DNA of 64,000 nt from Bacteroidaceae bacterium (GTDB lineage: Bacteria > Bacteroidota > Bacteroidia > Bacteroidales > Bacteroidaceae). A program made the position numbers and the translations under genes. The stretch spans positions 1 to 64,000 of the forward strand of contig JAFUYM010000045.1 of assembly GCA_017470525.1 (NCBI GenBank), written 5' to 3'. Of this stretch, positions 1-64,000 are shown in pieces (the first letter of the stretch is position 1; every line of letters starts with the position of its first letter). The notes under the pieces are model-generated. The model ran no database searches. It worked only from the letters and a program-made list of their open reading frames with translations, and was not told the DNA's origin.

Positions 1-79
1 AAGGGGATGGTGGCTACATATTGATGTTGTGCTGTTGCTTTTTACTGAAAGCTGCTACTAACGACTCATAAATCTACCC

Positions 80-2330
80 TTAATCGTGTATTGGATGATA
101 GTTGCGGATTTTAGGATAATTATACAACCTTGCCACATCTTCTCCATTACCTCCATTTTCATATATCAAATCACGATATGTGAAAAATAAATTCCGAAAA
201 TGATTCCAAACTCTTTGTTTTTGTTCACTAGTCATATCCCCAATCTTTTGGTACAACATCTCCTCTATTAAATCCAGACTTTCTGAAAGACATACTTTTG
301 CCTCTTCGTACCTCGAACTTTTCCAATATAGAACTGCTAAGAGGCCCATTCCTTCAGCTAACCATTTATTATCATTTGACCTTGATGTTAATATGCCATT
401 CTTGATGTGTTCGATGGCTCTGATTGTGTCCCCTTTTGCAAAATAAGTGATAGCCAAATTGTATTGTGTGGCAATAATGTAATCTTTCTGTCCTAAATTT
501 TCCCAAAACTTCAAACTTTGTTCTTCACATCGAATAGCCTCTTCAAACTCTTCATTTTCTCGATAAAGTGTGGCTAACCCGATAAGGTGAAGATTATAGA
601 AATCTTGATCGTTTGGCATAACTTGTAGTATTTTCCCAGCCTTCTTTTCTTCCTCAATAGCCCTCTTTATCTCTCCTTTTTTTGAATAAATCATTGCCAA
701 TCTCGAATGATGGTCAGCTTTTGAACGTTCTATCCTATCCTGAGTGATAGAAAGAAGTTCTATTCTCTTCATCTCATTCATAGCATCCGTCACATATTGC
801 TCAGCGCTTACATTGTTAGATAAAATACTCAAACTTTTTTGTACATACAATTCTGCTTGGTCAAAATCATATTTGTTTTGGTAACAATCGCCGATATTGT
901 TTAAGCATTCTGCAAGTGAAAGCCAATCTGATGTGTCCTCATAGATAGAACAAGCCACTTCAAGCATTTGTATTGCTTGCTCATAATCTTCTAAAACAAT
1001 ATAACTCATCGCGAGGTCATTTAAAAGATCCGCATAATTTGTGGATTTTACATGTAACGTCTCGTAAATATGTTTTCCCTCTTTCCCTGTTGAGATTGCT
1101 TCATTTCTAAGATTGGCATGTCCTTGATAACGGCATTTCAAACCTAACACTTCTGCATATTTTTCAGTATTATCCCATCCTTTTTCTTTTAATATGGATA
1201 GGGCTTTATCACAATATAACATTGCACGATTGAGATTTTCCTGAAGTTCATATGAGAATGCAATAGATTTAAATATGTCAACAAAAGCCACAGATGTATT
1301 ATCAACAAAATCCGGCATAGAAACCAATTCCTCTTCCACCATCTTGATATTACCTTGCTCAAGTGTTAATACAGCATTATAAAGTTCATTCACATATTTA
1401 TCAGAGTCTCCTATATTTCGTCTTACTTCAATGGCTTTTTGCTGATAGTACAAGGAACTTTCATTATCCCCAATATCATCATATTCGGATGCCAAGAATC
1501 GCAATGTTAAGGCATATTCGTTATCAATAGCATGAATTAGTTTGAACAAATCTATAGACTCTTTATATGTTTTAATAGACATTTCATTATCTGATGCATG
1601 AGAATAAAACTGTGCAAGAGTCCTCACAAGCATGGCATAATTATATTTATCCTCTTCTCCCCAAACTTCAGCATGAATATCTTTAAGATGATTCATCCCA
1701 TTAATGGCCTCTTCATAAAATTTGTATTTTTCATACATAAAACAAGCCCCTAATAATGAGTTGAAATACTCCATAGACTTTACTCCATGAATGTATTTTG
1801 CCGCCTCCACCTCTTTTTCCTTATACTGAAGAGCCAAAGAATCATTTCCTGCATTATCAAAGATAGATGACATATTTGAATAATGCTCATAATCAGTTTC
1901 TTTGTATGAAGATTCAAAATGTTCTTTGACATTTATTCCATAGATATTAAAATGCCTCTTCGTTAAGATCTTCAATAAAATCCAGTTTTGTGGCATCCCC
2001 TATACTTGGAAAAAGGAATGTGATTTGTACAAACCCGCCAAAACGAAAATCACGTTGTTGAGGGCTAAAAGGCAAATCTGGGCACCTTAATATTCTATAT
2101 TTCTTGCGCTTACCATGGTCATACAAATAGGTGTCTTTGGATATTCTTGCCCATGAACCTGCTTCTGCTTTATATGTACAATGAACAAATGTTGTATCCT
2201 TTGTCACCTCAATCTTATTGATATGCAAACTTGGTGCGTCAGTCCTGTCAAAAACTGGTTCTATATAAGTTTGTGCTATACCTGTCATACAGCACATAAC
2301 AAAGAACAATAAAGATATTAAACTTCTCAT
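80..2330 (-). pseudogene. Secreted tetratricopeptide-repeat protein, frameshifted
   Basis: Two overlapping reading frames encode one protein. The first (from ATG 2330) has a signal peptide starting MRSLISLLFF and ending near TGIAQ, then a roughly 100-residue beta-rich domain ending KLDFIEDLNEEAF and a stop at 1947-1949. The second continues in the next frame with NIYGINVKEHFESSYKE and about 600 residues of TPR helices with recurring A-LxY--KA-E and YxxAI patterns. Skipping one base of the A4 run at 1949-1952 (+ strand) joins them into about 749 residues. The ATG at 2330 is preferred over the upstream TTG at 2351 because that codon lies inside the -7 promoter element. Such proteins in this group are exported and probably act as protein-binding scaffolds; the function is unknown. 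The lesion could be a real pseudogene, phase variation or a sequencing error. The region is A+T-rich compared with the housekeeping genes. Confidence 0.8.
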
Positions 2331-2347
2331 GGAAAAATGTTTTTTTT

Positions 2348-2356
2348 GCAAATTTA
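2348..2356 (-). promoter_or_regulatory. -7 element of TPR gene promoter
   Basis: TAAATTTGC read on the minus strand matches the Bacteroidetes TAnnTTTG -7 element. It lies 18 bases before the ATG at 2330, so the leader would be very short. Confidence 0.6.
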
Positions 2357-2460
2357 CATTTTTTCTTCAAAAGTCGGTTACCTTTTCTGTTCTTTCTGTA
2401 TAAAAGGATGAAAAATAACTCAAATAAATTCAATATTAACAATTTAAAACCAACACAATT

Positions 2461-2997
2461 ATGAAAAAGTTTTCAATGGTTCTCATGGCAATCACATTCG
2501 CCATCGTAGCAAATGCACAAAGTTACAACGTCGGTACATCCACATCCTCTACCGACTATTTCGGAAGAACAACGACAACCCATCGCAACCAGTACGGGCA
2601 GACGACAGGAACATCCACTTCATCAACGGACTATTTCGGAAGAACAACTACCACTCACAGAGATAGTTATGGCAACACTATCGGCACATCAACCAGTTCA
2701 ACCGATTATTTCGGAAACACTACAACGACCCATCGTGACCGATATGGAAACACGACAGGAACAGACAAGTCGAGCACCGATTATTTTGGTAATACCAACA
2801 CCCGTTACACAGACTCATACGGACGTTCCACAGGTTCCTCTTCTACCTCAACGGATTATTTTGGTAGAACAACCACAACTTATCGTGACAGAAATGGCCA
2901 AACTCAAGGCACATCCACTTCCTCCACAGACTACTTTGGGACTCGCCACACCCAACAACGAAGTAACAACTCAAACACCACCATTTGGACTTGGTGA
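2461..2997 (+). CDS. Secreted protein of six 25-residue Ser/Thr-rich repeats
   Basis: A 178-residue protein with a clear signal peptide (MKKFSMVLMAITFAIVANA, cleavage near residue 19). From residue 25 almost all of it is a tandem repeat with an exact 25-residue period: five full units starting at residues 25, 50, 75, 100 and 125 and a partial one at 150. The consensus is GTSTSSTDYFGxTTTTxRDxYG, with STDYFG kept in every copy. It ends NNSNTTIWTW. The RDxYG part recalls YD/RHS repeats, but the unit is too short and too Ser/Thr-rich to assign it there. I do not recognise the family. An envelope or surface location follows from the signal peptide; function unknown. It is divergent from the TPR gene and ends at a strong terminator. 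Confidence 0.8.
   Translation: MKKFSMVLMAITFAIVANAQSYNVGTSTSSTDYFGRTTTTHRNQYGQTTGTSTSSTDYFGRTTTTHRDSYGNTIGTSTSSTDYFGNTTTTHRDRYGNTTGTDKSSTDYFGNTNTRYTDSYGRSTGSSSTSTDYFGRTTTTYRDRNGQTQGTSTSSTDYFGTRHTQQRSNNSNTTIWTW
2533..2955 (+). repeat. Coding tandem repeat, 75-bp period
   Basis: Five and a half 75-bp units encode the 25-residue repeats. The units differ at many third positions, so the array is not a fresh slippage product, but copy number could still change by recombination. Confidence 0.85.
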
Positions 2998-3012
2998 AAA
3001 TATTCCACATTG

Positions 3013-3050
3013 AACCCAGAAAAGTCAATACACACTTTTCTGGGTTTTCT
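3013..3050 (+). terminator. Intrinsic terminator after the repeat protein
   Basis: A perfect 13-bp stem (AACCCAGAAAAGT at 3013-3025 with its complement at 3034-3046) is followed by TTTCTTT, 15 bases after the stop codon. Confidence 0.85.
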
Positions 3051-3093
3051 TTATACGCTGATCATGGGCAATCCATCGATTCAGATCGAGTGC

Positions 3094-3127
3094 TGAATTG
3101 ATTCAACACGTGAGTTGAATCAATTCA
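3094..3127. repeat. Inverted repeat, 14-bp perfect stem
   Basis: TGAATTGATTCAAC at 3094-3107 is the exact complement of 3114-3127, with a 6-base loop. There is no following U-tract, so it is more likely an operator-like or repeat element than a terminator. Confidence 0.6.
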
Positions 3128-3465
3128 AATTTTTGGGGGACCGTGGTTATACTAATGCCATAGTTATGGAAGGATTGATTGAATTGTACAGAGTCGATAT
3201 AGCGTATAATGGATTTATTGAAATGATACAAAAGTAGGCATTTTCTTTGAGACACACAAGAATTTGTTGCCTTTTCTGATAAAACCGAGACGAAAAAGTT
3301 GCACCTATTTGATAAAACCGAGAGAAAGATGCATGCGTTTCAACTCAACCTCGCGTGTCTCATACCTGCGGCTTCGTTATACACGCGTTCTGTTCTTGTC
3401 TTGTGCTTCATTGTCACTTTCTTTTTTGCCTCCTAAAGTGACAACTTTTTCTAGTCTAAGTCACC

Positions 3466-3718
3466 TTCAATGTTCACCAAGGTTGCTTGCCCGTGTCTTG
3501 CGAGAACAATGCCCTATATATTCTGCAAACGATTGCCCGTATCTTGTTTGCTCTGTTGCTCGTCATCTCAAACGTCTCCCTTCTATGTCTTGCTCTGCCT
3601 CTTGCCAATGTCTTCGGAGTTCCGTCGCCCGTCATTACCTTGTTCTGAGGCTCGTCATCTCGTTCCCCTGAGGCTCGTCATTACTTTGCTCTCTGGCTCG
3701 TGTCTTCTGTAGAGGTGT
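3466..3718. repeat. Degenerate 23-bp-period tandem array (locus 1)
   Basis: GCYCGT or a close variant recurs at 3489, 3535, 3558, 3627, 3650, 3673 and 3696, and weaker units (for example GCCAATGTC at 3604) fill the intervening 23-bp phases. All spacings are multiples of exactly 23. The period is not a multiple of three, which argues against coding. Confidence 0.7.
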
Positions 3719-3781
3719 TGTCGCAGGGATGAATCAAGAGGTTTCAGAGCAATGTGTGAAGATATTTCTGGGGATGGGACG

Positions 3782-4060
3782 AAAATACATTCTCTTTTCA
3801 TTCGCTTACCCGAATTTTTCGTACCGTTGGCTTCGCCGAAAGTGCATTCGCACTAATCATTATTTATTTCCCTTTTGCGTTCGGAAAAATCCAAAGACTC
3901 CGAACTTGTTCGCCTGAACACCACTGAATAATTAAAAATGAGTGAAGAATTTTGGTATTTCTCTCACTTATTAAATAAAATTCTCTCGTTCAGAAAAGAA
4001 AATACATTCTCTTTTCATTCGCTTACCCGAATTTTTCGTACCGTTGGCTTCGCCGAAAGT
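3782..4060 (+). repeat. Pair of identical 63-bp direct repeats
   Basis: Positions 3782-3844 and 3998-4060 are identical, 216 bases apart. Shorter shared pieces follow (CGTTCGGAAAAATCCAAA and TTTGGTATTTCTCTCACTTA), so a larger module seems to have been duplicated. The second copy leads into the glyA promoter. Confidence 0.8.
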
Positions 4061-4087
4061 ACTCACGTTCGGAAAAATCCAAATAAA

Positions 4088-4120
4088 TTTGGTATTTCTC
4101 TCACTTATTCGTACCTTTGC
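4088..4120 (+). promoter_or_regulatory. glyA promoter
   Basis: A -33-like TTTGG at 4088-4092 and a -7 element TACCTTTGC at 4112-4120 are about 20 bases apart, as expected for Bacteroidetes sigma-70 promoters, 61 bases before the glyA start. Confidence 0.75.
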
Positions 4121-4181
4121 ATGTTTTTCAACATAAACTACACACATTTAGCAGATAAATACTAACAATAAAAGATAAAAT

Positions 4182-5462
4182 ATGGAAAGAGACAATGTGA
4201 TTTTCTCTCTTATCGAGAAGGAGCATCAGCGTCAGTTGAAAGGTATTGAACTGATTGCATCGGAAAACTTTGTGAGCGACCAGGTGATGGAAGCAATGGG
4301 CAGTTACTGCACGAACAAGTATGCAGAAGGTTATCCTGGTCACCGTTACTATGGCGGTTGTCAAGTGGTGGATGAGATTGAGCAGTTGGCAATTGACCGT
4401 GCATGCGAACTTTTCGGTGCTGAGTTTGCCAATGTACAGCCACATTCTGGCGCACAGGCAAATGCTGCCGTGCTCCTCGCTGTGCTGAAGCCCGGCGACG
4501 TGTTTATGGGCTTGAACCTCGACCACGGTGGTCACCTCTCTCATGGTTCGCTGGTAAACACTTCTGGCATCCTTTATAAGCCTGTAGGTTACAACCTCAA
4601 TAAGGAAACAGGTCGTGTGGATTACGACGAGATGGAAGCCCTTGCAAAGGAACACAAACCCAAACTCATCATCGGTGGCGGTTCTGCTTACAGCCGTGAG
4701 TGGGATTATGTCCGCATGCGCAAGATTGCCGATGAGGTGGGTGCCCTCCTGATGATTGACATGGCACACCCTGCAGGTCTCATCGCCGCAGGTCTTTTGG
4801 AGAACCCCGTGAAGTATGCTCACATCGTGACCACCACTACTCATAAGACCCTTCGTGGTCCTCGCGGCGGTTTGATTCTGTTGGGCAAGGACTTCGACAA
4901 TCCTTGGGGCTACAAGACTCCAAAGGGTGTAGTGAAGAAGATGTCTCAACTTATCAACTCTGCCGTATTCCCAGGACAGCAAGGCGGTCCACTGGAGCAT
5001 GTGATTGCGGCTAAGGCTGTGGCTTTCGGCGAGGCTCTGAAGCCAGAGTTCAAGGAATATCAGAAGCAGGTGAAGAAGAACGCTGCCGTATTGGCTGACG
5101 AGTTGATGAAGCGTGGTTTTGCCATTGTGAGCGGTGGCACCGACAACCACTCAATGCTGGTTGACCTCCGTCCTAAGTACCCAGAATTGACGGGTAAGGT
5201 GGCTGAGAATGCCCTCGTTGCTGCCGACATCACCATCAACAAGAACATGGTACCGTTCGACACTCGTTCCGCTTTCCAGACTTCAGGTTTCCGCCTCGGC
5301 ACACCTGCCATCACCACTCGTGGTGCGAAGGAAGACCTCATGGTGAAGATTGCGGCATGGATTGAGGAAGTGCTCAACGACCCAGAGAACGAGGCTGTGA
5401 TTGCTAAGGTTCGTGGCGAGGTGAACGAGACAATGAAGAGTTACCCACTCTTTGCTTGGTAA
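4182..5462 (+). CDS. glyA: Serine hydroxymethyltransferase
   Basis: A cytoplasmic PLP enzyme interconverting serine and glycine while loading tetrahydrofolate with a one-carbon unit. The 426-residue length is normal. Visible hallmarks are IELIASENF near residue 25, [15 protein letters not shown] in the substrate/PLP region, and the PLP-lysine motif [15 protein letters not shown] near residues 220-235. The ATG follows a good promoter. It appears to be the first gene of a + strand run into rlmN, with a 67-base gap that holds an 8-bp dyad (CAACGAAT/ATTCGTTG). With serA and serC elsewhere in the window, it covers serine/glycine metabolism. Confidence 0.97.
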
Positions 5463-5529
5463 CATATAGTTTTTTCAACAACGAATTGAACGAATTAAGC
5501 GAATTTTCATTCGTTGTAAAACATGTAAA

Positions 5530-6606
5530 ATGAGTAAGTCTCCCCTCTTAGGTATGACATTGAAAGAGTTGCAGGACGTGTGCCTGCAACTCTCTATGCC
5601 TAAATTCACTGCCAAACAAATGGCACAGTGGATATACGGCAAGCATGTGCATGCCATCGACGAAATGACCAACCTCTCTAAGGTAAACCGCGAGAAGTTG
5701 GGTTCGTTGTTTTGTGTGGGCTGTGCTGCTCCTGTCGAGACTCAGAAGAGCAAGGACGGTACGGTGAAGTACCTCTTCCCTACTGAAAACGGGAAGTTTG
5801 TGGAGACCGTATATATTCCCGAAGGCGACCGTGCCACCTTGTGTGTGAGTTGCCAAGTGGGATGCAAAATGAACTGCCTTTTCTGTCAGACAGGCAAGCA
5901 GGGATGGCAAGGCGACTTGACCGTCAGAGACATCCTCAACCAGATTTACACGGTGGACCAACTTTTGGCAAAGGAAGGAGGCACTCCGCTGAGCAACATC
6001 GTCTTCATGGGACAGGGAGAGCCACTGGATAATCTTGACCATGTGCTGAAGGCAACCGAGATTCTGACAGCGGATTATGGTTGGGCATGGAGTCCGAGGC
6101 GCATCACCATCTCTACCGTGGGATTGAAAACGAACATGCGCAGACTACTTGACGAGAGCGAATGCCATGTAGCCGTGTCACTCCACTCACCCATTCACGA
6201 ACAGCGTTTGCAACTGATGCCAGCCGAGAAGCAATTCCCCATCGCTGACATCGTGGCAATGTTGAAAGAATATGACTGGAGCCATCAGCGGCGCATCACT
6301 TTCGAGTACACCATGTTTGGAGGCACCAACGACTCGCCACTGCATGCCAAGGAACTGACCAAACTGTTACGTGAACTTTTCTGCCGTGTCAACCTCATCC
6401 GCTGGCACAAAGTGCCTGATGTGCCGCTGAAAGAGGTAGAGACGGAAACCATGGAACATTTCCGTGACTACCTGAACAATCATGGCATCACCACCACCAT
6501 CCGTGCCTCAAGAGGACAAGACATTTGGGCAGCATGCGGACTGCTCTCCACCAGCCCACGCGCTGGACGTCTTTCTTCTTCCGACAAACAAAAAGACTAT
6601 CAATAA
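5530..6606 (+). CDS. rlmN: 23S rRNA (adenine-2503-C2)-methyltransferase RlmN
   Basis: A radical-SAM enzyme that methylates C2 of A2503 in 23S rRNA (and A37 of some tRNAs in family members). The protein has 358 residues. The cluster motif CxxxCxxC is seen as GCKMNCLFCQTG near residues 113-124, followed by the GQGEPLDN SAM-binding segment. The C-terminal IWAACGLL carries the cysteine that helps resolve the methylated intermediate. It lies 17 bases before a DUF4837 gene on the same strand, so cotranscription is likely. Confidence 0.96.
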   Translation: MSKSPLLGMTLKELQDVCLQLSMPKFTAKQMAQWIYGKHVHAIDEMTNLSKVNREKLGSLFCVGCAAPVETQKSKDGTVKYLFPTENGKFVETVYIPEGDRATLCVSCQVGCKMNCLFCQTGKQGWQGDLTVRDILNQIYTVDQLLAKEGGTPLSNIVFMGQGEPLDNLDHVLKATEILTADYGWAWSPRRITISTVGLKTNMRRLLDESECHVAVSLHSPIHEQRLQLMPAEKQFPIADIVAMLKEYDWSHQRRITFEYTMFGGTNDSPLHAKELTKLLRELFCRVNLIRWHKVPDVPLKEVETETMEHFRDYLNNHGITTTIRASRGQDIWAACGLLSTSPRAGRLSSSDKQKDYQ

Positions 6607-6623
6607 TCTGAAAATCAACCGAT

Positions 6624-7661
6624 ATGAAACTAAAACTGATAGCAATACTTTTACTCCTTACTGGCATCTTTGCGGCATGTAACGACAATCCGACAACAGG
6701 CAAAAGACACAAGAGAAGTGCCAGTTTGCTGACACCCGCCTCGTCAGGCAATCCTTACGAAGTGATGGTGGTGGCAGATGACAGTGTGTGGACAGGCTAT
6801 GCAGGAAAAGCCATCCAAACCATTCTCGACAAGCCTCTCAGAGGTTTGCCGCAGGATGAACCGCAGTTTCACAAGAGTCACATTACAGAAAAGCACTACG
6901 ACCACATCACCAACCTGTTCCGTAACATCTTCCGCATCAACATTGGGAAAGAATACACACAGGCAAAAATGACTGTGGAGAAAGACCTGCATTCCACGCC
7001 CCAAATGATCATTACGGTGAATGCGCCCAATCAACAAGACGCTTCCATCTACATCACCGAACACACCAAGGATATCGAAAGCCTCATCACCAGCGAGGAA
7101 ATCAATCGCGAGGCAAATGACCTCTACTTTGAGCATAATATCAAGTTTGCCAAGAAAGTGAAGGAGATGTTTGACTGTGAGTTCTACATTCCAGGCGACA
7201 TCAAGAAAATGAAGGTTGGTGAAGATTTCATTTGGGCAAGCGACGACGGCTTGTCCACCATTCAAAACATCTGCATTTATTCCTTACCGTACGTGAGCGA
7301 GAAGATGTTTACGAAAAAGCCATATATTGCCTTGCGCGACACTGTGATGAAACGTAATATTCCTGGTGGGAAACCTGGTCAATGGATGCAGACGAACCCC
7401 AACTTTGTTTGGACGAAGAACATCAACGTGGCTGGTCAGTATGCCATGGAAGCACGTGGACTATGGGAAATGAGAAATGATGCAATGGGCGGTCCTTTCA
7501 TCAGCCACTCTCGCATTGACAAAAAGAATGGGCGTGTCATCGTAGTGGAAGGTTTTGTCTATGCACCTGAAAAGATGAAACGTACCATGATTAGGCGGCT
7601 CGAAGCGGCTTTATACACATTAGAAACTCCAAGTGACGAAGAGAACAACACTAAAAAATAA
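6624..7661 (+). CDS. DUF4837 family lipoprotein
   Basis: A 345-residue protein with a lipoprotein signal (MKLKLIAILLLLTGIFAAC, lipobox FAAC). After a short polar linker it starts GNPYEVMVVADDSVW, typical of the Bacteroidetes family DUF4837. The rest is alternating alpha/beta sequence ending in a polar tail. No enzymatic motif is evident and the biochemical role is unknown; an outer- or inner-membrane-anchored periplasmic location is inferred. Only 8 bases separate it from the PdxA-like gene, so the two are very probably cotranscribed. Confidence 0.85.
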   Translation: MKLKLIAILLLLTGIFAACNDNPTTGKRHKRSASLLTPASSGNPYEVMVVADDSVWTGYAGKAIQTILDKPLRGLPQDEPQFHKSHITEKHYDHITNLFRNIFRINIGKEYTQAKMTVEKDLHSTPQMIITVNAPNQQDASIYITEHTKDIESLITSEEINREANDLYFEHNIKFAKKVKEMFDCEFYIPGDIKKMKVGEDFIWASDDGLSTIQNICIYSLPYVSEKMFTKKPYIALRDTVMKRNIPGGKPGQWMQTNPNFVWTKNINVAGQYAMEARGLWEMRNDAMGGPFISHSRIDKKNGRVIVVEGFVYAPEKMKRTMIRRLEAALYTLETPSDEENNTKK

Positions 7662-7669
7662 TTAACAAT

Positions 7670-8752
7670 ATGATGAAAATAGGCATAACACCCGGCGACA
7701 TCAACGGTGTCGGCTACGAATTAATACTCAGAACCTTTGAAACGGAAGAGATGGCTTCCATGATTATCCCCGTCATCTATGGTTCACCTAAAACGGCAAC
7801 CTACCATCGCAAGGCATTGGGCAACCAAGCCAGTTTTCAAGTGATTGAATCTGCTGAACAAGCCAAGTTGGGTACAGTCAGCATGATTAACTGCTTCGGA
7901 GAAGATGAACAGAAAATCGAGTTCGGACAAGCCACTGAAGAAGCAGGACAGGCTGCACTCATCGCTCTGAACAGGGCATTGGAAGATTTGCAGGAAGGAA
8001 AGATTGATGCATTGGTAACATGTCCTCTGAACAACAAAACCATCAAATTGGAAAATGGTGAGCCCTTCTTGGGACAGAGCCACTACATCGAACAAACTGT
8101 TGGCGAAGGAAAGAAGGGGCTCAAAATCCTCATCAGCCCCACCTTACGCATTGCCCTTGCAACAGACAAGATTCCTGTGTCAGAGATTGCACCAGCCATC
8201 ACCAAAGAGAACATTGCAGAGAAGTTGGTGATTCTGCATAACACATTGAAGCGCGACTTCTTCATCGACAATCCACGCATTGCCGTATTGGCACTCAATC
8301 CTTATACAGACGGCAAGGAAGAGCAGGAAATCATTGCGCCTGTTGTAGAAGAACTCTTCAAGAGAGGGGTACGCTGTATGGGTCCCTACGCTGCTGAAGA
8401 GTTTTTCGGCACCAATAACCACGAGCGTTTTGATGCCACTCTCGCCATGTACTATGACCAAGGTGTGTCAGCATTCAAGGCACTTTCCCTCAACGAAGGC
8501 TCCTACTACACAGCAGGACTCCCTTACATCCGCACAGCACCAGCAATGGGGGTCTGCTACAACATGGCAGGCAAGGATATGGTGGACGAAGACTCGTTCC
8601 GCCAAGCCATCTATACGGCGACGGATATCATCCACTGCCGCACCAATTTCGACAGAGAACGTGTCAATCCTCTCAAGAAGCAATACTTCGAAAAGCGTGA
8701 TGATTCCGACAAACTGAAACTTGACCAAGTATCGGAAGAAGAAGAGGACTGA
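7670..8752 (+). CDS. PdxA-like 4-hydroxythreonine-4-phosphate dehydrogenase family, metal site lost
   Basis: A 360-residue protein that aligns in outline with PdxA, the NAD- and metal-dependent dehydrogenase of vitamin B6 synthesis: GITPGDINGVGYE at the start, CPLNNKTI, FDATLAMYYDQG and YTAGLPYIRT. As I remember the family, three histidines bind the metal in the contexts THxP (or GHIP), LNPHAG and MYHDQG. Here these read ATDKIP (about 8155-8175), LNPYTD (about 8293-8310) and MYYDQG (about 8447-8464), and the substrate segment usually reading DHGTA is AMGVC. All three metal ligands therefore appear replaced. It may be a divergent paralog with another substrate, or inactive, so I give no symbol. 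It sits between DUF4837 and a flippase-like gene. Confidence 0.8.
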   Translation: MMKIGITPGDINGVGYELILRTFETEEMASMIIPVIYGSPKTATYHRKALGNQASFQVIESAEQAKLGTVSMINCFGEDEQKIEFGQATEEAGQAALIALNRALEDLQEGKIDALVTCPLNNKTIKLENGEPFLGQSHYIEQTVGEGKKGLKILISPTLRIALATDKIPVSEIAPAITKENIAEKLVILHNTLKRDFFIDNPRIAVLALNPYTDGKEEQEIIAPVVEELFKRGVRCMGPYAAEEFFGTNNHERFDATLAMYYDQGVSAFKALSLNEGSYYTAGLPYIRTAPAMGVCYNMAGKDMVDEDSFRQAIYTATDIIHCRTNFDRERVNPLKKQYFEKRDDSDKLKLDQVSEEEED

Positions 8753-8795
8753 GAATTTTGAAAGGCTAAAGGTGAGAAATTGAAAGACTGAAAGA

Positions 8796-9824
8796 TTGAA
8801 GAATAAAACCCGAAATATTTTCTTTGCGTTTGGACTCATCGCCGTGGTGGTGATGCTGTTCACTTTCAAGGTGTCGTTCGTCCAACTGTGGGCAGACATC
8901 TGCCGTGCAGGCTATTGGCTTTTTGCCATTTTCGGGCTGTGGGTCATCCTCTACATCATGAATGCATGGACATGGCGTATTATCATTCGTGGTTCTGGCG
9001 ATTGCCCCATTCCTTTCTGGAAGATTCTGAAACTCACCATCACAGGGTTCGCCCTCAACTATGCGACCCCAGCGGGACTGATGGGTGGAGAGCCTTACAA
9101 AATCATGGAGTTGAAGCCCTATATCGGCACACAGCGAGCCACCTCCAGTGTGCTGCTCTTTGCCATGATGCACATTTTCGCCCATTTCTGGTTCTGGTTC
9201 ACAAGCATTGCTGTCTATCTTGTATTGGCATGCAGCAACCTCTTGCCATTGGATGTTGGCATGAGCATCGTGCTTCTCTTCATGCTCTGCTTCTGCGGAG
9301 GCGGCATCTACCTCTTCATCCGTGGATATAAAAATGGCATGGTGGTCAAGATCATCAAGTTCCTCAGCCGTATTCCTGGACTCAAAAAGTGGGCGAATCA
9401 GTTTGCAGAAAGCCACAAAGAAGACCTCCAGAAGATTGACCGACAAATCTCGGAACTTCAATCGCAAAATCAACGGAGTTTTTATGGGAGTTTCGCCCTT
9501 GAATATGTGGGTCGCATCCTTCAGAGTTTTGAAATCTATTTCATGCTCCTGCTTTTCGATGCTGGCACTGGCGGTGGACTCACTTTCGTTTACGCCTTCC
9601 TCATTCTATCGTTCACAAGCCTTTTTGCCAACCTCCTTTTCTTCATGCCTTTACAACTGGGCGGACGTGAAGGAGGCTTTGCCATGTCTGTCGCCCAGAT
9701 GGGCATGACTGCCGACATCGGTCTGTTTGTCAGCATCATTTGCCGTGTTCGCGAACTCTTCTGGACAGCCATCGGCTTACTGCTCATGAAAGTGGGTAAC
9801 AAGCAACCACCTATTAGTCGTTAG
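8796..9824 (+). CDS. Lysylphosphatidylglycerol-synthase-type membrane protein (UPF0104 flippase-like)
   Basis: A 342-residue polytopic inner-membrane protein with about eight hydrophobic segments, beginning NIFFAFGLIAVVVMLF and ending WTAIGLLLMKVGN. The segment LQLGGREGGFAMS near residues 285-298 resembles the GG-E-G signature of the LPG_synthase_TM family, members of which flip lipids or glycolipids. There is no attached synthase domain. The start is a TTG at 8796: an in-frame stop lies 13 bases upstream and no ATG or GTG lies between. It is 43 bases after the PdxA-like gene and 31 before the barrel protein, suggesting an envelope role. The substrate is unknown. Confidence 0.8.
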   Translation: MKNKTRNIFFAFGLIAVVVMLFTFKVSFVQLWADICRAGYWLFAIFGLWVILYIMNAWTWRIIIRGSGDCPIPFWKILKLTITGFALNYATPAGLMGGEPYKIMELKPYIGTQRATSSVLLFAMMHIFAHFWFWFTSIAVYLVLACSNLLPLDVGMSIVLLFMLCFCGGGIYLFIRGYKNGMVVKIIKFLSRIPGLKKWANQFAESHKEDLQKIDRQISELQSQNQRSFYGSFALEYVGRILQSFEIYFMLLLFDAGTGGGLTFVYAFLILSFTSLFANLLFFMPLQLGGREGGFAMSVAQMGMTADIGLFVSIICRVRELFWTAIGLLLMKVGNKQPPISR

Positions 9825-9855
9825 ATTCAATCTCGAATAGAAAAGTCTTCCATAC

Positions 9856-12153
9856 GTGAAAGTACGTCATACACATATATTATTACTTATCATTTTGCTG
9901 GGCATCACCGTCGGGGCTTGCTCGGTGGATAGATATATTCCCGAAGGAGAACACATGCTGACGGGTGTGGCTGTGACGTGCGACGATGAGGAGATACAGA
10001 AGACTTATATGTTGGGAGACTATGTGGTGCAACAGACAAACTCGAAATGGTTTGGAGCGAAGGTGCCACTGAAAATTTACTCACTATCGGGAACAGATAC
10101 GACCAAGCGGTCGTGTCGATTCTGGAGAAAGTTAGGCGAAGCCCCTGTGTTGTATGACAGTTTGAAGGCGGAACGGACGATGGAAGACATCCGGAAGGTG
10201 CTGAACAATGCTGGATACATGAAAGCGGAAGTGGAAGAGTTTAAGATGGTGAAGGGAAAGAAAGTGAAGGTGTTGTTTAATGTACATCCCAAAGAACGGT
10301 ACAGCATCCGCAACATCTACAGGCTGGTGGATGACAGAGGATTGCATCCATTCATCACAGTGGAAGACACGGCTCAATCACTGCTGAAGAGAGGGGTTCC
10401 GTTTGAAGTAACGGCACTGAACGACGAACGAAACAGGATTGCCTCCTATCTGAGAAATCACGGTTACTATAAGTTCACGAAAGAGGATGTACAGTTCACT
10501 GCCGACACTGCAAGGAACTCGACAGAAGTGGATGTGATGATGCGTGTGAAACTGCATCAGAGTGATGGTCGCACGGAGGCAACCGAACACAAGCAGTACA
10601 CGATTGGGACGGTCAAATTCATTGCAGACGTAAACAATCCTAATGAGCCGACAGACAGCACCCACTACAAAGGCTACAACTTTGTGCATCAAGGCGACCT
10701 GCATTTTCGCAAGAACCTGCTCATCAGCCATTCACTGGTAAAGCCTCATGCCCTGTATAACGACAACTTCTTCCGACGCACCTATACCAACTATACACGT
10801 CTGTCAGCCATTTCCTTTTCCAATATCAATCTGACGGAACGACCAGGTACAGACACCCTCGACTGCAACATCATCGTCAATCACGCAAGACCTCATTCAT
10901 TGGGATTCGATGTGGAAGCGACCAATTCAGCAGGTGATTTAGGTGCTGCACTTTCCACTTCCTACCAGAACAAGAACCTGTTTAGAGGTTCTGAGTCGTT
11001 CATGTTCAAGATTCGTGGTGCTTACGAAGCCATCACGGGATTGGAGGGCTACGAAGGCAACAACTATGTGGAGTTAGGCGCTGAGGCGACACTGGGATTT
11101 CCCGCTTTCCTGCTGCCGTATGTGAAGAGGGAATGGGGCACACGGCACAATGCGTCATCAGAGATTGCCCTGCAATACAACATGCAAGACCGTCCCGAAT
11201 TTCAACGTCGCGTGTTGACTGCAGCATGGCGATATAAGTGGAGCAACCTGAATCAAAGAGTGCAACACCGATATGATTTGCTGGAGGTGAACTATGTGTA
11301 TATGCCTTGGATTTCACGTACATTCAAGGAGCAGTATCTTGATTCATTGGGCAAGACGAATGCCATTCTGAAATATAACTATGAGAACTTGCTCATCACG
11401 AAAATGGGCTACACGTATTCCTACAATTCGTTAGGAACAAGAGAACACACGTATGGAAAGAATGCTTACACTATACGTTTCAACATCGAGACATCGGGCA
11501 ATGTGCTCAGCGCGTTCAGCCATCTCACGAATGGAGAAAAGAACAGCGATGGGCAATACACATTCTGCAACATCGCATTTGCACAATATGTGAAGGGCGA
11601 TTTCGACTATTCAAAGAGTGTCCGTATCGACAAAAACAACTCTGTGGCGTTTCATGGAGCATTGGGAATCGCATACCCATACGGAAACTCCAACCAGTTG
11701 CCGTTTGAGAAACGCTACTTTGCAGGTGGAGCCAATAGCGTGAGAGGTTGGTCGGTGCGTTCATTGGGTCCTGGCACCTACAACGGCAAAGACAAGGGCA
11801 TCAACTTTCTCAACCAGTCGGGTGACATCAAGTTAGACTTAAGTCTCGAATACCGAGCCCAACTTTTCTGGAAGTTCAGCGGAGCCGCCTTTATCGATGC
11901 CGGCAACATCTGGACGATTCGTGAATACAAAGACCAACCTGGTGGCGAGTTCCGCTTCGAAAAATTCTGGAAACAGATTGCCATCGGCTACGGCATCGGT
12001 CTTCGCATGGATGCCAACTTCTTCATCGTCCGCTTTGATACCGGTATGAAAGCCATCGACCCAGCCTATACAGGCAAGGACCACTACCCCATCACCCACC
12101 ACGACTTCGACCGCGATTTCGCCTTCCACTTTGCCGTTGGCTTGCCATTCTAA
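9856..12153 (+). CDS. BamA/TamA-type outer-membrane protein (POTRA plus Omp85 barrel)
   Basis: A 765-residue protein starting with GTG and a lipoprotein-like signal (HILLLIILLGITVGAC). Residues from about 25 to 340 carry POTRA-like segments (for example ERYSIRNIYRLVDDR and KQYTIGTVKFIAD). The C-terminal 400 residues form an Omp85 barrel with the conserved RYFAGGANSVRGW near residue 620 and a terminal FHFAVGLPF, whose final Phe fits a beta-signal. It is expected in the outer membrane, handling protein or lipid transport. A lipidated N-terminus and the lone setting beside a flippase-like gene argue for a TamA-like paralog rather than the essential BamA. Confidence 0.85.
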   Translation: MKVRHTHILLLIILLGITVGACSVDRYIPEGEHMLTGVAVTCDDEEIQKTYMLGDYVVQQTNSKWFGAKVPLKIYSLSGTDTTKRSCRFWRKLGEAPVLYDSLKAERTMEDIRKVLNNAGYMKAEVEEFKMVKGKKVKVLFNVHPKERYSIRNIYRLVDDRGLHPFITVEDTAQSLLKRGVPFEVTALNDERNRIASYLRNHGYYKFTKEDVQFTADTARNSTEVDVMMRVKLHQSDGRTEATEHKQYTIGTVKFIADVNNPNEPTDSTHYKGYNFVHQGDLHFRKNLLISHSLVKPHALYNDNFFRRTYTNYTRLSAISFSNINLTERPGTDTLDCNIIVNHARPHSLGFDVEATNSAGDLGAALSTSYQNKNLFRGSESFMFKIRGAYEAITGLEGYEGNNYVELGAEATLGFPAFLLPYVKREWGTRHNASSEIALQYNMQDRPEFQRRVLTAAWRYKWSNLNQRVQHRYDLLEVNYVYMPWISRTFKEQYLDSLGKTNAILKYNYENLLITKMGYTYSYNSLGTREHTYGKNAYTIRFNIETSGNVLSAFSHLTNGEKNSDGQYTFCNIAFAQYVKGDFDYSKSVRIDKNNSVAFHGALGIAYPYGNSNQLPFEKRYFAGGANSVRGWSVRSLGPGTYNGKDKGINFLNQSGDIKLDLSLEYRAQLFWKFSGAAFIDAGNIWTIREYKDQPGGEFRFEKFWKQIAIGYGIGLRMDANFFIVRFDTGMKAIDPAYTGKDHYPITHHDFDRDFAFHFAVGLPF

Positions 12154-12208
12154 CAAGGAACGGAGTAACACCATTTCCACACACAGGCATAAGAAACGCC
12201 CAATGTAA

Positions 12209-12295
12209 GATACTACTTTGGAGTATCGTACCCCTCGGCTACGGTATGCCGTACCCCTCGGGTACCAAGTGGTGTACCCGAGGGGTACGGTTTTC
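12209..12295. repeat. 23-bp-period dyad repeats (locus 2)
   Basis: CGTACCCCTCGG occurs at 12227 and 12250, 23 bases apart, and an inverted unit follows in phase from 12273. Upstream a smaller dyad pairs GATACT (12209-12214) with AGTATC (12222-12227). Confidence 0.75.
12249..12295 (+). terminator. 17-bp perfect hairpin after the barrel gene
   Basis: CCGTACCCCTCGGGTAC (12249-12265) pairs perfectly with 12274-12290 around an 8-base loop and is followed by TTTTC. It is built from two inverted 23-bp units and can act as terminator for the upstream operon. Confidence 0.65.
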
Positions 12296-12389
12296 TATTT
12301 CAGAAAAAGATTATACAGCATAAATGGATAAAATATGATGTTCTGATAAGAAAAAACATTTTTTCTCTCGCGGTTCGCCGAAAATTTCG

Positions 12390-12398
12390 TAACTTTGC
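12390..12398 (+). promoter_or_regulatory. aspS promoter -7 element
   Basis: TAACTTTGC lies 28 bases before the aspS start. Confidence 0.75.
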
Positions 12399-12426
12399 AA
12401 AAGCAATAACATAACACATATATAAT

Positions 12427-14196
12427 ATGTATAGAACACATACAAATGGAGAGTTGAGACTTTCCGATGCGGGCAAGCAGGTGACACTTGCCGGATGGGT
12501 GCAACGCACAAGAAAGATGGGTGCGTTGACCTTTGTTGATTTGCGTGACCGTTATGGCATCACGCAGTTAGTGTTTAACGAGGAGACAAACGCGGAGTTG
12601 TGTGAACGGGCGAACAAGTTGGGGCGTGAGTTTGTGATTCAGGCAACGGGTACGGTGGCTGAGCGTTACAGCAAGAACAAGAACATCCCCACGGGTGACA
12701 TCGAGATTGAGGTGAGTGAGTTGAAGGTGCTGAACGAGTCAATAACCCCTCCATTTACGATTGAAGACAACTCTGACGGTGGTGATGACTTGCGCATGAA
12801 GTATCGCTACCTTGATTTGCGTCGCAATGCTGTGCGTAAGAATCTTGAACTGAGACATAAGTTCTGCATTGCTGTGCGCAATTATCTCTCCAACCTTGGT
12901 TTCCTCGAGGTGGAGACTCCAATGCTGATTGGTTCCACCCCCGAAGGAGCACGTGACTTCATTGTGCCTTCGCGCATGAACCCAGGACAGTTCTATGCCC
13001 TGCCACAGTCGCCACAGACACTGAAGCAGTTGCTGATGGTGGCAGGTTTTGACCGTTACTTCCAGATTGTGAAGTGCTTCCGCGACGAAGACTTGCGTGC
13101 CGACCGTCAGCCTGAGTTCACGCAGATTGACTGTGAGATGTCGTTCGTGACTCAGGAAGACATCATCCAGACCTTCGAGGGCATGGCAAAGCATCTGTTC
13201 AAGGAATTGAGAGGCGTGGAACTCAATGAACCATTCCTCCGCCTGCCTTGGATTGAGTGCATGAAGCGATTCGGTTCTGACAAGCCCGACATGCGTTTCG
13301 GCATGGAGTTTGTGGAACTGGACGATGTGCTGAAGAAAGGCACGTTTGCCGTGTTCGACGATGCAGCCTACATCGGCGGTATCTGTGCAACGGGGTGCGC
13401 TTCCTACACGAGAAAGGACATCGACAAACTAACCGAATGGGTGAAGCGTCCGCAGATTGGCGCGAAGGGCATGGTGTATGCCCGTGTGCAGGAAGACGGA
13501 AGTGTAAAGTCATCGGTTGATAAATTCTATACACAGGAAGACCTGCAAGCCCTGAAGGAGAAGATGCAGGCACAGCCAGGCGACCTCATCCTCATCTTGA
13601 GTGGCGACGATGCCATGAAGACACGCAAGCAGTTGTGCGAATTGCGTCTGGAGATGGGCGAGCGTCTCGGTTTGAGAGACAAGAACAAGTTTGCCCTGCT
13701 GTGGGTGACCGAGTTCCCGATGTTTGAGTGGAGTGATGAGGAGCAGCGCCTGATGGCAATGCACCATCCGTTCACCCACCCGATGGACGAGGACATTCAC
13801 CTGCTTGACACCGACCCTGCGGCTGTACGCGCCGACGCTTACGACATGGTGTGCAACGGCATCGAAGTGGGTGGCGGCTCCATCCGTATCCACGACCCGA
13901 AACTGCAAGCCAAGATGTTCGAGATTCTGGGCTTCACGCCCGAGAAGGCACAGGAGCAGTTTGGCTTCCTGATGAATGCCTTCAAGTATGGCGCACCTCC
14001 TCATGGCGGTTTGGCATACGGACTCGACCGCTGGGTGAGCATCTTTGCAGGGCTCGACTCCATCCGCGACTGCATCGCCTTCCCGAAGAACAACAGCGGA
14101 CGCGACGTGATGCTGGATGCTCCATCGTTTGTGGACCAGAAGCAACTGGACGAAGACTTCATTTCTATCAATTTGCCCACCGAACAGCAGAATTGA
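12427..14196 (+). CDS. aspS: Aspartyl-tRNA synthetase
   Basis: A class II synthetase that charges tRNA-Asp. The 589-residue length is typical of the bacterial type with a GAD insertion. The N-terminal OB anticodon-binding domain includes [24 protein letters not shown]. The catalytic core shows [16 protein letters not shown], the motif 2 segment [18 protein letters not shown], and the class II motif 3 GLAYGLDRW near the C-terminus. It is followed after 12 bases by the WalJ-like hydrolase, so both probably share the promoter at 12390. Confidence 0.97.
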
Positions 14197-14208
14197 CCCA
14201 TTGAAGCC

Positions 14209-15015
14209 ATGCCATTAACTTTTTTCAGTCTCGGCAGCGGAAGTTGCGGAAACTGCTACTATATTGCGACCGAAACTGATGCCATCATCATCGATTGTGG
14301 CATCAGTCTTCGTCGTTTCAAGAAGTACATGCAGGAATACGGCATGAAAATCGGAAAGGTGCGCGCTCTCCTGATTACACATGACCATGCCGACCACATC
14401 AAAGCCGCCGGCAAGATTAGCAAAGAATACGCGATGCCCGTGTATGCCACCAGTCTGGTGCATGAGGGTATGGACAGGAACTGGCAAGCGTCGGTGAAGA
14501 TTCCGTTGGAGTATAGACACAATGTGGGGCTTCACGAGCCTTTCCAGATTGGGGCGTTCAAAATAACGGCCTTTCCCATTCCTCACGATGCATCGGAAAA
14601 TGTGGGCTATCACATCGAAGTGGACGACTATCATTTCACCATCATGACCGATGTGGGCAATGCAACTGAGGATGTGAAAGAGTACATCAGCAAAAGCACC
14701 CACCTCATTTTCGAGGCAAACTACGACGACGAGATGCTGCAACAAGGACGGTATCCAGAGATTCTAAAAGAACGAATTGCCAGCGGACACGGACACATGT
14801 CGAACAAGAAAGCGGCGGTTGCGCTTGCTGAGAATTTCCATGAAGGTCTCAAGAATGTGTGGCTCTGCCACCTGAGCGAAGAGAACAACCACCCTGAATT
14901 GGCTCGAAAAACGGTGGAAACCATCCTGCGCAGTTACGGCATTATTGCAGGTGCGGATTTCACGCTCGACGTGTTGCGCCGCAAGATTCCCACAGGTCCG
15001 TTTGAACTCTCTTGA
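14209..15015 (+). CDS. Metallo-beta-lactamase-fold hydrolase (YycJ/WalJ-like)
   Basis: A 268-residue cytoplasmic protein of the MBL fold. It begins FFSLGSGSCGNCYYI, typical of the YycJ/WalJ group. The dinuclear metal motif is THDHADH near residues 62-68, with later ligands in PHDAS, MTDVGN and the SGHGHMSN segment. Family members have been linked to DNA exonuclease activity and cell-wall coordination. Here it follows aspS by 12 bases and ends before the promoter of the glycogen synthase-like gene. The fold assignment is firm; the substrate is not known. Confidence 0.85.
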   Translation: MPLTFFSLGSGSCGNCYYIATETDAIIIDCGISLRRFKKYMQEYGMKIGKVRALLITHDHADHIKAAGKISKEYAMPVYATSLVHEGMDRNWQASVKIPLEYRHNVGLHEPFQIGAFKITAFPIPHDASENVGYHIEVDDYHFTIMTDVGNATEDVKEYISKSTHLIFEANYDDEMLQQGRYPEILKERIASGHGHMSNKKAAVALAENFHEGLKNVWLCHLSEENNHPELARKTVETILRSYGIIAGADFTLDVLRRKIPTGPFELS

Positions 15016-15104
15016 AAGTGACAATTTGGCAAAAACACCCATCAAAATGGGGCTTCAATATCTTAATTAAAACAAATTAGCACACTTTTTCCCAGAAAAA
15101 ATCG

Positions 15105-15113
15105 TAACTTTGC
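15105..15113 (+). promoter_or_regulatory. Promoter -7 element for the GT5 gene
   Basis: TAACTTTGC lies 36 bases before the ATG at 15150, in an A+T-rich gap. Confidence 0.75.
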
Positions 15114-15149
15114 ATAACTTTTCGTACAGTATCGGGAAGGAAACAAAGA

Positions 15150-15959
15150 ATGAAAGCAAAAAAAGTACTATTTATCACAACAGAAATCGAACCTTTTGTG
15201 ACAGAGAACGAATGCTCACTGAAAGGTCGCATTCTGCCACAGTCTATCCAAGAACTCGGGCACGAAATAAGAACATTCTCTCCTAAATGGGGCAACATCA
15301 ATGAGCGCCGTAATCAGTTGCATGAGGTTATCCGTCTGTCGGGCATGAACCTCATCATTGACGATACTGACCACCCGCTCATCATCAAGGTTGCGTCGTT
15401 GCCTTCGGCACGGATGCAGATTTACTTCATTGATAACGACGACTATTTCATGAAACGTGGCATCCTGACCGACAAGGAAGGTGAAGAATATCCTGATAAT
15501 GGTGAACGTGCTATCTTCTATGCACGTGGTGTGCTGGAGACCGTGAAGAAACTGGGGTGGAACCCCGACGTGATTCACTGCCACGGCTGGGCTGCTGCTT
15601 TGGCCCCATTCTACATCAAACAGGCTTATAGCGAAGAGCCTTCTTTCCGCGATACAAAAGTGGTGATGGAAGTATCAGCCAAGGAATTTGAGCAAGACCT
15701 CGGGGTTGAGAATGCCAAGTTCGTTGAATATAAAGATGCACATTACGACGACATCAAGGACATCTGCGAAAAGGCATACGGACATACAGAACTGGAAAAG
15801 ATTGGCGTAAAATTTGCTGATGGAGTCATCGTCGAAAGCAAGGATGTTGACCCATCCATCATCGAATACGCTAAATCATTAGGTCTTCCGGTGCTTCCTC
15901 CTGTTGAAGGCGACTCCTTCAACGAAGCATACAGCGAATTTTACGACACATTATTCTAA
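15150..15959 (+). CDS. Single-domain glycogen/starch synthase-like protein (GT5 N-terminal domain)
   Basis: A 269-residue protein corresponding only to the N-terminal Rossmann domain of GT5 glycogen synthases: KKVLFITTEIEPFV at the start and VIHCHGWAAALAPFY near residues 146-160. The C-terminal nucleotide-binding half is missing. The usual KxGGL ADP-glucose motif is replaced by a segment reading ECSLKGRILPQSIQE. Bacteroidetes commonly carry this short form. Whether it synthesises glucan is doubtful from the sequence; a structural or regulatory role is possible. It is followed after 9 bases by a DUF4270 lipoprotein gene, and the branching enzyme glgB lies far away at 48.5-50.5 kb. Confidence 0.8.
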   Translation: MKAKKVLFITTEIEPFVTENECSLKGRILPQSIQELGHEIRTFSPKWGNINERRNQLHEVIRLSGMNLIIDDTDHPLIIKVASLPSARMQIYFIDNDDYFMKRGILTDKEGEEYPDNGERAIFYARGVLETVKKLGWNPDVIHCHGWAAALAPFYIKQAYSEEPSFRDTKVVMEVSAKEFEQDLGVENAKFVEYKDAHYDDIKDICEKAYGHTELEKIGVKFADGVIVESKDVDPSIIEYAKSLGLPVLPPVEGDSFNEAYSEFYDTLF

Positions 15960-15968
15960 AAAACGGTC

Positions 15969-17330
15969 ATGAAGTTCACCCATCTATTTGCATTGGTCGT
16001 GGCACTGCTTGCGCTCGCATCATGCGATGATGACACTGCTACATTAGGAGTTGACATGATGCCAACTTCAGACCTCGTAACAAAGAATTACAAGACATAC
16101 GACGTGACAACAGAGTCCTATGCTGTAGGTGACTCTGTTTTGGCTCGTACCACCAAGTCTTATTTCGGACGTTTTACAGACCCTGAGACTGGCACTACCA
16201 TCAAAAGTGACTTCCTCGCACAATTCCATTGCGATGAGGGATTCGAACTGCCTGATTCCATCCGGGGCGATTCATGTGTTCAATTTGAACTGCGTCTCTA
16301 TATTGAAGACTTCGTTGGTGACTCGCTCACCTCTTTCAAACTCAGTGTCTATGAGTTGAACGAGCAACTTGACCCCAATGCCGACTACTATACAAACATC
16401 GACCCGAAGAAATATTACGACGAGAACGCACAGCCGATTGCCAGCAAATGGTTCACCATCAGCGACCGCACTATCACAGACTCTGCACGATGGTCCACCA
16501 GATATAATAACAATATCCACGTAAGCCTTCCCAATAGTCTCGGCAACCAAATTATTCAAGACTACAGGAAGCATCCAGAGCATTTCGCCAGCACATCAAC
16601 GTGGCTCAAGAGCGGGAACCCTTGCAGTAAGGGACTTTACTTTAAGTTGGAAAGCGGTGACGGTGCCATGGCATACATTGACATCATACAGATGAATATG
16701 TATTTTTATGCCTATGTTCCCGAATACGGGAAGGACACGCTCGGAGTCAGTTCTTTTGCGGCAACAGATGCTGTAGTGGAAGCCACTCACTTTGAAAATT
16801 CCAACCTGCAAAAACTGTTGGATGACAAATATGCAACTTATTTGAAGAGTCCTGCCGGCATCTTCACACTGGCAACCATCCCTGCCGACCAAATCAATGT
16901 ACAGGACACCATCAACTCTGCAAAACTTACGCTCACACGCTATAATGACCTCATACAAAGTTCTTTCAAATTAGATATCCCCAAGACAATATTGCTCGTG
17001 CGTTTGGACGACTACTTGAACGGCTTCTTCGAGAACTACAAGGTCAACGATAGCAAAGAGTCCTACCTTGCCACTTTTGACAGCAGCAAAAACTCATACG
17101 TGTTCAGCAACATTGCTCGCCTCATCACCCGTATGGCTAAAGAAAAGAAGGAAGGGAAAGCCTCTGAGAACTGGAACAAAGTCCTTCTCATTCCTGTAGA
17201 ATCGACCAAAGACTCCAGCGGTAACATTGTGAAACTCAACCATGATTTCAGCATGAGCAGCGCAAAACTGGTTGGTGGAAAGGATGATAAAATCTCACTG
17301 GAAGTTATTTATACCAGTTTCCATTATTAA
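15969..17330 (+). CDS. DUF4270 family lipoprotein
   Basis: A 453-residue exported protein with a lipoprotein signal (MKFTHLFALVVALLALASC) followed by DDDTATLGVDMMP, the usual start of DUF4270. The rest is beta-rich with long acidic and Ser/Thr stretches, and it ends SLEVIYTSFHY. The family is widespread in Bacteroidetes and often sits directly after the short GT5 protein, as here with a 9-base gap, but its function is not established. Cotranscription is likely, and the bidirectional terminator at 17352 ends the unit. Confidence 0.85.
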   Translation: MKFTHLFALVVALLALASCDDDTATLGVDMMPTSDLVTKNYKTYDVTTESYAVGDSVLARTTKSYFGRFTDPETGTTIKSDFLAQFHCDEGFELPDSIRGDSCVQFELRLYIEDFVGDSLTSFKLSVYELNEQLDPNADYYTNIDPKKYYDENAQPIASKWFTISDRTITDSARWSTRYNNNIHVSLPNSLGNQIIQDYRKHPEHFASTSTWLKSGNPCSKGLYFKLESGDGAMAYIDIIQMNMYFYAYVPEYGKDTLGVSSFAATDAVVEATHFENSNLQKLLDDKYATYLKSPAGIFTLATIPADQINVQDTINSAKLTLTRYNDLIQSSFKLDIPKTILLVRLDDYLNGFFENYKVNDSKESYLATFDSSKNSYVFSNIARLITRMAKEKKEGKASENWNKVLLIPVESTKDSSGNIVKLNHDFSMSSAKLVGGKDDKISLEVIYTSFHY

Positions 17331-17351
17331 AAAAAGAATATCGAAACATAG

Positions 17352-17406
17352 AAAAACGGAATGAGCCCCGAAAGTTTTTCCAACTTTTGGGGCTCATTCC
17401 GTTTTT
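17352..17406. terminator. Bidirectional terminator between convergent genes
   Basis: An 18-bp perfect outer stem (AAAAACGGAATGAGCCCC with its complement at 17389-17406) is extended by an inner AAAGTT/AACTTT stem. The A-run and T-run at the two ends let it terminate both the DUF4270 gene and the minus-strand J-domain gene. Confidence 0.9.
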
Positions 17407-17407
17407 C

Positions 17408-18067
17408 TTATCCTCTCCGAACCTGTTCGAGGAGAACTTTCTGCTGGTCAGACAGATTGGCAGGAATCGTGACATCAAAGACAATAATGAGGTCTTTCGG
17501 GGTTCCGTCGCTCTTCGTACCGCCTTTGCCTTTCAAGCGCACTTTCTTGCCAGGCTGAGTACCTGAAGCCACTTTAATTTTGAATTTGCCGTATGTGGTG
17601 CTCACAATCAGTTCACCGCCCAACAAAGCCGTCCACACATCAATGGCTACACGCGCTTCCACTTCAGAGGGTTCGGTAGATGCACGACGTGTGCGTGTAC
17701 GGCGCGTACCACCCATACCCATGCTTCCGAAGATTTGCTGGAAGAAGTCACTCATGCCTCCTTCTCCATTCATGTTAAAACTGAATCCTTCAAAAGGATT
17801 ACCACCGCCACCACCTGCACCAAACCCGCCAAACTGGTCAGCCTGTTTCCAGTTCTCGCCATATTGGTCGTACTTGGCACGCTTCTCTGGGTCATTCAGC
17901 ACTTCGTACGCTTCGTTCAGCATCTGGAACTTCGCCTTTGCCTTAGGGTCGTCTGGGTGAAGGTCGGGATGGAACTGCTTGGAACGCTTACGATATGCCG
18001 CCCTTATGTCTTTCTGTGGGGTGTCCTTAGGGATTCCCATCACTTTGTAATAATCAATAAATGCCAT
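17408..18067 (-). CDS. J-domain protein, CbpA-like
   Basis: The start is placed at the ATG at 18067 ([15 protein letters not shown]); the 46 residues that could be read upstream are Phe/Cys-rich and not part of the family. The product has 219 residues. Its J-domain spans about 4-70 with the HPD motif in [12 protein letters not shown] Gly/Phe-rich linker ([11 protein letters not shown]) and one C-terminal substrate-binding beta domain ([16 protein letters not shown]) follow. It would stimulate DnaK and bind clients or curved DNA. It is shorter than full CbpA, which has two C-terminal beta domains. It is divergent from the phosphoesterase gene. Confidence 0.88.
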
Positions 18068-18152
18068 AATTTCAGTTATTTTTTCACAGAAAAGACACAA
18101 CAAAAAAGATGCCAATGGCGCATTTTGGCAGAAAAAAATTGTTATTGGAATA

Positions 18153-18185
18153 TTTTGCCCAATAATTTTTTTGTCGTACCTTTGC
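18153..18185 (+). promoter_or_regulatory. Promoter of the phosphoesterase gene
   Basis: TTTG at 18153-18156 and TACCTTTGC at 18177-18185, 20 bases apart, immediately precede the ATG at 18193, leaving almost no leader. Confidence 0.75.
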
Positions 18186-18192
18186 AAATTGT

Positions 18193-19911
18193 ATGAGCAC
18201 AACAAAAACGAAGCATCTGAAAATCATCTTCACAACGGACGTACACGGAAACTACTTCCCTTACGACTTCCGACATGAACACTGGGGGAAAGGAAGCCTC
18301 CAGCGGGTGCATGCGTTTGTGGCAAAAGTGGTGCAAGAGAGTCCTGGCAATACGCTATTGATTGACGGTGGCGACATGCTGCAGGGCGAACCGACCGCCT
18401 ATTATTTTAACAACCATTGCAAAAACACGCGCCATCGTGTGGCTGACATCTGCAACTACATTGGCTATGATGTGGCAGTCATCGGCAACCATGACATTGA
18501 AATGGGCAAGCACATCTTCGACAAATATGTGAAGGAATGCAACTTTCCCATCTTAGGCGCAAATGCCGTGAACACAGAAACTGGCGAACCTTATTTCCAA
18601 CCTTATGAAGTATTTTTCCGTCAAGGGTTGAAAATTGCCGTGATTGGCTTCATCACGCCAGCCATTCCACACTGGATTCCCCAAGCCATCTGGAAAGGTA
18701 TGCGATTCGATGATATTCGAGAGAGTGCCGAACATTGGGTGAAAGTGGTGAAAGAAGAAGAGAAGCCTGATTTCATCATCGGACTGTTACATTCAGGTAT
18801 CGAAGAAGGTATTGTGACACCTGAATATAAAGAGAATGCCACACGGGAAACGGCAGAAAATGTAGAGGGCTTCGACCTTATCCTTTACGGACATGACCAT
18901 GCAAGCAACATGGAAGAAATCACAACCCGTAGCGGTCGGAATGTACCCTGCGTGAATCCAGGCTGTTATGCCTACAATGTGGCTGTGGTGGATGTGGATT
19001 TCCGCATCAATGAGCAAGGCAAAGTGAGCAGCCACGAGATACAATGTACATTGAACTATATCGGGACTCTGCACAACCAGCATGCCGCATCGTTCAAGCG
19101 TCACTTTTCCTATCCTTACCATGAAGTGAAACGTTTTGCCACTGAGAAGATTGGCACATTCTTAAATCGAGTGGATGTGACGGAAGCCTACTTCGGTTCT
19201 TCTGCCTACATTGATTTGATTCAGTCATTGCAACTCAAAGTGAGTGGTGCAGACCTCTCTTTCACAGCCCCACTCTTCTTCAATGCTTCCATCGAAGCAG
19301 GCGACATCAAGGTGAGCAATCTTTTTGACTTGTACCGATTTGAAGACCATCTCTACACGCTACAACTGACGGGACAGGAAATCAAAAACTATCTGGAAAT
19401 GAGTTATGCAAGTTGGACACAACAAATGCACTCACCAGACGACCCAATGCTGCTCATCAGCCCCATGAAGAGCAACCCTGACCGCATGGGCTTCAAGAAT
19501 TTCATCTTCAATTTTGACTCTGCCGCTGGCATCCGCTACGAAGTGGATGTGACGAAACCTGAAGGAGAAAAAGTGAAAATCCTTTCCATGGAAGATGGCA
19601 GTCCTTTCTCAATGGAGAAAAACTATACTGTCGCAATGACAGCCTACCGTGCCAATGGTGGTGGTGAACTGCTAACGAAAGGTGCAGGATTATCAAAAGA
19701 AGAGATTGATTCACGCATCCTTTCCGTCACGGAATTTGATATCCGGCATTATCTGATGGAATACATTAAGGAACTCGGAACTATCAATCCGCAAGCAAAG
19801 AATCATTGGCGGTTTGTGCCAGAAGACTGGGTGAAAAAAGCAAGTGAAAGAGAAAGAATTATCCTGTTTGGCACAAATGAAGAATCCAAATCCGAATCTA
19901 CAGAGAGATAG
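18193..19911 (+). CDS. Bifunctional metallophosphoesterase/5'-nucleotidase family protein
   Basis: A 572-residue protein with the two-domain 5'-nucleotidase layout. The N-terminal calcineurin-like phosphoesterase domain has its metal motifs at [24 protein letters not shown] and [10 protein letters not shown]. The C-terminal nucleotide-binding domain begins near residue 310 and includes [15 protein letters not shown]. It lacks a signal peptide, unusual for a family that is mostly periplasmic, so it may act in the cytoplasm. Cleavage of nucleotides or cyclic nucleotides is the family activity; the exact substrate is not readable. It converges on the DUF2752 gene with a 21-base gap. Confidence 0.88.
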
Positions 19912-19932
19912 ATACCCGAACCAGACACCACA

Positions 19933-20325
19933 TCAAACATTAAATACATTTCTCAGCACCCACCAAACAAGGCAAAGAACAAGATATACTTTGACCACGA
20001 CAGGGTGCTCTACAACACGAACCAACAAGTTTTCACGCTGCAACAATTTAAAGATTTCTGCTACAAAGAAAGCGATTATGTATGGGAATGTGAGGACAAA
20101 AAAATAATTGTATGACATAGCCTCAACAAACCTTCCATGCAGTAATGCATGCATTGCACGTTGCATGCCACAAACAGGGCAGTTCCACCCTGTGAACTGA
20201 TGGAACGGACATTTCGGAATCCATGCATACTTAACAGGGTCGAACCATGTATAAAGCATAATCCCTCCCAATAAACACACCATCAACAATAAAATGGGAA
20301 CAACATATTTGCGTTTGTTTACCAT
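19933..20325 (-). CDS. DUF2752 family membrane protein
   Basis: A 130-residue inner-membrane protein. An N-terminal TM segment (VVPILLLMVCLLGGIML) is followed by the DUF2752 signature CPFHQFTGWNCPVCGMQRA near residues 38-56, with three cysteines and a following helix, and then two more TM segments. The family has no established role. It is the last gene of the minus-strand efflux operon, 42 bases after the outer-membrane factor, but could have its own promoter. The membership is firm; any link to efflux is only positional. Confidence 0.85.
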   Translation of the reverse strand: MVNKRKYVVPILLLMVCLLGGIMLYTWFDPVKYAWIPKCPFHQFTGWNCPVCGMQRAMHALLHGRFVEAMSYNYFFVLTFPYIIAFFVAEIFKLLQRENLLVRVVEHPVVVKVYLVLCLVWWVLRNVFNV

Positions 20326-20367
20326 GAATCAGAAATGCCTCTCATATTTATATCCAATTGTGAGCCT

Positions 20368-21777
20368 CTATCTCAATTTTCCAGAAGCCTTCAAAAGTTT
20401 CACTCGCGATAATTGCAATTGGCAACGTGCATTGACAAGATTTGCACTGCATTGCTGCCACAAGGCTTGAGTCTCCAAGTAGTCGGAAAGGGGTTCAAAT
20501 CCCACTTCGTATTGTTGCTTAGAGAGACGCATGTTTTCAGCCGCCTGTTCAAGAGACATTTCACAGAGATGGAGTTCAGTCTGAGTCTCTTCATAGATGT
20601 TCTGACACTGAGCCAGTTCAAGTTGCATCTGTTCGTTCAAATCCTGTTGCTCCAATTGGGCAATTTGATAAGCAGCCTTGGCAGAACGAACCTTATTAGT
20701 CCCTCCGCCGAAAATGTCGAGAGGCATCTTCACCGCGACACCCACGGCTGCCGCACCATTGTCAATCATCTTTTTGCCTGCCAATTCTCCGCCATTGGCA
20801 TAAGTATAGGTGGCACCAACAGCCACATTCGGCAAATAATCACTTCGAGTCAGTTTTACCTGTTGGTGAGCCAACTCAGTTTTATTTTCCAGAATAAAGT
20901 ATTCTGGTCTATTCTCAATCGAACGAGAATCAAGATGTCGTCCATCAGAAAGGGCTTCACTGCTCCCCTTCTCTTCTTGTCCCAATTCCACCTGAGAATC
21001 CAAAGGTATGCCTATGATATGGCACAAATTCATCAACGCCAACCGATAACCATTGTCTGCCTTCTGAATTGAAAGTTCTGCCTCATTCAGTTTCACTTGC
21101 ACTTTCATAATATCATTGCGTGTACTCATGCCATGACGGAACGCACCTTCCACATTCTTCTTCAGTTCCTCCAGCAGTGCCTTGTAACTGCGAGCCACGT
21201 CACCTAAATCATGAGCTTTCACTGCAAGATAATACGCCTCATGGGTCTTCACTATCACCTCCGATTCTGTCAAACGAATATTTTCGTTTGCCATATTGAT
21301 GCCCAACTTTGACATCTGGTAAGCCGTAGAGATTTTACCACCTGAATAAATCGGTTCAACCACAGAAATACCTGCAATGACAAAGTTCTTCAGTTTCCAC
21401 TTCATGGTCTGCGAAGGGAAATCCGCATATTGATTCAATGTATAGGAGCCATCCGAGTTCATGGTAACATTCGGCACAAACTGCCCCAACGACTCCACAT
21501 AATTATAGATTGGAAGATGACCTCCATCTATCGTGAAGTCCCCTTTAGCAGTGCTGTAAAAGTCTGTTGCCAGCAAATTGAATTGAGGGAAAAAATTGGC
21601 TTTATAAGACTTCATGTCGAAGGTTGTCTTCTCCAATTTGAGTTTGGCTGATGACAGCGATTTATTATATTCAAGTGCCTTCGTCAGACAATCTTCAAGC
21701 GTAAGAGACTGAGATTGTGCATCGGCTGAAACACCGACGAAGACAAAGGAAATTATAGATATGATTAACTTTTTCAT
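20368..21777 (-). CDS. TolC-family outer-membrane efflux protein
   Basis: A 469-residue exported protein with a signal peptide (MKKLIISIISFVFVGVSADAQ). Two repeated coiled-coil halves are typical of outer-membrane factors: SLTLEDCLTKALEYN opens the first and the second contains QYEVGFEPLSDYLETQALW. It forms the outer-membrane duct of the tripartite pump encoded directly upstream; the 21-base gap to the RND gene indicates one operon. Confidence 0.92.
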   Translation of the reverse strand: MKKLIISIISFVFVGVSADAQSQSLTLEDCLTKALEYNKSLSSAKLKLEKTTFDMKSYKANFFPQFNLLATDFYSTAKGDFTIDGGHLPIYNYVESLGQFVPNVTMNSDGSYTLNQYADFPSQTMKWKLKNFVIAGISVVEPIYSGGKISTAYQMSKLGINMANENIRLTESEVIVKTHEAYYLAVKAHDLGDVARSYKALLEELKKNVEGAFRHGMSTRNDIMKVQVKLNEAELSIQKADNGYRLALMNLCHIIGIPLDSQVELGQEEKGSSEALSDGRHLDSRSIENRPEYFILENKTELAHQQVKLTRSDYLPNVAVGATYTYANGGELAGKKMIDNGAAAVGVAVKMPLDIFGGGTNKVRSAKAAYQIAQLEQQDLNEQMQLELAQCQNIYEETQTELHLCEMSLEQAAENMRLSKQQYEVGFEPLSDYLETQALWQQCSANLVNARCQLQLSRVKLLKASGKLR

Positions 21778-21798
21778 TCTTTTTCTGCATTAAATGAG

Positions 21799-24700
21799 TT
21801 ACTTGACCTTAAAGAACATGGCATACAGCACAGGAATAAAAATCAGCGTAATAAGTGTTCCCATGAAAAGACCACCCATGATAGTGACCGCCAACGAACC
21901 AAACATCGAATCGGGCACAAGCGGTATCATACCAAGTATGGTCGTAAGACTTGCCATCATCACAGGGCGCAAACGCGATTTGGAACTTTGGATAAGTGCC
22001 ACACGCGGTTCAAGTCCCTGATTAATTTCCAAATTGATTTCATCCATCAGCACGATACCGTTTTTAATCATCATGCCTATCAAACCGAGTACACCCACGA
22101 TAGCCACGAATCCAAAAGGTTTACCCGTCATCAATACCACAGGAATAACTCCCGTGATGACCAATGGAATGCAACAGAAAATAATGGTTGGCTTCTTATA
22201 ATCCTTGAAGAGCATGACCAAAATCAATATCATGATAACGATGCAGATGGGGAAACCATCGAAAAGGTATTTCATAGACTGGTCTGATGCCTTTTTCTCC
22301 CCTTCCCACGTCAAAGAATATCCTTCTGGCAACTCTATCTGCTCGATTTTCTCCGCTATTGCTTTCCGTGCAGCCTCAGTGCCTACACCTGGAGCAGGCG
22401 AACATTGCAACCGCTGTGTACGCTGCCCGTCATATCGCACCACAACAGGTTCTTCCCATTTGATGTCAATGCCATGCGACACCTGTTTGAGCGGCGTTGT
22501 CTGAATCAGGTTTTCAATGATTTGTTCACGTGTCACCGTACCCGTCATCAGTTTCTGAACCGTCGAGCGATTCAAGAATTGCCCAACATTAGGAATGACA
22601 CCAAACACACGGGCATTCTCCAAATTCTCCACATTGTTGCCATCCTCATCCGTACACTTCACATAGATGTTCTGTGGATTGATACCATCGTAGAATGTAC
22701 CTATTGGGACTCCACCCGTATATGCCATCATCGAGAGTGCCACATCACTCCGCGAAAGCCCACTGTTACGAGCCGATGCCTGATCATAGTCGATACTAAG
22801 CACTGGCACTTGAGGCTCCCAATCCGAGGTGGCAAGATACACCTTGTCTGAAGCATTAACAATGGCACGTGCCGAATCTGTCAAACGATGCAACACAGCA
22901 GGGTCAGGACCATGGAAGCAAGCCTCAATCGGATACTTCTTGAACATCAGGTTATAACGCTTAAACTTTACGTATGCATCAGGATACAAATCGTTGATTT
23001 CCTTTTGAATGGAATCCATGTGTTCCACCAAATCTGAAGGAGATGTAAAATCTATGATCAATTCACCGTACGACAAAGAAGGAGTGGCTATGGAACGCAC
23101 CAGATTATAACGCGATGGCGTTCCTCCAATAGAAGTCGTGACATGCGTGATGTAATCATGCTTCATCAACCGCTTCCGAATCTCCTCCAAATCTTTCGTC
23201 GTTTGTGTGGAATTGTAGCCTTCAGGCAATTTATACTCCATATAGAGTTGGTCATATTCCATATCGGGGAAGAATGCCTGATTGACAAATTGATAACAGA
23301 ATGCACTGATACCCAGCAAGACAACTGCACCAATCACCACAAAGAAGCGGTGTTTCAATCCAAATCGAAGAACCACCTCCAACACATCATAAGCCTTGCC
23401 CTGATACAATGCCTCCTCCTTCTTTTCTGATGAAACTTTGACATTCTTAAACATTCGGTTGCTCATCACTGGAACATGAACCAATGCCAAAATCCAACTG
23501 AGCAAGAGACTCACTGCTATGACAATGAAAAGGTCCCGCACATACACACCAGCCGTATCAGGACTCATAAAGATAGGCAAGAATGCCAAAATGGCAATCA
23601 AGGTTGCACCCAACAGCGGCATAGCAGTTTTCTGTCCGATAGAGGTCAAAGCCTCCCGCCGTGGCTTTCCTTGTTTCATATCCACAAGGATTCCATCAAC
23701 AATCACTATCGCATTGTCAACCAGCATGCCCATTGCTAAAATGAAACTTGCCAGCGAAACACGCTGTAAAGTGCCATCAAACCCCTTCAGCACCAAAAAA
23801 GAGCCAAACACAATCACCACCAAACTGCACCCTATGATATAGCCACTTTTCCATCCCATGAAAAAGACTAACAACAGCACCACAATGGCCACCGACTCCA
23901 CTAAATTAATAAGGAATGTATTAAGTGCATTGCTGACACGCTCTGGCTGGAAAAAGACCTTTTGACACTCAATGCCAGCAGGGAAACGCTGTTCAATATT
24001 TGCCACCGTCTTCTCAACCTTAGCCCCTACTTTTAGAATATCATAATCGGACGAACAAGCAATGCTGATACCCAATGCCTGCACACTATCGCAAGTCATC
24101 AGATTGCGAGTCGTTGCTTCATAGGTTTTCACCACCGTGGCAATATCCTTAATGCGCAGTTGGTCATCATCATGCCCTTGAATGAGCATATTGGCAATGT
24201 CGTCCACATTATTAAACTTATCATCTACTGTCACACGGACACGGCGGTCACCATTGTCATAATATCCTGCATAACTCGTTTTATTTTGGTTATTCAGTGT
24301 CTGAATCACCTCTGTTGGCATCACCCCAAGGTTTGCCATTTTATCTTCACACAACTCGATGTTAATGCACTCATTTCTTTTGCCATAAATTTCCACACGA
24401 CTCACACCGTCAATCTCACTGACCGCACGTTTAATCAATTCTGCATAGTCGTTTAGTTCTTTATCACTTTGTCCGTCACCCTTCAATGCATAAAACATTC
24501 CATACACATCACCGAAATCATCCTTCACTTGCGATGCAGAGGCTCCTGAAGGTAGTTTGCTCTGCACATTAGCCACTTTTCGACGAAGCATATCCCACTG
24601 CTGCTCCACATTTTCATCTGGCACCGTAGTCAGCAACTCCACTGTGATGAGACTTAAATCCGCATAACTCTGCGACTGGATATTATCAATAGAGGACATC

Positions 24701-24924
24701 TCGCGGATGCTTTTTTCCAATGGATCAGTCACCTCCAATTCCACCTGATGTGCTGATGCACCAGGGTATGTCGTCACAACTATCGCCTGTTTCACCTTGA
24801 TGGCAGGGTCTTCCAGTTTCGACATCGAACCATACGACAGCAAACCACCCACCACTAACACAACCACCAGAAAATTGATGAGTTTACTGTTTTCCAATGC
24901 CCATTTACTAATATTTATCGTCAT
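21799..24924 (-). CDS. RND-family efflux transporter permease (AcrB/HAE-like)
   Basis: A 1041-residue inner-membrane proton-driven exporter of normal RND length with twelve expected TM segments and two large periplasmic loops. It starts with the cytoplasmic MTINISKWALENSKLINFLVV helix. It shows PGASAHQVELEVTDPLE in the first periplasmic domain, LASFILAMGMLVDNAIVIVDG at the TM4 relay with an Asp, and a C-terminal half ending GTLITLIFIPVLYAMFF. Its TM4 matches the HAE group better than heavy-metal pumps. It lies between the adaptor (46-base gap) and the outer-membrane factor. The substrate is unknown. Confidence 0.93.
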   Translation of the reverse strand: MTINISKWALENSKLINFLVVVLVVGGLLSYGSMSKLEDPAIKVKQAIVVTTYPGASAHQVELEVTDPLEKSIREMSSIDNIQSQSYADLSLITVELLTTVPDENVEQQWDMLRRKVANVQSKLPSGASASQVKDDFGDVYGMFYALKGDGQSDKELNDYAELIKRAVSEIDGVSRVEIYGKRNECINIELCEDKMANLGVMPTEVIQTLNNQNKTSYAGYYDNGDRRVRVTVDDKFNNVDDIANMLIQGHDDDQLRIKDIATVVKTYEATTRNLMTCDSVQALGISIACSSDYDILKVGAKVEKTVANIEQRFPAGIECQKVFFQPERVSNALNTFLINLVESVAIVVLLLVFFMGWKSGYIIGCSLVVIVFGSFLVLKGFDGTLQRVSLASFILAMGMLVDNAIVIVDGILVDMKQGKPRREALTSIGQKTAMPLLGATLIAILAFLPIFMSPDTAGVYVRDLFIVIAVSLLLSWILALVHVPVMSNRMFKNVKVSSEKKEEALYQGKAYDVLEVVLRFGLKHRFFVVIGAVVLLGISAFCYQFVNQAFFPDMEYDQLYMEYKLPEGYNSTQTTKDLEEIRKRLMKHDYITHVTTSIGGTPSRYNLVRSIATPSLSYGELIIDFTSPSDLVEHMDSIQKEINDLYPDAYVKFKRYNLMFKKYPIEACFHGPDPAVLHRLTDSARAIVNASDKVYLATSDWEPQVPVLSIDYDQASARNSGLSRSDVALSMMAYTGGVPIGTFYDGINPQNIYVKCTDEDGNNVENLENARVFGVIPNVGQFLNRSTVQKLMTGTVTREQIIENLIQTTPLKQVSHGIDIKWEEPVVVRYDGQRTQRLQCSPAPGVGTEAARKAIAEKIEQIELPEGYSLTWEGEKKASDQSMKYLFDGFPICIVIMILILVMLFKDYKKPTIIFCCIPLVITGVIPVVLMTGKPFGFVAIVGVLGLIGMMIKNGIVLMDEINLEINQGLEPRVALIQSSKSRLRPVMMASLTTILGMIPLVPDSMFGSLAVTIMGGLFMGTLITLIFIPVLYAMFFKVK

Positions 24925-24970
24925 ATCTACCGCTTTCTAATATCCTTTTATCATATATGAACTGATTGTA

Positions 24971-26044
24971 TCAAAGCAGCCCGCCTACATTTGAAGCCGA
25001 GGGTTTCTGTAAAACACGCACCTTCTGACCATCCTTGACGTGATGAACACCTGAAGCCACCACACTGTCACCCGACTGCAAACCATGGTCCAACAGCATT
25101 GTTCCATCACGATTCACCGCTGTCACATTAACAGAACGAACTTTCACCGTACCTGATTGGCTATCATACACATAAACTTGCGTCTTTCCACCTTCTTCCA
25201 ACACCGAAGAAGAAGGTACCTTCACGATGCCAAAAGCCTCGCTATCCGACTTCTCGGCATAGACCATTGTAGTCATTCCCGGTGTGATTTTCTTGGGGTC
25301 AATCGTACCTACAAATTTCAGACGAACCGTATAAAGTTGTGAAGAATTAGCCTCCTGACTTACACGTACAACTGACAGAGGAAATGCTTCGTCGCCCGTG
25401 ACATCAAACTTACATGAGAAACTCGTGAATTTCTCGATATTGGCAAAGTCCGAAGCACTTATCTTGATTTCCACTTCCGTATCACCACTACCAAACACAC
25501 TTAACACGGGCATACCCGCACTCACGGTCTCACCACTCTCATGATATTTGGTTTGCACATATCCATTGATGGTACTTCTCAGTTGAGTATCAGCCAACTG
25601 ATTCTTGTGATTAGCCAACTTCTGCGCGATTTGCTGCAAACCATAGCGTGCCTTGTCATTGTTGCTTGCCGTCGTGTTACCCTCTGCGTACAGTGCCATC
25701 ACACGTTCCGCATCGGCTTTCACTTGTTCATACTCTGCTTGGGTAGCAGCCAACTGCACCTGATAGTCACGGCTGTCCATCACTGCCACAACCTGACCAT
25801 TCCGCACATAATCCCCTTCTTTCACTAGGACACGTTCAATCTGTCCTGCCACACGAAAAGCAAGATTCACCTCCGATGCAGATTTTGTTCTGCCCGTAAA
25901 AGTCGTTGCACTCATTTCGCTGATGTCTTTCACTACAGCCAAATCTACCGTCAGTTCTTCATTCTGTTTCGTATCCTTTTGCTGACACGAAACCAATGCA
26001 GACAAACCGAAACATGTCATAGCACAAAATACAAATCTTTTCAT
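24971..26044 (-). CDS. RND efflux periplasmic adaptor (membrane fusion protein)
   Basis: A 357-residue lipoprotein (signal MKRFVFCAMTCFGLSALVSC). The usual order of adaptor domains is visible: a barrel-sandwich half-motif VAGQIERVLVKEGDYVRNGQ, an alpha-helical hairpin (residues about 95-150), the second lipoyl half TINGYVQTKYHESGETVSAG, and beta-barrel and membrane-proximal segments ending VVASGVHHVKDGQKVRVL. It joins the RND pump to the TolC-like channel. It is the first gene of the operon, behind the promoter at 26075 and divergent from the AraC-type regulator. Confidence 0.93.
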   Translation of the reverse strand: MKRFVFCAMTCFGLSALVSCQQKDTKQNEELTVDLAVVKDISEMSATTFTGRTKSASEVNLAFRVAGQIERVLVKEGDYVRNGQVVAVMDSRDYQVQLAATQAEYEQVKADAERVMALYAEGNTTASNNDKARYGLQQIAQKLANHKNQLADTQLRSTINGYVQTKYHESGETVSAGMPVLSVFGSGDTEVEIKISASDFANIEKFTSFSCKFDVTGDEAFPLSVVRVSQEANSSQLYTVRLKFVGTIDPKKITPGMTTMVYAEKSDSEAFGIVKVPSSSVLEEGGKTQVYVYDSQSGTVKVRSVNVTAVNRDGTMLLDHGLQSGDSVVASGVHHVKDGQKVRVLQKPSASNVGGLL

Positions 26045-26074
26045 TTTTCCATTTATCTTTTATTTTTATCGCTG

Positions 26075-26083
26075 GCAAAGTTA
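26075..26083 (-). promoter_or_regulatory. Efflux operon promoter -7 element
   Basis: TAACTTTGC on the minus strand lies 31 bases before the adaptor start, in the 173-base gap shared with the divergent regulator. Confidence 0.75.
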
Positions 26084-26217
26084 CGGCTTTATTTTGAAAC
26101 ATACATCATATAAAAAACGCTACTTTTGTCCCAATTGTACGTTTTACATACGAAAAACATCTGATTTTATTGAATATTTGGTGAAAAAGTCGTTATTTTG
26201 TAGCAAATTTAATCATT

Positions 26218-27159
26218 ATGAGAGAGGAAAACGTAACCATCCTTGAATTGGAAGGCGGAGAGATTAACATCCTCAATGCCGAAAAAGACACAGTGAAACT
26301 GACCAAAACAGGTCTATTCATTTGTAAAGAGGGAGAGGTGACCATCGTCATCGACGATACGGAATACCACCTGCGGAAAAACTCCATCATCGTCTATTTC
26401 TCCTACAGTACCCTCCACATTGTGAGTCATACCCCCAATCTGCGTGGAACGCTCATTGGTGCCAATCTCGAAACGATACAGCCGATGCTCTACAATGTAA
26501 CCAACTTCAATGCACTTTTTGTGATTAAGCAAGTCCCACTCCAACACATTTCAGATGCTCAATTCAATGCTTTGTGCCAATACATCACACTGCTGAAGGA
26601 TGTCACCCTAAAAGAAAAGGGAGAGAGCGGAGATACAGCCTATTCATCAAATAAGCCCGTCATAGAAATAGCACGTAAACAAGCCGAATTATTGAGTTAT
26701 GCACTGATGCTCGAGGTGTTGCGATGCTATGCCAATGTCGCCACCGACAATGGTCCATTCTCACGCAAAGATGAAGTGTTGCAAAAGTTTGTTTCGCAAC
26801 TCTACCGCAAATACCGCATTCAGCACGAAGTGAACTATTATGCCGAACAGCAGTTCCTTACCACACGCTACTTCAGCACCATCGTAAAGGAACGGTCAGG
26901 TAAATCTCCAAGTCAATGGATTGCTACCGCATTGCTGGTCGATGCCCGCAACCTTTTGAAAAATTCCAATATGACCATTAAGGAGATTTCCGACACATTA
27001 TGCTTCCCCAATCAAAGTTATTTCGGAAAATGGTTCAAGAACCTCACATCACTCAGCCCACTCGAATTTCGGAAAGGGAAAAAGGAGAAAGGTGATGAGG
27101 ACAGCACCTTCACCGACATCGTGAAACGTGGCATCAGCCATCCTTACGAATCCGAATAA
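26218..27159 (+). CDS. AraC-family transcriptional regulator
   Basis: A 313-residue cytoplasmic regulator. The N-terminal half is a cupin-like ligand or dimerisation domain (ICKEGEVTIVIDDTEYHLRKN near residues 40-60). The C-terminal 100 residues form the double helix-turn-helix DNA-binding domain, with the second-helix region MTIKEISDTLCFPNQSYFGK and the closing LSPLEFRKG. It is divergent from the RND operon across 173 bases, the standard arrangement for a local regulator, so control of the pump is a reasonable inference. A weaker promoter (TTATTTTG near 26193) may serve it. Confidence 0.9.
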   Translation: MREENVTILELEGGEINILNAEKDTVKLTKTGLFICKEGEVTIVIDDTEYHLRKNSIIVYFSYSTLHIVSHTPNLRGTLIGANLETIQPMLYNVTNFNALFVIKQVPLQHISDAQFNALCQYITLLKDVTLKEKGESGDTAYSSNKPVIEIARKQAELLSYALMLEVLRCYANVATDNGPFSRKDEVLQKFVSQLYRKYRIQHEVNYYAEQQFLTTRYFSTIVKERSGKSPSQWIATALLVDARNLLKNSNMTIKEISDTLCFPNQSYFGKWFKNLTSLSPLEFRKGKKEKGDEDSTFTDIVKRGISHPYESE

Positions 27160-27193
27160 CAACATAGTAATAACCAATTATATATATATTTAT

Positions 27194-27667
27194 ATGAAGA
27201 AGTTCATCACCATTCTTTCTGTAGTGGCAAGCATTGCCATTTGCATTTCATCGTGTTCAGATTCAAAGTCTGAAGCAAACTGCACCTACTACGTGTCAGG
27301 TGACAGCATCACACACACAAACTCGCTTGACGTAAAATATGACAGCATCATCGGACTCTATTTTGTCGCATCCCAATATGTGGCTTACACTTACCAAGAA
27401 TCGGCAAGAAGCAACGAAGGGATGGTCAGTTACGCTGTTGAGCAATGCGACCTCCAAGCCGTACAGACATTCATGGCAAAATCGCCCAAGACCCTTGCAC
27501 TGAATACAGTCAAGAACGAACTCTATTCACAAAACCAGCAGTATTTCAACAGCAACGGCATCACAGTCGCTGATAGTATCGACTTGCATCCGTTCACAGT
27601 TAATGTGTCCCTTTGGAACTATACCTACCAAGGGAAACTCCTTGATGCCAAGATTGAAGTACAATAA
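27194..27667 (+). CDS. Small lipoprotein of unknown function
   Basis: The start is taken at the ATG at 27194 because it opens a good lipoprotein signal (MKKFITILSVVASIAICISSC); an upstream in-frame extension overlaps the regulator and is dominated by an AT repeat. The product has 157 residues. The mature part (SDSKSEANCTYYVSGDSI...) contains a Tyr-rich stretch (YFVASQYVAYTYQESARS) and ends GKLLDAKIEVQ. I do not recognise the family. It precedes the PL11 lyase by 52 bases and might be its partner or independent. Confidence 0.75.
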   Translation: MKKFITILSVVASIAICISSCSDSKSEANCTYYVSGDSITHTNSLDVKYDSIIGLYFVASQYVAYTYQESARSNEGMVSYAVEQCDLQAVQTFMAKSPKTLALNTVKNELYSQNQQYFNSNGITVADSIDLHPFTVNVSLWNYTYQGKLLDAKIEVQ

Positions 27668-27719
27668 GTCCACACAAACAACACATTCACTCTAACCATA
27701 CTCATTCACCATACCTATT

Positions 27720-29582
27720 ATGATGCTTACACGAACTATTCTTTCCATCATCGGACTCTATTGCACCTCACTTTCCATCGCACAACCAGCCTACTCCCCC
27801 GACATCCAAAAGGAAAAACTGGGGCGTGGTTTGATTTGTCTGAAAGACGGCGACAGCCTTGCCCTTTCATGGCGACTGTTGGAAGGAGAAGAAGAATCCT
27901 TTTTCAATGTCTATCAAGACGGCAAACGGCTGCACAAACAGAATCTTAGGGATGCCACATTCTTTAAGACTTTGGCACCCCAAAAGCCCACCATGTTTAC
28001 CCTTTCGACAGTTCGCGACAATCGGGAGTTTACTTATGATGTCCAATACACCCCCGACCTTAAGGACTATCTCACCATTCCCCTCACAAAACCTGCTGAC
28101 GGCACCACACCCGATGGTCGCCGCTACACCTATTCAGCCAACGATGCCAGTGTTGGGGATGTGGATGGCGATGGGGAATACGAAATCATCCTCAAATGGG
28201 ATCCGTCCAATGCTCACGACAATAGCCACGAAGGTTTCACGGGAAATGTGTTTATCGACTGCTATACACTCACAGGGAAAAAACTTTGGCGCATCGATCT
28301 CGGTCCTAACATCCGTGCCGGGGCACACTACACTCAATTCCTTGTTTATGACTTTGATGGAGATGGTCGTTCTGAACTCATCGTCAAAACAGCAGATGGC
28401 ACCATAGACGGAACAGGCAACATCATCGGTGATGCCAATGCCAACTGGGTGATGAACAAAAGCATCGAAAAAGAAATTCCTGGCAAAGCCGAAAAAAGAC
28501 GTGCCAACATCGTCGGTCGCATCCTTGAAGGTCCAGAATACCTGACCGTTTTCGACGGACAAACAGGAAAAGCACTCAAAACAGTGGATTACCAACCGCC
28601 CCGTGGCGATGTGACAAGTTGGGGTGACAACTATGGCAACCGCTGCGACCGCTTCTTGGCAGCCGTGGCATACCTTGACGGCAAACACCCCAGTGCCGTC
28701 ATGTGCCGAGGCTACTACACCAAAACCTATCTGGCAGCCTACGATTGGGATGGAAAAGACCTAACCCTCAGATGGCTTTTCGATTCACAAACCGAAAATG
28801 GCTATTCAGGACAAGGCAACCACAACCTTCGTGTCGGCGATGTTGATGGCGACGGATGCGATGAAATCACATACGGTTCAATGGCTGTTGACCACAACGG
28901 GAAAGGGCTCTACACCACACGCATGGGACATGGAGATGCCATCCACCAATTCGCTTTCTATCCCGACAGCACACAACTCCAGATTTGGGATGTACACGAA
29001 AACAAACGCGATGGCTCCGACTTCCGCGATGCCAAAACAGGACGCATCATCTTCCAAATCTCAAGCAACACCGATGTGGGACGCGGCATGGCTGCCGACA
29101 TCGACCCCACAAACTACGGACTCGAAATGTGGTCATCTTCCCAACAAGGCTACTTCGACGTAAAGGGTGAACTCCATCACTCAGACATTTCTTTCCCACA
29201 AAACAGTGCAGTCTGGTGGGATGGCGACCTCCTGCGCGAACTGCTCGACCGCAATGCCATTCTCAAATGGAACTGGAAGGACCGCCGCATCGACACCCTC
29301 AAAAACTTCCGTTCCGAAGGCTGTTCCTTCAACAATGGCAGCAAGCAGAATCCATGCCTCTCTGCCGACATATTGGGCGACTGGCGCGAGGAAGTCATCG
29401 TGCGCAATAACGAGAGCACAGAACTTCGTATCTACTCCACCACCATCCCCACCCAATACCGTTTCCCCACCCTGATGCTCGACATTCCCTACCGCATCAG
29501 CGTAGCCACCGAAAATGTCGGGTATAACCAACCACCCGAACAAGGTTTCTATCTCGGAAGCGATATGTACAAGAAGCGATAA
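27720..29582 (+). CDS. Rhamnogalacturonan lyase, polysaccharide lyase family 11-like
   Basis: A 620-residue secreted enzyme with a signal peptide ending near SIAQP. It matches the YesW/YesX-type beta-propeller lyases that cut the rhamnogalacturonan I backbone of pectin. Calcium-binding propeller loops are visible as repeated DVDGDGEYEI, DFDGDGRSEL and DVDGDGCDEI, and the N-terminal beta domain carries the family's LKDGDSLALSWRLL pattern. The length fits the family. A periplasmic or surface location is expected. With uxaB at 60 kb it points to pectin use, but no SusCD pair lies nearby. Confidence 0.88.
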   Translation: MMLTRTILSIIGLYCTSLSIAQPAYSPDIQKEKLGRGLICLKDGDSLALSWRLLEGEEESFFNVYQDGKRLHKQNLRDATFFKTLAPQKPTMFTLSTVRDNREFTYDVQYTPDLKDYLTIPLTKPADGTTPDGRRYTYSANDASVGDVDGDGEYEIILKWDPSNAHDNSHEGFTGNVFIDCYTLTGKKLWRIDLGPNIRAGAHYTQFLVYDFDGDGRSELIVKTADGTIDGTGNIIGDANANWVMNKSIEKEIPGKAEKRRANIVGRILEGPEYLTVFDGQTGKALKTVDYQPPRGDVTSWGDNYGNRCDRFLAAVAYLDGKHPSAVMCRGYYTKTYLAAYDWDGKDLTLRWLFDSQTENGYSGQGNHNLRVGDVDGDGCDEITYGSMAVDHNGKGLYTTRMGHGDAIHQFAFYPDSTQLQIWDVHENKRDGSDFRDAKTGRIIFQISSNTDVGRGMAADIDPTNYGLEMWSSSQQGYFDVKGELHHSDISFPQNSAVWWDGDLLRELLDRNAILKWNWKDRRIDTLKNFRSEGCSFNNGSKQNPCLSADILGDWREEVIVRNNESTELRIYSTTIPTQYRFPTLMLDIPYRISVATENVGYNQPPEQGFYLGSDMYKKR

Positions 29583-29623
29583 TCAACCGACCTCCACATA
29601 TTTATATATAAGCACCCAACCGA

Positions 29624-32600
29624 ATGGTTCCTTTTCTGAAAATAGTGGCAGACGACCTCTACAAGAAACTGGAGGGAGACTTTCAAGACACCACCATCAT
29701 TTTCCCCAACAAACGCGCGAGTCTTTTCTTTAACGAATACCTATGGGAAAACTCTGGTGGCAAAACAATCTGGACACCCGAATACACCACTATCAGTGAG
29801 TTATTTACTTCGTTGTCCGACTGCACGGTGGGCGATTCCATAGAACTGGTACTAAAATTGTGGGAGGTATATCAAAAGAAAATGCAGCCGACCCAATCGC
29901 TTGACCAACAATTTCCACTGATGGAAACGATGCTGAGCGATTTTCAAGACATCGACAACAACTTGGTGGAACCCCGCAAATTGTTCCTGAACATTGCCGA
30001 CTTAAAGGAATTGACGGACTTCTCATTCTTGGAAAAGGAACAAAAAGAAGCGATTGAACAGTTTTTCGGAAAGTTCTTCGATGGAGGAAACATCGCCGAC
30101 ACTTTGCTGAAGACCAAATTCAGAACCATGTGGAACTGCTTGGCTGACATCTATGAGAAATTCCACGAAAAACTGTTGCAAGCAGAAGAGCCAATGGTGT
30201 ACGAAGGAATGTTGAAGCGCATGGTGGTGGAAACACTGACGGGCAAGGATGAAGAGGCAAGAAAAACCACAGAACGGAAACTGACATCAAAAACGTATGT
30301 AATGGTAGGGTTCAATGTATTGAACAAGACAGAACTGGAACTGTTCCGCTACATCAAGCAACACCACGATGCCAAGTTCTATTGGGATTATGATGTGGCA
30401 TACACCAAGCGGAACACGACATCGAAATTATTGAGCAAATACGAGGCTGGTCAGTTCATTTTAGAGAACATCAGACAATTGGGCGACGAATTTGAGGGGA
30501 AAGACCTGTTCCAAAACATGTGCCAGCCCAAAGAAATCACATTCATTCAGTCCCCCACAGAAAATGCACAGACACGGTACATTGACGAATGGAAACGCAA
30601 CCATGTAAAAGACGATGAACCACTGAGAACCTCGGCAGTGATTCTGTGTAACGAAAACCTGCTGCAACCCGTGTTGCACAGCATCGGGGATATTTCTGCC
30701 CTAAACGTGACAATGGGTTATCCGCTATCCAACACACCCGTCTATTCACTCATACAGGCACTGTTGGAGTTGCAGGTGCATGGACGGACCAAGTTTGGCG
30801 CATGGCGATATAAATATGTGGCAGCGGTACTGAAACATTCGTTCATCCAACGCTTGGTTGGACAAGACTCTTACGAGAAACTGCGTCTGCTGTCGAAAAA
30901 CAACGTGGTCTTCCCAAGTATAGAGATGTTTGCCGACAACAACATCATGCAACGCATCTTCACACCTGCCTCAGGAAAAGGTCTGACCACCTATCTGTCT
31001 GAAATCATCTCAAGAGTTGGACATAGTTATCAAGAAGCATCGAACTGCAAAGATTTCACCTTGCAAATCTACAAGGAAAGCCTTTTCGTGGCATATACCG
31101 TGGTGAACCGCATCCATACCCTTCAGGAGGGGCACACTGCACTGGCAGTAGGCGACGATATGCTCATGCGCCTCATCATACAACTGATGGCACAAGCCAC
31201 CATCCCTTTCCACGGAGAACCAGCCATCGGACTACAAGTGATGGGATTGCTCGAGACACGCAACCTCGACTTCCGCAATGTCATCATGCTTTCCGTAAAT
31301 GAAGGGCAAATGCCCAAAGGAGACAAACGCTCATCGCTCATTCCCTACACACTACGGGCTGCCTATGGCATGACCACCATCGAAAAGGAAGTGAGCCTCT
31401 ATGCCTACTATTATTACCGACTCATGCAAAGAGCCGAAACCATCACCCTTCTCTACAACACCAGCACCGACAGCGGTGGCAAAGGCGAAATGTCACGTTT
31501 CATGCTTCAGACATTGGCAGAGAAAGATGACCTCTTTGGAGAACACCAGGAAATTGCCCTCAAGACATTCACAGCAGCAAGCGAGACACTGCCAGTCACT
31601 ACCTACAGCGTGAAAAAGACCACAGAAGTGATGGAGAAACTACATGTACGGTTCAACAAAGAGCGCATCCTTTCGCCCTCCGCCATCAACACCTACATGA
31701 AATGTCCCCTCAAGTTCTATTTCAACTATGTAGCCGAACTGCGTCCCGACAAAGAAGTGTCTGAAGATGTTGATAAATCCATGTTCGGCATCCTATTCCA
31801 CGATGCCATGCACCATCTCTACCAACCCTATGAGGGCCGTCCCTTCTCCAGCAGCGAAGCCGAAGCATTGGCAACAGACGAAGCACTCATCACCCAACAA
31901 CTCAACAACACCTTCGCTACCCAGTTCTTCAAATATCCTGAAAAAGACCCTGAAGGCAACACCATCAACTACAGCACCGAGGGAGGCAAAAAACTACTGT
32001 TCAATGGCACCCAACTCATCAACCGCCACGTCATCAGGCAGTTCATCATCAACCAAATCAAAGCCGATGCACAAATGGCGAGAGAACTGGAAGCCACGGG
32101 TGGCTATTGGCAAATCATCAGCCAAGAACAAACATACAAATCTCTGTTCTCAACTTTCAGCCCTCAACTCCTCCTCGGTGGCATCATCGACCGCCTCGAC
32201 CTGCTTGCATCCCCACAAGGTGACCGCATCCGCATCGTCGATTACAAAACCAGCAACAAACAACATACTGCAACTAATGTTGAAGAACTCTTCGACCCCG
32301 AAAAATGTACGGAGAACTATCACATCATGCAGACATTATATTACAGTATGGTGCTCACTGACTCCAACTGCCAACCTTCACCCTTCAATCCTCACCTTTC
32401 GACGACCGCCTCTCCAGTCGTTCCAGCCCTCATGTATTGTGCCAAAGACTATGGCAAAAACTATTCTGGCATCATCAAATTCAAGCACCCCAACAGCAAG
32501 AAGCAAGAAGAAATCACAGACTTCAAAGCCGAATATGCAGAAACCTTCAACACCCTGCTCTCCGAAAAGATAGCAGAAATCTTCACGCCCTATCAGGAGA

Positions 32601-32698
32601 ATGCCGCACAAGGCATTTTCTCTCAATGCACCAACGAGAAAAACTGCCAATACTGCGATTTCCTCACCTTCTGCCGCCGCCATCCGAAAAAAAATTAA
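29624..32698 (+). CDS. AddB-like PD-(D/E)XK nuclease with Fe-S cysteines
   Basis: A 1024-residue protein resembling the AddB subunit of AddAB-type recombination nucleases. The N-terminal part (TTIIFPNKRASLFFNEYL) is a helicase-like region without a visible Walker A. The C-terminal nuclease shows LFHDAMHHLY, GGIIDRLDLL and IRIVDYKTSNK, the D...DxK catalytic layout. Four cysteines fit the AddB iron-sulphur staple: one in YMKCPLKFYF near residue 695 and three in CTNEKNCQYCDFLTFC at the C-terminus. The role would be double-strand break processing. No AddA/UvrD-type helicase gene lies in the window. The next gene starts 2 bases after the stop. Confidence 0.85.
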   Translation: MVPFLKIVADDLYKKLEGDFQDTTIIFPNKRASLFFNEYLWENSGGKTIWTPEYTTISELFTSLSDCTVGDSIELVLKLWEVYQKKMQPTQSLDQQFPLMETMLSDFQDIDNNLVEPRKLFLNIADLKELTDFSFLEKEQKEAIEQFFGKFFDGGNIADTLLKTKFRTMWNCLADIYEKFHEKLLQAEEPMVYEGMLKRMVVETLTGKDEEARKTTERKLTSKTYVMVGFNVLNKTELELFRYIKQHHDAKFYWDYDVAYTKRNTTSKLLSKYEAGQFILENIRQLGDEFEGKDLFQNMCQPKEITFIQSPTENAQTRYIDEWKRNHVKDDEPLRTSAVILCNENLLQPVLHSIGDISALNVTMGYPLSNTPVYSLIQALLELQVHGRTKFGAWRYKYVAAVLKHSFIQRLVGQDSYEKLRLLSKNNVVFPSIEMFADNNIMQRIFTPASGKGLTTYLSEIISRVGHSYQEASNCKDFTLQIYKESLFVAYTVVNRIHTLQEGHTALAVGDDMLMRLIIQLMAQATIPFHGEPAIGLQVMGLLETRNLDFRNVIMLSVNEGQMPKGDKRSSLIPYTLRAAYGMTTIEKEVSLYAYYYYRLMQRAETITLLYNTSTDSGGKGEMSRFMLQTLAEKDDLFGEHQEIALKTFTAASETLPVTTYSVKKTTEVMEKLHVRFNKERILSPSAINTYMKCPLKFYFNYVAELRPDKEVSEDVDKSMFGILFHDAMHHLYQPYEGRPFSSSEAEALATDEALITQQLNNTFATQFFKYPEKDPEGNTINYSTEGGKKLLFNGTQLINRHVIRQFIINQIKADAQMARELEATGGYWQIISQEQTYKSLFSTFSPQLLLGGIIDRLDLLASPQGDRIRIVDYKTSNKQHTATNVEELFDPEKCTENYHIMQTLYYSMVLTDSNCQPSPFNPHLSTTASPVVPALMYCAKDYGKNYSGIIKFKHPNSKKQEEITDFKAEYAETFNTLLSEKIAEIFTPYQENAAQGIFSQCTNEKNCQYCDFLTFCRRHPKKN

Positions 32699-32700
32699 AC

Positions 32701-33621
32701 ATGGAAAAATTCGAAATCAACATACTCGGTTGCGGTGCAGCCCTCCCCACCCCTCGCCGACTCAGTTCATCACAGGTAGTCAACATCCGCGAAAAACTCT
32801 TCATGCTCGACTGTGCTGAAGGCACACAGATGGCACTCCGTCGCTCACGTCTCAGTTTCTCCCATCTGCAAGCCATCTTCCTCACCCATCTGCATGGCGA
32901 CCACACCTTCGGACTCATCGGCATGCTCTCCACCTTCGGGTTGCTCGGACGCATCCAGGACCTCCACATCTACGGTCCCCAAGACCTCCAGCGCATCTTC
33001 CAACCACAAATCGACTTCTTCTGTGCCGATTCACCCTATAAAATCATTCTCCACGAAATCGACACAAAGAACCCGCAAACCATCTACGAAGACCGTTCCC
33101 TCACCGTCTCCACGCTTCCCCTCTCCCACCGTGTGCCCTGCTGCGGCTACCTTTTCCAAGAGAAGCCCACACCGCGCCACATCCGTCGCGACATGATAGA
33201 CTTCTACCACATCCCCATCTCACAAATCAACAACATCAAGGCAGGCATGGACTGGACCACCGAAGACGGCACCCTCATCCCCAACGAGCGACTGACCACT
33301 CCATCCGACCCCGTCCGCTCCTATGCCTACTGCACCGACACCACCTACCGTCCCCAGTTGGCAAACCTGCTGCAAGGCATCACCTGCCTCTACCACGAAG
33401 CCACCTTCGCACAAGAGCATGCCCTACTCGCACAAAAGACCTACCACTCCACCGCTGCACAAGCCGCACAAATAGCAAAAGCCTCCCAAACAGGAAGGCT
33501 TATCCTCGGGCATTTCTCCTCGCGATACAAGTCAGAAGACATTTTGCTGCAAGAAGCGAAAGAGATTTTTCCCGACACCATCTTGGCAGAAGATGGTATG
33601 AAAATCACACTCAACAACTAA
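32701..33621 (+). CDS. rnz: Ribonuclease Z
   Basis: A 306-residue MBL-fold endonuclease that trims tRNA 3' ends. The start chosen is the ATG at 32701, two bases after the upstream stop; an extension to 32437 would overlap the AddB-like gene by 87 codons. It shows MEKFEINILGCGAALPTPRR at the start, the zinc motif THLHGDH near residues 62-68, YCTDTTYRP and LGHFSSRY near the C-terminus, as in RNase Z. Translational coupling with the upstream gene is likely. Confidence 0.95.
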   Translation: MEKFEINILGCGAALPTPRRLSSSQVVNIREKLFMLDCAEGTQMALRRSRLSFSHLQAIFLTHLHGDHTFGLIGMLSTFGLLGRIQDLHIYGPQDLQRIFQPQIDFFCADSPYKIILHEIDTKNPQTIYEDRSLTVSTLPLSHRVPCCGYLFQEKPTPRHIRRDMIDFYHIPISQINNIKAGMDWTTEDGTLIPNERLTTPSDPVRSYAYCTDTTYRPQLANLLQGITCLYHEATFAQEHALLAQKTYHSTAAQAAQIAKASQTGRLILGHFSSRYKSEDILLQEAKEIFPDTILAEDGMKITLNN

Positions 33622-33675
33622 TTCAACATCAACTCTAATCTTAACTCAAAAAACTTAAAAACCTAAAAACTTAAA

Positions 33676-34938
33676 ATGAAACAAATCATCTATCTTCTCC
33701 TCCTGTGGACCACCACCCTGACATCGTGGGCACAAGGAGTTCCAGCACTCGAACAATTGAAGGCTGACCCAAGAAAAGCCTATGGCACCGACTACCCCTA
33801 TCCCATGAAGCCAGCCGCAATGACCAAGGCACCGAAAGGCTACAAACCTTTCTACATCAGCCACTATGGTCGCCACGGATCACGCTACTACTGGAACGAT
33901 TTGCTCTACAGAAACTTAGACTCACTTCTCACCAAGGCACATGCCATGAACCTCCTCACCCCCGAAGGCGAAGCGTTCCGCATCAAGTTCATGGCTGCCA
34001 AGCAAGAACTGGCAACAAGTGTCAGCGAACTAAGCGACTTGGGCTGGGAACAGCATCAATACATCGCACGTACCATGTATGAGAACTTTGAAGAGGTATT
34101 CAAACAAGGAGGGGATGTGTTTGCTGTCTCTTCACTCACAGGGCGTTGTGTGCTCAGCATGGCATCCTTCTGCCAAGAACTGACACAATGCAACCCGAAG
34201 ATTGAAATCCGTGAACAGTCCTCGCGCAAGACCCTTGACGGGGTGAAGCCCGACGACAGGCAAAACCCCTACTATCGCAAGTTCCCCAAATCGAGACCAC
34301 GATTTGAACAGAACCGACAGCAATTTCAGAACAACGACGACCTGCGCCAGAAAATCATCCCGCGTGTATTTGTCAGCACAGAAGGATTGCCCGGAAACCC
34401 TTATCTCATAGCCAACGACCTCATCAACCTCTACACCTCACTGCCCAGCATCGGACACGAAGGCATGATGGGCAACATCATCACCGACGAGGAGATTGCG
34501 GCACGGTGGGAATGGGAAAACCTCGGCACCTACACTTGGGTGTTTGAACCACGCTATGATATGATTCCCATTCTTCGCGACTTCATCCAGAAGGCAGACG
34601 ACGTTTTGAACGGCTCCACCCAACGCCTTGCCGACCTTCGATTCGGACACGACACCTGCCTGGGACCACTCACCGTGCTCATGGGCATCAACGGAGCAGA
34701 CATCGACCCCGAAGACCCCTATGAGGTGAAGAACTGCTACCAGAACTGGCAGACCTGCAAGGCGTCCAACCTCCAGTTGATTTTCTATCGCAGCAAAAAG
34801 CAAGGTCAGGACATCTTGCTGAAATGCCTGCTGAATGGCAGCGAAGCATCCCTCCCCCTGCCAGGTGATCTCTATCCTTACTACAGGTGGGAAGATTTCA
34901 AGAAGTTCTATACAGACAGGTGCAACAGCATCGAATAA
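33676..34938 (+). CDS. Histidine-type acid phosphatase (MINPP-like)
   Basis: A 420-residue exported protein with a signal peptide (MKQIIYLLLLWTTTLTSWAQ). The clade-2 histidine phosphatase signature RHGSR near residues 57-61 holds the nucleophile, and the proton-donor region reads FGHDTCLGPL near residues 316-325. Family members in Bacteroidetes act on inositol polyphosphates such as phytate. A periplasmic or surface location fits. It ends at the terminator at 34948 and could share a transcript with rnz, 54 bases upstream. Confidence 0.87.
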   Translation: MKQIIYLLLLWTTTLTSWAQGVPALEQLKADPRKAYGTDYPYPMKPAAMTKAPKGYKPFYISHYGRHGSRYYWNDLLYRNLDSLLTKAHAMNLLTPEGEAFRIKFMAAKQELATSVSELSDLGWEQHQYIARTMYENFEEVFKQGGDVFAVSSLTGRCVLSMASFCQELTQCNPKIEIREQSSRKTLDGVKPDDRQNPYYRKFPKSRPRFEQNRQQFQNNDDLRQKIIPRVFVSTEGLPGNPYLIANDLINLYTSLPSIGHEGMMGNIITDEEIAARWEWENLGTYTWVFEPRYDMIPILRDFIQKADDVLNGSTQRLADLRFGHDTCLGPLTVLMGINGADIDPEDPYEVKNCYQNWQTCKASNLQLIFYRSKKQGQDILLKCLLNGSEASLPLPGDLYPYYRWEDFKKFYTDRCNSIE

Positions 34939-34947
34939 CCCACAAAA

Positions 34948-34976
34948 TAAAAGCCTCCCGACTCAGGAGGCTTTTT
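34948..34976 (+). terminator. Intrinsic terminator after the MINPP-like gene
   Basis: AAGCCTCC (34951-34958) pairs with GGAGGCTT (34966-34973) around 7 bases and is followed by TTT; flanking A and T runs allow use from the minus-strand gene as well. Confidence 0.85.
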
Positions 34977-34995
34977 CTATTCTGATAAGACACTA

Positions 34996-35688
34996 TTAAA
35001 GTACGCTCTGATGAGGTGCGGCTGTAGCAGACTTCTCATCCCCTTTGTTCTGAGATTTATTCCCCGGACGCACACCTGATTGTGTACCAGGTCTCATGTT
35101 AGGTCTCACTTGAGCCCTCATGCCCTGTCTCATACCTGGGCGATTCCCAAATCCTGCCCCCGGACGCGCACCAAACCTTCCATTCTGAAATCCATTTCCC
35201 ATGCGCGGGTTTCTGCCAGCAGCACCCATGCGCTGCATATTCATCTTTCCGATGCGCTGCATCTGGGAATACTGACGTTCGCTAAGCACCTTCTGGAAAC
35301 GCTTATAATACTTTTCCTCCACATCAATCGTGGCTCGGATGCGGGCAAAACGATTGGCGTTCATCTGCTCCAAGTCCTTGTCAGTCCACTGGCGAGGTCC
35401 CTTCTTTGCAGCATCCTTATCCTTCGAGTCCTTGTCCTTCTGAGCAGGAGCCATAGAATACTTTTCCGCAATTTGCTTCAGTTCCTTGCGGTACTCCACA
35501 TAGAGAGGTACAAACTCCGCCGACTTCGCATCATCGAGCATCAACTGATTAGCGATGTTTGTAGCCATCTGCGAATAACGTCGGTCACCATTCGTTTGAG
35601 ACTTGTCGTTTTTCTGATTTTTCTGTGCCATCACCGCACTTGCCGACATCATCAAAAATGTTGCTGCCAAAAATAAGATTCTTTTCAT
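34996..35688 (-). CDS. Secreted basic Met/Arg/Gly-rich protein, unknown family
   Basis: The start is placed at the ATG at 35688, which opens a clear signal peptide (MKRILFLAATFLMMSASAVMA). The product has 230 residues. The middle is helical and charged (residues 30-140). The segment ERQYSQMQRIGKMNMQRMG loosely recalls LTxxQ repeats of Spy/CpxP-like periplasmic proteins. The last 80 residues are low-complexity, rich in Arg, Gly, Met, Pro and Asn with repeated RPGxxxG. Binding of metal or nucleic acid by the tail is possible but speculative. It is convergent with the MINPP-like gene across a shared terminator. Confidence 0.75.
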   Translation of the reverse strand: MKRILFLAATFLMMSASAVMAQKNQKNDKSQTNGDRRYSQMATNIANQLMLDDAKSAEFVPLYVEYRKELKQIAEKYSMAPAQKDKDSKDKDAAKKGPRQWTDKDLEQMNANRFARIRATIDVEEKYYKRFQKVLSERQYSQMQRIGKMNMQRMGAAGRNPRMGNGFQNGRFGARPGAGFGNRPGMRQGMRAQVRPNMRPGTQSGVRPGNKSQNKGDEKSATAAPHQSVL

Positions 35689-35916
35689 TGTCGTGTAATG
35701 TGTTAATGAGGTTAATAATAATTTGTGCAATCTATCTGTTAGAACAGACTAAGTTACAAAGGTTTATATCACCTCACCTACTTTTAACGTGATTTAACGA
35801 GAAGAAGCAACCTCATCCACCTTCACCCGCATCCCCATCAATCCTTCATTTTTTTGCACCATTGTGAATTTTCCTCATAAACGTTTTGAACCTACAAAAT
35901 AAGTTCTGTATTCGCA

Positions 35917-35961
35917 CGTGGAAACAAGACGGATTTACAATTCGCGAATCGCAAATCCGAA
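35917..35961 (+). repeat. Promoter-palindrome element, copy 1
   Basis: A roughly 45-bp element contains the imperfect palindrome at 35931-35958 (GGATTTACAATT, spacer, AATCGCAAATCC). It matches 36979-37023 at nearly all positions. Its upstream -7-like sequence (TATTCGCA) is degraded compared with copy 2. Confidence 0.7.
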
Positions 35962-36020
35962 TGATATAAATTTGAAGAGCAATGGAATGAGACAACTATA
36001 CATTGTGAGTCTATTAGTAT

Positions 36021-36425
36021 TCAACGTTGTGTCCAATTCTCAATTTGAATGTTAGGAAGCCTACCAAGGTGTTTCACGTTGTCTGAAACCATCACCATTT
36101 GATTCACAATAGATGTTGCACCAATCAATATGTCAAAATCGTCAATCCTTGTTCCTGGCTTTTCCAACGTTACTTTTAGATCACCATAAAGTTGTAATGC
36201 AGGGAAGATCGGAAGAATTTCAAACTTCTCCACTATGAAATCTACATCCTTTAGTCGTTCCGTTTTTCGTTCACTTTTTGACGCTCCGTAATAAAGTTAT
36301 GCAATGGTAATTTCAGAGACAAAACAATTTTGAGGACCGGCTTTGATAACTGCTTCCCTTATTCCATTTTTGTTTTTCAATAAGGAAATACAAATATTGG
36401 TGTCAAGTAAATATTTGTGTGCCAT
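36021..36425 (-). pseudogene. PIN-domain (VapC-type) toxin with a nonsense codon
   Basis: Reading from the ATG at 36425 gives MAHKYLLDTNICISLLKNK, the start of a PIN-domain ribonuclease with its first catalytic Asp in LLDTN. After SEITIA the frame meets TAA at 36297-36299, then continues without a shift as LYYGASKSERK and runs to RIDDFDILIGATSIV, with the later acidic residues, and a normal end. In intact relatives this position is the conserved Glu of AEL(Y), so one GAA-to-TAA change explains it. Full length would be 134 residues. The remaining 42-residue peptide cannot be an active nuclease. The antitoxin-like gene lies 2 bases upstream and is intact. Confidence 0.88.
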
Positions 36426-36427
36426 TT

Positions 36428-36694
36428 TTAAAATTCCTCTAAGATTCGAGAGATTCCAGAAGTTCTCGCATTTCTAATGTTCTCCATCTCTTCTTCGGGT
36501 GAGATTCCGTCATCCCAAGCATTGGAAAGTCCATCAAAGAAGTTTTTTGTATTCTTTGTGGTAGAGGTGGAACGGCCAATAGAATTGACAAGCAATACGG
36601 CAAGTTCCCTTTTTGTCTTATCATTTAGCCTTTTAAGCATTCCCCAATAGAGAGCGCTTGCGGGTGATGTAGTTATTCTGTCCTGTACATTCAT
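36428..36694 (-). CDS. Putative antitoxin partner of the PIN toxin
   Basis: An 88-residue protein starting MNVQDRITTSPASALYW at the ATG at 36694 and ending 2 bases before the toxin start, the usual antitoxin-first order. It is helical and charged. The C-terminal half (ISPEEEMENIRNARTSGISRILEEF) has the acidic, amphipathic look of a toxin-binding tail, and the N-terminal half would be the DNA-binding part. I do not recognise the antitoxin family by sequence; the assignment rests mainly on position. It is apparently intact although its toxin is broken. Confidence 0.65.
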   Translation of the reverse strand: MNVQDRITTSPASALYWGMLKRLNDKTKRELAVLLVNSIGRSTSTTKNTKNFFDGLSNAWDDGISPEEEMENIRNARTSGISRILEEF

Positions 36695-36968
36695 GGTTTG
36701 ATGTCCTTTTGATTTCGTCGCGAATTTACAGCAATAAGATTGAATAGACAAAAATTTCTGATAGAAACTTCTAAATAATAAAAAATAAGTTGTATTTATA
36801 CATCCTTTCTTTCAAATAGTGATAGTCCTTCGAGTCATCACATCAGTAGGACACATACATATTAAAGACGTTTTCTAATTATGAATACTGGAAAATCAGG
36901 ATAAAGCACATTTTGTTTAATTGCTGGGCCATGAGGATCAGAAGTGTTTGCTTCTTAAAAAGTTGTTG

Positions 36969-37023
36969 TATCTTTGTACGTGAAAACAAGACGGATTTGC
37001 AATTCGCAAATTGCAAATCCAAA
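36969..37023 (+). repeat. Promoter-palindrome element, copy 2
   Basis: A -7-type TATCTTTG at 36969-36976 is followed at fixed distance by a palindrome at 36993-37020 (GGATTTGCAATT, 4-base centre, AATTGCAAATCC). The layout equals copy 1 at 35917. No gene follows in the expected place, so this may be the relic of a lost gene's regulatory region. Confidence 0.7.
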
Positions 37024-37221
37024 CAGTGGCTTTCATGCTTTTGCATTTTATCAACAAAAACGCATGATTCCCTTCTCTTCTCAATATCTTTTTGCACTTT
37101 TGGAAGTGCATGGACAGAACTTGGTATTAATTGGAATAATACCATTCATCATCCCTTCCACCGCCTTCACCACCTTCCCTTCACATCCTCCAATATTTTT
37201 AGCCTGACTATACAAAATCAT

Positions 37222-37322
37222 TTGGCTTGATTACAACTTTCAAATTGGCTTGATTACACTTCAGTATATTCAAGCCAAATTGAAAGTTGTAATCAAGCCA
37301 AATTAAAAATTATATTCAAGCC
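37222..37322. repeat. 23-bp-period inverted array (locus 3) with 34-bp arms
   Basis: TTGGCTTGATTAC occurs twice 23 bases apart (GGC at 37224 and 37247). Its complement then occurs three times at 23-base steps (CAAGCC at 37271, 37294 and 37317). As a result 37220-37253 and 37270-37303 are near-perfect inverted repeats (one mismatch) around 16 bases and can form a long hairpin. Confidence 0.85.
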
Positions 37323-37661
37323 TATTCCTTTTGAGTCAACAGGCTAAATGCGACAGAGGCTATGGCGGGCAGTATGCGGAAACCATGAGCGATAGTGCGT
37401 GGAGGTTATGAGTGTCGGTTGACAATGCTCACGAGTGGTTTGTATGGACTATAAGCATCACCTTAGTCGAAATGACTTACCAACATCACCGAACCCTCCC
37501 TTTTGATGTTTTTCAACACATTTATCAAAAAACTTCACTTTTTGTTTGGAAGATAACAAAAAAAGCCTTTAATTTGCAACCGTATTCTTCGGAATACAAC
37601 TTTTTATTTGCTCAAATCGCCTTTCAAACTTCCACATCCGAAAACGATAAAAGAGCAATTA

Positions 37662-37770
37662 ACACTTACTAAGGAGTATGTGCATTTCTGTGCGCAGACT
37701 TTTCCGTAGTAAGTGTGGGTTGTGGAAGACCCGAAAGGCGTATGGCGAGAGTCTGCGCTTTTCTTTTAAA
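37662..37770 (+). ncRNA. Candidate pseudoknotted leader RNA of the accessory operon
   Basis: Two perfect helices interlock. ACACTTACTA (37662-37671) pairs with 37707-37716 (10 bp), and GCGCAGACT (37692-37700), inside the loop of the first helix, pairs with 37750-37758 (9 bp). Between them GGGTT and GACCC can make a small hairpin. The second helix runs into TTTTCTTTT, so the element could act as a regulated terminator. It ends about 60 bases before the first gene. The same segment can be read as a 33-codon frame from 37679 (MCISVRRLFRSKC...), preceded by AAGGAG at very short spacing. I do not recognise an RNA family; function is inferred only from structure and place. Confidence 0.55.
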
Positions 37771-37826
37771 GGTTAGTGCATGGCTGAAATGAAAAACAAT
37801 ACTAACTTAAATAATACTACATAATT

Positions 37827-38885
37827 ATGGAACAAAGGAACTATCTGAGAATCTTATGGATGGCTGCATTCGTGGCGTTTGCTGCCGTTAGTTGTTGGGC
37901 TACGGCAGAGTCATTGCATTTACTGCTTTCCTCATGGCCATTGGTCATGTGTTGGATTGTGACAGTAGGATTTTTCATCATTGCTTCGTTGGGTACGAAA
38001 ATGATAGTTGACAGTCTAAATCAGAATATCTATATGGAAAAAAGAGGTATACGACTGATTGGTGGTGTGATTATTGTGCTGATTTTCTGGATACTGTGCA
38101 GTATGCCGACAAACACACACACATTCTTTTATCGTACCCTAATTGATGGTATGGTGAATACTGACATCTCCACGACAAGTGGTTACTTGGGACAAATCAA
38201 AAACAACACCAACAATAAGAATCAGGCGATGGTGAAGGTAAATGAACTGAAGAATAATGTAGATGTACTGTTGGGAGAATTGGAGGCTGAGATAAAAAAT
38301 GAGGCGAATCCTGGATTTGGTCCCAAATCGAAAGACATTCTGAGAAGAATGGCGGCTTTGTTAGGTGTTGATAAAATTGAGCCTTTGACTTTCAAAGGAA
38401 CATCGAAACAAGATCGTGATAAACTATGTGATGCTTATCGAACAAAGATTTACATTCTTGCTGATTCGAAAGCGACAAATATAATGACACAGATTCTATC
38501 CCCAAATCCAGACAATCTAAAAGAAGTAAAGCGTGATGGTGAGAACTTGGCATTGGTGAAGAAGTACATCAACGAGGGAACAATTGACCTTAACGATGCA
38601 GAGGATATAAAAGATGTGTGTGACAAACTCAATACAGGTTACAATACTATTAAGAAGAACAAGGAGTTTGTCAACTTCTCTTCGAAAGCGGATGAGGATG
38701 TATATACAGCAGACAATCCTGTTACTAAAGTAAAACGTATGATTAGCGTTTTTGATGTTTGGGATGATTTCTTAAAAGGTGAATATGCTGGACACGGTTT
38801 TGCTTTTTGGATTATCATTTCCGTGCTTGTTGATATAGCAGCATTTATGTTTTTCGATTTGGCGTTTAAGAAAGAAGATTATTAA
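37827..38885 (+). CDS. Four-TM membrane protein with helical middle domain, first gene of the accessory operon
   Basis: A 352-residue protein with TM segments at about 8-28, 36-57, 74-93 and 323-346 and a soluble middle region of about 230 residues that is helical and charged (NNKNQAMVKVNELKNNVDVL...). The end KKEDY is cytoplasmic-looking. No enzymatic motif was seen and I do not recognise the family. It starts about 60 bases after the candidate leader RNA and is 18 bases before the GTPase gene. The likely role is the membrane platform or channel-like partner of the GTPase. Codon use is A+T-rich compared with the housekeeping genes around it. Confidence 0.8.
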   Translation: MEQRNYLRILWMAAFVAFAAVSCWATAESLHLLLSSWPLVMCWIVTVGFFIIASLGTKMIVDSLNQNIYMEKRGIRLIGGVIIVLIFWILCSMPTNTHTFFYRTLIDGMVNTDISTTSGYLGQIKNNTNNKNQAMVKVNELKNNVDVLLGELEAEIKNEANPGFGPKSKDILRRMAALLGVDKIEPLTFKGTSKQDRDKLCDAYRTKIYILADSKATNIMTQILSPNPDNLKEVKRDGENLALVKKYINEGTIDLNDAEDIKDVCDKLNTGYNTIKKNKEFVNFSSKADEDVYTADNPVTKVKRMISVFDVWDDFLKGEYAGHGFAFWIIISVLVDIAAFMFFDLAFKKEDY

Positions 38886-38903
38886 TTAAATACTATTAAA
38901 AAC

Positions 38904-39845
38904 ATGGCAGATTTGAATTTTGTCACTTCTGAAGATGTGCAGTCACCTGTAATCCAGGATTCAGAAACTAATAATACACAGTTGATGGAAAATGCCTCTA
39001 CCACTCAAGTAAATGAAAATGGGTTGAGTATGGAGGAACTGAACGACGCAAACAAGATAAAAGTAACTATTGCTGACTATAAAACTCCATTGGTTATCCT
39101 CTTTGGCGCACCAGCATGTGGAAAAACAATGACATTGGTCCGTTTGACAAGATATTTGCAGAGTAAAGGTTACACTGTTCACCCCGAGACCTCGTTCCGT
39201 CCTGCATATGACAAGAACTATAAGGAAATGTGTGACAACTTTGATACGATGATAAATAGTGAGGATGCGGCACAATCAACCAACAAGATAAGTTTTATGC
39301 TAGTGCAAGTTATGCAGAAAGGGAGACCTCTATGTCAAATATTAGAAGGACCAGGTGAGTATTATTTCAACCCGGGCGATCCCAAAGCAATGTTTCCAAA
39401 GTATGTGAATGCTATTATCAATAGCAACAATCGCAAAATTTGGGCAATAATGGTGGAACCAGACAGTACAAACAGACGTATGGATGTGGAGGCACGCAAG
39501 AATTATGTGAATAAAATCCACAAATTGAAGACAAAGATTAGTCCACGAGACAAGGTGATGTTTGTGTTCAACAAAATTGATGAAACAAATTATGTTTTGG
39601 GACCTGGGCGTATCAATTATAAGGAGACGATGGAACGCACAAAGTATTTGTATCCTAACATTTTTGTTCCCTTTGTCAACGAGAATCCCATCACAAAGTG
39701 GTTTGCACCCTATAATTTCGATTTTATCGCATTCCAAACAGGCGATTTCTCAGAGGCATCTGATGGTACACTTACCTTTGAGGAGGGACATGAGGTTTAT
39801 CCAAAGAAGTTATGGGAAATTATTCAGAAACGCATAAGAGGTTAA
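38904..39845 (+). CDS. P-loop GTPase-like protein
   Basis: A 313-residue soluble protein. After a polar 55-residue N-terminus comes a G domain: G1/Walker A GAPACGKT near residues 70-77, a G3-like LEGPGEYYF (Glu in place of the usual Asp of DxxG) near residues 151-159, and G4 NKID near residues 230-233. The C-terminus ends KLWEIIQKRIRG. The layout fits a TRAFAC-type GTPase distantly like the GTPases of bacterial conflict systems described computationally, but I cannot place it in a named family. It is 4 bases upstream of the next gene, so it is probably translated with it. It is the only nucleotide-dependent component visible in the operon. Confidence 0.82.
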   Translation: MADLNFVTSEDVQSPVIQDSETNNTQLMENASTTQVNENGLSMEELNDANKIKVTIADYKTPLVILFGAPACGKTMTLVRLTRYLQSKGYTVHPETSFRPAYDKNYKEMCDNFDTMINSEDAAQSTNKISFMLVQVMQKGRPLCQILEGPGEYYFNPGDPKAMFPKYVNAIINSNNRKIWAIMVEPDSTNRRMDVEARKNYVNKIHKLKTKISPRDKVMFVFNKIDETNYVLGPGRINYKETMERTKYLYPNIFVPFVNENPITKWFAPYNFDFIAFQTGDFSEASDGTLTFEEGHEVYPKKLWEIIQKRIRG

Positions 39846-39849
39846 GACT

Positions 39850-41064
39850 ATGAAAGTTGACTTATTTATCCATGGGGTCCCTAATGGTGAAGGCTTTTGG
39901 GGCAAAGAAGATGACCGAAATTACTTTGGGACATTCTATGATCACAGCACTGATGAAGTGAAATTTGTCATCCAGAATCGTGTGTCCAAAGGTAAGCCAT
40001 ATTGCTATTACAACTACTTGGTGTACAAAACAGTTGGCTCTCCCACTCCTAATGTGGTAGCGAATGATGGTCGAGATGGGTCATATTTTGGTATATCATT
40101 ACGTATAGATGCATACTGCAAGGATGTGATGAATATGTACCGTATTCTTGACACTATCTATAATATATATGTATGGGGTGACCTCTTAAAAATGGAGAGG
40201 TCGAAATTAAAGTATTCATTTTCTGATTTTTCGAATATAGAGGCAAAACTAAAAAATATAGAAAATGCAACTTTCAAATTGGTTCAGAATGGTTTTTATG
40301 CAGATAGTTTCATGCCACTTGATGGCTTCTCCAATAGTGGTGGAAACGTTCCCGTTTTCAATCTATATGAAATGACTGCAGCTGATGCCCTGCAAGCTGT
40401 AAAACAATACGGGAAAATAATAGTTTCTCCTTATTATCCAACCATGCGAGAACGGCAAATCCAACAACAATGTGACAGTCAAATTGCCGTGTTTAGACAG
40501 CAATGGGATAGAGAAAAAACGGAATTAAATTCTTCGCTAACTCCATTAAAGGAACAAGTTTCAGCCCTTCGTCAAGATATTTCTACTCGTGACAATACAA
40601 TCAGTCAGTTACAGAGAGATTTGCAGAATGCAAAGCAGAACAAAAATATTAGTCAACTTGTTGCTACTTTGAAAGATCCTATAACAGAATTATCTCGGAC
40701 ATTGCGAACAATACTTCCCGACACAAAAATCTCTCATACAACATCCTCTCAACCTTCAGTGCTTAAAAAGGTGTCGTTGTTTGCTCCCATAGTGAACTTT
40801 TGGCTCTTGGTGCTGCTTATTTGTCTTTTGGGGCTCATTCTCAACAAAGAGACAGTACATCAATCTGAAGTACCACCTCATGTTGTCGAGGTTATAACAG
40901 ATACTGCTTCTCAAAATGAAACAGGAGCGCCTGATGAAGACTTGCTGACCACTGACAGCAACACGGCAAATGACACCTCTGATGAAGTTGATGACAAGAA
41001 TATAGAAGAGCACCCATCGCCTTTTAGCCAAAAAGATGCAGAAACTCCAAAGTCCAAAATCTAA
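39850..41064 (+). CDS. Membrane-anchored protein: sensor-like N-terminal domain, coiled coil, TM, acidic tail
   Basis: A 404-residue protein. Residues 1-190 form a globular domain (LFIHGVPNGEGFWG, YYNYLVYK, GSYFGISLRIDAYCKD). Residues about 198-265 form a coiled coil (REKTELNSSL...LQRDLQNAKQ). A single TM lies at about 312-335 (FWLLVLLICLLGLIL), and then comes a 70-residue Asp/Glu/Ser/Thr-rich tail. The N-terminal domain shares its order of strand, Gly-rich turn and Asp with the domain of the proteins at 41597 and 43233, so I infer a distant common fold. Topology would place that domain and the coiled coil in the cytoplasm next to the GTPase. Family not recognised. Confidence 0.78.
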   Translation: MKVDLFIHGVPNGEGFWGKEDDRNYFGTFYDHSTDEVKFVIQNRVSKGKPYCYYNYLVYKTVGSPTPNVVANDGRDGSYFGISLRIDAYCKDVMNMYRILDTIYNIYVWGDLLKMERSKLKYSFSDFSNIEAKLKNIENATFKLVQNGFYADSFMPLDGFSNSGGNVPVFNLYEMTAADALQAVKQYGKIIVSPYYPTMRERQIQQQCDSQIAVFRQQWDREKTELNSSLTPLKEQVSALRQDISTRDNTISQLQRDLQNAKQNKNISQLVATLKDPITELSRTLRTILPDTKISHTTSSQPSVLKKVSLFAPIVNFWLLVLLICLLGLILNKETVHQSEVPPHVVEVITDTASQNETGAPDEDLLTTDSNTANDTSDEVDDKNIEEHPSPFSQKDAETPKSKI

Positions 41065-41068
41065 AATA

Positions 41069-41593
41069 ATGAAACACGCTTATTTTATCATACTTCTTCT
41101 CACCATATTACTGATGTCTTGTGGTAAGGAGAAGAGAAAGCCCGTTTACTATGATTCTGACGTAACAGAAGACGAAACTTTATATGCCCAAAGCGGAGAT
41201 GAAGTGGTCGTTCCCTATCGTAGTGAAGATGGGGTAAAGTATGTTAGGGTCAAAGTGAACGGAGTGGAATTTGATATGATATTTGACACGGGATGTTCGA
41301 CCACTCTAATATCTCTTGCTGAGACAAATTATTTGTACCAAAAAGGAGAGCTTGGCAAGGAAGATATTCTTGGTGTATCCAACTCTCAAATAGCAGATGG
41401 GAGTATAGTAGAGAATATGGTGATAAATCTAAAAGAGGTTGTAATAGATGATAAAATCTCGTGTCCAAATGTGAAAGCTACCGTTTCGGGTAATGTACAA
41501 GCCCCCCTGCTATTAGGCAATGAAGTACTGGATAGAGTGGCAACAATTACGATTGATAATACCAATCAAACACTTAAATTTAATCTGAAATAA
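41069..41593 (+). CDS. Retropepsin-like aspartic protease lipoprotein
   Basis: A 174-residue protein started at the ATG at 41069, which opens a lipoprotein signal (MKHAYFIILLLTILLMSC). The mature part has the single-domain clan AA aspartyl protease pattern: FDTGCSTTLIS near residues 72-82 with the catalytic DTG, and LLLGNEVLDR near residue 150 matching the hydrophobic-hydrophobic-Gly motif. As with retropepsins, two subunits would be needed for an active site. It is anchored in the cell envelope and cleaves an unknown substrate; extracytoplasmic tails of the neighbours are candidates. It is 4 bases after the previous gene and 3 before the next. Confidence 0.85.
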   Translation: MKHAYFIILLLTILLMSCGKEKRKPVYYDSDVTEDETLYAQSGDEVVVPYRSEDGVKYVRVKVNGVEFDMIFDTGCSTTLISLAETNYLYQKGELGKEDILGVSNSQIADGSIVENMVINLKEVVIDDKISCPNVKATVSGNVQAPLLLGNEVLDRVATITIDNTNQTLKFNLK

Positions 41594-41596
41594 TTC

Positions 41597-43204
41597 ATGA
41601 ACAATTCAGCTTATGTTTTTGGCAATCTTGGGGGAGGTTACACCCAATATCCGGAAGATTACGCCCATGAGATTTACGAAGAATTCCAACTCAAAGCCGA
41701 GGCTCCTTCACAGGTGATCATCCATAGGGACAAAGGTATTATGTACTATGGTTATGTACGTAAGTTGGACAGAGATGGGCAATATATAGGTCTTTGTGTG
41801 TTGCTGAATGGTGTGATGTTGTCGAGAATGGCGAACTTATTTTCTGTTTTTGAGAAAGTCGTGTCCGAAATGGTATCGCAAGGTGAACTCATCAAGATGG
41901 ATGACAATGGTGACATCATAGGAGTGGCGGATCGACTGGATGAGAAGCAACAGGAAGTGGAGCGTATAGTCACATATCTTCGTGAAGAAATCGTACATTG
42001 GGAAAGTACGGCGACAAGACTACCTCCGGTAAATTATAGCATCAGTAATGATTCCAGTCGTACATTCTCTCTATCTGATAAGGATGAGGATATTGTGGAA
42101 GCATCTGTTAAATACGGCTATATATGTGTACAGAAACATGAAGAATATGATACTCCGTTGTTGGTCGGTCTCAGAAATGTGTTGAAAAGAAAGGCTGGAC
42201 TTAATACTAGCGCAAAAGCTATAGGCTCGCAACAAGGGGAAAACAATGCGCTGAAGGTGATTATATGGATTACGGTAATTGTGGCTTTGGCTGTCGTTGC
42301 CTTTTTTGTGCCTAAGAACTGTATGAATAGTTCCTCCGTAACTCCAGTTGTTGATTCTGTGGCTATTGATAGTGTGGCAACTGACGCATCGCTGGATAAT
42401 AAGGATCTGATAATAAAAGGCGATATTTCAAATATCGGATTTAGCATGAAACTATATGTGTCTAATGGTGTGGTAAATGGAACAGAGCATTATGATAGCC
42501 AACCGTCATCTAAGTTTGTTCGGATTTCTGGAAATGTAGATGATGATGGGTCAATGCATTTGTATGAATATGATACAAAGAAAGGAGAAGAAACAGGTCA
42601 TTTTTCAGGCGTATTGTCTGATGGATTGTATTCAGGCACATGGTCTTCGGCATCAGGAAAAAGTCTATCTTTTACAGCCCACATAGTAAATCAAGACAAA
42701 AATTTTGATAATGATACAAACCCTTTTTTGTACATTTTGCTTAATACGTTGTTAGATATTAATTTGGAAACATTAGACACTGTAGATGCGATTCTGACCA
42801 GCATGGGATTTGATTATGTATGTGAATCAGTAAATGGTGGTTATTGGAAAAAAGATTGTGATGTTATAAAATCTCCTGCTTATTCAGAACAGTATAATGT
42901 GGAAACGGATAGGATGGAAACTGCCCAAATAGGGTATTCATGCACTCCGAAAAATGCAACAGAAGAATCTGTCCTTGTTGAAACGGATGCATATCGTGGA
43001 CCTGTTTATGTCAGTGTAACAATATGGGGGAAAGAGAATTTTGCTAATTGGCAAAAACAATTGAAAGCAAATGGTTATGTGGAACGATTTGAAAAGAAAA
43101 ATAATAAGTGGACATATACAAAGAAAGGCAAGTATGAGATTACTCTTTTAGAAAAAATAGAATATGGTAAGTCTGCCTATTCATTATTGATTTGGGGCGA
43201 ATAA
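41597..43204 (+). CDS. Membrane-anchored sensor-like protein with extracytoplasmic beta domain
   Basis: A 535-residue protein. Residues 1-190 hold the domain shared with the protein at 43233 (AYVFGNLGGGYTQYPEDYA, IIHRDKGIMYYGYVRKLD, YIGLCVLLNGV). One TM is at about 219-241 (VIIWITVIVALAVVAFFV). The exported part begins with a lipocalin-like beta sheet (GHFSGVLSDGLYSGTWSS) and ends with a roughly 150-residue domain containing two Trp-rich strands (KWTYTKKGKYE, SLLIWGE). No signal peptide is present, so the N-terminal domain stays in the cytoplasm. Inference: a receptor linking an envelope signal to the GTPase. I do not know a named family for it. Confidence 0.78.
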   Translation: MNNSAYVFGNLGGGYTQYPEDYAHEIYEEFQLKAEAPSQVIIHRDKGIMYYGYVRKLDRDGQYIGLCVLLNGVMLSRMANLFSVFEKVVSEMVSQGELIKMDDNGDIIGVADRLDEKQQEVERIVTYLREEIVHWESTATRLPPVNYSISNDSSRTFSLSDKDEDIVEASVKYGYICVQKHEEYDTPLLVGLRNVLKRKAGLNTSAKAIGSQQGENNALKVIIWITVIVALAVVAFFVPKNCMNSSSVTPVVDSVAIDSVATDASLDNKDLIIKGDISNIGFSMKLYVSNGVVNGTEHYDSQPSSKFVRISGNVDDDGSMHLYEYDTKKGEETGHFSGVLSDGLYSGTWSSASGKSLSFTAHIVNQDKNFDNDTNPFLYILLNTLLDINLETLDTVDAILTSMGFDYVCESVNGGYWKKDCDVIKSPAYSEQYNVETDRMETAQIGYSCTPKNATEESVLVETDAYRGPVYVSVTIWGKENFANWQKQLKANGYVERFEKKNNKWTYTKKGKYEITLLEKIEYGKSAYSLLIWGE

Positions 43205-43232
43205 TGGTTAATTGAGTATATCATAATGATTA

Positions 43233-44336
43233 ATGAATACACGTAGCATGAATAGTTCCGTATACATCTTTGGAAATTTGGGGGTTGGTTACACCCAATA
43301 TCCAGAAGGTTATGCTCAAGAATTTTTTTATAAGTTCCATGAACAATCTTCCGCAAGGTCACAGATAGTGATACATAGAGATAAGAATCTGATGTATTAT
43401 GGCTATGTGCGTAAATTGGATGTGCCAGAAAGGTATATTGGATTCTGTGTACTATTGAATGGAGTGAGGTTGTCGCACATTAACGAATTGTTTCCAGTAT
43501 ATGAAGATGCTGTTGCAGATTTGGTGGCACATGGCGATATCCTCTGCTTTAATGAGTATAATCAACTTTCTTCTTTTGCAGGTAAACTGAAAGATAAGCA
43601 ACATGAGATTGAGCGTATAAGTGTACTTCTCCGTGAAAAAATTGAAGAGTTAGGAAAAGATGCGGTTGTTTTACCTCCTATGAGATATGGAATAGAAAGA
43701 GATTCATACAAAACCTTCTCCTATGCAGAGGATGAGGAAAGCCTTATCATTGATGCTTCAGTACAATATGGATACACTTGTATTCGGAAGAGTGGAAACT
43801 GTGACGCTCCATTGCTGACAGAATTAAAAAATGAATTAAGGAAACGCTCTATGCCAACACCAGAACTAACCAAGACTGGTGATGGAGTAGGTGAGACTTC
43901 TACTTCTAATGAGGAGTGGGAGTATGAGGCGGCATCTAATAGTACGCCTGTTCCAAGTATTCAGAATACCTTACCAAGCACTACGCCATCTATATCACCG
44001 GTGTTGGGGCATCAACATATGTTCTCTAACGCATTTTCATTTTCTGGAAGAATACGGCGGTTGGAATATGGGCTTTCGTATATCATCTATGAAGTGTGGA
44101 ATGTTTTATCCGCATTGATTACGGGCAATTTGAGTACGAAAGAAAATGGCGCTATTGTGTTGTATTATCTGTTCATGATTCCCGGGATATGGTTTATAAT
44201 AGCTCAAAGTACGAAGCGTTGTCACGATAGGGGAAACTCAGGATGGTATCAGTTGATTCCTTTTTATGGCTTATGGATGCTATTTGGAGGTGGAAATGAG
44301 GGCACCAATGAATATGGATTAGACCCTAAGCGATGA
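43233..44336 (+). CDS. Sensor-like N-terminal domain fused to DUF805 membrane domain
   Basis: A 367-residue protein. Residues 1-185 are a clear paralog of the N-terminal domain at 41597 (VYIFGNLGVGYTQYPEGYA, VIHRDKNLMYYGYVRKLD). A Ser/Thr/Pro-rich linker spans about 210-255. Residues 262-367 are a DUF805 membrane domain: FSFSGRIRRLEYG, then KRCHDRGNSGWYQLIPFYG and GTNEYGLDPKR, all family hallmarks. The start used gives MNTRSMNSSVYIF; the second Met (MNSSVYIF) matches the paralog's start better and may be the real one. It lies 28 bases after the previous gene. The duplication with different tails suggests several inputs into one pathway. Confidence 0.85.
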   Translation: MNTRSMNSSVYIFGNLGVGYTQYPEGYAQEFFYKFHEQSSARSQIVIHRDKNLMYYGYVRKLDVPERYIGFCVLLNGVRLSHINELFPVYEDAVADLVAHGDILCFNEYNQLSSFAGKLKDKQHEIERISVLLREKIEELGKDAVVLPPMRYGIERDSYKTFSYAEDEESLIIDASVQYGYTCIRKSGNCDAPLLTELKNELRKRSMPTPELTKTGDGVGETSTSNEEWEYEAASNSTPVPSIQNTLPSTTPSISPVLGHQHMFSNAFSFSGRIRRLEYGLSYIIYEVWNVLSALITGNLSTKENGAIVLYYLFMIPGIWFIIAQSTKRCHDRGNSGWYQLIPFYGLWMLFGGGNEGTNEYGLDPKR

Positions 44337-44339
44337 AAC

Positions 44340-44684
44340 ATGTGGCAAAATAATCATAATCGATTACTAATGCAAGTTTACATTAAATATAATTCTGCGT
44401 TGGATTTGCTACATCTAATCTTATCCGTCATCCTTCTCCTTTGTCTCCTACCGATGCCTTACGGCTATTATACGTTTGTCCGTTTCGTGTCGATGGGGGC
44501 GTTTGGAGTGATGACATATCAGTATATTCAGAAGAAACAGATGGCATGGGCAGTTACGTTTGGCATCCTTGCCCTCCTGTTCCAACCCTTCATCAAGATA
44601 GCCCTTGGACGAACTATTTGGAATGTGGCGGATGTGATTGCGGCGGTGTTGCTGATTGCTGTGTGGATAAAAGAGAAAAAATAA
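44340..44684 (+). CDS. DUF6804-like small membrane protein
   Basis: A 114-residue protein with about four short TM segments. Family-like features are LLPMPYGYYTFVRFVS near residues 37-52, ALLFQPFIKIALGRTIWNVADVI near 79-101, and the short KEKK end. A Met at residue 11 (MQVYIKYNSALDLL) could be the true start. It follows the DUF805 gene by 3 bases. Function unknown. Part of this gene was duplicated downstream (see 44774). The family name is from memory and less certain than the membrane nature. Confidence 0.72.
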   Translation: MWQNNHNRLLMQVYIKYNSALDLLHLILSVILLLCLLPMPYGYYTFVRFVSMGAFGVMTYQYIQKKQMAWAVTFGILALLFQPFIKIALGRTIWNVADVIAAVLLIAVWIKEKK

Positions 44685-44773
44685 GTTTTGTTGTTGCAAT
44701 AAGGGGGTGTGTCATCATCTTTTTTGCAGGGATTTGGTACGAAATCCGAAAATTATGTGTAAGTTTGCAAACA

Positions 44774-44839
44774 AAATCGATTTTGTGGCAATGGTGGCGT
44801 TTGGAGTAATGACATACCAATACATCCAAAACAAATATA
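44774..44839 (+). pseudogene. Fragment duplicated from the DUF6804-like gene
   Basis: The frame reads KIDFVAMVAFGVMTYQYIQNK, against RFVSMGAFGVMTYQYIQKK in the intact gene about 300 bases upstream. The DNA is also very similar (GGCGTTTGGAGTRATGACATA). Neither the start nor the rest of the gene is present, and the fragment runs out of frame into the next gene, whose ATG at 44840 lies at its edge. Confidence 0.75.
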
Positions 44840-45625
44840 ATGGCAAAACTATCTCAATGTGCAAAATGTTTTTGTGACCGTAGGGTTTGCGGGCATTATA
44901 AACAGGAAGATGACATGGAATGTCCTCATTTTTGTTCATATAAAGGTGGAGATGAGGAAGATGGTGAAGACTCGCAAAAAATTGGAATTGTTTATGCTTC
45001 TTTTTGCATTCTGTATGTTTATATAGGATTTGCCATTGGACTTGCTCGTTATTTTAAGGATATGAGAATCTATTACGTATTTGCAATACCAGTTATCATA
45101 TTGATTGTCTTGAGTGTTGTGAGATATATAAAGAAACGAAAAGAACGAAAACAAATGGGAACAATTGAAACAAAAACGATTAAATCTGGTAGAGATACAA
45201 GAACATTATTGCAAGTGACCCTTCGCGAACTGAACTTACCATATGAATTTGATGAAGAACAAAATTTCATCGTTACATATCAAGGTGAGACTTTTCGAAT
45301 CCTTGCAAATAATGATAGTGCATACATTCACATACAGGATTTATGGTGGTATGATGCTTCTTTGACCGATATTGACAATCTCTCATTAGTACATCGTGCG
45401 GTCAATGATTGCAATATACGTGATACAAATAGAATAGTTTACACATATAACAGGGAAGAACAGCGGATTGGAATCCATACATTGTGTGATATTCTTTGGA
45501 TTTCTCAGATTCCTAATGCAGAGCAATATCTGCAAGCAACCATGAACAGTATGCTCCGAAGTCATCACATGTTTTTCCGTTTGATGGAGGACTTGAGGCG
45601 TGAAGAACACGAGAGACGGAGGTGA
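44840..45625 (+). CDS. Cys-rich two-TM protein with YbjN/chaperone-like C-terminal domain
   Basis: A 261-residue protein. Residues 1-33 hold six cysteines (CAKCFCDRRVC, then MECPHFC), which could bind one or two zinc ions. TM segments at about 48-70 and 77-97 follow. Residues about 115-255 form a soluble alpha/beta domain (LLQVTLRELNLPYEFDEEQN, FRILANNDSAYIHIQDLWW) whose pattern recalls YbjN or type III chaperone-like folds; this is only an impression. Both soluble parts would face the cytoplasm. It is the last gene of the operon and is followed by the 23-bp array and a terminator. Its ATG lies right after a gene fragment, so it may have been placed here by a rearrangement. Confidence 0.75.
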   Translation: MAKLSQCAKCFCDRRVCGHYKQEDDMECPHFCSYKGGDEEDGEDSQKIGIVYASFCILYVYIGFAIGLARYFKDMRIYYVFAIPVIILIVLSVVRYIKKRKERKQMGTIETKTIKSGRDTRTLLQVTLRELNLPYEFDEEQNFIVTYQGETFRILANNDSAYIHIQDLWWYDASLTDIDNLSLVHRAVNDCNIRDTNRIVYTYNREEQRIGIHTLCDILWISQIPNAEQYLQATMNSMLRSHHMFFRLMEDLRREEHERRR

Positions 45626-45675
45626 TGAAGATTGATGAGATCACCGTCTTTAATCGCAAACTATTCGCTGTAAAT

Positions 45676-45744
45676 CGGACTGCTCCAGTGCGGCACGTCG
45701 GACTGCTCCACTCCGATTCATCGGACTGCTCCAGTCCGAATGAG
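45676..45744. repeat. 23-bp-period hairpin repeats (locus 4)
   Basis: Three units start CGGACTGCTCC at 45676, 45699 and 45722, exactly 23 apart. The third contains the perfect hairpin CGGACTG, 3 bases, CAGTCCG, and the others are close variants. Confidence 0.9.
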
Positions 45745-45752
45745 AGGGGCTG

Positions 45753-45779
45753 AAAGAACCGTATTGTCGGTTCTTTTTT
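45753..45779 (+). terminator. Terminator of the accessory operon
   Basis: AAAGAACCG (45753-45761) pairs with CGGTTCTTT (45768-45776) and a T-run follows, directly after the 23-bp repeat array. Confidence 0.85.
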
Positions 45780-45840
45780 GTTGGCAAAATGTCTGTTGGT
45801 TTTGCTGAAAAAAGTGCGAGCCTCTGGTTTTTATGGGAAC

Positions 45841-47175
45841 TTAGGTGGTCTGATGCTTGACGTGAGAACGGAATTGCAGATAGTAGCAGAGACCTGCGGT
45901 GGTGAGTCCGAAGGGGAAGGACCACCAGATGCCGACGGCTCCCATGCCGAGAGGAAAGGCGAAGATGTAGGCAAGAGGAATGCTGACGAGGCAATAGGCA
46001 ATGAAGGCGTAGAGCATCATGGCACGGACGTGAGCAATGGCTCGGAGAGCATTGGCATAGGTGATTTGGAGGCAGTCGCCTATCTGGTAGCAAACAAAGG
46101 CTGGAAGGAAGGAGAGGAAGAGTCGGGTGACTTCGCTGCTGGTGGTGAAGATGGCGGCTATCTGGGGACTTGCCACACAAATGAGGGTGATGATGATGAT
46201 GCCTGATGCAAAGGACATCCACAGGGCGGTGAGGGCGGTTTTGTGCACTTCGTCCCATTCGCCCTGCCCTCGGAAATAGGCGATACGGATGGCTGCTGCG
46301 GCACCGATGCCATAATAGACCATGAAGGCGAGGGTGCTCACGGTGCCCATGATTTGGTGCGCTGCCAATGCTGCGGCACCTATCCACCCCATGAAGAGGG
46401 CGACCACATTGAATGAACTGGCTTCGAGGCACAATTGCATGGAGATGGGAAGACCGAGTTTGAGCAGGGAGAACATGCCTTCTCGACCATAACTGTTTTG
46501 AGGACGGGAGATTTCTGCTTTCTGAAAATTGGGAGAACGGAGCAAGGAACCGCGACGAAGGGCAATATAGATTGCCAGGGGCATGAGAGCACGGGAGATA
46601 AGGGTGGCAAGACCTGCACCGAGGAGTCCCATGTCGAGGGTGAAGATGAGCAGATAGTTGAGCAGAAGGTTGAGGACATTGCTGCCTATCATCGTCCACA
46701 TGGGGGTCTTGGTGTCGCCAAGGGCATCAGAGAACTGCTTCATGGAATTGAACAGCGCCATGAAGGGTAACGAGGCAAGCAACGCAAGAAAGTAAGGGCG
46801 CATGAGGGGCAGCAACTCGACGGGCTGACCAAGACGGTCGATGTTGAGATAGAGGATGAAGAGCAACAGCACCACGACAACGCTTGCAAGGAGGTTGACG
46901 GCGTTGCTCTCACGCAGAGTGCGCAACACACGGGCGTATTTGCCTTGACTGAAATAGTTGCCGACAATGGGGGTGGTGGCATAGGATATGCCAAGCAGAA
47001 AGTAGATGCAGAAGTTGAACACGTTGTTGACGAATCCGGCTGCGGACAATTCGGGGGTGCCGTACTGTCCGACCATGATGGTGTCTGCCCATCCCTGCAT
47101 GACACTGCCGACCTGGGCAATGACGATGGGGAGAGCGAGTGTGAAGATGGCTCTGGCTCGTGCTTGACGTTGCAT
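45841..47175 (-). CDS. MATE-family multidrug/Na+ antiporter
   Basis: A 444-residue inner-membrane transporter with about twelve TM segments in two homologous halves. The N-terminal half has the MATE pattern IFTLALPIVIAQVGSVMQGWADTIMVGQYG, ending in the AAGFVNNVFNF region; the second half begins near LLKLGLPISMQLCLE. It exports organic cations or drugs using sodium or proton gradients; the substrate cannot be read from sequence. It follows the DUF6057-like gene by 21 bases on the minus strand. The long open frame read out of phase across its 3' half is a shadow. Confidence 0.93.
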   Translation of the reverse strand: MQRQARARAIFTLALPIVIAQVGSVMQGWADTIMVGQYGTPELSAAGFVNNVFNFCIYFLLGISYATTPIVGNYFSQGKYARVLRTLRESNAVNLLASVVVVLLLFILYLNIDRLGQPVELLPLMRPYFLALLASLPFMALFNSMKQFSDALGDTKTPMWTMIGSNVLNLLLNYLLIFTLDMGLLGAGLATLISRALMPLAIYIALRRGSLLRSPNFQKAEISRPQNSYGREGMFSLLKLGLPISMQLCLEASSFNVVALFMGWIGAAALAAHQIMGTVSTLAFMVYYGIGAAAAIRIAYFRGQGEWDEVHKTALTALWMSFASGIIIITLICVASPQIAAIFTTSSEVTRLFLSFLPAFVCYQIGDCLQITYANALRAIAHVRAMMLYAFIAYCLVSIPLAYIFAFPLGMGAVGIWWSFPFGLTTAGLCYYLQFRSHVKHQTT

Positions 47176-47196
47176 GACTCCTTTATTTCCTCTGTT

Positions 47197-48429
47197 TTAT
47201 TTCCTCTGTCCTATTTCTCCTTTGGCTTGCTGGCTGTACTCATAATACCACCAGTAGGTCTTGCCAAACTCGCGATGGGTTTTGTTGATGCGTTCGGTCA
47301 CATCCTTCACCTCGGCTTGCAGTTCGTTGTAGTCGCGGAACTGAGCAATGAACGACTGGTCTGAAAATTTTGCCAAGGTGTCGGCACCAACCAGAATGAT
47401 GCCATCCATAGCAGCCCTGCGCTGTCCTGTCAGCAGTAGTGCCTCACGATAGGCTTTGGGCAGGTGGTCGTAAGCATGAGGTATGCTGTCGGAAAGGTCG
47501 TAATAAAGAGGTAGGTCCCGAGAAAATTCTTTGAGTTTGCGGTCTAAAAGAAGGCTACAGAGATAGTAGTCTGCTGTGTGCTGATTCCAGATGGAGTCAC
47601 CTAACATCAACTGATAATATCGGTCGGTGGAATGGATACTGGCACCACAGAATGCACCCAAATGAAGGCAGATGCTCTGAGGACTGAAACGGTAGTAGTC
47701 CAAGGTGTCGGTCACATCGAGCAATCCGAGCGAACCGTAATATTGTGGATATTCAAAAAGACGTTCTGCCAACAAGCCTTGTTTGGAAAGGGCATACATG
47801 CGCAGTTGAGTGAGTCGGGGAGACGTGCGTAAAGAACGCTCTCCCACGTTGGATGCCGCTTCATAGTCCCCTTCGAGTATCAAGCGTTCTGTCTTCAGTT
47901 CAAAATGATAGACATCGGTCGATTGCGGAATGGCACCCACACAAAGGATGAGCAGAAAGAGAATGATGAAGTTGGGATAAATCTGCGACTTGATGTCGAT
48001 GGCATAGTTCTCAAAGTCTGCATCTACAACCTTTGCGATGATGACCAAAGCAATATAGACCACCAACACGATGGGGGCAACCCACACCCATGCACCAAAA
48101 GAGAAATGCAACATTGCCTCTTGGTTGACATCGGTGAGGATGGCAAGCAGGAGCAAAGAGGGTACATAGGAAAGTGCATGCCACCGGGACGGCAAACGAG
48201 AGAGCATGCTTACAATCCACTGTATGATTTGCAGCACAACCGTGATGATGACTGCTCCGATGAAGATGTTATAGGTGGTGACACCTTTTGAATAGACGAA
48301 CTGCGCTTCTGCCAAGATTTCGCCTTGCAGGAAGAACAGATAGCAGAAGGAAAAAAGCATAAACAGAATCCCGCAGGAATAACGGATTAGTCCTGCGGTC
48401 TTCTGTCTGAATGGATGATTGTAATTCAC
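47197..48429 (-). CDS. DUF6057-like membrane protein
   Basis: A 410-residue protein. About five TM segments fill residues 1-180 (LIRYSCGILFMLFSFCYLFFL, IFIGAVIITVVLQIIQWIV, NFIILFLLILCVGAI). A soluble, probably periplasmic C-terminal half follows with TPR-like helices (LILEGDYEAASNVGERSL). That mix fits the Bacteroidetes family DUF6057 as I recall it. Function unknown. It lies between glgB and the MATE gene on the same strand with short gaps (47 and 21 bases). Confidence 0.65.
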   Translation of the reverse strand: MNYNHPFRQKTAGLIRYSCGILFMLFSFCYLFFLQGEILAEAQFVYSKGVTTYNIFIGAVIITVVLQIIQWIVSMLSRLPSRWHALSYVPSLLLLAILTDVNQEAMLHFSFGAWVWVAPIVLVVYIALVIIAKVVDADFENYAIDIKSQIYPNFIILFLLILCVGAIPQSTDVYHFELKTERLILEGDYEAASNVGERSLRTSPRLTQLRMYALSKQGLLAERLFEYPQYYGSLGLLDVTDTLDYYRFSPQSICLHLGAFCGASIHSTDRYYQLMLGDSIWNQHTADYYLCSLLLDRKLKEFSRDLPLYYDLSDSIPHAYDHLPKAYREALLLTGQRRAAMDGIILVGADTLAKFSDQSFIAQFRDYNELQAEVKDVTERINKTHREFGKTYWWYYEYSQQAKGEIGQRK

Positions 48430-48476
48430 AATGATTTCTTGTTTTTACTTCGATAGTTTTTCAACGCTCCCCTGCT

Positions 48477-50537
48477 CTACTCTTCTGCATTCTTGCGAAG
48501 AACGACGGCAGAACGTGCCGGGATGTAGAGTTTGAGCCAACCCTTTCCGTCTTTCTCGTAGATGGGGTCGTAGTTGGTGAAGTGGCGAACGGAATCGTCG
48601 GCGAGGTCGTTGCCACCATAGAGTTTGTTGTCAGTGTTGAGCACCACGTCGTAACTGCCCTGTGGCACGATGAAACCATAGTCGGTGTAAGATCTGTTGG
48701 GCGAGAAGTTGAACACAAACAGCAGGTCGCCACGAGAGAAAGCAAGTATCTGGTCGCCATCGTTGTGCCAAACCTCCACGACGGGTGTCTTCTGGAAGTT
48801 CTTCACGGTCTTGATGACCTTGAGCATTGCTTCGTCGAAGTCGCCAAGATAGTGGTAGCAGAGTTCATGGTTGTCCACGAGGTTCCACTGACGACGAGCG
48901 TACTTGTAGCCCCATCCATTACCTTCGCGTGGGAAGTCAATCCACTCGGGATGACCGAACTCGTTGCCCATAAAGTTGAGGTAGCCGCCATTGATGGTGG
49001 AAGCCGTCAAGAGGCGAATCATCTTGTGGAGGGCAATACCACGGTTTGCCGTGAAGTTCTCGTCACCCTTCTTGAAGTGCCAGTACATGTCGGCATCGAT
49101 CAGACGGAACACGATGGTCTTGTCGCCCACGAGTGCCTGGTCGTGGCTCTCGGCGTAGGAGATGGTCTTCTCGTCCTGACGACGGTTGGTAGTCTCCCAG
49201 AACATGGAAGAAGGTTTCCAATCCTCGTCCTTGAGTTCCTTGATGGTCTTAATCCAATAGTCGGGAATGTTCATTGCCATGCGGTAGTCGAAACCATAAC
49301 CGCCATCCTTGAAAGGTGCAGCCAAGCCGGGCATGCCCGACACTTCCTCGGCAATGGTGATTGCCTTGGGGTTCACCTCGTGGATGAGGAGGTTGGCGAG
49401 GGTGAGATAAGCGATTGCCTCGTCGTCTTCGTGACCATTGTAGTAGTCGCCATAACCGCCGAAAGCCTCGCCAAGACCATGGCTATAGTAGAGCATGGAA
49501 GTGACGCCATCGAAACGGAATCCATCGAACTTAAACTCTTCGAGCCAATACTTGCAATTGGAGAGCAGGTAGTGAATGACTTCGTTCTTGCCATAGTCGA
49601 AGCAGAGAGAATCCCATGCCGGATGCTCACGGCGACCACCCTGCATGAAGTATTGACAGCCATCGCCAGCAAAGTTGCCAAGACCTTCAATCTCGTTCTT
49701 CACGGCATGAGAGTGCACAATGTCCATGATAACGGCAATGCCCATCTCGTGTGCCTTGTCAATGAGTTCTTTCAGTTCTTCGGGAGTGCCGAAACGACTG
49801 GAAGGGGCGAAGAAGTTGCTGACATGGTAGCCGAAGGAACCATAGTAAGGATGCTCGGCAATTGCCATCACCTGAATGGCATTATAGCCATCTTTCTTGA
49901 TGCGAGGCAGGATGTTGTCCTTGAACTCGATGTAAGTGCCCACCTTCTCTGCATCCTGTGCCATACCGATGTGGCACTCATAGATGAGCAGTGGATTGGT
50001 GTCGGGCTTGAAGTTCTTCTTCTTGAACTCGTATGGCTGTGCTGGAGCCCAAACCTGAGCAGAGAAAATCTTGGTGTTCTCGTCCTGCACCACACGGGTG
50101 GCATAAGAAGGAATGCGCTCCCCTTCTCCACCATTCCACTTGACTTTCAGTTTGAAGAGGTCGCCATGATGCATCTGGCTTGCCTTGAGTTTGATTTCCC
50201 AGTTACCATTGTCAATGCGGGTCATCTTGTATGCCTCATCCTCCTGCCAACCATTGAAGTCGCCAATGAGGAAAATCTCTGTGGCATTGGGTGCCCACTC
50301 GCGCAACACCCATCCTCTGGAGGTCTTGTGAAGACCGAAATAGAGGTAACCGCTGGCAAAGTCAGAAAGTGTCTGCTTACCGCCATTGGTCAGTTCGTTC
50401 AGTTTGTAGAGTGCATGGTCGTGACGCCCCACGATGGGACCCTCGAAAGGTTCGAGCCAAGGGTCGTTCTTTACGATGCCAATATGTTTCACAGGAGTTT
50501 CCTTTTTCGTTGATGCAGTCTTTTTACTTGTAGCCAT
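48477..50537 (-). CDS. glgB: 1,4-alpha-glucan branching enzyme
   Basis: A 686-residue GH13 enzyme that makes alpha-1,6 branches in glycogen. The N-terminal CBM48 shows WAPNATEIFLIGDFNGW. The barrel motifs are VIMDIVHSHA, FDGFRFDGVTSM (nucleophile Asp), ITIAEEVSGMP (acid Glu) and SYAESHDQ (the third catalytic Asp region). The C-terminal beta domain ends RSAVVLRKNAEE. The layout fits the eukaryote-like short GH13_8 branching enzymes common in Bacteroidetes. The YhcH gene ends 6 bases before its start, so the two may be cotranscribed. Confidence 0.95.
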   Translation of the reverse strand: MATSKKTASTKKETPVKHIGIVKNDPWLEPFEGPIVGRHDHALYKLNELTNGGKQTLSDFASGYLYFGLHKTSRGWVLREWAPNATEIFLIGDFNGWQEDEAYKMTRIDNGNWEIKLKASQMHHGDLFKLKVKWNGGEGERIPSYATRVVQDENTKIFSAQVWAPAQPYEFKKKNFKPDTNPLLIYECHIGMAQDAEKVGTYIEFKDNILPRIKKDGYNAIQVMAIAEHPYYGSFGYHVSNFFAPSSRFGTPEELKELIDKAHEMGIAVIMDIVHSHAVKNEIEGLGNFAGDGCQYFMQGGRREHPAWDSLCFDYGKNEVIHYLLSNCKYWLEEFKFDGFRFDGVTSMLYYSHGLGEAFGGYGDYYNGHEDDEAIAYLTLANLLIHEVNPKAITIAEEVSGMPGLAAPFKDGGYGFDYRMAMNIPDYWIKTIKELKDEDWKPSSMFWETTNRRQDEKTISYAESHDQALVGDKTIVFRLIDADMYWHFKKGDENFTANRGIALHKMIRLLTASTINGGYLNFMGNEFGHPEWIDFPREGNGWGYKYARRQWNLVDNHELCYHYLGDFDEAMLKVIKTVKNFQKTPVVEVWHNDGDQILAFSRGDLLFVFNFSPNRSYTDYGFIVPQGSYDVVLNTDNKLYGGNDLADDSVRHFTNYDPIYEKDGKGWLKLYIPARSAVVLRKNAEE

Positions 50538-50543
50538 AATGTA

Positions 50544-50987
50544 TTATGCTTTTACTTTGAAAATCAATTTTTTATACTCAGGAATAGGAGAGATGCATGG
50601 AGCATGACCATCCTCGGGGAAGAAGATGACAAATTCGCCCGGATGCACCGTGATGTACTGCTCAGGACGCTCCAGATAGAACGTGATGTCCTTGGCAGCA
50701 TCATACTCCGCATTGGGTAAATACTGACGGGGCGTGTAGCCCATCACTTCGGCGCAAGAGAGTGGAATCTGAATGTCAATCATCGCATTATGGGTTTCCA
50801 TTCTCGCCTGGTCAACAGTTTTGCCCTTCGCCACATTGTGGTTGACAAAGAGTTTGTTGCCGTCGATGTTCACTCTGCCTGGCTCATGATTCATGAGGTC
50901 TGTGTTCTGGAGATACTCCACCACCTTTGGGAAAAGGGGGTTCAAAGAGGCATACTTGCCAATGTTTTCAAGGGTGTCTAAAATCAT
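50544..50987 (-). CDS. YhcH/YjgK/YiaL family protein
   Basis: A 147-residue cupin-like cytoplasmic protein (DUF386). Hallmarks are an N-terminal MILDTLENIGKY, ETHNAMIDIQIPLSC near residues 63-77 with the His that contributes to the metal site, and FFPEDGHAPCI near the C-terminus. Family members are linked to sugar-acid or sialic acid catabolism, with anomer or epimer handling proposed. Here it is 6 bases upstream of glgB, which says little about substrate. Confidence 0.9.
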   Translation of the reverse strand: MILDTLENIGKYASLNPLFPKVVEYLQNTDLMNHEPGRVNIDGNKLFVNHNVAKGKTVDQARMETHNAMIDIQIPLSCAEVMGYTPRQYLPNAEYDAAKDITFYLERPEQYITVHPGEFVIFFPEDGHAPCISPIPEYKKLIFKVKA

Positions 50988-51039
50988 AACTCTATTTATT
51001 TAAGGTTTATAATTGATGTTAGTTATCTCTCTTTTATCA

Positions 51040-51861
51040 TCACTTTTTCGAGATGCCAGCATTCTTCTTCGCTTTCGCTATCTCTTGCAACATCACATCG
51101 TGCAGCCATCCATTGGTGGCAATCACCTGCCGTCCACTCTCCCATTGTTCATCTTTCCCATCATAATCCGTCACCTTGCCTCCTGCTTCCATCAAGATGC
51201 AAGCACCTGCTGCCACATCCCACGGCTGGATGAAGGACTCAATATAGACATCTATCTTGCCCGATGCCACATAGCAGAGTTCTGCTTCGGCACTACCATT
51301 GCTGCGAATGCTGGCACAATGTCCGTAGAGTTGTCCCGTCAGATTGAGACAGAACTGACGCCATGCATCGGCATCATAAGGATAGCCAATCATCACAAGA
51401 GCCTGGTCGAGGTCGACATTTCCCGTTACATGAATTGGTTTATCGTTCAGGTAGGCACCCATGCCTTTCGCCGCACTATAGAGTTCCTTCCGTGTCACTT
51501 CATAGACCACTCCCAAAAGGATTTCCGTCTTGCTTCTCAGAGCGATGCACACACAATAAGGAGCCAAGTCGTGAATGAAGTTGGTCGTTCCGTCCAACGG
51601 GTCAACCACCCAGAAGTATTCCGTTTGCTCATCCACCTGTTCCACCGTCTTCTCTTCTGTGATGAATCCAGCCTCGGGCAATATTTCCTTCAGCCGCGCC
51701 ACAATCATCTGCTCACTCCCCTCGTCCACATAACTCACATAATCGTGACTACGCTTCGACTCCACTTTGCTCGAATCGAAACTCTTACGCTGCTCTGCAA
51801 TAAAGGCACCAGTCTTCACCGCCAAAGCCTTCACCTCTTCCAATATTCCATCAAGCCGCAT
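51040..51861 (-). CDS. Inositol monophosphatase family protein
   Basis: A 273-residue Mg-dependent phosphatase. It shows the first metal-ligand region GFITEEKTVE near residue 66, the signature DPLDGTTNFIHDL near residues 87-99, and the C-terminal WDVAAGACILMEAGGKVTD. It may act on inositol phosphates, on 3'-phosphoadenosine nucleotides (CysQ-like) or, as SuhB, in rRNA maturation; sequence alone does not decide. Gaps to YhcH (52 bases) and to the MORN gene (36 bases) make a minus-strand transcript plausible. A PI-PLC is encoded 1.4 kb upstream on the same strand. Confidence 0.88.
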   Translation of the reverse strand: MRLDGILEEVKALAVKTGAFIAEQRKSFDSSKVESKRSHDYVSYVDEGSEQMIVARLKEILPEAGFITEEKTVEQVDEQTEYFWVVDPLDGTTNFIHDLAPYCVCIALRSKTEILLGVVYEVTRKELYSAAKGMGAYLNDKPIHVTGNVDLDQALVMIGYPYDADAWRQFCLNLTGQLYGHCASIRSNGSAEAELCYVASGKIDVYIESFIQPWDVAAGACILMEAGGKVTDYDGKDEQWESGRQVIATNGWLHDVMLQEIAKAKKNAGISKK

Positions 51862-51897
51862 GGTTTTTGTCTATTAACTGTCGATTCTCAACCGTCA

Positions 51898-53028
51898 TTA
51901 CTGTCCCATCAACTTTCCACGATTGTAAATTCCTTTACGGATAATGTTTCCGTTGCGGTCTTTCTCCACAAATGAACCATCTTTCTGGTCATCAAAGAAG
52001 GAGCCTTCGAAGCGTGTACCATCAGCAGACTCTTCCACGCCCTTTCCGTTCTTCATGCCATTCTTGAAATGACCCTTAAACTTTGTGCCATCTGACAGCC
52101 TCATCACACCCTCACCATTCATCTCGCCACCAGCCCATTCACCATCATAGACATCACCGTTAGCCCCCGTGAACTTTCCACGTCCGTGTTCGCGGTCTTC
52201 CACCCAATAGCCTTCATAACGAGAACCATCGGGCCATGTGTAAGTACCAAAACCATCCATTAGTCCATTCTTGAACTGCCCCACATATTTACGTTTGTCT
52301 GTATAAGTGAAGATGCCCTGTCCTGTCCGTTCACCATTCTGGTAATCACCCTCGTAGATGTCACCATTCTTGAACTTGTAGATGCCCTTCCCATGCATCA
52401 TGTCATCTTTCCAGCCTCCCGTGTAGAAGTCACCATTGGCGTATGTATATTTGCCCTGCCCGTTACGCATGTCATTTTCCATATCGCCCTCATAGATAGA
52501 GCCGTCACGCCAATCGAAAACACCCTTACCGGATTTCTTGTCATCTCTCCAACCACCATCATAATAGATGCCATTCGCCCATGTATATCGACCTTGCCCA
52601 CTGCGTTTGTCCTCATGCCATTCGCCCGTGTACTTGTCGCCATTATAATAATACATGGTACCAAAACCTTGCTGGAAATCGATGTACCAAAGACCGTCAT
52701 ATTTATTATTATTGGCAAAGTAATACACACCCTTGCCATGCTGATGGTCCTGATGCCAGTTGCCTTCATACTTCTCTCCATCCGTGAAGGTATAGACACC
52801 GTAACCTTGACGCTTTCCCTTCACATATTCACCCTCATACGTGTCACCTGTCGTAAATGTCGTCTTCCCCTTACCATTCGGTTTTCCACCCTCCAACTCA
52901 CCATAATAAGTAGCCTTATCCTTTGGGAAGACATAGTTACCGATCATCACCTTCTGATTCTGGGCATACAACGAAGATGCGCTCAAAAACATCATCATGC
53001 CCCCTATTATGTATCTTGAAATATTCAT
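51898..53028 (-). CDS. Secreted MORN-repeat protein
   Basis: A 376-residue exported protein with a signal peptide ending near SASSLYAQ. From about residue 42 it consists of thirteen full MORN units of 23 residues (YEGxWxxxxxxGxGxYxxxxGxx) plus a degenerate last one. These form an extended beta structure that binds proteins or lipids in other systems. No catalytic domain is attached. The -7 element at 53097 gives a leader of about 60 bases. Function unknown; a periplasmic scaffold is possible. Confidence 0.9.
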   Translation of the reverse strand: MNISRYIIGGMMMFLSASSLYAQNQKVMIGNYVFPKDKATYYGELEGGKPNGKGKTTFTTGDTYEGEYVKGKRQGYGVYTFTDGEKYEGNWHQDHQHGKGVYYFANNNKYDGLWYIDFQQGFGTMYYYNGDKYTGEWHEDKRSGQGRYTWANGIYYDGGWRDDKKSGKGVFDWRDGSIYEGDMENDMRNGQGKYTYANGDFYTGGWKDDMMHGKGIYKFKNGDIYEGDYQNGERTGQGIFTYTDKRKYVGQFKNGLMDGFGTYTWPDGSRYEGYWVEDREHGRGKFTGANGDVYDGEWAGGEMNGEGVMRLSDGTKFKGHFKNGMKNGKGVEESADGTRFEGSFFDDQKDGSFVEKDRNGNIIRKGIYNRGKLMGQ

Positions 53029-53096
53029 ATCTTATTCTATAATATTCATTAAAAACAGTCAGCAAGCAATGCCACACATCACACAGCATGCTTCAT

Positions 53097-53105
53097 GCAA
53101 AGATA
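53097..53105 (-). promoter_or_regulatory. MORN gene promoter -7 element
   Basis: TATCTTTGC on the minus strand, about 69 bases before the start codon. Confidence 0.7.
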
Positions 53106-53238
53106 ACAACTTTTTTTCAATTCCCTACCATCAGTTAAGTTTTATTATGACTTTCACCCATTTTTTTAGGGGAAAGAAACGAAAAAGACACAGAATATCC
53201 CTCCGATGTAGTTATTAAGCAAGGATATGTGTAATCGT

Positions 53239-54276
53239 TTAGTGAGACAGATACTTGAAATTGTTGTTGATGATTGCTCGAACAAGTTGAAGTCCATTGG
53301 TGTCGTAACCATCGCTTTTATCTACACCTGCATAATCCATCAAGACAATGCCAGTTGGTCCTGGATTGTGGGTTTTGAGATATTGGAGAAAAGCGGCGTG
53401 GGTGTAGGCTGCGTTGTCACGATAACCTTTACTGGTGGATATCTCATAGCCAAAAAGATGCATCACTTTCGAGTAGGCAGAGGCGAAATTGAGAATCCAG
53501 CGGATGTTGTCTGTCGTGGTGGTCGTATGGGTTGTGCTATAATCCAGCATCTTATTGATGGCGGCTATTTTTATCTGTACCCCACCTTCATGATGTGTAT
53601 CGGAAAAATCTTGCATATAGACAATACCCTTTTCGTTCTTGCTCCCCACAATGCGTCCTTGGATTTGTTTGAACCAGTTGACTCCACCCGTCCAGTTCTG
53701 AAAGATGCCACCAACAGGAGTGTTGGAGTAGTTGTTACGGCTCAATATCAGCATCTTACCACGTACATCACGAACTTTCAAATCGGTCTTGAAATCAACG
53801 AAAAAATCTTTGAGGTCAGCACGTTTCAGAATCTCCATCAAGCGGGTATTGTAAGCGTTTTTCACTTTGTCACCTTCTCCCGCATGGAGCAAGTGAATCA
53901 CGACAAACTCGGAAGGATTGGCAATTAAGGAATCACGAAGCATACAAAGCACATCTTCAAAGTGGGCATTGGTGGGCATAATGCCATGATTCAGATTCAT
54001 GTAGTTTTTATACACAGACGGACGAAAGTCGAAGGCTCTGATTCCGATGTGCCATTGTGCCTGAATGTTGATGTCTTGTGTCCGTGCAAACATGTCACCA
54101 ATGAATCCACGTCCTCTTGCCCAACCGCACCCTGTGGCTGAATCATGGGTACCTGGTATAGAGACAACAGCCACATAAGCATCATCGGGCAGTCGCGTCA
54201 TCCAATTGTCGGCATGAATGGAATGGAGCAAACCCATCAACAAAGCAACAGCAACAAATAATCTCCTTTTCATCAA
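53239..54276 (-). CDS. Phosphatidylinositol-specific phospholipase C domain protein
   Basis: A 345-residue exported protein (signal MMKRRLFVAVALLMGLLHSIHA). The PI-PLC X domain shows the first catalytic His in SIPGTHDSATG near residue 41, AFDFRPSVY and the second His in NLNHGIMP near residues 96-103, then ILSRNNYS. Bacterial enzymes cleave phosphatidylinositol or GPI anchors without calcium. The target could be host lipids or the bacterium's own inositol lipids. Its ATG overlaps the stop of the YigZ gene by four bases (54273-54276), so translation is coupled. Confidence 0.9.
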   Translation of the reverse strand: MMKRRLFVAVALLMGLLHSIHADNWMTRLPDDAYVAVVSIPGTHDSATGCGWARGRGFIGDMFARTQDINIQAQWHIGIRAFDFRPSVYKNYMNLNHGIMPTNAHFEDVLCMLRDSLIANPSEFVVIHLLHAGEGDKVKNAYNTRLMEILKRADLKDFFVDFKTDLKVRDVRGKMLILSRNNYSNTPVGGIFQNWTGGVNWFKQIQGRIVGSKNEKGIVYMQDFSDTHHEGGVQIKIAAINKMLDYSTTHTTTTTDNIRWILNFASAYSKVMHLFGYEISTSKGYRDNAAYTHAAFLQYLKTHNPGPTGIVLMDYAGVDKSDGYDTNGLQLVRAIINNNFKYLSH

Positions 54277-54863
54277 TCAAAACGAAGGGAAGAAACTTTC
54301 TCCAATCGTGCCTTCAGGCGCGGCATGGAGTCTTTGCGGATGCGGAGGGTCATGGAACAATCGTTGTCATAACCTTGAGAAATGATTTGAGGATTCTCTT
54401 CCTTGACGATGCGCATGACATCATTCATAAATGGATATTCGAAAAAGAAGGTGATGTCTTCGTCCACGGTCTTTTCGATGATTTCCGCAGCAGCAATGGC
54501 TTCGGCAGCAGCAAGGCGATAGGCAACGATGAGCCCCGAAGTACCCAGTTTCACACCTCCAAAGTAGCGAACCACGATGATGAGAATATCAGTGAGTTCG
54601 TTGGAGTTGATTTGTCCGAGGATAGGTTTGCCTGCCGTGCCCGAAGGTTCGCCATTATCATTGGCACGAAACTCTAAACGCTCCGCACCCAGCATATAAG
54701 CATAGCAGACGTGGCGAGCATCATAATATTTCTTTTGATACTCCGCCACCGCCTGCTTCACTTCCTCTACAGAACGAACAGGCATAGCAAAAGCGAGAAA
54801 CTTGCTGCGCTTCTCGCTATAAGTACCTTCAGAAAGGGATTTTATCGTTCTGTAGGAATCCAT
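54273..54863 (-). CDS. YigZ/IMPACT family protein
   Basis: A 196-residue cytoplasmic protein. The UPF0029/IMPACT N-terminal domain shows EKRSKFLAFAMPV, ARHVCYAYMLG, NDNGEPSGTAGKPIL near residues 68-82 and VVRYFGGVKLGTSGLI near 97-112, all strongly conserved. A ferredoxin-like C-terminal domain follows. Relatives affect translation regulation, though the bacterial role is uncertain. It is 15 bases downstream of the DUF1015 gene and overlaps PI-PLC. Confidence 0.92.
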   Translation of the reverse strand: MDSYRTIKSLSEGTYSEKRSKFLAFAMPVRSVEEVKQAVAEYQKKYYDARHVCYAYMLGAERLEFRANDNGEPSGTAGKPILGQINSNELTDILIIVVRYFGGVKLGTSGLIVAYRLAAAEAIAAAEIIEKTVDEDITFFFEYPFMNDVMRIVKEENPQIISQGYDNDCSMTLRIRKDSMPRLKARLEKVSSLRFD

Positions 54864-54878
54864 TATAAGAGTTTGAAT

Positions 54879-56147
54879 TTAAGACAGTTTGTGAATCACC
54901 AATCCGCTTCTCAATTTCGGTTCAAACCATGTAGCCTTTGGTGGCATGATGTTGCCCGAATCAGCGATGTCCATGATTTGCTGCATGGTGACGGGATAGA
55001 GTGCCAAAGCAGTCTTCATCTCGCCACTGTCCACACGGCGTTTCAGTTCACCAAGACCACGAAGTCCACCAACGAAGTCAATACGTTTGTCTCGACGCAA
55101 GTCCTTGATGCCCAGAATCTCATCGAGAATCAACTTGGAGGAGATGCTGACATCGAGCACACCTATCGGGTCATTCTCATCATACGTGCCAGGCTTTGCT
55201 TTGAGCGAATACCACTCCCCTTCCAGATACAACGAGAACTCATGCAATTCCTGGGCACGATACTCCACACTACCTTTCTTCTCCACCACGAAGTTCTTCT
55301 CAAGAGCCTTGATGAACTCGGCTGGAGTCAACCCGTTCAAGTCTTTGATGACACGGTTATAGTCGAGAATGGTCAACTGGCTGGCAGGGAAACAAACCGC
55401 CATGAAGTAGTTGTACTCCTCGTCGCCACGATGATTCGGATTCTGCTTTGCCCGTTCTGCACCCACCAAGGCAGCGGCGGCACTACGGTGGTGACCGTCG
55501 GCGATGTAGAGATTCGGCATCTTGGCAAACTCATCGGTGATGGTCTTGATGTCCGCATCGTCGCTCACCACCCAGAGTTTGTGTCCGAAACCATCAATCG
55601 GAGCCACAAAGTCATACTCAGGTGTTGTCTTGGCATACTTGTCAATGAGTTTCAAGAGCACCTCATTGTCGGGATAAGCAAAGAACACAGGCTCGATGTT
55701 CGCATCGTTCACACGCACATGCTTCATGCGGTCTTCCTCCTTGTCGGCACGGGTCAGTTCATGCTTCTTGATGACACCCATCTGGTAGTCACCGCTGTAT
55801 GCCCCCACCACGATACCGTACTGAGTCTTCTCCTTACCACCATTGGCAGGCAGACACGACGTCTGTGCATAGATGTAGTATTGTTCCTTCTCGTCCTGCA
55901 CCAGCCAGCCCTTCTCTTGGAACTTGGCAAACTGACGAGCAGCCTCCTCATACACCCGAGGGTCGTACTCACTCGTCCCAGGCTCGAAGTTAATCTCTGG
56001 TTTGATGATATGATACAGCGACTTCTCGTTGTCGCCTGCCTCAGCACGTGCTTCCTCACTGTCGAGCACATCATACGGGCGACTCTCCACCTCCTCCACA
56101 AACTGCTTCGGAGGGCGCACACCCTTGAAAGGTTTTACAATAGCCAT
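54879..56147 (-). CDS. DUF1015 family protein next to serA/serC
   Basis: A 422-residue cytoplasmic protein. The start MAIVKPFKGVRPP and the motif YIADGHHRSAAAALV near residues 196-210 identify DUF1015. The DGHHR segment resembles the phosphate/nucleotide motif of ParB-fold proteins, which include ADP-dependent serine kinases. It lies downstream of serC and serA on the same strand but has its own promoter (56200). A role in serine metabolism is therefore suggested by motif and position but not shown. Confidence 0.85.
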   Translation of the reverse strand: MAIVKPFKGVRPPKQFVEEVESRPYDVLDSEEARAEAGDNEKSLYHIIKPEINFEPGTSEYDPRVYEEAARQFAKFQEKGWLVQDEKEQYYIYAQTSCLPANGGKEKTQYGIVVGAYSGDYQMGVIKKHELTRADKEEDRMKHVRVNDANIEPVFFAYPDNEVLLKLIDKYAKTTPEYDFVAPIDGFGHKLWVVSDDADIKTITDEFAKMPNLYIADGHHRSAAAALVGAERAKQNPNHRGDEEYNYFMAVCFPASQLTILDYNRVIKDLNGLTPAEFIKALEKNFVVEKKGSVEYRAQELHEFSLYLEGEWYSLKAKPGTYDENDPIGVLDVSISSKLILDEILGIKDLRRDKRIDFVGGLRGLGELKRRVDSGEMKTALALYPVTMQQIMDIADSGNIMPPKATWFEPKLRSGLVIHKLS

Positions 56148-56199
56148 ATTTCAGTTTCGTTTTTAACGATTTACAATTTACATTTTTAGATTGATGCTA

Positions 56200-56207
56200 C
56201 AAAGTTA
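56200..56207 (-). promoter_or_regulatory. DUF1015 gene promoter -7 element inside a hairpin
   Basis: TAACTTTG on the minus strand lies in the 3' arm of the serA terminator hairpin, 52 bases before the ATG at 56147. Confidence 0.65.
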
Positions 56208-56247
56208 GGGCTTTCGTTTGGATTGACCAAATGAAAGCCCTAACTTT
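56201..56247 (-). terminator. Hairpin terminator after serA
   Basis: A 21-bp stem with one G-T pair: 56201-56221 pairs with 56227-56247 around ATTGA. The core is AAAGTTAGGGCTTTC and its complement. The U-tract is weak on the minus strand (short ACTTTG) and better on the plus strand (TTTTGTTTTATT). Confidence 0.75.
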
Positions 56248-56274
56248 TGTTTTATTCCTATGGAAACAGAGGAT

Positions 56275-57195
56275 TTACTTGTTCACTTGGAACTTCGTGA
56301 TGCCCTCCTTGATGTAACCGACAATCTGGTTGGCTGCGGCAAGACCTGCGTTGGTGTTTGCCTCGGCAGTTTGGGCACCCATCTTCTTGGGTGTGGAGAA
56401 GTAGCGACCCTCGAACTTGGCAAAGTCTGCATCTGCATCAGGCTTGATGTCGGTGATGTACTTGAGGTCAGTACGCTCTGCAAGGAGTTCGAGGAGTTCA
56501 GGCTCGTTGATGACTTCCTTGCGGGCAGTGTTGATGAGGATACCACCCTTCTTCATGCTGCCAACGAGTGCCTTGTTGATGCTCTGTTTGGTCTCTGCGG
56601 TGGCAGGGATGTGGAGAGAGACGATGTCGCAAGTCTCGAAGAGTTCTGCCTGAGAAGCAGCGGCATGAACACCGGCTGCCTCGATGACCTCTGCGGGACA
56701 GTAAGCGTCGTAGGCAGACACTTCCATGCCGAAGCCCTTGGCGATGCGAGCCACGTTGCGACCCACGTTACCGAAGGCGAGGATGCCGAGTTTCTTGCCC
56801 ATCAATTCAGAACCAGCCTTGCCGTTGTAGAAGTTGCGAACGGTGAAGACGAGCAGACCGAGCACAAGTTCAGCCACAGCGTTGGCATTCTGACCAGGGG
56901 TGTTCATCACCACCACCTTGTGAGCAGTAGCGGCGTCGAGGTCCACATTGTCGTAGCCAGCACCTGCACGAACCACAATCTTCAGGTTCTTGGCAGCGTC
57001 GAGCACTTCGGCATCGATTTTGTCAGAGCGGATGATGATAGCATCCACGTCAGCCACAGCCTCCAACAACTGTGCCTTCTCTGTATATTTCTCCAAGAGT
57101 GCCAACTCAAAGCCAGCACCTTCAATAATTTCTTTGATTCCATTGACAGCCTGTGCTGCGAATGGTTTTTCTGTAGCAATCAGTACCTTTGCCAT
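56275..57195 (-). CDS. serA: D-3-phosphoglycerate dehydrogenase, short type with Lys for His
   Basis: First step of serine synthesis, NAD-dependent. The start is at the ATG at 57195 (MAKVLIATEKPF), giving 306 residues; an upstream Met adds seven atypical residues. It shows VVRAGAGYDNVDLDAA, the NAD-binding LGILAFGNVGRNVARIAKG and NTARKEVINE. The usual catalytic His context (TPHxGAxT) reads TPKKMGAQT. As I recall, short enzymes of Bacteroidetes and Entamoeba use Lys here, so this is a known variant and not damage. No ACT regulatory domain is present. It follows serC. Confidence 0.94.
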   Translation of the reverse strand: MAKVLIATEKPFAAQAVNGIKEIIEGAGFELALLEKYTEKAQLLEAVADVDAIIIRSDKIDAEVLDAAKNLKIVVRAGAGYDNVDLDAATAHKVVVMNTPGQNANAVAELVLGLLVFTVRNFYNGKAGSELMGKKLGILAFGNVGRNVARIAKGFGMEVSAYDAYCPAEVIEAAGVHAAASQAELFETCDIVSLHIPATAETKQSINKALVGSMKKGGILINTARKEVINEPELLELLAERTDLKYITDIKPDADADFAKFEGRYFSTPKKMGAQTAEANTNAGLAAANQIVGYIKEGITKFQVNK

Positions 57196-57326
57196 TTTTC
57201 TTTTATTTATCAACACGAATTACCATGAATTACCCATGAATTTATCATAAATTGTTTTTCATTAAAAATTCATGAATAATTCGTGGCTAATTCATGGCAA
57301 TTCATGTTAAAAGTTAAACAATCCAA
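57196..57326. repeat. serC-serA gap with inverted 11-bp-phase repeats
   Basis: GAATTA-type words at about 11-base steps on the left (57214-57244) face ATTCATG-type words on the right (57268-57306), giving an imperfect long hairpin between two cotranscribed genes. Confidence 0.5.
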
Positions 57327-58394
57327 TTAGTGTTGAGCCTCAAACTCCTTCATGCACTTCACGAGAGCCTGAACGCCTTCGATAGACATGGCGTTGTAGC
57401 AAGAAGCACGGAAACCACCTACATCGCGGTGACCCTTCACGCCCACCATACCCTGAGAAGTAGCGAACTTCAGGAACTCGTCCTGCAACTCCTGATACTC
57501 GGGCTTCAAGACGAAAGTGAGGTTCATGAGTGAACGGCTGTCCTCCTCGGCTGTGCCGACGAAGAGTTTGTTGCGGTCAATTTCGTTGTAAACGATTTCA
57601 GCACGCTGCTTAGCCAACTTCTCCATTGCCTCCACACCACCGTGAGCCTTCATGTAGCGGAGGTTCATCAGGGCTGAGTAGATGGGCACTACAGGAGGTG
57701 TGTTGAACATGGAACCCTTCTTCACATGAGTGCGATAGTCAAGCATCGTTGGGATGTAGCGAGACACCTTGCCGAGTGCGTCTTCCTTCACGATGACGAA
57801 GGTGAGACCTGCCATGGCGAGGTTCTTCTGAGCACCACCATAAATCATGGCGTACTTGCTCACATCCACAGGACGGCTGAAGATGTCGGAAGACATGTCG
57901 GCAATCACAGGGATGGGAGAGTCGAGGTCTTCACGGAGTTCTGTTCCGTAAATCGTGTTGTTAGATGTGATGTGCAGATAATCTGCATCTGTAGGAATCT
58001 CAAAGTTACGTGGAATGTAGGTGAAGTTCTTGTCGGCAGAAGAAGCCACTTCCACCACCTCACCAAATGCCTTGGCTTCCTTCTCAGCCTTGGTTGCCCA
58101 AACACCTGTGTTCAGGTAGGCAGCCTTCTTCTCAAGGAAGTTGTAAGGAACCATGCAGAACTCAAGACTTGCACCGCCACCGAGGAAGAGCACGGAGTAA
58201 CCCTCTGGAATGTTGAGAAGTTCCTTGAAGAGTGCTACTGCTTCGTCCACTACTGGCTGGAAATCCTTGGCACGGTGGCTGATTTCCATCAAAGAAAGTC
58301 CTGACCCGTTGAAATCAAGACAAGCCTGTGCAGTCTGTTCAATTACCTCACGAGGGAGGATTGATGGTCCTGCATTGAAATTGTACTTTTTCAT
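57327..58394 (-). CDS. serC: Phosphoserine aminotransferase
   Basis: A 355-residue PLP enzyme converting 3-phosphohydroxypyruvate to phosphoserine; a related B6 step is also known for the family. It shows [12 protein letters not shown] at the start, GGGASLEF near residue 75, and the PLP lysine in [12 protein letters not shown] near residues 190-201. The C-terminal [11 protein letters not shown] binds substrate. It is the first gene of the serC-serA transcript behind the promoter at 58477. Confidence 0.96.
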
Positions 58395-58476
58395 TTTGAT
58401 GTTATTGTTAGATAAATGATATTTCGCTTATCATATAAAAATGAGCGCATTCTTCTTTTTACCCTTTTTTCGGAAT

Positions 58477-58485
58477 GCAAAATTA
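58477..58485 (-). promoter_or_regulatory. serC promoter -7 element
   Basis: TAATTTTGC on the minus strand, about 83 bases before the serC start. Confidence 0.7.
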
Positions 58486-58654
58486 CTAATAAATCCGTAA
58501 ACAACTAACAACCTGCACACTTTTTATGTTCAAAAACATGAAAAATGGTACTTCCCCTACTAAATTGGTACATCCACGTTGCAGTTAGCCTCCCAGAACA
58601 CGAACCATCATCATCAGCCACCACACATCATCCTCTCCCCGTCGCGCCCACAGA

Positions 58655-58746
58655 CGTAATTACGATGCAGGGCGTGACGTAATTACAATGCAAGGCACGA
58701 TGTAATTACGATGCAGGGCACAACGAAACAGCAATAGTGAGCACAA
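58655..58746. repeat. 23-bp-period tandem repeats (locus 5)
   Basis: CGTAATTAC or TGTAATTAC starts at 58655, 58678 and 58701, and a degenerate fourth unit starts at 58724, all exactly 23 apart. Each of the first three contains the 8-bp palindrome GTAATTAC and a GCARGGC word. The rest of the 382-base gap between corA and serC (58395-58776) holds only the serC promoter. Confidence 0.9.
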
Positions 58747-58776
58747 CAGAATTGGGGTGAAAAACGCACGGAAAAC

Positions 58777-59703
58777 CTACAGCCAGTTCTTCTTCCTGAA
58801 CCACAAGAGCGAAACCGCCGTGCTGACTACACAGGCGATAATAGCGATGGGAAATCCCCACTTCCACTGCTCCATTCCGTTGATGAGGTTCATGCCGAAC
58901 ATGGAGGTGATGAAGGTCGGGAAGAGGATAATCATGTTGAGCGAGGTAAGCAATCGCATCACCGTGTTCATGTTATTATTGATAATGTTCGCGTAGGTGT
59001 CCATGGTCGAGTCGAGGATGTTGATGTAGATGGCAGTCGTCTCTCGTGCCTGATTCATCTCGATATTCACGTCCTCGATGAGTTCGGCATCCAGTTCATC
59101 AACAGGCAGACGGAACTTCAACTTGCTCAGCAGCGACTCGTTGCCACGAATAGACGTGCCAAAATAAGTGAGCGAGTCTTGCAGACGCGACAGATTAATA
59201 AGGTCTTTGTTGTCAATATGCTTGTCAAGGTCACGTTTCGCCTTTTCTATGATGCCGTTCACTTGTTTCAGATACTTCAGATACCACACCGAAGCACTCA
59301 AGAAGAGGCGGAACACCAAATCGGCAGCATCGGTAAATCCCTCTGCACGGCGCATCTGATGGTTCACAAAGTCGAGCATCATCCGTGTCTCCTGATTGCA
59401 GATGGTGATGATTTTATCTCCCTTCAGCACAATACCCAACGGAATGGTTGTGTAGGGGCTGCGCGAGGTCACGCTCTTCAAGTGAGGAATACGCAAGATA
59501 ATCATGAGCCACCCTTCGTCCATGTCGTAACGGGCACGCTCGTCGGCATCCGAAACGTCGTCCATGAAGTAGTCGGGCATGCCCAGTTCCTGCTCCAAGA
59601 AATCCTTGTCTTCATCCACTGGGCACGTCACTTGTACCCAGCAATTTGGCTCCCAAGCATCAATATGCTTGATGCCACCATTAAAATTCCAGAATGTTCG
59701 CAT
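58777..59703 (-). CDS. corA: CorA-like divalent cation transporter
   Basis: A 308-residue protein of the CorA fold. A large cytoplasmic N-terminal domain and a long helix lead to two C-terminal TM segments. The signature GMN motif is seen as MFGMNL near residues 269-274 at the end of TM1 and is followed by NGMEQWKWGF. It takes up Mg or Co ions. The gene is preceded by an unusually long leader (see 59704), which may control it. Confidence 0.92.
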   Translation of the reverse strand: MRTFWNFNGGIKHIDAWEPNCWVQVTCPVDEDKDFLEQELGMPDYFMDDVSDADERARYDMDEGWLMIILRIPHLKSVTSRSPYTTIPLGIVLKGDKIITICNQETRMMLDFVNHQMRRAEGFTDAADLVFRLFLSASVWYLKYLKQVNGIIEKAKRDLDKHIDNKDLINLSRLQDSLTYFGTSIRGNESLLSKLKFRLPVDELDAELIEDVNIEMNQARETTAIYINILDSTMDTYANIINNNMNTVMRLLTSLNMIILFPTFITSMFGMNLINGMEQWKWGFPIAIIACVVSTAVSLLWFRKKNWL

Positions 59704-59902
59704 AGTTGTCTTCTGAATCTTTGCTTTTTTGTCGATGTAGAATAATACAAAAATCGGGGCAAAGACTCATGGCAACTCCGCGTGAGAGGTGAGTCTTATC
59801 CCAGGCACATTGTACTATTCGCCGGATAATCGTCCATAGTTGTTTTGATTAATTAATACTCTCTTTATTTGCGACTTCATGACACCATGCCTGAAATCGT
59901 GT
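59704..59902 (-). promoter_or_regulatory. Long structured 5' leader of corA
   Basis: About 190 transcribed bases lie between the promoter at 59903 and the corA ATG. A stem pairs AAGACTCA with TGAGTCTT across a 20-base loop, followed by a C-rich then T-rich stretch (CCCCGATTTTTG). It could be a metal-responsive leader, but it matches no riboswitch family I could confirm by eye. Confidence 0.4.
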
Positions 59903-59911
59903 GCAAAGGTA
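59903..59911 (-). promoter_or_regulatory. corA promoter -7 element
   Basis: TACCTTTGC on the minus strand, just downstream of the uxaB terminator. Confidence 0.75.
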
Positions 59912-59926
59912 GGAAAATAAATTAAA

Positions 59927-59965
59927 ACAATGTGCCTACAATTAAAAAAATTGCAGGCACATTGT
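59927..59965 (-). terminator. Terminator after uxaB
   Basis: 59927-59943 (ACAATGTGCCTACAATT) pairs with 59949-59965 except for one mismatch; on the minus strand it is followed by TTTTAATTTATTTT. A further copy of the AGGCACATTGT arm occurs near 59804 in the corA leader. Confidence 0.8.
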
Positions 59966-59985
59966 CTATTTTTCTTTACAAAACG

Positions 59986-61464
59986 CTACAAAATGGTCTT
60001 TACTGCCTCCAACATACCCTTTTCCTGAATAAGATCGAGGTCTTTCTTCACAAGAGCAGTCAAGCCTGGAACGGTCTCATTGAGGTTTTCCTTCCAGATG
60101 TTCTCGGCAGCGAGCACACCTTCTGCCACTTTCTGCGTATCGCCTGTTGCCCAGAGGTCTTTGAGCAACTGCATGATTTCGGGTGCATCGTTGGGCTCGA
60201 TAGGAGCGCCGTCGGCACGGGTGCCCCCTTTGTAGTAGGTGATGATGGCAGCAAGACCGAACACAAGACCCTGTGGGAGTTCGCCTTTGCGCTGCAGATA
60301 CACCTTCACGCCCGGCAGGTCGCGGGTCTCATACTTGGGGAAGGAGTTGAGCATGATGCTCGTCACCTGATGGTCAACGTATGGGTTGTTGAAACGCTCC
60401 AGCACGTCAGTGGCAAACTGCTGCAACTCTTCCATCGGCAGGTTGAGTGTCTGCATGAGTTCGTCGAACTGCACCTTGTGGATGTACTTGCCCACCACTG
60501 CGTCGTTGCAGGCATCACGCACGATGTTGATGCCGTTCAGGTAAGCCACAGGAGACAGCACCGTGTGAGGACCATTCAGCAAGGTCACCTTGCGCTCGTG
60601 ATATGGCTTCTCGCTGGGAGCAATCAGCACGTTCAAGCCAGCCTTCTCGGCAGGGAACTCTGTCTTGAGGTCGTCGATGTCCATGTTCTCAGGCTTCTCA
60701 ATCACCCAAAGATGGAAGGCTTCACCCTGCACGACGAGGTTGTCGGCATAGCAGACCTTCTGCTGAATCTCGGCAATCTCCTTGCGTGGGAAGCCCGGCA
60801 CGATGCGGTCAACGAGGGTTGCGCACACATAATTATATTGAGTGAACCACTCCTTGAAGGCGGCATAGTCGGCTCCGAAGTCGTCCTTCCAGAGTTCGAT
60901 GTATTTGTAGATGCAGTCTTTCAGATGGTGACCATTCAAGAAAATCAACTCACAAGGCATGATGATGAGTCCTTTGTCGGCAGCGCCGTTGAAGGTCTTG
61001 AAACGACGATAGAGCAACTGCGTGAGTTTGCCCGGATAGGAAGAGGCTGGAGCGTCGGTGAACTTGCACTCGGGGTCGAAGGCGATACCAGCCTCGGTGG
61101 TGTTCGAGATGACGAAGCGAATCTCTGGCTGCTCTGCCAATGCCATGAATGCCTGATTCTGGCTGTAAGGATTGAGGGCACGGCTGATGCTGTCGATGCG
61201 TGTGAGGGAATTGACCTTCTCACCATTCAGACGACCTTGCAGGTTGACATGATAAAGACAATCCTGACCATTGAGCCAATCGACCATACCGCGCTCGATG
61301 GGCTGAACAACCACCACAGAAGAGTTGAAGTCGGTCTTCTGGTTCATGTTGTAGATAATCCAGTCAACAAAGCAACGGAGGAAATTACCCTCGCCAAACT
61401 GGATGATTCTCTCGGGTGCATGGCTCTTCGGAGCCGTGCGAGCGTTCAATGCTTTAAGTGCCAT
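59986..61464 (-). CDS. uxaB: Tagaturonate reductase (altronate oxidoreductase)
   Basis: A 492-residue NAD-dependent enzyme of the mannitol dehydrogenase superfamily that reduces tagaturonate to altronate in galacturonate breakdown. It shows IIQFGEGNFLRCFVDWI near residues 20-36 (cofactor-binding start), VISNTTEAGI near residue 116, TLVDRIVPGFP and the catalytic region VTLLNGPHTVLSP near residues 293-305, containing the NGxHT pattern. It fits the pectin-degrading capacity suggested by the PL11 lyase. The valS stop lies 27 bases upstream on the same strand. Confidence 0.93.
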   Translation of the reverse strand: MALKALNARTAPKSHAPERIIQFGEGNFLRCFVDWIIYNMNQKTDFNSSVVVVQPIERGMVDWLNGQDCLYHVNLQGRLNGEKVNSLTRIDSISRALNPYSQNQAFMALAEQPEIRFVISNTTEAGIAFDPECKFTDAPASSYPGKLTQLLYRRFKTFNGAADKGLIIMPCELIFLNGHHLKDCIYKYIELWKDDFGADYAAFKEWFTQYNYVCATLVDRIVPGFPRKEIAEIQQKVCYADNLVVQGEAFHLWVIEKPENMDIDDLKTEFPAEKAGLNVLIAPSEKPYHERKVTLLNGPHTVLSPVAYLNGINIVRDACNDAVVGKYIHKVQFDELMQTLNLPMEELQQFATDVLERFNNPYVDHQVTSIMLNSFPKYETRDLPGVKVYLQRKGELPQGLVFGLAAIITYYKGGTRADGAPIEPNDAPEIMQLLKDLWATGDTQKVAEGVLAAENIWKENLNETVPGLTALVKKDLDLIQEKGMLEAVKTIL

Positions 61465-61491
61465 AGACTTGATAATTAGTTCGTTAATTAC

Positions 61492-64000
61492 TTACTTCTT
61501 CAATTTTGCGATGCTTTCCGTCAGGGCGGCAATCTTGGTTTCGGCATCGCTTTGCTTCTTGCGTTCCAGTTCCACCACCTGTGCAGGTGCATTTGCCACG
61601 AAACGCTCGTTGCTCAGTTTCTTCTGCACACCGATGAGGAACCCTTGCAGATGCTTCAACTCTGCCTCCATCTTGGCGATTTCAGCCTCTGTGTCGATGA
61701 GGTTGCCCAACTGCACGGCATATTCCGTCGTGCCAATCAGGAAAGCCGAAGTGCCGTCACTCTTTGTCTGAACATACTGAATGTCAGCCAGCGAAGCCAT
61801 CTTCTTGATGACAGGACCGAGGGCAGGACACTTGGTCACATTGCGGTCATCAGCACCTTGAAGCACCACTTCGAGAGTGAGCGGCTCACGTGGTGAGATG
61901 TTCTTGCTCTGACGAACGGCACGGACACCCGAAATCACCTGCTTTGCCTCCTCATACTGAGCAATCAACTGCTTGTCAGCCTCTGTCGGAGCATCGAGAA
62001 TGAGCGTATCGACCATGATGCTCTCGCCGTCCTTCCGCTCTGCAATGTGTTGATACAACTCCTCCGTAATGAACGGCATGAACGGATGAATCATCTTCAT
62101 CAACTGCTCGAAGAATCCGAGTGTTGCCTTGTAAGTCGCAGCATCAATCGGAGCCTGATAGGCTGGCTTAATCATCTCCAGATACCAACCCGAGAACTCA
62201 TCCGTAAACAGTTTGAACACAGCCATCAAAGCCTCGTTCAGACGATACTTCGTGTACAGATTATTCACATCAGCCAATGTCGTCTTGATGACAGCCTCCA
62301 TCCATGCGATGGTCTTTTTGTTCTCTTTCGGCTGTTCGAGGTCTTCCTTCACCTCCCAACCCTGCACCAGACGGAACGCATTCCAGATCTTGTTGCAGAA
62401 GGCAGCACCCTGCTGACAGAGTTGCTCGTCGAAAAGAATATCGTTGCCTGCAGGAGCAGACAGCAGCATGCCCATGCGCACACCATCCGCACCATACTTG
62501 TCAATCAAGCCCAGCGGGTCGGGCGAATTGCCGAGCGACTTCGACATCTTCCTGCCCAACTTGTCACGTACCACACCCGTGAAATACACGTTGCGGAAAG
62601 GCACATCCTTCATATACTCCTCACCAGCCATAATCATGCGAGCCACCCAGAAGAAAATGATGTCGGGAGCCGTCACGAGGTCGCAGGTAGGATAATAGTA
62701 GTTGATCTCCTCATTGCCGGGGTTGTTGATGCCGTCGAAGAGAGAAATAGGCCAAAGCCATGAAGAGAACCACGTGTCGAGTGCATCTTCATCGTGACGG
62801 AGTTGGTCAGCGGTGATGTTCTCATAACCAGGAATCTTCTTGGCTTCCTCCAAAGCCTCTTCCTGCGTGAGAGCCACCACATACTTTTCCTCCTCATCCT
62901 CAGCCGTTGGCAGGAAATAAGCAGGAATGCGGTGTCCCCACCACAACTGGCGACTGATGCACCAGTCCTGAATGTTCTCCATCCAGTTGCGGTAGGTGTT
63001 CACATATTTCGTCGGATAGAACTTAATCTTACCTTCCAACACTGGTGGCAAAGCAATATCGGCAAAGTGCTTCATCGAGAGAAACCACTGCTTGCACAGA
63101 CGAGGCTCCACAGCCGTGTCTTGGTTGCGCTCCGAATAGCCCACCTTGTTGTCATAGTCCTCAATCTTCTCCATCAAGCCAGCCTTCTGCAAGTCGATGG
63201 CAATCTGCTTGCGCACATCCATTCTGTCCATGCCCACATACAGCCCTGCCTCTTCCGAGAGCGTACCGTCAGGATTGAAGATGTCAATCGTTTCGAGGTT
63301 ATGCGCCTTACCCAAAGCATAGTCATTCACATCGTGAGCAGGAGTCACCTTCAGACAGCCCGTACCGAACTCAATGTCCACATAGCGGTCTTCAATCACA
63401 GGAATCACCCTGTTCACCAGCGGCACAATCACCTTATGTCCCCTCAGCCATTGGTTCTTCGGGTCTTTCGGATTGATACACATGGCAGTATCGCCCATGA
63501 TGGTCTCTGGACGAGTCGTAGCCACCACAGCATAGTAGCCCTTCGCATCCTTATGAATGATGTTGCCCTCCTTCTCCAACTCGTCAATCGACACCTTGCC
63601 TCCTATCGAAGTCAGATTCTCGGGGTCAGCCACATAATACTTCAAATGATACAGATGGCTTTTCTCCTCCCTGTAAATCACCTCTTCCGTCGAGAGCACC
63701 GTCTGCGCCTTGGGATCCCAGTTCACCATACGGAGACCACGATAAATCAGCCCCTTCTTGTAGAGGTCCACAAACACCTTCAGCACACTCTCGCTACGCT
63801 TCTCATCCATCGTGAAAGCCGTTCTGTCCCAGTCGCACGAAGCACCCAGACGACGCAACTGCTTCAAGATGATGCCACCATGCTCGTCTGTCCATGCCCA
63901 CGCATGTTTCAAGAACTCTTCGCGACTCAGGTCACGCTTCTTGATGCCCTGCTCCGCCAGACGGTTCACCACCTTCGCCTCCGTAGCAATCGACGCATGG
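61492..64000 (-). CDS. valS: Valyl-tRNA synthetase, N-terminal part beyond the window
   Basis: A class I synthetase. The frame is still open at position 64000, reading [14 protein letters not shown] at the edge, so the window holds about 835 C-terminal residues and lacks the start and the HIGH motif. Visible are the editing-domain segments ([16 protein letters not shown], the TTRPE motif), the [12 protein letters not shown] region, the KMSKS loop in [14 protein letters not shown], the anticodon-binding domain, and a C-terminal coiled coil ending [10 protein letters not shown] typical of ValRS. It is an essential enzyme charging tRNA-Val. Confidence 0.96.

What the first reader, a model, noticed from the sequence alone, without database searches (positions are those of the whole stretch)
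37827..45625. Unrecognised eight-gene GTPase / membrane-sensor / protease operon
Seen: eight same-strand genes, mostly 3-28 bases apart, distinctly A+T-rich, bracketed by repeat arrays and a dead toxin pair. They encode a four-TM protein, a soluble P-loop GTPase, three proteins that each tether a small N-terminal domain to the membrane by a different tail, a retropepsin-like lipoprotein, a DUF6804-like protein and a Cys-rich two-TM protein. Known: GTPases with longin/roadblock-type regulators control polarity or trafficking, and GTPase-centred conflict systems have been proposed computationally in bacteria. Inference: an envelope-stress or defence signalling system in which the sensor domains regulate the GTPase and the protease processes exported tails.
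Basis: partly seen in the sequence, partly recalled or inferred. Interest (0 to 1): 0.85.

Follow-up and report, generated by a model that had tools for sequence, protein, structure and literature searches.

The report
GTPase-centred envelope operon of Bacteroidales
A conserved set of five neighbouring genes, scattered among Bacteroidales bacteria, appears to link a switch protein inside the cell to interchangeable modules outside the inner membrane; we found no description of it in the papers we could search, and what it does is unknown.

Summary
The operon is real. Its conserved core is five genes, not eight: A (four-TM protein), B (GTPase), C and E (shared N-terminal domain, TM, tail) and D (retropepsin-like lipoprotein). 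Of 81 loci, 58 have enough flank; there A, B and C occur in 58, E in 56, D in 43, in the order A-B-C-(D)-E. F is a second E-type paralogue. G and H have no homologue in the 91 fetched stretches.

B aligns with DO-GTPase2 across G1-G3-G4 (hhalign 89%), but with FtsY and Era only around the P-loop. A is a distant DUF4407 relative (93%). D keeps its catalytic Asp in 56 of 56. The shared domain matches neither Roadblock nor GAP1-N1.

E tails vary. One tail type (MORN-like by eye) has a BACON-type neighbour in 5 of 5 loci, against 2 of 54 others.

Best reading: a GTPase-switched trans-envelope complex with exchangeable outer modules. Defence is possible but unsupported: flanks show no more defence families than controls. 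Host groups are scattered on the GTPase tree. The longin/roadblock idea found no support; tail processing by D is untested.

The parts
37827..38885 (+). Gene A: membrane protein; by eye four TMs (near residues 8-30, 36-60, 78-94, 325-345) with a helical region of about 230 residues between TM3 and TM4; distant DUF4407 relative
   Evidence: Invariant S22 C23 T26 S29 W88 T95 N96 H98 G163 D336 F340 in 66 rows; hhalign 93.1%, E 3.2e-7, 238 columns against 25 DUF4407 sequences; but Pfam DUF4407 in only 9 of 66 members at E<=0.1, best 3.5e-4, and A's own HMM found no DUF4407 protein at E 0.01
38904..39845 (+). Gene B: P-loop GTPase; G1 GxPxCGKT, G3 with Glu (LE[AG]PGE), G4 NKID
   Evidence: G68, G73, K74, D226 invariant and E148, P150, G151, E152, K224 at least 90% in 82 rows; DO-GTPase2 alignment from G1 to G4, hhalign 89.1%, E 2.2e-6, 157 columns
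39850..41064 (+). Gene C: shared N-terminal domain (about 200 aa), coiled coil, one TM (about 313-331), short tail
   Evidence: N-domain homologous to that of E; more K/R before the TM in 52 of 77 C proteins, after it in 8
41069..41593 (+). Gene D: lipoprotein (lipobox by eye) with retropepsin-like aspartic protease domain; the longest ORF starts at 41036
   Evidence: PF13975 36.4 bits against cut-off 28.2; catalytic Asp invariant in 56 of 56, T and G of DTG at least 90%; PDB match to ApRick protease 5c9b, E 4.8e-5
41597..43204 (+). Gene E: shared N-terminal domain, TM (about 221-239), tail of about 296 aa
   Evidence: the first part of the tail recurs only in L014 and L024 (the same contig) among 91 fetched stretches, the second part in none
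43233..44336 (+). Gene F: second E-type paralogue whose tail is a DUF805 membrane domain (likely start 43248)
   Evidence: PF05656 54.1 bits, cut-off 25.7; N-domain found
44340..44684 (+). Gene G: DUF6804 small membrane protein; co-directional, not in the conserved core
   Evidence: PF20619 103.6 bits, cut-off 27; no tblastn match at E 1e-3 in 91 fetched stretches
44840..45625 (+). Gene H: Cys-rich N-terminus, two TMs, C-terminal soluble part; not in the conserved core
   Evidence: no Pfam over cut-off; no tblastn match at E 1e-3 in 91 fetched stretches

Best explanation
A-B-C-(D)-E is a Bacteroidales accessory system: a GTPase-switched complex that crosses the inner membrane. B is the cytoplasmic switch. 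A is the inner-membrane base with a periplasmic helical domain. C and E are adaptors: a shared cytoplasmic domain that would read the state of B, one TM, usually a coiled coil, and a tail outside. The E tail is an exchangeable output module, sometimes matched by a partner exported protein encoded next door. D is probably an active periplasmic aspartic protease that trims or releases components, but it is dispensable. Shown: gene order, homologies, conserved motifs, tail variety, co-occurrence of one tail type with one neighbour type, scattered distribution. Inferred: that B contacts the shared domain, the topology (from charge bias), that the nucleotide state changes the outer modules, and D's activity and substrates. 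The trigger is unknown; an envelope-localised threat (phage entry or contact antagonism) is my leading guess, not shown.
For: Constant order and content in 58 loci with room. 26 of 28 matches to the shared domain in ten genomes lie on operon contigs. GTPase motifs and DO-GTPase2 relation. DUF4407 relation of A. Catalytic Asp of D in 56 of 56. Charge bias around the TM of C and E. 61 E tails fall into 21 linkage groups, with DUF805 and FGE-sulfatase among E proteins. One tail type (MORN-like by eye) with a BACON-type neighbour in 5 of 5 loci, against 2 of 54 others (the script counted 4 of 5, and L028's BACON-type ORF is in its hit list but starts just outside the set limit). Genes downstream of some operons: Endonuclease_NS, SNase, M15, GH25, caspase. 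Host groups scattered on the GTPase tree. In G003, whose B is 85% identical, the operon is on C61 while orthologues of the window's flanking genes are on C40 and C9.
Against: About half the E tails (31 of 61) are one linked group, so this is not a hypervariable repertoire. D is missing in 15 of 58 loci. Downstream genes are sporadic and may be unrelated. Loci are not independent. Host labels are still more clustered on the tree than shuffled labels (16 changes against a mean of 20.9), so vertical inheritance also plays a part.
Confidence: 0.5

Rival explanations
1. It is an anti-phage or conflict defence system working like the DO-GTPase/GAP1 systems: sensing of an invader flips B, which releases or activates tails and neighbouring nucleases or lytic enzymes.
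For: B resembles DO-GTPase2. Genes downstream of some operons include nucleases, a caspase and muramidases. Patchy distribution: 10 of 150 relatives, the own genome included; scattered tree.
Against: Known defence families are not enriched upstream: 12 PADLOC families at E<=1e-20 among 130 of 199 flank proteins, against 56 among 130 of 163 control proteins, the latter inflated by redundant Type I specificity models. At E<=1 no PADLOC match to A, D, E, F, G or H, and only weak ATPase or coiled-coil matches for B and C. No match to B in 72,556 plasmid or 50,697 phage records. No GAP1-N1 domain detected.
Confidence: 0.3
2. It is an accessory envelope-maintenance or transport machine (wall, lipoprotein or surface remodelling) with no conflict role.
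For: Strong conservation of A and one widespread E tail group. Some neighbours would act on the wall or surface (GH25, M15, BACON). A gene pair, the second with a weak MotB_plug match, follows one short E (L046).
Against: Patchy distribution is unusual for maintenance machinery; nuclease neighbours do not fit.
Confidence: 0.3
3. One reading: longin/roadblock sensor domains regulate the GTPase and the protease processes exported tails.
For: Shared domain tied to a GTPase operon; protease active site kept.
Against: No Roadblock profile match (0.9% or less), no significant PDB match; D missing in 15 of 58 loci, including loci with the commonest tail.
Confidence: 0.1

Closest known systems
DO-GTPase / GAP1 GTPase-centric conflict systems (Kaur et al. 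2020, PMC7159879; passages seen)
   Same: GTPase with Glu in Walker B, as the paper says of DO-GTPases; profile match to DO-GTPase2 from G1 to G4 (89%); GTPase plus dedicated partner plus variable modules; a second GTPase in 5 of 81 loci; membrane association
   Different: No GAP1-N1 detected (0.4-3.8%); no GASH match in the window proteins; Pfam DO-GTPase2 in only 1 of 82 B proteins, E 0.0053. Instead a DUF4407-like membrane protein, a shared adaptor domain of its own and a retropepsin-like lipoprotein
DUF4407 membrane proteins (PF14362)
   Same: hhalign 93% over 238 columns with gene A
   Different: Pfam sees it in only 9 of 66 A proteins at E<=0.1, best 3.5e-4; A's HMM does not find DUF4407 proteins at E 0.01; in 6 neighbourhoods fetched no B, C, D or E match lies beside the DUF4407 gene at E 0.01
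Bacterial retropepsin-like proteases ('ApRick protease', PDB 5c9b; recalled as APRc of Rickettsia)
   Same: PDB profile match E 4.8e-5; DTG active site
   Different: Lipoprotein (by eye) in a GTPase operon; substrate unknown
MglA GTPase with MglB (Roadblock) polarity module (recalled; search listing only)
   Same: Works-like only: a small GTPase with a dedicated small partner acting on an envelope apparatus
   Different: The shared domain shows no Roadblock profile match

Membership tests
DO-GTPase/GAP1 system | TRAFAC GTPase with conserved Glu in Walker B (per PMC7159879) | tested here: met
   E148, P150, G151, E152 at least 90% in 82 rows, aligned to the DO-GTPase2 APGE motif. DO-GTPase2 aligns with Era at 97.7%; B with Era only at 3.8%, so TRAFAC membership of B rests on DO-GTPase2
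DO-GTPase/GAP1 system | GTPase scores as Pfam DO-GTPase1/2 | tested here: not met
   At E<=0.01 only 1 of 82 members matches DO-GTPase2 (E 0.0053) and none DO-GTPase1 (all 22 families listed)
DO-GTPase/GAP1 system | GAP1 protein with GAP1-N1 domain | tested here: not met
   hhalign of E, C and combined N-domains against 10 GAP1-N1 sequences: 0.4, 3.8 and 1.2%
DO-GTPase/GAP1 system | GAP1-N2 domain | not tested
   No GAP1-N2 sequences fetched
DO-GTPase/GAP1 system | GASH or FNIII component | tested here: not met
   No such Pfam match at E<=1 in the eight window proteins; not among the first 25 families listed for 67 E, 79 C and 66 A proteins (lists capped)
Retropepsin-like aspartic protease | Pfam profile over cut-off and DTG catalytic motif | tested here: met
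   36.4 bits against 28.2; DTG; PDB. The narrower TIGR02281 is below its cut-off (28 against 57.95 bits)
DUF4407 | Pfam match over cut-off | tested here: not met
   9 of 66 members at E<=0.1, best 3.5e-4
DUF4407 | Homology by profile-profile comparison | tested here: met
   hhalign 93.1%, E 3.2e-7, 238 columns; controls D and DO-GTPase2 against DUF4407 0.4% and 0.1%
Longin/Roadblock regulator | Sequence-profile or fold match of the shared N-domain | tested here: inconclusive
   Roadblock and PDB sequence profiles negative; longin sequences not compared; fold not testable because structure prediction was off
Catalogued anti-phage defence system | PADLOC profile match of the window proteins | tested here: not met
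   E<=1: none for A, D, E, F, G, H; B at best 8e-4 and C at best 6.8e-5, to ATPase or coiled-coil models

The most novel reading that the evidence does not exclude
A new class of GTPase-driven trans-envelope machine: a divergent DO-GTPase2-like switch transmits its nucleotide state, through an adaptor domain with no known relatives and a DUF4407-like membrane base, to swappable outer effector modules policed by a retropepsin-like lipoprotein. It would be an inside-to-outside effector platform of Bacteroidales of a build not seen before.
Probability: 0.35. Interest if true: 0.85.

Novelty: new variant of a known kind. Interest (0 to 1): 0.62.

Why it matters
Few routes are known by which a cytoplasmic GTPase controls proteins outside the inner membrane (general knowledge, recalled). 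A conserved, patchily spread five-gene module that does this with exchangeable outer modules, in genera such as Segatella, Bacteroides and Parabacteroides (titles), would give a testable model for inside-to-outside switching and would extend GTPase-centred systems beyond the GAP1 types.

Tried and rejected
Longin/Roadblock kinship: 20 Roadblock loci fetched, 18 used (L214 not taken, L208 gave no ORF); no match. GAP1-N1 kinship of the shared domain: loop patterns look alike by eye, but hhalign gives 0.4-3.8%, so it is not claimed. Defence-island setting: PADLOC scan of upstream flanks against control stretches from six genomes of the genus, no enrichment (130 of 199 and 130 of 163 proteins given; the control list shows 25 of 56 families, so proteins were not counted). 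Empty-site test: orthologues of the two flanking genes lie on different contigs in G002, G003, G017 and G026, so no empty site was shown. A second genomic copy: rejected as a redundant contig. G and H as core members: rejected. Rfam: no match in 35000-48500. Promoter and terminator scans: no excess over shuffles. Solved structures: for A, the shared domain, C and E only coiled-coil, helical or chance matches; for B only P-loop-region or chance matches. MORN in E tails is by eye; the one such E scanned alone (L028) had no Pfam MORN match at E 0.01. Literature: eight searches showed no description of this operon; the related paper is PMC7159879 (in one search the tool changed one term with an underscore). 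Other papers were seen as listings only.

Rows dropped: content counts use 58 of 81 loci. D conservation uses 56 of 59 D hits (L062 and two of L059 left out, one of these a 680-aa TPR protein). E tails: only E over 230 aa with at least 60 aa after the TM (61). DO-GTPase profiles use 10 of 13 loci (L118, L121, L123 left out). FtsY and Era use 14 of 15 genomes each; at least one Era row (L162) is a wrong ORF. DUF4407 uses 25 loci (L200 gave no ORF; four matches under the cut-off not taken). The tree uses 39 labelled GTPases.
Full report
Observation. All eight ORFs exist as described, in an A+T-rich stretch. Pfam confirms an aspartic protease in D, DUF805 in F and DUF6804 in G; A, B, C, E and H have no family over cut-off. 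The identical copy on contig C52 is the same DNA assembled twice.

The core is five genes. A scan of the species-genome collection with two exact GTPase peptide patterns found 87 relatives, of which the best 80 were kept; this is a lower bound. Iterated HMM searches of the window plus these 80 loci show A-B-C-(D)-E on one strand in constant order; a few loci carry extra copies (a second B in five, extra C or E genes in others). In the 58 loci with room on both sides A, B and C occur in 58, E in 56 and D in 43; one of the two loci without E (L074) has an N-domain gene recognised only in later iterations. Median gaps are 24, 5, 2 and 3 bases. Some loci are close kin (for example L061 and L062), so they are not 81 independent events. 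F is an extra E-type paralogue; the contig of L024 (also read as L014) has several in a row, one broken. G and H have no tblastn match at E 1e-3 in 91 fetched stretches (L013-L103; L013-L023 largely repeat later loci, and not all reach beyond E).

GTPase. In 82 rows the P-loop residues G68, G73, K74 and the G4 Asp are invariant and the Glu-type G3 (E148, P150, G151, E152) is at least 90% conserved. To place B, I fetched DO-GTPase loci and FtsY and Era sets. hhalign gives B against DO-GTPase2 89.1% over 157 columns (G1 to G4), FtsY 27.6% over 53 columns, Era 3.8% and DO-GTPase1 14.9% over the P-loop. A score near 89% alone is not special, since DO-GTPase2 also reaches 86.3% with FtsY over 59 columns around the P-loop; what is special is that for B only DO-GTPase2 extends to G3 and G4. 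Pfam sees DO-GTPase2 in only 1 of 82 members, and in the PDB the profile finds only P-loop-region or chance matches, SRP GTPases first. So B is DO-GTPase2-like, not a proven member.

Membrane base. A has the highest mean column identity of A, B and D (42%, against 34% for B and D, on different row sets) and invariant polar residues in or next to its TMs (TMs placed by eye). It aligns with DUF4407 over 238 columns at 93.1%. Against this, single-profile searches are weak or empty, and in six DUF4407 neighbourhoods no other core gene was found. Charge counts in the window protein fit termini inside and the helical region outside, which is inference.

Adaptors. The N-domains of C and E/F are one family (hhalign 99.5%). 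In ten system-bearing genomes the domain was matched 28 times, 26 of them on contigs with other core genes; the other two (G033:C40, G043:C121) are on further contigs of genomes whose operon contig breaks off. No convincing match was listed in Pfam (lists capped at 25 families and filled with coiled-coil models), PDB, Roadblock or GAP1-N1. More K/R lie before the TM than after it in 60 of 66 E proteins (4 reversed) and 52 of 77 C proteins (8 reversed), which places the tails outside.

Protease. D has the catalytic Asp in 56 of 56 aligned members and matches a solved retropepsin-like protease. It is absent in 15 of 58 loci, some with the commonest E tail.

Modularity. The last 115 residues of 61 E tails fall into 21 linkage groups: one of 31, one of 5 (MORN-like by eye), four of 2-3 and 15 singletons (single linkage, and one search shows the large group is itself diverse, while some small groups are only coiled coil). 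Pfam finds DUF805 in three E proteins and FGE-sulfatase in one; it found no MORN in the MORN-like L028 E. Each of the five MORN-like E genes has a BACON-type ORF beside it; the script counted 4 of 5 because L028's ORF starts just outside the set limit. 2 of 54 other loci have one. Fisher p was 1.6e-4 on the script's count, uncorrected for kinship. An exported protein family (LP_L043) lies beside E or between C and E in seven loci, four of which lack D. Genes in the downstream chain of single loci include Endonuclease_NS (L027, L043), SNase and M15 (L058), GH25 (L070, L089) and a caspase (L089); whether they belong to the system is not shown.

Distribution. 10 of 150 relatives, the own genome included, carry B. 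In a 395-genome sample of the phylum only the own genome matches well; two others match weakly over 56 and 71 residues. There is no match to B in 72,556 plasmid or 50,697 phage records and one in IMG/VR (not followed). On a tree of 39 GTPases the seven host groups need 16 changes (minimum 6; shuffled mean 20.9, as low in 0 of 200), and the three Bacteroides rows are forced apart: scattered, yet still more clustered than chance, so transfer or repeated loss on top of some vertical descent. In G003 the operon lies on C61 while orthologues of the window's flanking genes lie on C40 and C9.

Defence? Upstream flanks show no more known defence families than control stretches of the same genus. This speaks against a defence-island setting but does not exclude defence.

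Verdict. A real, conserved, patchily spread five-gene system. I favour a GTPase-switched trans-envelope complex with exchangeable outer modules. It may work like DO-GTPase systems, but the partners of those systems that were tested (GAP1-N1, GASH) were not found. No paper describing it appeared in the searches named; the library lacks preprints and most subscription journals.

Noticed in passing
L063:10454-11263, L067:1075-1881, L075:16546-17322, L080:4738-5649, L091:10881-11702: Five of 81 loci carry a second, diverged GTPase of the B family near the operon, at least two with other G3 sequences (IDMPGD, FDCCGE).
   Followed up: partly
L046:13309-15616 (same contig as L018): A pair of membrane genes, MotA/MotB-like by eye (the second with a weak MotB_plug match, E 6e-4; the first matched only RhoGAP weakly), directly follows a short E without a TM of its own.
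   Followed up: partly
L020:849-1382 (between A and B): A macro-domain gene (PF01661) sits between A and B in one genome.
   Followed up: partly
L043:14512-15762 and relatives in L044, L058, L079, L080, L086, L087: An unnamed exported protein family recurs beside E or between C and E; four of the seven loci lack D.
   Followed up: partly
L045, L061, L062, L072, L090, L101: Short contigs whose titles name Opitutales, Bacilli, Clostridia, Clostridiales, Roseburia or Lachnospiraceae carry the operon; probably mis-binned or mislabelled Bacteroidales DNA.
   Followed up: no
L114:4497-10685: A complete GAP1-N1-type DO-GTPase system in another genome of the phylum, with a phosphorylase-superfamily (PNP_UDP_1) domain at the GAP1 C-terminus.
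   Followed up: no
window 3630-3701, 8750-8794, 37265-37322, 45674-45739, 58653-58725: Several arrays of 23-base period with different units are scattered through the window.
   Followed up: no
G000:C52 (L013) against window 20903-40902: The assembly holds this region twice as identical contigs.
   Followed up: yes
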